From positions 1 through 28,146 of the IMG/VR virus record IMGVR_UViG_3300038557_000059: DNA of 28,146 bases. The stretch is one strand, 5' to 3'. How positions within the stretch are numbered: position 1 is the first letter of the stretch; every line of letters starts with the position of its first letter. The notes under the pieces are model-generated. The model searched no databases. It saw only the letters and a list, made by a program, of their open reading frames with translations, and was not told where the DNA came from. The translations under genes and the position numbers were made by a program. The stretch comes from a virus. Of this stretch, positions 1-28,146 are shown piece after piece.

Positions 1-147
1 ATGATTTCCGCCGGCCTCTGCGCCTTTGTCGCGCTGATCATTGCCGCGCTGGCCATCGGCTATCCGCTGCTGCGCCTCGCCCTGGTTGCGGCGGCCGGCA
101 CCGCCACCGCCTACGCCATCGCGGCCCTGCAGGCGGCCATCGCATGA
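1..147 (+). CDS. 48-aa hydrophobic membrane peptide
   Basis: A 48-codon frame opens with ATG on the first base of the window and ends in TGA, overlapping the next start as ATGA. The peptide is almost wholly hydrophobic: a first segment at about residues 4-20 and a second at about 26-46, rich in Ala, Leu and Ile, with a single Arg between them (residue 26). One or two membrane passes are therefore plausible. I do not recognise a family. The ATGA coupling to the following gene and the hydrophobic bias support translation. The real start could lie upstream of the window edge, so the N-terminus is uncertain. Confidence 0.5.
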   Translation: MISAGLCAFVALIIAALAIGYPLLRLALVAAAGTATAYAIAALQAAIA

Positions 148-503
148 GGCGGCGCTGGACCGAGGCTGAGGACGCCCTCCTTAAGTGCCCGGACCGGCCA
201 CTGCCGGAGCTGGCCAAGTTCATGGGGCGCAGCCTGACCGCGCTGCATCAGCGCCGGTCTGAGAAGGGCTACTCCCAACCCCGGCGGATCGAGGCGGAAC
301 CCGCGTCCCCTGAGCCTACGCGCTCCAGGCGCGCACGCCGCGCCGAGCAGCAGGGTTGGGTCAAGCCGTCGATCGAAGCCCGGCGCACCTCGCCGCGGAT
401 CGAGCGCGCATGCCTCTCCTGCCGCGCCACCTTTACCACCACCCGCCTCATCTTTGTCTGCGCGACGTGCAAGTCGCACGACATCTGGAGGGGCGCGAAT
501 TGA
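144..503 (+). CDS. Myb/SANT-like plus zinc-ribbon early protein
   Basis: 119 aa. Residues 3-42 look like a Myb/SANT or GcrA-type helix-turn-helix (RRWTEAEDALL near the start, then a helix around LTALHQRRSEKGY). The middle is basic and Pro-rich. Residues 90-109 hold two Cys pairs (C90, C93, C106, C109) spaced like a zinc ribbon. A DNA-binding early regulator is the likely role, from the domain pattern only. It starts at an ATGA overlap with the preceding small membrane peptide and is followed by a gene starting on TTG at its own stop (TTGA). No exact family name can be given. Confidence 0.7.
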   Translation: MRRRWTEAEDALLKCPDRPLPELAKFMGRSLTALHQRRSEKGYSQPRRIEAEPASPEPTRSRRARRAEQQGWVKPSIEARRTSPRIERACLSCRATFTTTRLIFVCATCKSHDIWRGAN

Positions 504-1069
504 GCGCCTTGGCCGCCCTTTCCAGCATTGCCATGCCGCAGGTGGACGTGACGGCCCTTGGCCGCGTCATCCGGATGGTCGCCGAGGGTGCGCCTGCCAG
601 CCGTAGTCTGGACGCCCGGGTGATGTCCGCCCTCGGTTGGATTGTGGACCCGGTCACCTGGTCCATGCGCTCGCCACTGGCCGCGCGGCCGATGCCGCTG
701 CCCCGTCTCTCCCGACGCACCGACTGCGCCCGCTTCGTGCTGCCCTTCGGCTGGGATTGGAGTGCGGGTGAACGCGGCGGCACCGGCTTCGCCTGGTGCA
801 GCAATGGCGCTCCGATGATCGAAGGCGCGGGCGCGCTGTGGTTTGAGGCCACCGGCCGCACCGCCGCCCTCGCGCTGCTTCAGGCGGCGCTTCATGGCCA
901 GCGCGCGCTGGTGGTGGACCACAAGGCATCCGCTGCCACATCCCCGTTCAACCTGCCCTTCGATGGCGTTGAATGCCGCTGTGAATGGGTCGGTCCGGCC
1001 GATGCCCTGCACCATGGTGGCCGCTGCCCCGATTGCGGCACGCGCATCCTGACGGCGGGGGCCGCATGA
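500..1069 (+). CDS. hypothetical early protein with C-terminal Cys4 motif
   Basis: 189 aa if started at TTG 500. That start overlaps the previous stop (TTGA) and has a GGAGGGG ribosome site at 487-493, six bases upstream; ATG 533 is the fallback start and lacks this spacing. The longer open frame upstream (from about 356) overlaps the previous gene and is not used. The C-terminus carries C159, C161, C176 and C179 (ECRCEW...RCPDCGT), a zinc-ribbon pattern. The middle is rich in Trp, Gly and Arg and gives no recognisable domain. It ends in ATGA with the next gene. Function unknown; a nucleic-acid-binding role is only a guess from the Cys4 motif. Confidence 0.65.
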   Translation: MSALAALSSIAMPQVDVTALGRVIRMVAEGAPASRSLDARVMSALGWIVDPVTWSMRSPLAARPMPLPRLSRRTDCARFVLPFGWDWSAGERGGTGFAWCSNGAPMIEGAGALWFEATGRTAALALLQAALHGQRALVVDHKASAATSPFNLPFDGVECRCEWVGPADALHHGGRCPDCGTRILTAGAA

Positions 1070-1569
1070 CCCTGCGCCGCCCACCCCCGCCCGAGCAGCG
1101 CAGCTTCTTCGACGCACCACCGGAAGCTGTTCCGCTCCACGAATTCGGCCCGCAGGTGCGCATGGTGCTGGCGGAGACGTTGGCCACTGCGCGCGAGGTG
1201 CGTGGCCTCGATCGTTTCGCGGTGGCGGCGGAGATGTCCCGGCTGATGGGCGACGACAGCGACGGGCGCGAAATCACCAAGCGCATGCTGGACAATTACT
1301 GCGCCCCATCAGGCACCGATTGGCGCTTCCCGCTGGAGGCGCTGCCGCTGCTCTGCCGCGCCACGGGCGACACGCGCCTGCTGACCCTCACGGCCACGGC
1401 CTGCGGGATGAAGGCGCTGCCCGCCGAGGCGGCCGCGCTTGGTGAGCTCATGCTGCTGGAGATGCAGGAGCGGGAGCTGCGCGAGCGCAAGCGGGAACTG
1501 CAGGGCCGCCTGCCAAAGGGCGCGCTGGCCTGGGCCGCCGCCGAAGTCGCACGGAGGGGCAAGGCATGA
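1066..1569 (+). CDS. CII/CP76-like regulatory protein candidate
   Basis: 167 aa from ATG 1066 (ATGA overlap on both sides). Residues 40-112 are helical and resemble phage CII-type (CP76) regulators: a segment of the type MLDNYCAPSGTDWRFPLEALP followed by LCRATGDTRLLTL, which in that family precedes dimerisation helices. Residues 125-145 form a charged, probably coiled-coil helix (LEMQERELRERKRELQ). It sits directly before the transposase DNA-binding domain, where transposable phages of alphaproteobacteria often keep a small regulator. The family assignment is from memory of the pattern and is moderate; a plain hypothetical protein is the alternative. Confidence 0.6.
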   Translation: MTLRRPPPPEQRSFFDAPPEAVPLHEFGPQVRMVLAETLATAREVRGLDRFAVAAEMSRLMGDDSDGREITKRMLDNYCAPSGTDWRFPLEALPLLCRATGDTRLLTLTATACGMKALPAEAAALGELMLLEMQERELRERKRELQGRLPKGALAWAAAEVARRGKA

Positions 1570-1841
1570 GCGCGCAGTGGCGCACCGCCCGCGAGTGGGC
1601 TGCCCTGGCTCTCCCGGGTGTGCCTGGCACTGAACGGGGCGTCCGCTTCAAGGCGGACAGCGAAGGCTGGTGCAGCAGGCCGCGGGCAGGAAGCGGTGGC
1701 GGGCGCGAATTTCACATCAGCGCGCTGCCGCCCGAGGCGCGTGCTGAGCTGATCAGCCGGCAGGTTCAGGCGCAACCGGCCGCGGCCAGCCTTCCGGCCA
1801 TCGCATCTACCCAAGTGCCAGCGCTGATCCCCACGGCGTAG
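1566..1841 (+). CDS. A: MuA-type transposase, N-terminal DNA-binding domain (ORF part 1)
   Basis: 91 aa. Residues 5-62 match the N-terminal winged-helix (HTH_Tnp_Mu_1 / Mu_DNA_bind) domain of MuA-type transposases: EWAALALPGVPGTERGVR, then EGW, then RAGSGGGREF and LPPEARAEL, the standard order of this domain. In MuA this part binds the enhancer (internal activation sequence). Here it is cut from the catalytic part by a TAG at 1839-1841; the next frame begins with ATG at 1842 in the same reading frame. Read through, the two parts would give about 701 residues, close to the 663 of MuA. The start overlaps the previous stop as ATGA. Confidence 0.85.
   Translation: MSAQWRTAREWAALALPGVPGTERGVRFKADSEGWCSRPRAGSGGGREFHISALPPEARAELISRQVQAQPAAASLPAIASTQVPALIPTA
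1839..1841 (+). other. in-frame amber stop splitting the transposase, followed directly by ATG
   Basis: The codon TAG lies in the same frame as both the DNA-binding domain upstream (1566-) and the catalytic part downstream (1842-3671), and is followed at once by ATG. No purine-rich ribosome site is visible in the 20 bases before ATG 1842 (they read as ordinary linker codons for Val-Pro-Ala-Leu-Ile-Pro-Thr-Ala). A one-base change from CAG, or another single change, would restore one continuous transposase. Termination-reinitiation, readthrough, a disabling mutation or a sequence error could each explain it. Confidence 0.9.
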
Positions 1842-3671
1842 ATGGCGCAGTGGCGCCGCCGCACGATGGAAGCCCGCATGGCGCTGCTGCTTGAAGTGCA
1901 GCGCATCGAGGGCGAAGGCCATTCCCAGCGTCAGGCCATTCTCGCGATCGTGGAAGCCGCGCGGGCCGGCAAGCTGCGCCCGGAGCTTCAGGCGCTCGTC
2001 GCGGATGCCAATGCGCGCGGCGGAAAGAGCGGATCCCGCTCCCTGTCCCGCACGACGATGTACGAATGGATGGCGAGCTTCGCGGAGCGCGGCCGGCCAG
2101 GCCTTGCCCCGGCCGATGTAGAGCCGGCGCCGCCGCCGCCTTGGCGCGATGCCTTCCACCGCGCGTGGGGCCGTCCGTCGCGGCCGAAGCTGGCCGAGGC
2201 TGTCCGCGCGATGGAGGCCGGTCTGCCGCCCGGCATCGCGATGCCCTCCTACCACACGGTTCACGCCTACTGGAGCAAGCTGACCCCGCTGGAGCGCGAG
2301 GCTGGGCGGAGCGGCCCCAACGCCATGCTGGCCTTGCGCCCTTACAAGCACCGCTCCGTCGAGGGCCTGGAGCCGATGGCGACGGTCACGGCGGATGGCC
2401 ACACCTTCAAGGCCTGGGTCGAGAACCCGCGTAGCCGCCGCCCCTTCAACCCGGAGGTCGCGGTCGTGATGGACACGGCCACGCGCTACATCCTCGGCTT
2501 CTCCACAGGGCTCGCCGAAAGCTCGGAGGTCATTCGCGACGCGATCCGCCGCACCGTCGAACAGTTCGGCCTCTTCGCGATGTTCTACACGGACAATGGC
2601 TCGGGCTTCATCGCCAAGGCCATGACGTCGGAGACGGTGGGCCTGCTGGCGCGCATCAGCGCGACAGCGGTGAATTCAACACCTGGCCGCGCCCAGGCCC
2701 GTGGCAAGATCGAAGCCTTCATGAAGGTGCTGCGCGCGGCCGCGCGCGAGCTGGTGACCTACACGGGCCGCGATATGGACCGTGAGTTCAAGAAGCGCCT
2801 GGAGAAGCAGATCGCCACACAGATCCGCGCCACGGGAACCTCGCGCCAGGTGAAGAGCTGGGAGGATTTCACCGCGTTCCTGAACGGCGTGATCGATCAC
2901 TACAACAATCACCCGCACCGCGGCCTCCCGAAGTTCGTGGATGCCACGGGTAAGCGCCGGCACATGTCCCCCGCCGAGGCCATGGCGAATTGGCGCGCCA
3001 AGGGGTGGGCGCCAAAAATGGCGCCGGCCTCCACGTTGGAGGATCTGTTCAGGCCCTATGTCGAGCGCGTTTCGCGGCGCGGTCTGGTCTCGCTCGGTGA
3101 CGGTGAATACTTCGCCGATGCGCTCGCGCCACTGCACGGCAGCAAGGTCCGCGTCGGGTACGACCAGAACGACAATAGCCGCGTGTGGATCCGCACGCTG
3201 GAAGACGACCGCTTTGTCTGCGTCGCGCATCTGAACGCGCACCACACGCCTCAGTTTCCCCGCACGATGGTGCAGATCGCCCAGGACAAGCGGAACGACC
3301 GCCAGATCCAGCTGCTGCGCGAGAAGGCGGAGGGGATCGAGGCGGAGCGCCAAGGCTTCCGCGTCATCGAACAAGCCCCCCAGGTCGCGCCACATTGGCT
3401 GAACCCCACAATCGACCAGGCGCATGCGGAGCTGGTCAGCCAAGCTGCCGTCCCGCTCCCCGCCTACCAGGTGACCGAAACCAATGAGGACCGCTGGTGG
3501 CGGCGCGCCACGCGCCTCCTGGCCGCCCTCGCGGAGGGGGAAACCCTCTCCGACACCGATGCCCGCTGGCTCGACGTGAACCGTCAGGAGGCCTGGTTCC
3601 AGGCCCGCCTGGTGGCCGCGTCCCACGGCGCCCTCTCCCCCACAACCGACCCCACGAGGAAGACCGCATGA
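1842..3671 (+). CDS. A: MuA-type DDE transposase, catalytic and C-terminal part (ORF part 2)
   Basis: 609 aa. It joins phage ends to target DNA (DDE transpososome core). Residues 1-90 correspond to the MuA end-binding region (helical, with SRTTMYEWM). The RNase-H-like core carries D185 (TVTADGH), D251 (FYTDNGSGF) and E291 (ARGKIEAF), a plausible DDE triad with spacing 66 and 40. Residues about 405-465 fit the beta-barrel C-terminal domain (mu-transpos_C), and the tail is charged, as expected for the MuB-interacting end. The N-terminal enhancer-binding domain is missing from this frame because of the TAG just upstream. The MuB-like gene follows with an ATGA overlap. The catalytic residues are intact, so the core itself looks functional. 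Confidence 0.93.
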   Translation: MAQWRRRTMEARMALLLEVQRIEGEGHSQRQAILAIVEAARAGKLRPELQALVADANARGGKSGSRSLSRTTMYEWMASFAERGRPGLAPADVEPAPPPPWRDAFHRAWGRPSRPKLAEAVRAMEAGLPPGIAMPSYHTVHAYWSKLTPLEREAGRSGPNAMLALRPYKHRSVEGLEPMATVTADGHTFKAWVENPRSRRPFNPEVAVVMDTATRYILGFSTGLAESSEVIRDAIRRTVEQFGLFAMFYTDNGSGFIAKAMTSETVGLLARISATAVNSTPGRAQARGKIEAFMKVLRAAARELVTYTGRDMDREFKKRLEKQIATQIRATGTSRQVKSWEDFTAFLNGVIDHYNNHPHRGLPKFVDATGKRRHMSPAEAMANWRAKGWAPKMAPASTLEDLFRPYVERVSRRGLVSLGDGEYFADALAPLHGSKVRVGYDQNDNSRVWIRTLEDDRFVCVAHLNAHHTPQFPRTMVQIAQDKRNDRQIQLLREKAEGIEAERQGFRVIEQAPQVAPHWLNPTIDQAHAELVSQAAVPLPAYQVTETNEDRWWRRATRLLAALAEGETLSDTDARWLDVNRQEAWFQARLVAASHGALSPTTDPTRKTA

Positions 3672-4429
3672 AGTCTCTCACGATTGTCCCGCCCGCGGCG
3701 GCCGCAGCACCTGTCAGCGGCGTGGCGGCGCTGCGCAACATCACCGCCCTCTCGGCCCTCATCACCCGCACCATGCAGCGCGCGGGGCATCTGCCCGGCC
3801 TCGCCACCTTCTCGGGGCCGTCCGGCTTCGGGAAGAGCTTCGCGGCCGCGCACGCCGCCGGCGCCTTCCGCGCCTACTATGTCGAGGCGCGCTCCGGCTG
3901 GACGCGCAAGGCGATGCTGCTGGCCATCCTTCGCCAGCAGGGTGTGGTGCCCGCCAAGACGGTGACCGAGATGGTGGACCAGGTGGCCGAGCAGCTCGCC
4001 CTCTCGCGCCGCCCGCTGATCATTGACGAGTTCGACCACGTGGTCGCGCGCAACCTGGTCGAGCTGGTGCGCGACATCTACGAGCAGAGCCAGGCCAGCA
4101 TCATCCTCATCGGCGAGGAGTATCTGCCGCAGAAGCTGCAGAGGTGGGAGCGCTTCCACGGCCGCGTGCTGGACTGGATGCAGGCCTCCCCCTGCAGCCT
4201 GCCCGACGCGCAGGCGCTGGCGCGGCTCTACTGCCCCAACCTGGTGGTGGCCGATGACCTGCTGACCCGCGTCGTGGCCGAGGCGCACGGCTCCTGCCGC
4301 CGCGTCTGCGTCAATCTCGACCAGATCAACGTCTTCGCCCGGGGCGAGGGACTGGAGACCATCACCCTCGCCGACTGGGGCAGCCAGCCGCTGCACACCG
4401 GCAAGCCGCCCGCGACGCGGAGCTTCTGA
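3668..4429 (+). CDS. B: MuB-type AAA+ ATPase, target-DNA activator
   Basis: 253 aa from ATG 3668 (ATGA overlap with the transposase). Walker A is GPSGFGKS at 50-57, Walker B PLIIDEFD at 116-123, a sensor-1-like strand SIILIGEE at 144-151, and a sensor-2-like Arg pair near 211 (GSCRRV). This is the MuB/IstB-like ATPase layout. In Mu, MuB forms ATP-dependent filaments on target DNA, stimulates MuA and directs target choice and immunity. It is somewhat shorter than Mu B (312 aa), lacking most of an N-terminal HTH extension. A longer frame upstream overlaps the transposase and is not used. Confidence 0.92.
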   Translation: MKSLTIVPPAAAAAPVSGVAALRNITALSALITRTMQRAGHLPGLATFSGPSGFGKSFAAAHAAGAFRAYYVEARSGWTRKAMLLAILRQQGVVPAKTVTEMVDQVAEQLALSRRPLIIDEFDHVVARNLVELVRDIYEQSQASIILIGEEYLPQKLQRWERFHGRVLDWMQASPCSLPDAQALARLYCPNLVVADDLLTRVVAEAHGSCRRVCVNLDQINVFARGEGLETITLADWGSQPLHTGKPPATRSF

Positions 4430-4443
4430 TGGGCAGCGTCACT
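4421..4443 (+). repeat. 23-bp imperfect direct repeat, copy 1
   Basis: The 23 bases spanning the MuB stop and the next start match 4681-4703 at 20 of 23 positions, 260 bp apart. Both copies contain tctgatgggca with the TGATG stop-start junction. The match covers the translation initiation region only; the proteins diverge after about four residues. Confidence 0.6.
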
Positions 4444-4689
4444 CAACAACCCGATCGCGAGCTTGCGAAGGCAGTCCTGCGACAGCTGTATTCGGAGGCA
4501 GTCTTCACAGCGCTCTTTGCGCTGATCGAAGTGAAGGCCGATCTGTTCCACGCGGTGCATTCGGCCCGGCGTGCTGGCCGGTGCCTCCCGCATGCCTGTG
4601 CCGAGCTGGCCCGACTGACCGAGGCGCAGGAGCTGATCTGGCCGTCCGTCGAACGTGCCATCCGCAAGATCGTGGCGGAGAGCCTCTGA
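4429..4689 (+). CDS. hypothetical early protein, 86 aa
   Basis: 86 aa, starting at a TGATG junction with the MuB-like gene and ending in another TGATG junction. It is predicted to be mostly helical (AKAVLRQLYSEAVFTALFALIEVKADLF), with two Cys residues in RRAGRCLPHACAEL. The first residues, MGSVT, resemble MGKVT of the next protein, reflecting a repeat around the two start sites. Its position right after MuB matches the semi-essential early region of Mu-like phages, where many small proteins of unknown role are found. I recognise no domain. Confidence 0.65.
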   Translation: MGSVTQQPDRELAKAVLRQLYSEAVFTALFALIEVKADLFHAVHSARRAGRCLPHACAELARLTEAQELIWPSVERAIRKIVAESL

Positions 4690-4703
4690 TGGGCAAGGTC
4701 ACT
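4681..4703 (+). repeat. 23-bp imperfect direct repeat, copy 2
   Basis: Second copy of the start-junction repeat (20 of 23 identical to 4421-4443). It spans the stop of the 86-aa gene and the ATG at 4689. Confidence 0.6.
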
Positions 4704-5057
4704 CTCCCCACGAAGCCGGAGGATCTGTCCCGCGAGGGCCTGCTCTGGCTGATCCATCGCGTCGCTTTCTTTCAGCCCGCTGACTTGCATCACGCACGGT
4801 TCGAGGAGCTGTCGCTTGTAGCGGCGGCGGCCAGCGAGGCATGGCGCGCCTCCCTGCCTGCGGCTGAGCAGGCTCGCGTGCAGTACGAGCTGCTGCTGGC
4901 GCAGCCTAAGGCCGGCACCAAGGCGCTGCGCGCCGCCCGCGACGCGAGCGAGCTGGCCGAGGCGAAGCAGGAGCGCCTGTGGCGCGCCTCGCGGCGCGCG
5001 AATGCGGCCCTGGACGCCTATTGGAATGCCATGAACCAGGCGCGGGAGGACGCATGA
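4689..5057 (+). CDS. hypothetical early protein, 122 aa, helical
   Basis: 122 aa from ATG 4689 (TGATG junction). Residues 10-55 are an amphipathic helical region. Residues 60-120 are Ala-, Arg- and Glu-rich and likely a long helix or coiled coil (AARDASELAEAKQERLWRASRR). It has no signal peptide or membrane segment. It ends ATGA with the next gene. No family is recognised; the operon position is that of small early accessory proteins of Mu-like phages. Confidence 0.65.
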   Translation: MGKVTLPTKPEDLSREGLLWLIHRVAFFQPADLHHARFEELSLVAAAASEAWRASLPAAEQARVQYELLLAQPKAGTKALRAARDASELAEAKQERLWRASRRANAALDAYWNAMNQAREDA

Positions 5058-5638
5058 AGCGCCGCCCCGTCCTCCGCCCTCTGGCGCGCCTGACCGGCAA
5101 GGATGCCGTTTGGCAGGCCGTGCGGGAAACCGCCCCGGGTGAGTTCACGCTGCGCGACCTGATGCGCCGCGTCGTCGCCGGCAGCGACCTGACGCGGGAC
5201 TATGTGCGGCGCCTGGTCGCCGCGGGCATCGTCCAGCAGCTAAGCGAGCCCACGCCGCGCGCGCCCGCGCGCTTCCGCCTCGTCCGGGATCTGGGGATCG
5301 AGCCGCCCCGTGTGACCGCGACGGGCGCGATCGACGACACGCCCACCGACCAGGAGCGCCTGTGGCAGGCCATGAAAGTGCTGGGGACCTTCCGCCTCAC
5401 GGACCTGCAGGCGGGCACCGGCATCGCGTCCACGCTGGCCGTGAAGAGCTACGTCGCACACCTGCACCGCGCCGGATACCTGGCCGTGGTCGAGCCCGCC
5501 GTTACTGGCCGTCGCCTTGCCAGCTATCGGCTTCTCGCCTCCCGCAACACCGGCCCCAGGCCGCCCGCCATCCGGCGCGGGAAGATCGTCTTTGACCAAA
5601 ATCTGGGCCGGCAAGTGTGGCCCGAGGAGGCCGCATGA
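5054..5638 (+). CDS. tandem winged-helix DNA-binding protein candidate
   Basis: 194 aa from ATG 5054. Two similar halves are visible. Residues about 16-75 (KDAVWQAVRETAPGEFTLRDL ... YVRRLVAAGIVQQL ... RFRLV) and about 98-172 (QERLWQAMKVLGTFRLTDLQ ... VKSYVAHLHRAGYLAVV ... SYRLL) share the order helix, helix, recognition helix, wing strand. This fits two winged-helix domains from an internal duplication. Such proteins are common in the early region of transposable phages of alphaproteobacteria. A DNA-binding or regulatory role is inferred. Overlaps are ATGA at both ends. Confidence 0.72.
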   Translation: MKRRPVLRPLARLTGKDAVWQAVRETAPGEFTLRDLMRRVVAGSDLTRDYVRRLVAAGIVQQLSEPTPRAPARFRLVRDLGIEPPRVTATGAIDDTPTDQERLWQAMKVLGTFRLTDLQAGTGIASTLAVKSYVAHLHRAGYLAVVEPAVTGRRLASYRLLASRNTGPRPPAIRRGKIVFDQNLGRQVWPEEAA

Positions 5639-6015
5639 AGCCCACCCAATCCGCAACCGACCGTGCGCGGGAGGCCTGGGGGGATGCGCCTCCCGCCTGG
5701 ATCCTGGTTCTGGCCACGGCCTGCGACACAACCAGCCAGAGCAAGGCGGCCGCCGTCCTCGGTTACTCGCCCGCCACAATCTCGCTGATCCTGCGGCGCG
5801 GATATCCGGGTGACCTCGGTCGGGTCGAGCAGGCGGTGCGTGGGGCCTGGATGGGCGACACGGTCGCCTGTCCGGCGCTGCATCAGGAGTTGCCCACGAA
5901 CGAATGCGTGGCCTGGCAGCGCCGCAAATACGACCCCTCCAATCACCAGACGGTCCGCATGTTCATGGCGTGCCGCAGCTGCCCCTTCAACCAGCAGCCG
6001 GAGGCCGCGGCATGA
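5635..6015 (+). CDS. HTH protein with four-cysteine C-terminus
   Basis: 126 aa from ATG 5635. Residues 33-55 (TSQSKAAAVLGYSPATISLILRRGY) look like a Cro/LacI-type helix-turn-helix. The C-terminal half contains C79, C91, C113 and C116, the last two as CRSCPFN, suggesting a bound metal. Small HTH regulators of this design recur in Mu-like prophages of Rhodobacterales and Rhodospirillales. A regulator of early transcription is likely but the target is unknown. ATGA overlaps flank it. Confidence 0.7.
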   Translation: MKPTQSATDRAREAWGDAPPAWILVLATACDTTSQSKAAAVLGYSPATISLILRRGYPGDLGRVEQAVRGAWMGDTVACPALHQELPTNECVAWQRRKYDPSNHQTVRMFMACRSCPFNQQPEAAA

Positions 6016-6203
6016 AGATCCAGAACGCACGTCGCCAATGGAAGCTCGTCGCCCGTGGCGGTGGCCTTGCCCCGGGCAACCACGAGGAGACGCTCCCCAC
6101 TGAGGAGGCCGCGCTGGCCCGGCGCGACGCGCTCCGCCGCGCGGCAAATGAGCGGGGCGAGGCGATTGTCATCGTCGTTCAGCCCCCGGGGGCGGCCCGA
6201 TGA
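6012..6203 (+). CDS. hypothetical small protein, 63 aa
   Basis: 63 aa from ATG 6012, coupled by ATGA on both sides. It is a compact, charged protein with the pattern WKLVARGGG, then EEAALARRDALRRAANERGEAIVIVV, reminiscent of small DUF2188-like folds (strand, helix, strand). This resemblance is weak. There is no membrane segment. The gene is supported mainly by perfect coupling with its neighbours. Confidence 0.6.
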   Translation: MKIQNARRQWKLVARGGGLAPGNHEETLPTEEAALARRDALRRAANERGEAIVIVVQPPGAAR

Positions 6204-6493
6204 ACGGCCCGTTCATCTTTCCGACACGCGCCCGCGAGGTGGCAGAGGCGCGGTTGGACATGCGCGAGATCATGGGGAGTGCCGCGATGGATGACGTCGT
6301 CTCCTTGGAGGCAAAGGTGACCGACCTCGTGCGTCACCAGCCCATCGGCGTGGTCCTGCTGGCTCTCGCCATGGCGCTGGGCCGTGCCTCGGCTGAGCGC
6401 TTCGGCCCGCTCACCACGCGTCCCTTCGCCCTGATCGCCGCTGCCGTCCAGCTGACGTGGCGTGAGGCAGCCTGCCAATCCACCAAGCACTGA
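6200..6493 (+). CDS. hypothetical early protein, 97 aa
   Basis: 97 aa from ATG 6200 (ATGA overlap). It is mostly helical; residues 50-65 (GVVLLALAMALGRASAE) are hydrophobic but short and contain charged neighbours, so a soluble helix bundle is as likely as a membrane segment. It is followed by a 10-base gap before the Gam gene, one of the few breaks in the overlapping early operon. No recognisable family. Confidence 0.6.
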   Translation: MNGPFIFPTRAREVAEARLDMREIMGSAAMDDVVSLEAKVTDLVRHQPIGVVLLALAMALGRASAERFGPLTTRPFALIAAAVQLTWREAACQSTKH

Positions 6494-6503
6494 GGAGCCC
6501 CCG

Positions 6504-7034
6504 ATGGCCAAGACCAACCGAACGCGCATGAAAGCCCCCGCCCTGCCTGTGGTGGCGCCCAGCGACAGCGACGGCGCTGCCGTCATGGTCGCCCGCATGG
6601 GTGCCCTCGGCCGGGAGATCGAGATCGCCCAGCTGGCGATGGATGAGGAGATCGCGGCCATCAAGCAGGAGGTCGCCACCCGCATCGCCCCCATGGCGGC
6701 GGAGATGAAGCAGCTGCAGGCGGGCGTGCAGACCTGGGCCGACGCGAACCGCGACGTGCTGACACGCGGCGGCCGCGTCAAGACGGTCCATCTCACGACC
6801 GGCAAGCTCGAATGGCGTCACCTGCCGCCCTCCGTGCGGGTCACTTCACCGGAGGCAGTGCTGGAGATGGTCCAGAAGATGGGCCTGGAGAAATTCCTCC
6901 GCCGCAAGGTCGAGCTCGATCGAGAGGCGATGAAGGCGAGCCCGGCGGAGGCGCGCGCCATCCCGGGCGTGACCATCGGCAGCGCCGGCGAGGAGTTCGT
7001 GGTGACGCCGGACACCGAGGAGCTGGTGACGTGA
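6504..7034 (+). CDS. gam: Gam-like host-nuclease inhibitor
   Basis: 176 aa from ATG 6504, with GAGGAG at about 6492-6497 as ribosome site. It has the Mu Gam (Phage_Mu_Gam) pattern: a long coiled-coil N-terminal region at about 35-78 (GREIEIAQLAMDEEIAAIKQ), the GKLEWR segment at 100-105, FLRRKVELDREAM at 131-143 and GEEFVVTP near the C-terminus. Mu Gam is a Ku-like protein that binds double-strand DNA ends and protects them from host exonucleases. Length and order match the family. It overlaps the next gene as GTGA. Confidence 0.92.
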   Translation: MAKTNRTRMKAPALPVVAPSDSDGAAVMVARMGALGREIEIAQLAMDEEIAAIKQEVATRIAPMAAEMKQLQAGVQTWADANRDVLTRGGRVKTVHLTTGKLEWRHLPPSVRVTSPEAVLEMVQKMGLEKFLRRKVELDREAMKASPAEARAIPGVTIGSAGEEFVVTPDTEELVT

Positions 7035-7507
7035 CGGCCGCCGCGACCAAGCCTCGCGCGGCTGCGCGCCCGGCCGGCCTCACGCGCCTCGTTGTCGCCA
7101 TCCAGGCCTGTCGGCGCAAGGTGGACGGGCTGGAGGATGACATCACTTGGCGCGCCTGGTTGGCCAAGGTGACGAGCGGGGAGACCAGTCTGCGCGCCAT
7201 GGGCGGGCGAGATCTCGGCCGCGTGCTGGATGCGCTGCACGCCGCCGGCGCGCCACGGCCGGGCGGCGGGTCGCACCGCTCCCGCTACACCAATGACGAG
7301 CAGATGCGGATGATGCGCGGCCTTTGGATCGAGCTGCACGAGACCGGGCGCGTCACCAACCCCTCGGAGGAGGCGCTGGGCGCCTTCATCCGCCGCCAGA
7401 CCAAGCAGGACATGGGCTCGCTGTCGGCCGCCGATGCGGCCCGCGTGATCGAGGCGTTGAAGGCCATGTTGAAGCGGCCCGCACCGGCCAGCCGGAGGGG
7501 CGCATGA
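7031..7507 (+). CDS. gemA: gp16/GemA-like regulatory protein (DUF1018)
   Basis: 158 aa from GTG 7031, which overlaps the Gam stop (GTGA); the long open frame upstream of it is the shadow of gam. Residues 16-75 follow the DUF1018/GemA pattern (LTRLVVAIQACRRKV, then ITWRAWLAKVTSGETSLRAM, then LGRVLDALHAAG). Residues 85-150 form a second helical part starting YTNDEQMRMMRGLW. In Mu, gp16/GemA modulates host gene expression and DNA topology. Placement between gam and mor matches Mu order. A conserved family, but its biochemistry is poorly defined. Confidence 0.85.
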   Translation: MTAAATKPRAAARPAGLTRLVVAIQACRRKVDGLEDDITWRAWLAKVTSGETSLRAMGGRDLGRVLDALHAAGAPRPGGGSHRSRYTNDEQMRMMRGLWIELHETGRVTNPSEEALGAFIRRQTKQDMGSLSAADAARVIEALKAMLKRPAPASRRGA

Positions 7508-7794
7508 GCGGCACGTATTACGATTGGCGGGCGATCCGCTACGCTCCCCGCAACGGGCGTCACGTCTTCATCGGTTGGTGGGACCGTGATGGCACCTGGC
7601 AAGAGCGCTACGCCCGCTGGGATGCTAGGTTCACCTGGCGCTATGACGAAGCCTCCGAGCGGGAGTGGTACGAAGGCGCCTGGACGGACGACACGGTCGA
7701 GCACTGGGGCTGCCAGGAGCGCAGCAGCTTTTTCCCCACACACTTCCGCCACGTGCCCAAGGCCCCTCCGCCGCCACCGAGGCCGCCCGCATGA
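7504..7794 (+). CDS. hypothetical Trp-rich protein, 96 aa
   Basis: 96 aa from ATG 7504 with ATGA overlaps. It is extremely rich in aromatic residues (WWDRDGTW, RYARWDARFTWRY, WYEGAW) and ends with FFPTHFRHVPKAPPPPPRPP. The C-terminal THF-x-xVPKAPPPP resembles the end of DUF551-like phage proteins (THWMPLPEPP). This suggests a small beta-rich domain of unknown function. No catalytic motif visible. Confidence 0.62.
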   Translation: MSGTYYDWRAIRYAPRNGRHVFIGWWDRDGTWQERYARWDARFTWRYDEASEREWYEGAWTDDTVEHWGCQERSSFFPTHFRHVPKAPPPPPRPPA

Positions 7795-8213
7795 AGATCC
7801 ACCAGGACATCAAGCGCGGCCCCATTATCGCCCCGGCGCCGGTCCGCCTGAGGGCGAACCTACCGGGCGTCTCGGATCATGCGCAGATCCGGGCGGCCGA
7901 GCGCCTGCCCCGCCGCCTCAAGCGCTCGGACTGGCTCCAGCTCGTGCTCGACATCCTCGATCGCCGCGCCGCGCTGCTGCACGTCCGGATGGCGGGCATG
8001 GAGCGGCGGGAGACCTGGCTTTGCCTGGTCGCCGACGCGCCGATGCGCGTCATCTGGGCGCCGGAGACGGCGATGGTCCTGACCCTTATCGCCCCACGTG
8101 AGCGCAGCCTCTCCCACACCTTGCGGCACGACGACGCCAAGGCCTCTGGCCCGACCAAGCCTCAGCCGCGCCGGCAGGGCCGGATGGATCATGATTGGGC
8201 GGAGGCACCATGA
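7791..8213 (+). CDS. hypothetical protein, BrnT/DUF4258-like pattern
   Basis: 140 aa from ATG 7791 (ATGA both ends). Residues 28-45 read SDHAQIRAAERLPRRLKR, similar to the H-x4-R-x2-ER opening of DUF4258/BrnT-type small ribonuclease folds, and residues 89-108 (MRVIWAPETAMVLTLIAP) resemble the closing strands of the same folds. No antitoxin gene is next to it: the neighbours are a Trp-rich protein and the Mor-like activator. The similarity is short and could be superficial, so the product is best called hypothetical. Confidence 0.62.
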   Translation: MKIHQDIKRGPIIAPAPVRLRANLPGVSDHAQIRAAERLPRRLKRSDWLQLVLDILDRRAALLHVRMAGMERRETWLCLVADAPMRVIWAPETAMVLTLIAPRERSLSHTLRHDDAKASGPTKPQPRRQGRMDHDWAEAP

Positions 8214-8614
8214 CGCTCGATCGCTCCGTCATGCGCGGCTGGCCCGCTAGCCTGGTCGAGATCGCCGAACTGATCGACATCCCGGCCACGCTGCGCCTGG
8301 TGGATGCCTATGGCGGCATGACGCTCTACGTGCCCGAGAAGCTGGACCCTGCGCACCGGCTCGTGCAATCCATCGGCATGGCGGCGGCGGAGCTGCTCAT
8401 CGGCCGCTACGGACTCGAAAAGATCGAGGTGCCGACGCTGCACATGGCGCGCACCCGTAAGGCCCTGATCGCCTCGGCGGAGGGCCCGACCCATAAGGTG
8501 GCCCGGGCGCTCGGTTGCACCACGCGCTGGGTCCGCATGGTCCGCAGTGCGGCCTTGCCAGATCCGCGCCAGCCGGATTTGTTCGCACCCCCGGAAGACC
8601 ACGCGGCGGAGTAG
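8210..8614 (+). CDS. mor: Mor/C-family transcriptional activator
   Basis: 134 aa from ATG 8210, which has GGAGG at 8201-8205 and overlaps the previous stop; a TTG at 8195 in frame is less likely. The Mor signature is clear: a helical dimerisation region (about 15-70) with YGGMTLYVP at 34-42, then a C-terminal helix-turn-helix at about 93-112 (THKVARALGCTTRWVRMV). In Mu, Mor activates the middle promoter and its relative C activates the late promoters. Only one such gene is present here, at the end of the early block and directly before the lysis genes. It probably does both jobs. It ends in TAG. Confidence 0.9.
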   Translation: MTLDRSVMRGWPASLVEIAELIDIPATLRLVDAYGGMTLYVPEKLDPAHRLVQSIGMAAAELLIGRYGLEKIEVPTLHMARTRKALIASAEGPTHKVARALGCTTRWVRMVRSAALPDPRQPDLFAPPEDHAAE

Positions 8615-8638
8615 CGGCCGGAACTGCTTCCTCCGCCC
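8605..8638 (+). promoter_or_regulatory. candidate late-activator site upstream of lysis genes
   Basis: The 72-base gap between mor and the endolysin gene carries at 8619-8638 the motif cggaaNNNNttcctccgccc, with a ggaa-N4-ttcc palindrome at 8620-8631. The same motif recurs at 17161-17180. An outer inverted repeat ggcggag (8605-8611) / ctccgcc (8631-8637) surrounds it. The gap corresponds to the place of C-activated Plys in Mu. No convincing -10 box was found; GCTAAC at 8655-8660 is the nearest weak candidate. Activator binding is inference. Confidence 0.5.
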
Positions 8639-8686
8639 GATCAACCCGGGGCGGGCTAACCACGACACCTCAATCGGAGGTGCCCC

Positions 8687-9439
8687 GTGGAAGACAATTT
8701 CCTCATCACCGCAATGGGTCTGAAGTTCCTCTACGCCGCCGTGGGCGTCTATGCGGCCGTCATGGTGACGCGATGGCTGGACCGGCGCGCCGGTATCGTC
8801 TTCCGGGACATCGCGGCCAATCTCAGGCACTCGCCCACCGCCGCCGGCATCTACTTCGGCGCCCGCATCCTCGGCATCTGCATCCTGCTCGGCATGCTCG
8901 TCGGCTGCGGCTCCGCCCAGGCCAGCAGCTTCCCGACGCGGTATGACGCCCAGATCCGCGCCAGCGTTGAACGCTGGTGGCCCGATCATCCCGACTGGAT
9001 CGCGTGGCGCGCGCAGCTCTTCCAGGAAAGCCGGCTGAACCCCCTGGCAGTCAGCCCGGCGGGTGCCGCGGGCCTCGCGCAGTTCATGCCCGGCACCTGG
9101 CGCGACATGGTGCGCCACATGCGCCTGCCGCCCGGCGTCTCCCCCCATTCCGAGATTGCGATCGACGCGGGGGCCTTCTACATGGCCCGTCTGCGCCGCA
9201 CCTGGTCCGCCCCGCGCCCATCGCAGGAGCGTCACTTCCTCGCCCAAGCCAGCTACAATGCCGGCCCGGGGAACATCATCAACGCGCAGATGCTCTGCGG
9301 CGGCGCCCGGGATTGGGTGGACATCGCACCCTGCCTGTCGCGCGTGACCGGCCCGCGCCACAGCGCCGAGACCATCGGCTACGTCGCCAGCATCATACGC
9401 TGGCGCGTGCGGATGATGGCTGAGGGCGCAAGCCTGTGA
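8687..9439 (+). CDS. holin-like/lytic transglycosylase fusion endolysin
   Basis: 250 aa from GTG 8687, with GGAGG at 8676-8680. Residues 11-28 and 57-73 are membrane segments separated by an Arg-rich loop, so the loop is probably cytoplasmic, with both the N-terminus and the catalytic domain in the periplasm. LVGC at 71-74 also fits a lipobox. From about residue 84 a lytic transglycosylase (SLT) domain follows: catalytic E114 in QESRLNP, AGLAQFMPGTW (128-138), ASYNAGPG (188-195) and ET-x3-Y. It cleaves peptidoglycan during lysis. The first 70 residues resemble stand-alone small two-TM proteins that precede the endolysin in related Mu-like phages, hence the fusion reading. Rz/Rz1 follow. Confidence 0.88.
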   Translation: MEDNFLITAMGLKFLYAAVGVYAAVMVTRWLDRRAGIVFRDIAANLRHSPTAAGIYFGARILGICILLGMLVGCGSAQASSFPTRYDAQIRASVERWWPDHPDWIAWRAQLFQESRLNPLAVSPAGAAGLAQFMPGTWRDMVRHMRLPPGVSPHSEIAIDAGAFYMARLRRTWSAPRPSQERHFLAQASYNAGPGNIINAQMLCGGARDWVDIAPCLSRVTGPRHSAETIGYVASIIRWRVRMMAEGASL

Positions 9440-9900
9440 TGCTGGGCTGGCGCCTCTATCTCGGCCTCGCGCTGCTGGCACTGGCGGCCGGCACCGCGCT
9501 CTGGGTGGGCGTCACCTGGTCCCGCCTGGAGCGCAATGCGGCCGATGGGGCGCGCCGGGCCGAGATCGCCGAGGCATCGGCCAGCCGCAACGCCGCGGCG
9601 GTGGCCGAGCTCACCCAAGCCCACGCTGCCGAGATGGTGGCCGTCACTGAGCGCATCCAGGCCGCCGAGGCTGAGCGCCAGAGGCTCGAAACCCAGTTGG
9701 AGGCTCTCCGTGCCGATCCCTCGCATTCTGCGCTGGCTGCTCCCGTGCTTGATCTTGCTGTTGACCAGCTGCGCCTCCGTCGCGCCGGCACCGGAGGTGA
9801 GGGTGGTCCGGATGGCGCCCCCGCCAGCGCTGCTGGTCCCGCCCGCCCAGCCGAGCCTGCCGCCGCCCGGGGCGCGCCTGACCCAAGGCCGCATCGGTGA
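9439..9900 (+). CDS. Rz: Rz-like inner-membrane spanin
   Basis: 153 aa from ATG 9439 (TGATG junction; GTG 9436 is an equally placed alternative). It has an N-terminal membrane anchor at about 4-26 (WRLYLGLALLALAAGTALWVG) followed by a long Ala/Glu/Arg coiled coil at about 30-95, the layout of i-spanins. The C-terminal 55 residues are Pro/Ala/Gly-rich and overlap, out of frame, the Rz1 gene. In lysis, Rz bridges the inner membrane to Rz1 in the outer membrane and fuses them. Rz proteins diverge strongly, so assignment rests on topology, cassette position and the embedded lipoprotein. Confidence 0.8.
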   Translation: MLGWRLYLGLALLALAAGTALWVGVTWSRLERNAADGARRAEIAEASASRNAAAVAELTQAHAAEMVAVTERIQAAEAERQRLETQLEALRADPSHSALAAPVLDLAVDQLRLRRAGTGGEGGPDGAPASAAGPARPAEPAAARGAPDPRPHR

Positions 9901-9976
9901 GCTGCTGCTGCAATACGACGCGGCCCTGAACGCCGCCGTCGCCCAGCTGCGCGCCATTGCCGCCCTGTACGACTGA
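9710..9976 (+). CDS. Rz1: Rz1-like outer-membrane spanin lipoprotein, embedded in Rz
   Basis: 88 aa from GTG 9710 in the +1 frame relative to Rz, with TTGGAGG at 9697-9703 six bases upstream. It starts MPIPRILRWLLPCLILLLTSC: a basic N-terminus, a hydrophobic core and a lipobox LTSC (Cys at residue 21), followed by a Pro-rich mature part (APAPEVRVV, PPPALLVPPAQPSLPPPG) and a helical end. This is the classic Rz1 design. It overlaps Rz by 191 bases and extends 76 bases past its stop. A longer open frame upstream in this phase has no start with a ribosome site. Confidence 0.85.
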   Translation: MPIPRILRWLLPCLILLLTSCASVAPAPEVRVVRMAPPPALLVPPAQPSLPPPGARLTQGRIGELLLQYDAALNAAVAQLRAIAALYD

Positions 9977-10001
9977 CCACGTTCCACGGAGAGAGCCGCC
10001 T

Positions 10002-10373
10002 GTGTCCACGATCACGCTGAACGACGTCTGGGCCTGGTGGCCGCTGATCACAACGCTGGGTGGGGGCGGCATGGCCTATCTGCTGTGGCGCTTCCGGGGG
10101 GAGTTCGCCACCAAGGCGGATCTGGCCGCGCTGGCCAGCGACAGTGCGCAGACCGGGCGTCGGATCGAGAAGATCGAGCGGGATCTGCAGCACCTGCCCA
10201 GCAAGGAGGACATCCACCGCCTCCAGCTCGCCATCACGGAGATGAACGGCAAGCTCAACGAAATCCGCGCGGAATCGCGCGGGGATCGGGACCTGCTGAC
10301 CCGTGTCGAGGCGGCCCTGACCCGCCATGAGGACATCCTGGCCAGCGCCAGCCGCCCCGGAGGCCGCACGTGA
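10002..10373 (+). CDS. DUF2730-type membrane-anchored coiled-coil protein
   Basis: 123 aa from GTG 10002, with CGGAGAG around 9988-9994. It has a membrane segment at about 10-31 (VWAWWPLITTLGGGGMAYLLW) and then a charged coiled coil (RRIEKIERDLQHL, RLQLAITEMNGKLNEIR). This matches the DUF2730 family found next to the lysis/terminase junction of Mu-like phages. Function unknown; a lysis-associated or membrane role is possible because of its location. The 25-base gap before it is one of the few breaks in the operon. It ends overlapping the next GTG. Confidence 0.78.
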   Translation: MSTITLNDVWAWWPLITTLGGGGMAYLLWRFRGEFATKADLAALASDSAQTGRRIEKIERDLQHLPSKEDIHRLQLAITEMNGKLNEIRAESRGDRDLLTRVEAALTRHEDILASASRPGGRT

Positions 10374-10726
10374 CCCATCGTGAGCCCATGGCCGAGGCGT
10401 GGCGCGCACATCTGCGCATCGCCATCCTCCGCGCCCTCAATGACGATCCCGGCAAGGCCGGCAATGAAAGCCTGCTGGTGGACCTGGTTCAGGCCGTCCA
10501 CATCAGCGCGGACCGGGACCAGGTGCGTGATGAGCTGCTCTGGCTGCACGAGCGGAACCTGGTCCAGGCCAATGTGGTGCGCGGCTCCATGGTCGCGCTG
10601 CTGACCGAGCGCGGCGCCATGGTGGCCGAGGGCAAGCGGACCGAGGAGGGTGTGAAGCGCCCGAACGTCACCGCCCAGCTCGCACGCAAGGCGCTGAAAA
10701 TCTCTCTCGACGATCTGAAGTACTGA
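10370..10726 (+). CDS. VpaChn25_0724-type winged-helix phage protein
   Basis: 118 aa from GTG 10370 (GTGA overlap, CGGAGG at 10358-10363); ATG 10388 is a shorter alternative. The pattern RIAILRALNDDPGKAGNESLL, then DRDQVRDELLWLHERNLVQ, then MVALLTERGAMVAEGK is that of small winged-helix proteins found in Mu-like phages before the terminase (VpaChn25_0724 family). Its role is not established; DNA binding is expected from the fold. It is followed by the DUF1804 protein at a TGATG junction. Confidence 0.77.
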   Translation: MTHREPMAEAWRAHLRIAILRALNDDPGKAGNESLLVDLVQAVHISADRDQVRDELLWLHERNLVQANVVRGSMVALLTERGAMVAEGKRTEEGVKRPNVTAQLARKALKISLDDLKY

Positions 10727-11226
10727 TGGCCCATCCCCCGGAGACCACGGCGAAGCTGCGCGCGGCCTACGTCTATGAGCGGCTGGGCCTGGAGGCGGCA
10801 GCCGAGAAGGCCGGCGTGTCCATCGCCAGCGCCCGCCGCTGGAAGCGCGACGCCGAGAGCGCCGGCGACGACTGGGACCGCGCGCGCTCCGCCGCCCGGC
10901 TGGCCGGCGATGGCAATTCGTTGCTGAGCCAGATGATCCTGGATGACTACCTGACCATGCACCAATCCACGATCGAGGGCGTGAAGGATGCGGCTGACAT
11001 GACGCCGCTCCAGAAGGCCGAGGTCATGTCCCGCCTCGCCGACGCCTTCACCAAGACCATGGCGGCGGTCTCGAAGGCCTCGCCGCAGCTCAACCGGCTG
11101 GGCGTGGCGACGGACGTCCTCCAGCGCCTCTCGCGCTACGCGGCGGAAGTGCATCCGCATCTGGCACCGGCGCTGCTGGAGGTGCTGGAGCCCTTCTCGG
11201 TCGAGCTGGCGCGGGAGTATGGGTGA
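10726..11226 (+). CDS. DUF1804 protein, probable small terminase subunit
   Basis: 166 aa. The N-terminus (MAHPPETTAKLRAAYVYERL, then EAAAEKAGVSIASARRWKR) is the DUF1804 signature with a helix-turn-helix, and the rest is helical. In Mu-like phages this family sits just before the large terminase and is regarded as the small subunit that recognises packaging DNA. Here four unrelated genes separate it from the large subunit at 12923. Junctions are TGATG on both sides. Confidence 0.82.
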   Translation: MAHPPETTAKLRAAYVYERLGLEAAAEKAGVSIASARRWKRDAESAGDDWDRARSAARLAGDGNSLLSQMILDDYLTMHQSTIEGVKDAADMTPLQKAEVMSRLADAFTKTMAAVSKASPQLNRLGVATDVLQRLSRYAAEVHPHLAPALLEVLEPFSVELAREYG

Positions 11227-11693
11227 TGAAATGCCTCACCGTCTGGCAGCCATGGGCCAGCATGATCGTGCTGGGCATCAAGCCCTATGAGTTTCGCGGC
11301 TGGGCCGCTCCGAAATGGGTGCAGGGCCAGCGCATCGGCATCCATGCCGGCGCCCGCCTGACGCGTCGCACGGAGGTGGATGAGCTGCTGGACGGCCTCC
11401 GAATGGAGAAGGCGGGCATGGGCCTGCCCACGACGCTCCAGGTGGATGCTGCGATTGCCTTCTTGGAGGAGGTGATTGTCGGCCACTGCATGGGCCTCCC
11501 GACCAGTGCCGTCATCGGCACCTCAACCATCGGCCGGCCAGTGCTGGCAAAGGACCTGGCCGAGCTGCGCGCCGACAGTGACCGCGTGGATCACACGAAA
11601 TGGGCGTGGCCCATGCTTGACGTCCAGCGTGCGCTTCCGCCGCGCCCGGCGACGGGCGCGCAGGGCTTCTGGAATTGGCGGGGAGAGCTGTGA
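11226..11693 (+). CDS. ASCH-domain protein
   Basis: 155 aa from ATG 11226 (TGATG; GTG 11223 in frame is possible). The start MKCLTVWQPWASMIVLGIKPYEFRGW is the opening of an ASCH domain (PUA-like fold), in which the G-x-K-x-x-E-x-R stretch lines the ligand pocket; RIGIHAG at 37-43 is the next strand. ASCH proteins bind RNA or nucleosides, and some are N4-acetylcytidine amidohydrolases; which applies here cannot be told. It is the first gene of an accessory block between small and large terminase and may be cargo rather than packaging machinery. Confidence 0.8.
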   Translation: MKCLTVWQPWASMIVLGIKPYEFRGWAAPKWVQGQRIGIHAGARLTRRTEVDELLDGLRMEKAGMGLPTTLQVDAAIAFLEEVIVGHCMGLPTSAVIGTSTIGRPVLAKDLAELRADSDRVDHTKWAWPMLDVQRALPPRPATGAQGFWNWRGEL

Positions 11694-12394
11694 TGGATGA
11701 TCTCGACACCATCAAGGCCCGCATCCGAAAGCTGATGGCCCGCACAACTGCCAATGGCTGCACCGAGGCTGAGGCGATGGCGGCGGCCGCGAAGGCCATG
11801 GCGATGATGCGCGAGCACGGGCTCTCGCCGGATCAGATCGAATGCGGCCAGCACAGCATCCCGCTCGGCCGCCGCCGCGCGCATGTGATGGACCTGCTGT
11901 GGAGCCGCATCGCCCACGTGTGCCGCTGCCAGAACTGGCGCGCGGATGACGGGCGCGTCTGGCATGTCGTCTATTTTGGCCGGGAGCCCTGGCCCGAGAT
12001 CGCGGCCTGGCTGCATGGCGTGGTGCAAGGCGCGCATAAGCGCGGCATGCGGGACTTCACCAAGGGCGGCAGCTACAAGGCGCGCCGCACCAACAAGACC
12101 CGTGCGGCCGCGCGGCTCGCGTTCAGCGAGGGCTTCGTGCTCGGCGTCAATCGCCAGCTGCTGGATCTGCTGCTGCCCGCCGAAGAGGCGGAGCGCGCGG
12201 CTGATCAGGCCCTCGCGAAGCGGGCGCTCGATGCGCTGGGCATCGAATTCGGGAAGGCGAAGGGGCCGAAGCTGGGCGGCGGCGGCGGGCAGTTTGAGCG
12301 GGACCGCATCGCCGGGGCGATCAGCGGCCGCGGGACCACGCTGCATTGGGGTGTCGGGAAGGCCGCGCAGGGTCGGATTGGAGGCTCTGCATGA
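11693..12394 (+). CDS. DUF2786 domain protein
   Basis: 233 aa from ATG 11693 (TGATG junction). Residues 3-50 match DUF2786: IKARIRKLMARTTANGCTEAEA, AAKAMAMMREHGLSPDQIE. Residues 60-160 form a second domain with YFGREPWPEIAAWLHGVVQGA and a basic stretch (KARRTNKTRAAARLAFSEGFVLG). The C-terminus is Gly-rich and basic. DUF2786 proteins occur widely in phages and plasmids; their function is unknown, and DNA binding is often suggested. It is part of the accessory insert before the large terminase. Confidence 0.78.
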   Translation: MDDLDTIKARIRKLMARTTANGCTEAEAMAAAAKAMAMMREHGLSPDQIECGQHSIPLGRRRAHVMDLLWSRIAHVCRCQNWRADDGRVWHVVYFGREPWPEIAAWLHGVVQGAHKRGMRDFTKGGSYKARRTNKTRAAARLAFSEGFVLGVNRQLLDLLLPAEEAERAADQALAKRALDALGIEFGKAKGPKLGGGGGQFERDRIAGAISGRGTTLHWGVGKAAQGRIGGSA

Positions 12395-12693
12395 TCGTCG
12401 TCCGCGTGGAACTGCACAGTGCGATCACCGGCCAAGTCACCGAGCTGGCCCGGATGCACATCAGCAACGAAAGCGGAGGCGGGCGGCTGCGTGACTACTC
12501 CGTGGCATCGTTCACGGGGCGTTCAACGGCGCAGCTGAACCGCCAGCGGGTGCAGCGGCAGGCGCGCGTCGAGTGCTGGCCGAGTGCGGAGCTTCATGTG
12601 TGGAACCTGGTGGCGGTCGCGCTCGCCAGCATGGACTACGGCATCATTCGGCCGGCATCGGTGCGGCCGGACCCGAGAGTGAGGAGCGGCTGA
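12391..12693 (+). CDS. conserved small phage protein, 100 aa, unknown function
   Basis: 100 aa from ATG 12391 (ATGA overlap). The opening MIVVRVELHSAITGQVTELA, the middle ARMHISNESGGG and the later VASFTGRSTAQLNRQ and LHVWNLVAVALASM form a pattern I recall from many alphaproteobacterial prophages without any assigned role. The predicted fold is strands followed by a helix. It ends at a TGATG junction with a small membrane protein. Confidence 0.68.
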   Translation: MIVVRVELHSAITGQVTELARMHISNESGGGRLRDYSVASFTGRSTAQLNRQRVQRQARVECWPSAELHVWNLVAVALASMDYGIIRPASVRPDPRVRSG

Positions 12694-12926
12694 TGTCCGA
12701 CCTCGATCGGCTTGCCTACCTCATCGGCGCCGGCGTCATCACGCTGGCCTTCCTCGCCCTTGCGGTGCTTGGTTGCGTGATCATCTGGGCGGCGCTCACC
12801 GCGACCTGGGAGGTAGCGCGCCAGCTGTGGCGCCATCACGTGACCCTGGGAAGGAGCCGGGCCGAATGGCAGGCCACACCCGGGGAGGCCTGGTTCAGCG
12901 CATTCTGGCGGTCGGTGCAGAGATGA
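12693..12926 (+). CDS. small membrane protein, 77 aa
   Basis: 77 aa from ATG 12693. One strong membrane segment lies at about 8-37 (LAYLIGAGVITLAFLALAVLGCVIIWAAL), long enough for a single pass with an extended helix. A basic, Trp-rich C-terminal tail follows (RQLWRHHVTLGRSRAEW). It lies directly before the large terminase (ATGA overlap). It could be a holin-like or superinfection-related membrane peptide; nothing in the sequence decides this. Confidence 0.68.
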   Translation: MSDLDRLAYLIGAGVITLAFLALAVLGCVIIWAALTATWEVARQLWRHHVTLGRSRAEWQATPGEAWFSAFWRSVQR

Positions 12927-14602
12927 ATTCTGCCCCGCGCCTCCGCGCCAAGACGAAGGCCGAATTCACGCGCGAGATGGCCGACCTGGCTGCCGATCTC
13001 CGGCGCCGGATCGAGGCTGAGGTCACCGGCCTGGACAACGCCCCCGCACAGGTGGCGGAGCGTCGCGCCAAGGCCCTGGCGCCGGATGGCTTCGCCTATT
13101 TCTGCCGGACCTATTTCCCGCACTACATCAAGCACCCGGATGCGCGCTCGCGCCTGCATGACTACCTCTATCAGCGCCTGCCGGAGATCCTGAACACGGC
13201 CAGCGGCCAGAACGACGTCATCGCCGCCCCGCGTGGCGAGGCGAAGTCCACCATCTGCTCGCAGCTCTTCCCGCTGTGGTGCATCGCCAAGCGGATGAAG
13301 CACTACATCCTCATTCTCATGGACGCCTTCGACCAGGCGGCCGTGATGCTGGAGGCGATCAAGGCCGAGCTGGAGGCGAACCCGCGCCTGGCGCTCGACT
13401 TCCCCGAGATCTGCGGCCGTGGTCCGGCGTGGAAGGAGGGGGTCATCGTGACCAGCTCCGGCGTCAAGATCGAGGGCGTCGGCTCCGGCAAGCGGCTGCG
13501 CGGCCGCCGCCACGGCCCCCACCGGCCCGACCTGGCCGTGCTCGACGATATCGAGAATGACGACAACGTCCGCTCGCCCGAGCAGAGGGATAAGCTGGAA
13601 GGGTGGGTCGACAAGGCGGTGCTGAATGTGGGCGCTGCCGATGGCTCGCTGGACGTCATTTATATCGGCACCACGCTTCACTACGACGGCGTGCTGCTGC
13701 GCAAGCAGCGCAACCCTCTCTGGCGCGCGGCCAAGTTCGCCAGCATCGTCCGCTGGCCCGACGACATGACCGCCTGGGAGAGGTGGGAGGAGCTGCTGCG
13801 CAACGAGGGCCCCGACGCGGCCGATCGCTACTACGCCCAGCACCAGGTGCGCATGGACCGCGGCGCCGTCGTCTCCTGGCCGGGCGTGCGGCCGCTGGTC
13901 GCGCTGATGAAGCTGCGCGTCAAGATCGGCACCCACGCCTTCGACAGCGAGCAGCAGAACGACCCGGTCTCCGGCGCCGATGCTCTGTTCGGGACGGTCA
14001 CTCTCTGGGTCAACCGGCTGCCGGATTGGGTGTTCTTCGGTGCCTGCGATCCGAGCCTTGGCAAGCAGAACAAGAGCCGTGACCCCTCGGCCATCCTGAT
14101 CGGCGGCGCAAACCGGGAGACCGGCACGCTGGATGTGGTGGAGGCGCTGATCCGCCGCCGCCTGCCAGACCGGATGATCGAGGACATCATCACCCTGGAG
14201 GAGGAGTACCGCTGCCTCCGCTGGGCGATCGAGAGCGTCCAGTTCCAGGAGTTCTTCCGCACATCGCTGGTATCGCGCGGCGCCGCCCGTGGCGTTCCCG
14301 TGCCCGCCATTCCCGTGGTGCCCTTTGGCGACAAGCAGCTGCGCATCGAGCGCCTGCAGCCGCATGTCGCCAATGGCCTGATCCGGCTGCACGCCAGCCA
14401 AACCGTTCTGCTCGACCAGATGCGGCACTACCCGATGGTGGATCACGATGACGGCGTGGACGCGCTGGAGATGCTCTGGACCGTCTCGCTTGGCCGCGCC
14501 GTCTCGGCCGGGGCGACGGGGACACGGCCGCCGGCGCCGCCGGCGCGGGGGCTCGGCCCGGCGATGTTCGGCGGCCGCAGGGTCAGCATGAGGAGGCGTT
14601 GA
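12923..14602 (+). CDS. terminase large subunit
   Basis: 559 aa from ATG 12923. The N-terminal ATPase has a deviant Walker A APRGEAKST (102-110) and a Walker B LAVLDDIEN (204-212). The C-terminal RNase-H-like nuclease starts at FFGACDPSLGKQ, with later acidic residues (LDVVEAL; VDHDDGVDALEM at the C-terminal end), as expected for TerL. The enzyme translocates phage DNA into proheads and cuts it. The last 35 residues are Pro/Gly/Arg-rich. A longer frame upstream overlaps the small membrane gene and is not used. It is followed at a TGATG junction by the portal. Confidence 0.92.
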   Translation: MNSAPRLRAKTKAEFTREMADLAADLRRRIEAEVTGLDNAPAQVAERRAKALAPDGFAYFCRTYFPHYIKHPDARSRLHDYLYQRLPEILNTASGQNDVIAAPRGEAKSTICSQLFPLWCIAKRMKHYILILMDAFDQAAVMLEAIKAELEANPRLALDFPEICGRGPAWKEGVIVTSSGVKIEGVGSGKRLRGRRHGPHRPDLAVLDDIENDDNVRSPEQRDKLEGWVDKAVLNVGAADGSLDVIYIGTTLHYDGVLLRKQRNPLWRAAKFASIVRWPDDMTAWERWEELLRNEGPDAADRYYAQHQVRMDRGAVVSWPGVRPLVALMKLRVKIGTHAFDSEQQNDPVSGADALFGTVTLWVNRLPDWVFFGACDPSLGKQNKSRDPSAILIGGANRETGTLDVVEALIRRRLPDRMIEDIITLEEEYRCLRWAIESVQFQEFFRTSLVSRGAARGVPVPAIPVVPFGDKQLRIERLQPHVANGLIRLHASQTVLLDQMRHYPMVDHDDGVDALEMLWTVSLGRAVSAGATGTRPPAPPARGLGPAMFGGRRVSMRRR

Positions 14603-16083
14603 TGAGGGTGTTGAAGGGGGTCCGCAACGCCGTCGCGGGGGTGGTGCAGCGGATGGCGCGCTTCGTGGAGGCCGCGCCCGATGATCCGCTGGAGAGCGCG
14701 GGCGCCGGCCGGGACAATGACGCCGGCTGGTCCCGCCTCTCCGGCCGTATCGGCGAGCGTGACCTGGTGCCGATGGACCAGACCCGCATGCAGGAGGTGG
14801 CGGCATATCTGTGGGAGAGCAATCCGCTCGCCAACCGTCTCATCGAGCTGCCCGTGGCCTTCCTGCTGGGCGAAGGGGTGCGTCTGGAAGCGAACAACCC
14901 GGAGGCGCAGCGCTGGCTGCACGAGTTCTGGTCGGACCCGCTGAACAACCTGGACATCAACCTCGCCTCCCATGTGCGGGAGCTCGCGATCTTCGGCGAG
15001 CAGGTCTGGCCAGTGCACCGCAATTCGATCACGGGGGTGGTGCGCCTGGCCAAGATCGATCCCTCGCGCATCGTTTCCGTCATCACGGATCCGGACAATG
15101 ACGCGGTGGTCATCGGCGTCGAGACGCGGGACCTGCACAACACGGGCGAGCTGCGCACCTGGCGCGTCATCTACGCCGCCTCCGAGGTGACCCTGTTCAG
15201 CGAGCGGACCGAGGCGCTTCGGGCCGCCATGACCGGGGGCGAGTGCTTCTACTGGCGCATCAACACCCTCTCCAGCGGCCGGCGCGGCCGATCCGATCTG
15301 CTGGCCTCGGCCGATCACGTGGACGCGCATGAGCAGCTGATGTTCGGCGAGGTGGAGCGTGCCTCCGTGCTGCGCTCGGTCTCCTGGGACGTGAAGCTGA
15401 CCGGCGCGACGCAGGAGATGCTGGACGAGCGGGCGCGCACCACGCCGCCGCCAGCGCCGCTCTCGGTGCGGTTTCACAATGAGAACGAGGAATGGAATCT
15501 CCTCACGCCCACGCTCAACTCGGCCGATGCGGGCGCGGCGACGCGGATGGTGCGGAATCACGTGCTGGGCGGCGCGTCGATCCCCGAGCATTGGATGGCC
15601 GATGGTGGGGATGTGAACCTCGCCACCGCCTCCAGCATGGGCGAGCCGACCTACAAGGTCATGACCCAGCGGCAGCGCCTCTGGCGCTCCATCCTGGAGG
15701 ACGTGGGCGGCTATGTCATCCGCCGGCGCCTGGCCGCCCTCGGCATGGCGGATCTGGCGGGCGAGCCCGAGTACCAGGCGCGCGCGATATTCCCACCGCT
15801 CACCGCCAAGGATGTGGCGAAGTTCGCCACCGTCTTTGCCCAGGTGGTGGTGGGGGCGGTCCAGGCGATGCAGGCGCATGCCATGTCCATGGAGAGCGCC
15901 GTCCGCCTGATCACGACGGCGGCCGAGGCGCTCGGCCTGGAGGTGGACCCGGCCGAGGAGCTGGAGCGCGCCCGCGTCGAGCTGGCCAAGGCGGCCGAGG
16001 CGGATGTGTTCGTCGACCCGCCCGGCCTGCCCGCGGCACCCATCCCGGGCCTGGCCCCCGGTGACGCGCGGGAGCCCGCATGA
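14602..16083 (+). CDS. portal protein
   Basis: 493 aa from ATG 14602, with a perfect AGGAGG at 14591-14596; TTG 14599 is discarded. Features of SPP1/HK97-type portals are visible: YLWESNPLANRLIELPVAFLLGEGV at about 70-95, an ELAIFGEQVWPV strand, SSGRRGRSDLLASADHVDAHEQ in the clip/wing region, then VLGGASIPEHWMADGGDVN before the crown helices. It does not look like the DUF935 portal of Mu itself (gp29), so the head module seems of a different lineage. The dodecameric ring forms the DNA entry vertex. It overlaps the gpF-like gene as ATGA. Confidence 0.87.
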   Translation: MRVLKGVRNAVAGVVQRMARFVEAAPDDPLESAGAGRDNDAGWSRLSGRIGERDLVPMDQTRMQEVAAYLWESNPLANRLIELPVAFLLGEGVRLEANNPEAQRWLHEFWSDPLNNLDINLASHVRELAIFGEQVWPVHRNSITGVVRLAKIDPSRIVSVITDPDNDAVVIGVETRDLHNTGELRTWRVIYAASEVTLFSERTEALRAAMTGGECFYWRINTLSSGRRGRSDLLASADHVDAHEQLMFGEVERASVLRSVSWDVKLTGATQEMLDERARTTPPPAPLSVRFHNENEEWNLLTPTLNSADAGAATRMVRNHVLGGASIPEHWMADGGDVNLATASSMGEPTYKVMTQRQRLWRSILEDVGGYVIRRRLAALGMADLAGEPEYQARAIFPPLTAKDVAKFATVFAQVVVGAVQAMQAHAMSMESAVRLITTAAEALGLEVDPAEELERARVELAKAAEADVFVDPPGLPAAPIPGLAPGDAREPA

Positions 16084-16976
16084 CGGATGAGGAGCGCACG
16101 AAGCGCTTCCTGAAGGAGCGCGAGGCCCGCCTCCGGGAGGGGGTGCGCAACCAGCGCAAGACGGCGGCCGAGGTGAAGGCCGCCCTGGAAGCGGCCGCGC
16201 GGATCATCCTGGAGACCCTGGCCAAGGCGCCCTCCGACTATCGGCGCTGGCAGCTGACCGAGCTGCAGCGCGAGGTGCAGCGCGCGCTCGCCGCCGTCAC
16301 CCAACCGGCCACGGAAAGCCTGCTGGCTGGAATCGCGCGCAGCTGGGATGCCGGGGCCGCGCTGATTGACGCGCCGCTGGCCGCCGCCGGCGTCGAGGTC
16401 TCCGCCCAGCTCGTGGCGTTGGATCCCCGGACGCTGAACGCCATGCGCGAATTTGGCGCGGAGCGCATGAAGGACATCACCGCGAAGGTCGCCCAGCGCA
16501 TCAATGCGGAGATTGCCCAGGCCGCCATCGGGACGCAGACGCCCTTCGAGGCGGCGCGCAAGGTGGGCGCCATCGTGGAGGAGGGCGGCATGCGCCGCGC
16601 CACCACCGTTGTGCGGGACGGCCTCGGCCGGGCCTATTCCACAGCGACGCAGCAGCGGCAGGAACAGGCGAGGGAGGTGCTGCCCCAGATGCAGAAGCAG
16701 TGGCGCCGCTCCGGCAAGCTGCATTCCCGTTTCGGGCATGACGCGATCGACGGCCAGGTGCGCGACGTGGACAAGCCCTTCGATCTGCCGGGCGGCATCA
16801 AGCTCATGTTCCCGCGCGATCCGGCTGGGCCGATCGGCGAGACGATCAATTGCGGCTGCACCGCGCTGCCCTTCATGGCATCGTGGAAGATGTCCCGACC
16901 TGGTCGTCAAGCTTTCACGATTGAGGAGATCGCGGCGGACCGGAACAAGCGTGCCCTGGCCGAGCTCAATGACTAG
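16080..16976 (+). CDS. gpF-like phage head morphogenesis protein
   Basis: 298 aa from ATG 16080. It has an N-terminal charged helical half and then the Mu F-like domain at about 205-265: RRSGKLHSRFGHDAIDGQ, DLPGGIKLMFPRDPAGP and the closing NCGCTALPF with NCGC at 257-260. In this family the His and Cys residues are conserved, and the protein is a minor head component beside the portal. It ends in TAG followed by the largest non-coding gap of the window (16977-17244). Confidence 0.87.
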   Translation: MTDEERTKRFLKEREARLREGVRNQRKTAAEVKAALEAAARIILETLAKAPSDYRRWQLTELQREVQRALAAVTQPATESLLAGIARSWDAGAALIDAPLAAAGVEVSAQLVALDPRTLNAMREFGAERMKDITAKVAQRINAEIAQAAIGTQTPFEAARKVGAIVEEGGMRRATTVVRDGLGRAYSTATQQRQEQAREVLPQMQKQWRRSGKLHSRFGHDAIDGQVRDVDKPFDLPGGIKLMFPRDPAGPIGETINCGCTALPFMASWKMSRPGRQAFTIEEIAADRNKRALAELND

Positions 16977-17013
16977 GATCCAGGGTCGATCCGGCCGGCC
17001 TTCCACAGGGCCG

Positions 17014-17031
17014 CCTGGGGGCTTCCCCGGG
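17014..17031 (+). terminator. candidate hairpin terminator after the gpF-like gene
   Basis: Thirty-seven bases after the gpF stop, cctgggg (17014-17020) can pair with ccccggg (17025-17031), one pair being G-T, around a gctt loop. It is followed by gtggttata rather than a true T-run, so intrinsic termination would be weak. The stem and its location at an operon break are the evidence. Confidence 0.4.
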
Positions 17032-17069
17032 GTGGTTATACCGGCCAGGGTGCCAAAACCCGCCTGGAC

Positions 17070-17091
17070 CCGTTTAACCACCGTTTAACGG
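17070..17091 (+). promoter_or_regulatory. tandem CCGTTTAAC repeat, possible operator
   Basis: CCGTTTAAC occurs at 17070-17078 and again at 17081-17089, an 11-base period (about one helix turn). The second copy forms the palindrome ccgtt-t-aacgg (17081-17091). This is an AT-rich island in a very GC-rich gap and could bind a regulator or help promoter opening. No binding data. Confidence 0.4.
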
Positions 17092-17146
17092 CGGTCCTGA
17101 AAACACCCTCCAACCCCCCATCTCGGTCCCGCGCGGATCCCGGGCC

Positions 17147-17188
17147 CCGGACAGGGGCTACGGAAGCGGTTCCTCCGCCCCTGTCCGG
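17147..17188 (+). repeat. perfect 12-bp inverted repeat with inner hairpin
   Basis: ccggacaggggc (17147-17158) is exactly complementary to gcccctgtccgg (17177-17188). The 18-base loop holds an inner ggaa/ttcc pair (17162-17165 / 17170-17173). It lies 57 bases before the next gene and could be an RNA hairpin or a protein-binding dyad. No T-run follows, so a simple terminator is unlikely. Confidence 0.7.
17161..17180 (+). promoter_or_regulatory. candidate late-activator site upstream of head genes
   Basis: Second copy of the motif cggaaNNNNttcctccgccc (17 of 20 bases identical to 8619-8638). It lies inside the inverted repeat and 64 bases before the GTG at 17245. It corresponds to the position of the C-activated PI promoter before the head protease gene in Mu. 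No good -10 element is visible at the expected distance. Confidence 0.5.
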
Positions 17189-17244
17189 ACGCCACCGCCA
17201 TGGTGCCGCCTCGCCCCGCTTTGGGGCCAGAGCGGAGATGATAC

Positions 17245-17691
17245 GTGGCCAAACCCCCGAAGCCTGCAGAGCAATCCGGCGCCGCCGTCGCGGTGGTGTC
17301 GAGCGAGGCGGTCGAAGGTGCCGACCAGGCGCCCAGCAATCCAGGATCAGGCACCGCGCATTCGGAGGGTCCGGGCGAGGCCGATGAGGCGGTCCGCCGC
17401 GTGGCGGACCTGAGCGGCGCCGTGCTGGCCGATCCAGCGGCCGCCATGGCCGCTGGCGTCGAGGTTGCTGTGGCAGTGGACGGCGAGGCGGCCGTTCTGG
17501 CCGATGCCGCCTTGGGGCAGACCCTGCACTACGCAACGCGGAAGCCCTCGGACGCCGAGATCCGCGCGGCGATCGCCGAGTATTTCGATATCCCGGAGAC
17601 GGACATCCTCGCCTGGAACGTCGAGACCGGGCGCGTCGTCACCATCGACGGTCGCAAGCTAACGCCCGACATGCCGGGCACGCGCGCCTGA
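17245..17691 (+). CDS. hypothetical head-region protein, 148 aa
   Basis: 148 aa from GTG 17245 with GGAG at 17234-17237; the frame is closed upstream by TGA at 17239. The first 50 residues are low-complexity (Ala, Gly, Glu, Pro). Residues 90-140 contain a folded part (LHYATRKPSDAEIRAAIAEYF, then ETDILAWNVETGRVVTIDGRKL). It is the first gene after the large gap and overlaps the protease-capsid gene by one base (TGATG). A head accessory, decoration or scaffold helper is possible from position only. Confidence 0.65.
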   Translation: MAKPPKPAEQSGAAVAVVSSEAVEGADQAPSNPGSGTAHSEGPGEADEAVRRVADLSGAVLADPAAAMAAGVEVAVAVDGEAAVLADAALGQTLHYATRKPSDAEIRAAIAEYFDIPETDILAWNVETGRVVTIDGRKLTPDMPGTRA

Positions 17692-19787
17692 TGCGCCGCC
17701 ACGCCATCCTGGAGGCGGTCACCGCCGGCGAGGGCGCCTCGCCCCGTGCCTATCGCGTCCGCGTGATCTGCGCCGGCCTCTCCCACAACGGCAACCTCTA
17801 TCCCGATGCAGTGCTGCGCGAGGCGGTTCCCCTCTTTGCTGGCGCTCGCGTCTTCGTGAAGGGCGACCGGGAGCACCTGGCCGGGGCGGGCAAGGATGTC
17901 CGCAACCTGATCGGCGGCCTGTCCGAGCCGCGCTTCGTGGAGGGCGCCTCGTCCGACCAGGGCGCGATCGAGGCCGTGCTCACCCTCATCATCGGCGATG
18001 ACGACCCGGTGGCCACGCGGCTGCGCGAGGCCGTGTCCCGCCAGATGACGGACCTCTTCGGCCTGTCCGTCGATGTCTCCGGGACTTTGGTGGCTGGGCC
18101 GCGCGGCACCCGCGTCGCCCGCAAGTTCCTGAAGGTCAACTCCGTGGATCTGATCGTCGAGCCTGGGGCCGGCGGGCAGGTCATCTCCTTTCTTGAAGCC
18201 AGCGAAGGAAACCCTCCCGCTATGGATGTCGCCCAACTCATCGCCCTGATCCAGGCTGCCAATCCGGCGCTGCTGGAGGGTGTGGACCTCTCCTCGGCCA
18301 CGCTCGAATCCCTGCAGGCCATCCTGGCCACCGCCCTCCAGCCCGCCGAGCGGACGACGGAGAGCGATGGCACCGACCCCGCGAGCATGACGCGCGAGCA
18401 GCTGATCGCCGGAATCACCGCGATCGACCCGGCCAGGCTGCCGGCCGACATCAACGCGGCGACGGATGACGAGCTGCGCGCCATCCTCGCCGCCGCCGTC
18501 CCGCCCGCGACCACCGCCATGCTGGAGGCGCTGATCGACCGGCGCGACCGCATGCACGGCCAGATCAACACCTGCGCCCTGCCGGACGCCAGCAAGGCGC
18601 GCCTGCGCACCGAGCTGCGTCAGGGCCGTTTCACGGAGGCCACCCTGACCCAGCGCATCCAGGAGGAAGCGTCCTACCTCGCCAGCCTCGGCCTCGGCCG
18701 CGGCGGCCTGCAGGGCGTCGGCGGGGGGCAGAACTTCCGCGTCACCGAAGACCAGGCCGAGAAGCATGACCGCATGCTGGAGGCGTTCTTCGACCCCGCC
18801 CACAAGGACCACAAGCACTCCCGCAGCTTCAAGGCCTGCTACGTGGCCCTGACCGGGGACACCAACGTCACCGGCCGCATCCAGCAGGCCGGACGCTTCG
18901 CCGAGGCGCTGAACAGCGGCAGCTTCGCCAACGTGTTGGGCAACAGCATGACCCGCCGCATGATCGCGGATTATCGGGCGGCGGTGGATCTCGATATGTG
19001 GCGCCTGCTCGCCACCGTCGTGCCCGTGGGCGACTTCCGGACGCAGGAGCGCACGCGCTTCGGCGGCTATGGCAACCTGCCCACGGTGGCCGAAGCCGCC
19101 CCCTACGTCGCGATGACCAGCCCCTCGGATGAGAAGGCGAGCTACGCGGTGGTCAAGCGTGGCGGCATCGAGACCATCACGCTGGAGATGATCAAGAACG
19201 ACGATGTGGGCGCCATCCAGCGCATCCCCGTCAAGATGGCGCGCGCGGCCAAGCGGACGCTGGCGCAGTTCGTCCTCGATTTCCTCCGGACCAACCCGAC
19301 CATCTACGACACGCTGGCGCTGTTCCACGCCACCCACAACAACCTCGGCACCGGGGCGCTGGCCAGCGGCACCTATGCCGCTGCGCGCCTCGCCATGATG
19401 AAGCAGACTGAGGCGGGTTCGGGCGAGCAGCTGGGCATCGGGCCCAAGTACCTCTGGGTGCCGCCCGAACTGGAGGAGGCGGCGGCCAACCTGTTCCGCC
19501 GCAACACCAACCTGGACGCCACCTTCGTCCAGTCCCTCACGCCCACCATCGTGCCGGTCTGGTACTGGACCGACGCGAACGATTGGGTGGCGACGGCCGA
19601 TCCGCTGGACATCCCGCTGATGGAGGTGGGCTTCCTGGATGGTGAGGAGGAGCCCGCCCTGCTCGTCCAGGACAGCCCGACCTCCGGCTCGTACTTCAGC
19701 AATGACCAGCTGACCTACAAGATCCGGCACATCTACGGCGCCACCGTCGTGGATTTCCGCGGCGCCTATAAGGCCGTCGTGGCCTGA
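17691..19787 (+). CDS. prohead protease / scaffold / major capsid fusion
   Basis: 698 aa. Residues 20-170 are a prohead protease: YRVRVICAGLSHNGNLYPD, H62 (GDREHLAG), GLSVDVSG with S126, and VDLIVEPGAGG, the His/Ser/Asp pattern of assemblin-fold proteases. Residues about 178-355 are helical and scaffold-like. Residues about 356-698 are an HK97-fold major capsid protein of the gpT-like type (FHATHNNLGTGAL, GPKYLWVPPELEEAA, NDQLTYKIRHIYG). In Mu the protease/scaffold (I/Z) and capsid (T) are separate genes. An internal ATG at 18222 may give the capsid part alone. Cleavage by the protease would mature the head. Confidence 0.85.
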   Translation: MRRHAILEAVTAGEGASPRAYRVRVICAGLSHNGNLYPDAVLREAVPLFAGARVFVKGDREHLAGAGKDVRNLIGGLSEPRFVEGASSDQGAIEAVLTLIIGDDDPVATRLREAVSRQMTDLFGLSVDVSGTLVAGPRGTRVARKFLKVNSVDLIVEPGAGGQVISFLEASEGNPPAMDVAQLIALIQAANPALLEGVDLSSATLESLQAILATALQPAERTTESDGTDPASMTREQLIAGITAIDPARLPADINAATDDELRAILAAAVPPATTAMLEALIDRRDRMHGQINTCALPDASKARLRTELRQGRFTEATLTQRIQEEASYLASLGLGRGGLQGVGGGQNFRVTEDQAEKHDRMLEAFFDPAHKDHKHSRSFKACYVALTGDTNVTGRIQQAGRFAEALNSGSFANVLGNSMTRRMIADYRAAVDLDMWRLLATVVPVGDFRTQERTRFGGYGNLPTVAEAAPYVAMTSPSDEKASYAVVKRGGIETITLEMIKNDDVGAIQRIPVKMARAAKRTLAQFVLDFLRTNPTIYDTLALFHATHNNLGTGALASGTYAAARLAMMKQTEAGSGEQLGIGPKYLWVPPELEEAAANLFRRNTNLDATFVQSLTPTIVPVWYWTDANDWVATADPLDIPLMEVGFLDGEEEPALLVQDSPTSGSYFSNDQLTYKIRHIYGATVVDFRGAYKAVVA
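18205..18224 (+). promoter_or_regulatory. candidate internal translation start for scaffold-capsid product
   Basis: An AAGGAAA ribosome-site-like stretch at 18205-18211 precedes an in-frame ATG at 18222-18224 (residue 178). The protein from there, MDVAQLIALIQAANPALLEG, looks like a natural N-terminus. Mu makes its scaffold Z from an internal start within I, a precedent for this arrangement. Spacing of 10 bases is longer than ideal. Confidence 0.45.
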
Positions 19788-20452
19788 TGCTGGAGGATCT
19801 CCGCACGCTGGTGGCCGATCTGGTCCGGGATGATGCTGGTCGCATCAGCCCAGGGCAGCTCGATCGCGCCATCGCGGCGGGGGTTGCCCAGTACAACAAG
19901 GATCGCCCGCGCCGCTGCGTCGAAGACGTGGTGGCGGAGGGCGGCTCCCGCCTGGAGGTGCCGGACGGCGCCAACCGCGTCGTCGCCGTGGAGGCACCGG
20001 CCGGTATCGTGCCGCCGATCATGCTGCCCGGCTCGACCTGGGGGCATTACCATGCGCCCGAGGCTCTCTATCTGCTGCTGACCCGCCCGCTGGCGGCCGG
20101 CACGCCCGTCCGGCTGACCCTGACGCGGCCGCATTTGCTGACCAACGAGGCGGACAGCATTCCGGAGGCGGACCGTGAGGCCTTGGCGAGCTACGCCGCC
20201 GCCGTTCTGTTTGACCAGGTGAGCGCCGCCACCAGCGGGGACAGCAACCCGTCCATCCCGGCCGATGCCGTGAACCACGCCTCCAAGCCGGAGAGCTTCG
20301 CCAAGCGGGCCGAGCGCCTCCGGCAGCGGTACTACGATCTGCTTGGCATCGACGCGAAGCGCGTCCAGCCCGCGTCGAGCATGGCAAGCCACGCCCCGGG
20401 CGCCGGCCATGGTGGCCCGCGTCTGACCCATTCCCGCCGCCGGCGTCCCTGA
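19787..20452 (+). CDS. probable head-tail connector/adaptor protein
   Basis: 221 aa at a TGATG junction after the capsid gene. The helical N-terminus (LRTLVADLVRDDAGRISPGQLDRAIAAGV) and the later ADREALASYAAAVLF and ERLRQRYYDLLG resemble head-completion or adaptor proteins that follow the major capsid in many phages (Mu gp36-like position). The C-terminal 35 residues are basic and disordered. Assignment is mainly by position; no signature motif is certain. Confidence 0.62.
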   Translation: MLEDLRTLVADLVRDDAGRISPGQLDRAIAAGVAQYNKDRPRRCVEDVVAEGGSRLEVPDGANRVVAVEAPAGIVPPIMLPGSTWGHYHAPEALYLLLTRPLAAGTPVRLTLTRPHLLTNEADSIPEADREALASYAAAVLFDQVSAATSGDSNPSIPADAVNHASKPESFAKRAERLRQRYYDLLGIDAKRVQPASSMASHAPGAGHGGPRLTHSRRRRP

Positions 20453-20955
20453 TGGCCGAGCCGGTCTCCCTTCGCTTCGACGACGCGGCGATGCGCCGCC
20501 TGCTGGCCCGCACGCCCGACATCGTGCTGGAGGAGATGAGCCGCGCCGTCGTGGAGGTCAGCATGCTGGCCGAGCGCGAGGTGAAGGAGCGCACGCCCAC
20601 CTCCGGCGCGGGCACGCTGCGCGACAGCATCGGCGCCCTGCCGGTAACGATCAGTGGCACGCGGATCCGGGGCGGTGTTGGCACCGCGCTTTCCTATGCC
20701 GCGCCTGTCGAAGACGGCAGCAAGCCACATTGGGCGCCAATCGAGCCCCTGCTGGATTGGGTCCAGCGCAAGCTCGGCAAGACGGGCGAGGAGGCCGAGG
20801 GCATCGCCCGGGCCATCCGCTTCAAGATCGCGATGCATGGAGCGCCTGCACACCACATGTTCCGGGACGGCTTCGCCTATGCCTCGCCGATGGCCATGGA
20901 GATCTTCGCGGCCGCAGTGGACCGCGCCGCCGTCCGGATCGAGGGCGGCGCATGA
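20452..20955 (+). CDS. HK97 gp10-like / virion morphogenesis protein
   Basis: 167 aa from ATG 20452. The pattern EREVKERTPTSGAGTLRDSI, then GTRIRGGVGTALSYAAPVEDGSKPHW, then AHHMFRDGF is that of HK97 gp10-like/phage virion morphogenesis proteins, which complete the head-tail interface (neck). The order connector, gp10-like, terminator supports this. It overlaps the next gene as ATGA. Confidence 0.82.
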   Translation: MAEPVSLRFDDAAMRRLLARTPDIVLEEMSRAVVEVSMLAEREVKERTPTSGAGTLRDSIGALPVTISGTRIRGGVGTALSYAAPVEDGSKPHWAPIEPLLDWVQRKLGKTGEEAEGIARAIRFKIAMHGAPAHHMFRDGFAYASPMAMEIFAAAVDRAAVRIEGGA

Positions 20956-21578
20956 GCAACGCCACGCTGGAGAGCGTTCGGGCCGCCATCGGGGCCATCA
21001 TCAAGGCCGTGCCCGAGATCGGGGTGGTTCACCCCTATGAGCGGTATTCGGTGCAGCAGCAGAAGCACGCCCAGCATTTCATGTGGCAACCACCAGGCCG
21101 CCGCGAGGCGGAGATGCGCGGGTGGTTCATCCGACGCATCGCCACACGCGAGATCGACGACACCAGCACCCGGAGCCAGATCCAGATTGACTGGCAGATC
21201 CGTGGCTTCATGGCCATCCAGGATGCCCTCGCCAGCGAGATCACCTTCGACAACCTGATCGAGCAGATACGGGACGCCTTCCGAGCGGACCTGACGCTGG
21301 GCGGCTTGCTCGACGTTGCGCTGCCCGCAGGCGCGCCGCTCGGCCCCCAGCTGGTCGAGAGCGTCCCGTACATGATGGCGGGCGTGCTGTGTCACGGCGC
21401 ACGGCTGGACTGGACCACGAGGTTCAACCGTTCGCAGGCGGAAGCCGATCCGTCCAGCGGCGAATTCCGCATCTTCCACGCGAACTGGGACGTGCCGCCG
21501 ATCGGCAATGTCCAGCCGCCCACGCCGGCCGACGCGACCGCCGACGCCACCGATCACGTCCTGACCCGGGGAGAATAG
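20952..21578 (+). CDS. probable tail terminator protein
   Basis: 208 aa from ATG 20952. The helical start (LESVRAAIGAIIKAVPEIGVVHPYERY) and the strand-rich middle (REAEMRGWFIRRIATREID, QIQIDWQIRGFMAIQDA) suggest the compact fold of tail terminator proteins that cap the tail tube. It lies between the neck gene and the sheath, the usual place (Mu gp37-38 region). The C-terminus is disordered. It ends in TAG three bases before the sheath ATG. Confidence 0.65.
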   Translation: MSNATLESVRAAIGAIIKAVPEIGVVHPYERYSVQQQKHAQHFMWQPPGRREAEMRGWFIRRIATREIDDTSTRSQIQIDWQIRGFMAIQDALASEITFDNLIEQIRDAFRADLTLGGLLDVALPAGAPLGPQLVESVPYMMAGVLCHGARLDWTTRFNRSQAEADPSSGEFRIFHANWDVPPIGNVQPPTPADATADATDHVLTRGE

Positions 21579-21580
21579 CC

Positions 21581-23053
21581 ATGGCCATTCCGTTCACGCA
21601 CATCCCGATTGATATCCGCACGCCCGGCAACTACGTCGAGGTGGACAACAGCCGCATGCAGGCGGCTGCCTCGATCTACCCGACGCGCGTCATCATCATC
21701 GGGCAGATGGAGGCATCGGGCAGCGCCCCGCCTCTCACGCCCCAGCTCGTCATCTCGCCCGCGCAGGCGGTGGGCCGGTATGGCGCGCGCTCTCATGTCG
21801 CGCACATGATCGCGGCCTTCGTCCGCGCGAACCCGACGCTGGAGCTCTGGGCCATGGGCGTGCTGGATGTGGGCGGCGGCAGCCAGGCGGTCGGCCAGGC
21901 GCTCTTCGCGGGCTCGGCCACGGCCGCCGGCGTCGCCAACCTCATGGTGGGCGGCCGGCGCTACCGGGCGCCGGTGACGGTGGGCATGACGGCGGTGCAG
22001 GCGGCGACGGCCATGGTGGCGGCCATCAATGCCGACACCAGCGCGCCCTTCACCGCGTCCAACGCGACGACGCCGGCGCGGGTGGACATAACCGCCACCC
22101 ACAAGGGCCTTGCCGGCAATGAGATCGACATCCGGACAGCCTATTACGATGACGACGTTCTGGCGGCCGGCCTGACCCTCACCATCACGCCCATGGCGGG
22201 CGGGGCCAGCAACCCGGACATCACCGCGGCGCTCGCCGCGCTGGGCGACATGTGGTTCACCGACATCGTGATCCCCTGGAATGACGGTGCCAACCTGGCC
22301 GTGCTCCAGGCGGACCTGGTGGACCGCTTCGGCCCGATGCGCATGCAGGACTGCCACGCCTGGCGTCCGCAGACGGGCGACCTGGCCGCGCTCTCGGCCC
22401 ATGGCGTCACGCGCAACAGCCCGCATATCAGCGTGCCCGCCCTCTACAAATTCCCGATGCCGCCCTGGGTCAACGTGGCCGCCGCCGCGGCCGTTTGGAT
22501 CCGCGCCATGACCAACGATCCGGCCCGGCCGGTGCAGACGCTCCCCATCCCTGGGATCCTGCCGCCCGTCGTGAAGGATCGCTTCTCGCGTGCCCAGCGC
22601 GACATCCTGCTGCACAAGGGCATCTCCACCTTGGTGGTGGACGCGGGCGGCACGGTGGTGACCGAGCGCGTCGTGACCGAGTATCAGACCAATGCCTTCG
22701 GCGCGGCCGACACGTCGTTCCTCAATGTCGAGACGGTCAAGACGATCTCTTACCTGCGGTATGACATTCGCAACTTCTTCTCGACCAAGTATCCGCGCCA
22801 CAAGCTCGCGAGTGACGGTACGCAGTTCGGCCGTGGCCAGCCGGTGATGACGCCGAAGCTCGCGAAGGCGGAGCTGATCGGCCGCTTCGCCGTGTGGGAG
22901 GAGATGGGTCTGGTGGAGAACCGCGAGCAATTCGCGGCGGACCTCGTCGTCGAGCGCAGCCTGACCGATCCGGACCGGCTGGACGCCATCATCCCGCCCG
23001 ACTGCATCAATGGCTTCCGCGTCGGCGCCTTCCTCCTGCAGCCCCGGCTTTAA
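21581..23053 (+). CDS. L: contractile tail sheath protein (gpL-like)
   Basis: 490 aa from ATG 21581. The N-terminus MAIPFTHIPIDIRTPGNYVEV, with VIIIGQM and GRYGARSHVAHMIAAF following, is typical of Mu gpL-type sheath proteins. The C-terminal domain has KTISYLRYDIRNFFSTKYPRH and VERSLTDPDRLDAIIPPD, as in the family. It forms the contractile outer tail and hence places this phage with myovirus morphology. It is the only gene in the window ending in TAA. A 27-base gap follows before the tube gene. Confidence 0.93.
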   Translation: MAIPFTHIPIDIRTPGNYVEVDNSRMQAAASIYPTRVIIIGQMEASGSAPPLTPQLVISPAQAVGRYGARSHVAHMIAAFVRANPTLELWAMGVLDVGGGSQAVGQALFAGSATAAGVANLMVGGRRYRAPVTVGMTAVQAATAMVAAINADTSAPFTASNATTPARVDITATHKGLAGNEIDIRTAYYDDDVLAAGLTLTITPMAGGASNPDITAALAALGDMWFTDIVIPWNDGANLAVLQADLVDRFGPMRMQDCHAWRPQTGDLAALSAHGVTRNSPHISVPALYKFPMPPWVNVAAAAAVWIRAMTNDPARPVQTLPIPGILPPVVKDRFSRAQRDILLHKGISTLVVDAGGTVVTERVVTEYQTNAFGAADTSFLNVETVKTISYLRYDIRNFFSTKYPRHKLASDGTQFGRGQPVMTPKLAKAELIGRFAVWEEMGLVENREQFAADLVVERSLTDPDRLDAIIPPDCINGFRVGAFLLQPRL

Positions 23054-23080
23054 CCCACCCGAACAGAGGAGATCGCCGCC

Positions 23081-23440
23081 ATGATGCGAGCGGGGACCAT
23101 CACCTTCAAAATCAATGGTGACGTGCAGGATGCCAAGGGCTCCTTCACCTACAACCTCGGCGTTCCGCTGAAGAAGATGATCGCGGGCGCGGACCGCGTC
23201 CATGGCGCCTACAGCGCCGTCCAGGTGCCGTTCATCGAAGGCATCATCACCGATGATGGCTCTCTCGACGTCGAGGCCCTCATGCGCGGTGAGAACCTCA
23301 CCGTCACCATCGACCTCGCCAATGGCAAGACCATCACGCTCTACGAGGCGGTCTATGCCGGCGAAGGCAACATCACCACCGAGCAGGGCGAAATCGCCTG
23401 CCGCTGGGAAGGCAAGCGCGCGAGGGAGATCAGGGCATGA
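23081..23440 (+). CDS. M: tail tube protein (gpM-like)
   Basis: 119 aa from ATG 23081, with AGAGGAG at about 23065-23071. The segments GTITFKINGDVQDAKGSFTYNLG, PFIEGIITDDGSLDVEALMRGENLTVTIDL and KTITLYEAVYAGEGNITTEQGEIA match the Mu gpM tube family: a small beta-sandwich that stacks into the inner tube. It follows the sheath as in Mu and precedes the tail assembly chaperone with an ATGA overlap. Confidence 0.92.
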   Translation: MMRAGTITFKINGDVQDAKGSFTYNLGVPLKKMIAGADRVHGAYSAVQVPFIEGIITDDGSLDVEALMRGENLTVTIDLANGKTITLYEAVYAGEGNITTEQGEIACRWEGKRAREIRA

Positions 23441-23817
23441 GTGGGAAACGCGAGGTGATGAGCGCGGATGACATCGCTGGCATCGCTGACATCGTCGAGC
23501 AGTGGGGTGAGCCGTTTCGTGCCCTCGCGATGGACCGCCGCTTTGTCTTCGAGGGCGACGAAATCTTCATCCAGCTCTGGAAGCCGCTGCAGAAGGATGG
23601 CGAACTCGTCGGCCGGCTCAAGGTCACCGAGCCCACGCTGGCACAGATGCGCAAGCTGGACGCCGCGCCGGGCGAGATGGCCAAGGTCAACGTGCTGCTC
23701 ATGCAGGTCTGCGGCCTGACGGAGCGCGAGGCGGGCGCCATCGGCATGCGGGACCTCGGCCTGGCCGGGCGCCTGCTTGAGGCTTTTTCCGCGTCCGCCC
23801 GCGCAACTGGCGCGTAG
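23437..23817 (+). CDS. tail assembly chaperone, short product (gp41-like)
   Basis: 126 aa from ATG 23437 (ATGA overlap). It is a helical protein (LVGRLKVTEPTLAQMRKLDA, GEMAKVNVLLMQVCGLTEREAG, MGMRDL-like end) matching Phage_TAC_7/Mu gp41-type tail assembly chaperones. It sits between the tube and tape measure. Near its end a T5 run (23784-23788) allows a -1 shift into a second open frame. The zero-frame product ends in TAG at 23815-23817. Such chaperones coat the tape measure before tube assembly. Confidence 0.85.
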   Translation: MSGKREVMSADDIAGIADIVEQWGEPFRALAMDRRFVFEGDEIFIQLWKPLQKDGELVGRLKVTEPTLAQMRKLDAAPGEMAKVNVLLMQVCGLTEREAGAIGMRDLGLAGRLLEAFSASARATGA

Positions 23818-23936
23818 CGCTGGCGGACTTGGCGGAGGCTTGGCACTGGCCGCCCTCCGAGCTCATGGCCCTCACCTGGCGCGAAGCAGCTGAGTGGCAC
23901 TCAACCCTGAGAGAGAGGGCCGAAAGACGTGGCTGA
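23437..23936 (+). CDS. tail assembly chaperone, -1 frameshift fusion product
   Basis: If ribosomes slip -1 at TTT 23785-23787, the 117-residue chaperone body continues for 49 codons from TTC 23787 to TGA 23934-23936, about 166 aa in all. The extension reads WRVALADLAEAWHWPPSELM and then LTWREAAEWHSTL, which closely resembles the P2 E' type of tail-chaperone extension (HWPPSE, then W). It has no start of its own with a ribosome site, so a frameshift is the best way to express it. This layout (short and long chaperone) is conserved in long-tailed phages. Confidence 0.8.
23784..23814 (+). promoter_or_regulatory. programmed -1 frameshift site with downstream hairpin
   Basis: The zero-frame codons GCT-TTT-TCC contain TTTTT (23784-23788); the Phe tRNA on TTT can re-pair with TTT one base back. 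Eleven bases on, cgcgc (23800-23804) can pair with gcgcg (23810-23814) around a five-base loop, a possible stimulator. It is not a classical X-XXY-YYZ heptamer, since the second tRNA would mismatch. Confidence 0.65.
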
Positions 23937-25824
23937 GAGCCGGGGTGCCATTCGTGCGATCATCGAGGCGGTCGACAAGGTCACCGCCCCGGTCAAGCGC
24001 ATGGGCGCCAGCGTCTCCTCCATCGTCCGTGGCCTCAACCTTGAACAGGCCCGCGCCCAGATCAACCGCGTGGTCACCGGCTTTGCCGAGATCTCGCGCG
24101 CGGCACTGCTGATGACCACCAGGATCGCCGCCTCGGCCATCGGGGTCACCACCGCCTTGGCGGCCATGACGCGCAGTGTCGCGGAAACAACGCAGGCCAG
24201 TATCATCGCCGCCCGGGCGGTCAACGTCTCGCTCCAGGGCTGGCAACAATTCGGCTACGCGGCCAGCCTGGTCGGAAGCAACTCCGAGGCGATGAGCGGC
24301 GCGCTCGGCAGCCTGCGCGATCGCGCCCTGGAGGCAGCGCGCGGCAATTGGGAGCTGCGCCGCGCCTTCCGGATGATGGGGGTGCAGCTGCGCGACAGTC
24401 GCGGCCAGGTGCGCCCGACCGAGCAGCTGATGAACGACGTTGCCGATGCCTTCGCCCGCGTACCGGACAGCGCGCGCCGGACGGCGGCCGCCGTCGCCCT
24501 CTTTGGTGAGGCAGGGGTGGCCCTGATCCCGCTGCTGGCCTCAGGCTCCGCCGGGCTGCGCCGCGCGGCCGCTGACGCGCGGCACCTTGGCCTGGTCATG
24601 TCCGAGACCGATGCGCGGGCCCTGACCAGGTTCAACACCTCCATGACGCGGATGACGGGGTCCATCCGGGGCGTGTGGAACGCGATCGCCGCGCGCCTCG
24701 CGCCGGTGCTCTCGCCGCTGATCGACCAGGTCACGGAGTGGATCGCCGCGAACCGGGACCTGATCGCCACCAACCTGGCCGGCTATATCCGTGCCATCCC
24801 GGGTGTGATCGAGGATCTGACCGGCCGGATCCGCCGCCTGCTCGAAGCCTTGGATCCCGCGATCCAGCTGGTGAAGGGGTGGATCGAGTGGTTCGGTGTC
24901 CTGAACACGGTGCTGCTCGCCTTTGGCCTCTGGCTGGGTAGCGGCCTGATCAAGGCGTTGGCCGGCCTGGTGGTGGCCTTGGGCGCGCCCATGCTGGCCG
25001 CGCTGGGCAGCTTCTTCGCCGCTATCAAGGCGGGCGGGACCGCCATGGCCGCCTTCAACGCGGCGCTCTGGGCGAACCCCATCGGCGTTGTCCTGCTGGC
25101 CATCACCGCCCTGGCCACCGCCGCCTGGCTGATCTGGAAGCATTGGGAGCCGATCAAGGCGTTCTTCGCGGGGCTCTGGAGCCGGGTTAAGGGCCACTTC
25201 AACGCCTTCATCGGCTTCCTCGCCAATCTCTTCGCGCCCGAGATCGCCGCAATTCAGAATGTCTGGCGGCGCCTGCCTGCCTTCTTCTCTGGCGTGTGGA
25301 GCGATGTTCGCGGCTTCTTCACCGCGTTCGCGGGCTTCCTGGATGGCTGGACGGGCGGCGCACTGAGCGGCGCCTTCAACGCCATCAAGGCCGTGTGGGA
25401 AGGGCTGCCTGCCTTCTTCTCCGCTCTGTGGGACCGTGTGAAGGAGAGCTTCGACGCGGTGTGGGGGTGGATCCGGCCGATCATCGAGCGGATCGAGAAC
25501 TTCCGCCTGCCCGGTACGGGGACTGCCACACCGGCGGGCGCGGCGCCCGCGCAGCCCGCGGTGGGCCCCGGGCCGGATGGCCTGCCGCGCACGGTCCGGC
25601 GCGGCACTGTCAATGGGGCCAGCGCCTTCGATCCGGAAACGGGTGAGCGCGTGCCCAATGTTCAGCCGCTCGGGAGCCTCGCCGGGCAGCGGGTCGATGT
25701 CGGAGGCGAGCTGGAGATCCGGATCCTGGACGGTCGGGTCGAAGTCACCCGCGTCGAGCCCAATGACCGGCGCCTGAGGATCCGCGCTACGGATGACACC
25801 GGGCGCGTGATGGCATTGCCATGA
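23929..25824 (+). CDS. tail tape measure protein
   Basis: 631 aa from GTG 23929, overlapping the end of the frameshift frame by 8 bases, with a GAGAGAGG stretch at about 23911-23918. A helical, Ala-rich N-terminus (DKVTAPVKRMGASVSSIVRGL) is typical. Hydrophobic segments lie at about 323-366 and 384-404. Three Trp/Phe-rich repeats follow at residues 409-431, 449-471 and 493-515. The C-terminal 80 residues are strand-rich. The length sets the tail length (about 95 nm at the usual 1.5 angstrom per residue, a rough family rule). Early hydrophobic segments may insert into the host membrane during DNA entry. Confidence 0.88.
   Translation: MAESRGAIRAIIEAVDKVTAPVKRMGASVSSIVRGLNLEQARAQINRVVTGFAEISRAALLMTTRIAASAIGVTTALAAMTRSVAETTQASIIAARAVNVSLQGWQQFGYAASLVGSNSEAMSGALGSLRDRALEAARGNWELRRAFRMMGVQLRDSRGQVRPTEQLMNDVADAFARVPDSARRTAAAVALFGEAGVALIPLLASGSAGLRRAAADARHLGLVMSETDARALTRFNTSMTRMTGSIRGVWNAIAARLAPVLSPLIDQVTEWIAANRDLIATNLAGYIRAIPGVIEDLTGRIRRLLEALDPAIQLVKGWIEWFGVLNTVLLAFGLWLGSGLIKALAGLVVALGAPMLAALGSFFAAIKAGGTAMAAFNAALWANPIGVVLLAITALATAAWLIWKHWEPIKAFFAGLWSRVKGHFNAFIGFLANLFAPEIAAIQNVWRRLPAFFSGVWSDVRGFFTAFAGFLDGWTGGALSGAFNAIKAVWEGLPAFFSALWDRVKESFDAVWGWIRPIIERIENFRLPGTGTATPAGAAPAQPAVGPGPDGLPRTVRRGTVNGASAFDPETGERVPNVQPLGSLAGQRVDVGGELEIRILDGRVEVTRVEPNDRRLRIRATDDTGRVMALP
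25153..25473 (+). repeat. three Trp/Phe repeats in the tape measure gene
   Basis: Units of 23 residues start at 25153, 25273 and 25405 (spacing 40 and 44 codons). Two begin LPAFFS and all fit (L/I)-x-AFF-x-x-(L/V)W-x-x-V-x-x-x-F-x-A, each preceded by a Trp. The repeats are clear at protein level; the DNA copies share short identical runs such as ctgcctgccttcttct. Confidence 0.7.
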
Positions 25825-27050
25825 GCGGCCTTCTCGCCACCGTCACCAACCTGGTGGGCGCCCTGCGGCCGGCCTCCTTCCGGGGGGTGGCCTTCGGTGT
25901 CTCGGCCGCCGGGAAGGATGGCGGCCGCCGCATCGTCACGCATGTCTATCCGCTGCGCGACCAGGTCCTGCATGAGGATCTGGGCCGCAAGGAGCGGATC
26001 CTGACGATCAGCCTCTTCCTGGTGGGCACCGGCCTCGCTGGGCGCGCCAAGCGCCTGGAGGCGGCGCTCGACAAGCCGGGGGTCGGGCGCCTGGTCCATC
26101 CGCTCTACGGAGAGGTGCAGGTCACCGTCACCAGCTGGCGGATGTCCTCCGGCATGGAGGTTGGGCTGGTCGCCTACGAGGCGAGCTTCAGCATCTATGA
26201 CGGGCCGAAGAAGACACCGACCGGCGTCACCTCCGGCGTGCTGGACCGCCTTGGCCTCACGGCCACGGCCGAGCTGATCTCGGACGCCTCCCGGCTCATT
26301 TCGCTGGATGGGCTGCAAGAGTTCGTGGGCGAGAGCTTCAGCGAAACGCTGGACGCGGTGGCCGGTGGGCTTTCCGTTGTTGCGGCTGGCTATGGTCTTT
26401 CCCAGCAGGTGACGGGCGCCATCGCTCTGTTGGCGGCATGGACGGCGCCTGCGGCCGATGCGGCGACGCGTGCCACCGGCGCCGTGACACTCATTACCAC
26501 GGCGGTTGGCGCCCTGGGGCAGGCTGGGCAGGGGCCGCACGCCCTGCTGGCCGTTGCTGACGGCGCCGCGCCGCCCGCTTTTCCCCAAGCCTTGGCCGAC
26601 ACTCCGTCCCGCCGGGCCGAGGCGCTGAACGCCAAAGTCGTGGATGAGGTCGTGCGGGCCTCGGCCGCAATGACCGCCGCCCGCCTCGGCGACACGATGA
26701 GCTGGCCGAGCCGCGACGAGGCGATCGCGACGCGGGACCGCGTGGCGGATGCGCTCGATGCCTCGGCCGATCGGCTGGGCGCGCTCGGCCTTGATGCAAC
26801 CTGGCGCTCCATCGTGGATCTGCGCGCGGCCTGGGTCCGCGGCGTCACGGCGGCCGCCGCGCCGCTGCCGCGCGTCATCTCCGTCACGCCGGCCATGCCC
26901 ATCAGCACCCTGGCGCTCGCCTACCAGCTCGACGGGGACAATCTCGCGAACCTGGTGGACCGGGCGGGCGACATCGCGCGCCGCAATGCGGTCAGCCATC
27001 CTGGCTTCCTCGCCCCCGGCGCGGCGCTGGAGGTGCTGGCCGATGAGTGA
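25821..27050 (+). CDS. N: DNA circularisation/tail protein (gpN-like)
   Basis: 409 aa from ATG 25821 (ATGA overlap). Residues 15-100 match the DNA_circ_N domain: PASFRGVAFGVSAAGKDGGRRIVTHVYPLRD, HEDLGRKERILTISLFLVG and LVHPLYGEVQVTVTSW. Residues about 110-330 are Ala-rich helical. The C-terminus (AMPISTLALAYQLDGDNLANL, HPGFLAPGAALEVL) resembles a LysM-like or tail-hub closing segment. Mu gpN is a tail/baseplate protein placed between tape measure and gpP, as here. It overlaps the next gene by 8 bases. Confidence 0.88.
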   Translation: MSGLLATVTNLVGALRPASFRGVAFGVSAAGKDGGRRIVTHVYPLRDQVLHEDLGRKERILTISLFLVGTGLAGRAKRLEAALDKPGVGRLVHPLYGEVQVTVTSWRMSSGMEVGLVAYEASFSIYDGPKKTPTGVTSGVLDRLGLTATAELISDASRLISLDGLQEFVGESFSETLDAVAGGLSVVAAGYGLSQQVTGAIALLAAWTAPAADAATRATGAVTLITTAVGALGQAGQGPHALLAVADGAAPPAFPQALADTPSRRAEALNAKVVDEVVRASAAMTAARLGDTMSWPSRDEAIATRDRVADALDASADRLGALGLDATWRSIVDLRAAWVRGVTAAAAPLPRVISVTPAMPISTLALAYQLDGDNLANLVDRAGDIARRNAVSHPGFLAPGAALEVLADE

Positions 27051-28146
27051 GAGCAAGCTTGCCAAGGGCACCACCCGGGTGACGCTCGGCATTGGAGAGA
27101 CGCTCTGGGACGGGTGGACCGAGCTGGAAATCACGCGCTCGATCGACCGCATCGCCGGCGCCTTCGCGCTGGGCCTCACGGAGCGTTGGCCCGGCCAGAG
27201 CGAGCGCCGGAAGATCCAGATGGGCATGGCCTGCAAAGTGGCGGTGGACGGCGAGGTGCTGATCACCGGCTGGATCGACGACGTCGAGATCAACTACGAC
27301 GCCATGTCCCACCAGGTGATTGTGCGCGGCCGAGATCGTACGGGCGATCTGTTCGACTGTGCCGCGATCCAGCGCCCCTTCGAGATGTCGGGCCTCAAGC
27401 TGGATGAAATCGCGCGGCGGCTGTGCGCGCCGTTCGGCATACCCGTCCGTGCAGAGGTCGATATGGGCAGGCCGATCCCGCGCTTCGCCATCCAACCAGG
27501 CGAAACCGTATTCGACGCTATCGAGCGCGGATGCCGCGCGCGCGCCGTGCTGCCAGTGGCAGATGGGCTGGGCGGCCTGGTTCTTACGCGCGCCGGGATG
27601 CGTGGCGAGGCTGCCGCGCGCCTCCAGCTCGGCGGCGACAAGGGGAACATCAAGGGCGGATCCACCACCCTTTCCATGAAGGAGCTCTTCTCCGAGTACG
27701 TCGTGATGGGGGCGGCCGCCGCGCCTTCCGCGCTGGGCCTGGTCTTCGGCCCCAACCCGGATGCGCCGGACGGGCCCGGCGTCGCGCCCTCTGCGCGGAT
27801 CCGCGATCCCTCTGTGACCCGATACCGCCCGACCGTCGTGCTGGCCGAGATGGAGGGAACGTCAGTCACGCTGCGCCAGCGCGCGGAATGGCAGCGCGCC
27901 GTCGCGGTGGGAAAGAGCGTTAAGGCCATTCGCACCGTGCAGGACTGGCGCGCCGGCAAGCAGCTCTGGCACCCGAACACCTCGACGCGCGTCACTGATG
28001 AATTCGCCAATCTAGAGGACGAGCCTATGCTGATCGCCGGCACGAGGATGATGCTGAGCGAAAGCACAGGCACCTTGACCGAGCTTACCCTCGCGTTACC
28101 CGATGCCTACGCGCTGATCCCAGAGGGTGCTCTAGCAGGCTGCTGA
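27043..28146 (+). CDS. P: baseplate hub protein (gpP-like)
   Basis: 367 aa from ATG 27043, overlapping the gpN stop by 8 bases; the longer open frame upstream is a shadow. Features of the Mu gpP/gp44 hub family: DGWTELEITRSIDRIAGAFAL at the start, CKVAVDGEVLITGWIDDVEI, VIVRGRDRTGDLFDCAAI, PGETVFDAIERGCRARAVLPV and GGLVLTRAG, then a large variable strand-rich part. It forms the trimeric hub of the contractile tail. The stop TGA is at the last base of the window, so the next baseplate genes (gp45-like spike and so on) lie beyond it. Confidence 0.9.
   Translation: MSESKLAKGTTRVTLGIGETLWDGWTELEITRSIDRIAGAFALGLTERWPGQSERRKIQMGMACKVAVDGEVLITGWIDDVEINYDAMSHQVIVRGRDRTGDLFDCAAIQRPFEMSGLKLDEIARRLCAPFGIPVRAEVDMGRPIPRFAIQPGETVFDAIERGCRARAVLPVADGLGGLVLTRAGMRGEAAARLQLGGDKGNIKGGSTTLSMKELFSEYVVMGAAAAPSALGLVFGPNPDAPDGPGVAPSARIRDPSVTRYRPTVVLAEMEGTSVTLRQRAEWQRAVAVGKSVKAIRTVQDWRAGKQLWHPNTSTRVTDEFANLEDEPMLIAGTRMMLSESTGTLTELTLALPDAYALIPEGALAGC

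Follow-up and report, generated by a model that had tools for sequence, protein, structure and literature searches.

Late-gene control beyond Mu itself is largely unmapped. In Mu, Mor acts first, at Pm, and C then acts at the late promoters, of which there are four, with Plys standing before the lysis genes and PI before the head protease gene. At Pm, the site to which Mor binds is a dyad centred at -43.5, and the promoter is without a -35 hexamer (PMC4287176, PMC4390567). For Fc02, a B3-like phage of the same family, RNA-seq resolved the late genes into three clusters: the first is headed by genes for holin-endolysin and packaging, the second consists mostly of structural genes, and the third begins with a gene that is unnamed in the text (PMC9936078). 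No description of the sites reported here was found in open-licence papers, a search that may miss earlier studies, or ones behind subscriptions, of B3, D3112 or Mu-like prophages.

The stretch of DNA analysed here (the window) is a virus fragment of 28,146 bases in which a gene for a Mor/C-like protein immediately precedes the lysis genes (Table 1). Our reading of it, to which we assign a probability of about 0.87, is that one Mor/C-family protein, putatively bound as a dimer to both of two sites, turns on two late operons. The activator, as a product of the early operon, would bind both dyads. Each dyad would be the upstream element of a late promoter whose -10 box lies ~33 bp away from the dyad centre and in which no -35 box can be recognised. 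From its place at ~-43.5 it would recruit the host RNA polymerase, resulting in expression of a lysis-packaging-portal operon from a predicted start at ~8669, and of a capsid-tail operon from one at ~17211. Since a single activator would serve both promoters, one step would replace the two (Mor, then C) of Mu; the timing of the switch, like the extents of the operons, is a prediction.

Table 1. Features of the window that bear on the proposed late switch
Feature	Position	Strand	Remarks
Mor/C-family activator gene	8210..8614	+	134 aa; last gene before lysis genes
Site 1	8619..8638	+	dyad GGAA-N4-TTCC 8620-8631, centre 8625.5; right-hand TCC/GCC conserved
Predicted -10 box, late promoter 1	8657..8662	+	TAACCA; position from 53 aligned sites
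Inferred late operon 1	8687..16976	+	family matches; extent inferred from tight gene packing
Lytic transglycosylase	8687-9439	+	family match; inferred late operon 1
Rz-like spanin	9436-9900	+	family match; inferred late operon 1
DNA-binding protein	10726-11226	+	family match; inferred late operon 1
Large terminase	12773-14602	+	family match; inferred late operon 1
Portal	14599-16083	+	family match; inferred late operon 1
Mu F-like head protein	16080-16976	+	family match; inferred late operon 1
Site 2	17161..17180	+	dyad GGAA-N4-TTCC 17162-17173, centre 17167.5
Predicted -10 box, late promoter 2	17199..17204	+	CATGGT; same in L004
Inferred late operon 2	17245..28146	+	family matches; extent inferred; record ends within operon
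Small gene	17245-17691	+	inferred late operon 2
Protease-capsid	17691-19787	+	family match; inferred late operon 2
Sheath	21389-23053	+	family match; inferred late operon 2
Tube	23081-23440	+	family match; inferred late operon 2
Tail chaperone	23437-23817	+	family match; inferred late operon 2
Tape measure	23929-25824	+	family match; inferred late operon 2
Baseplate	25821 onward	+	family match; inferred late operon 2

The motif that marks the two sites, CGGAA-N4-TTCCTCCGCCC, has copies identical at 17 of 20 bases that lie, where the original prediction had placed them, in gaps of 72 nt (8615-8686) and 268 nt (16977-17244), and a search allowing up to two mismatches produced no further copies in the whole record. 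The two sites also occupy, as that prediction had it, the places of Mu Plys (ahead of the lysis genes) and PI (ahead of the head protease gene). Its description of the gaps as the only two large ones was roughly right: a third, of 111 nt (23818-23928), looks like a continuation of the tail chaperone gene in a shifted frame. At three mismatches ~0.6 chance matches are expected in the window, and the similarity of the sites might on that count be an accident of GC-rich DNA, but such an accident is scarcely credible in light of the gap shuffles (the best of 400 dinucleotide shuffles of both gaps reached 16/20, and none reached 17), the conservation of the motif in relatives and the recurring core and spacing among other phages. 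The palindrome in the window is a weak one, confined to GGAA/TTCC, and the case against chance rests mainly on the relatives. An inverted repeat does surround each copy, as had been proposed (8605-8611/8631-8637, 7 bp, at site 1; 17147-17165/17170-17188, 19 nt at 84%, at site 2), but at site 1 its left arm falls on the last bases of the Mor-like gene, and the outer arms vary among relatives, for which reason the outer repeat was rejected as a functional unit.

Among the findings named in advance as counting against the prediction was absence of the motif from the matching gaps of close relatives that share the Mor-like protein. The motif was instead present in both equivalent gaps of IMGVR_UViG_3300002461_000361 (L003/L004), whose activator is 80% identical to that of the window, and in two Roseococcus contigs (L084 and L085) it was found after the activator gene, in the lysis gap. 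In the five sites compared from the window and these close relatives, CGGAA and TTCC were invariant while the four central bases varied, and invariant halves with a variable centre and a changing outer repeat are the footprint that would be expected of a protein on two half-sites; a stem formed in RNA would not be expected to leave it. It is accordingly very unlikely that the motif works as RNA, with the Mor-like gene and the packaging genes each followed by a terminator or a leader hairpin: the RNA of site 2 folds well (z = -3.3), but that of site 1 is no more stable than shuffled sequence (z = -0.85), the outer arms are unconserved, neither site has a T run or a terminator call, no Rfam match was obtained, and a hairpin has no need of the -10 box at fixed spacing that is described below.

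The survey of wider Mu-like phages, gathered via both the capsid protein and the activator, used a location-blind search in which related palindromes were paired, one from a 280-base stretch around the stop codon of the activator and the other from anywhere in the downstream DNA, and the best pair was taken; no use was made of gene positions. Approximately two dozen phages had a phage-specific dyad just 3' of a single Mor/C-type gene and a copy of it before the head-protease gene, the second copy falling in many of them between the Mu F-like and protease-capsid genes. Example pairs are TATGGAAGNNCTTCCATA (L047), GGGGTGAACNGTTCACCCC (L015), GGTGAAATATTTCAC (L012), TGGTGACANGTGTCACCA (L029) and CTGAAGCGNTTCAG (L099, L101, L105 and L111). 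A stricter pair search, in which the -10 bases were required and the null was drawn from swapped phages (true relatives included, making its p-values conservative), retained most of the phages and gained a probable second site in L076. No clear dyad pair was found in several relatives (L018, L022, L032, L069, L079, L086 and others), and the addition of longer contigs with tail regions gave almost no extra sites, the exceptions being Rhizobium phage RR1-B (four) and L011 (one extra, near its right end). A near-perfect further copy of the L011 dyad lies near the right end of contig L117 (~4159, minus strand, oriented as L011). Ten prophage loci were later sampled from the family of bacteria to which the Roseococcus genome belongs: L163 and L152 had twin sites accompanied by -10 boxes, L155 had a marginal one, and none of the other seven had one that was clear; L154 had a twin palindrome without the -10 bases. 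The palindrome score by itself does not single out the window, fails for some GC-rich phages and did not recover the Mu late sites, indicating that it misses weak dyads.

The two key bases of a sigma-70 -10 box are the A at -11 and the T at -7. When 53 sites were aligned on their dyad centres, A was present at +34 in 78% and T at +38 in 76%, and the combination A-N3-T at +32 to +34 occurred in 44 of the 53 (26 phages), versus six expected from nearby offsets and seven of the 53 sites on the opposite side of the dyad; as the aligned sites are not independent, the binomial value for this enrichment is not to be read literally. The distance from the dyad centre to the -10 A in the window is 33, which, if transcription began 7 bases beyond the box, would put the dyad centre at ~-43.5, as for the Mor site of Mu Pm. 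The box of late promoter 1 has the -12 T and -11 A and is without the -7 T (it reads TACCCA in L004 and L084), and no sigma-70 promoter-like site was found within 8000-17700. The window thus has the layout of a Mor/C-dependent promoter, i.e., a dyad near -43.5, a -10 box and no -35, relative to the predicted starts.

The activator of the window matched phrog_836, 'late transcriptional activator', at E=2.8e-24. Mor and C of Mu are members of the sister family phrog_532 and match phrog_836 as well (1.2e-10 and 2.1e-11), and Pfam Mor (PF08765) was matched by 15 of 16 aligned relatives (best 8.3e-10) and not by the window activator itself. By profile match, the protein is assigned to the Mor/C superfamily (PF08765; phrog_532/phrog_836). 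Its predicted structure (pLDDT 88) did not return Mor (1RR7) in a PDB fold search, and among viral models the single match below E=0.001 was to a Mor-like factor (E=2.2e-4, TM only ~0.3). With phrog_836, 23 of 24 records gave one match and the remaining one gave two adjacent fragments of a split gene. In L019 (1759-2224), the Mor-like gene is split over two overlapping frames, by a frameshift or a sequencing error. A second Mor/C paralogue, as in the two-step cascade of Mu, was not found in the window, which has one match and, being a fragment, leaves room for a second gene outside it.

Site similarity correlated with activator identity at r=0.58 and with capsid identity at r=0.32, the partial correlations being 0.55 and -0.26, respectively; the sequence of a site is thus more closely tied to the activator than to the capsid. 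This link bears on the proposal that the dyads are operators of another regulator, such as a phage repressor, Ner or a host factor, at the same late promoters. Finding a dyad ahead of a -10 box does leave the identity of the protein unspecified, but site and Mor-like protein vary together even when capsid relatedness is allowed for, and a place at ~-43.5, instead of a -35 box, is the position of a Mor-type activator, making another regulator quite unlikely. The core of the original prediction, that one Mor/C-like protein acts on both late operons through putative binding to the motif, is supported, but its description of a one-activator programme as unusual is not: nearly all of the records searched have a single match, only one such gene is annotated in either of phages B3 and D3112, and a one-step version of the Mu scheme appears to be common among relatives.

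Mu and the window share an activator superfamily and the genomic places of their sites (for Mu, Plys and PI with C, and Pm with Mor); in both, the dyad replaces the -35 box, and the distance from its centre to the -10 box agrees within ~1-2 bp (a reading by eye of Mu Plys as TTAT...ATAA puts the -10 A at ~+35). They differ in dyad sequence, in the use of Mor and then C versus one activator, and in having four late promoters versus two sites found; further late promoters (PP, Pmom) were seen neither in the window, which ends within tail genes, nor in most longer relatives. Pseudomonas phage B3 (L133) likewise has one mor-type gene, and it has exactly three dyads, copies of TTTTCG-N6-CGAAAA (11566, 19835 and 26818), each with A-N3-T at +32, which lie ahead of its genes for holin, head protease and tape measure, respectively, and are candidate late promoters of B3; unlike the window, it has a phrog_532 activator, located at the other genome end, and a third site, that before the tape measure gene. 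The dyads of B3, together with the late clusters of its relative Fc02, count as independent support for the proposed switch. RR1-B (L087) resembles the window in having one phrog_836 activator, whose gene is immediately followed by a dyad, and a further dyad ahead of the head protease, but its dyad is CCGGAACCGNGTTCCGG and its four ACCGGAACCGNGTTCCGGT copies (11532, 18996, 26073 and 31110) stand before lysis-side, protease, tape measure and baseplate genes. In D3112, another Pseudomonas phage, a single phrog_836 activator is also encoded just before the lysis genes, but the palindrome-pair search found no convincing twin dyad in it, nor in EBPR siphovirus 4.

We lean towards the view that a large Mu-like branch uses one activator and mostly two promoters, with a lineage-private dyad that co-evolves with the activator, in which case its late-promoter code would be readable directly from genome sequence. 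With the twin-dyad and -10 rule, promoter positions can be put forward for testing in about two dozen phages, each site paired with its activator, and these pairs form a natural set for studying DNA choice by Mor/C proteins and the two-step cascade versus the one-step switch.

Several further features of the window were observed. The head gap contains a direct repeat, CCGTTTAAC, twice, 11 bp apart (17070-17089), also seen in L003 (10259-10280); the equivalent gap of Mu has a strong gyrase site. A third candidate site, the GGAAGCTGTTCC dyad at ~1119-1136, was rejected as conserved coding sequence of an early gene and probably a coincidence; it has CATGGT at promoter distance and is common to the window and L084. 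After the tail chaperone gene, another frame is open up to the tape measure gene (23780-23936), with a T run at ~23785, and the gap there is likely a programmed frameshift, as in other tail chaperones. Lastly, an in-frame TAG (1839-1841) with an ATG directly after it splits the Mu-type DNA-binding domain (1566-1841) from the rest of the transposase (1842-3671), a gene that in L084 is a single open frame of 691 aa.
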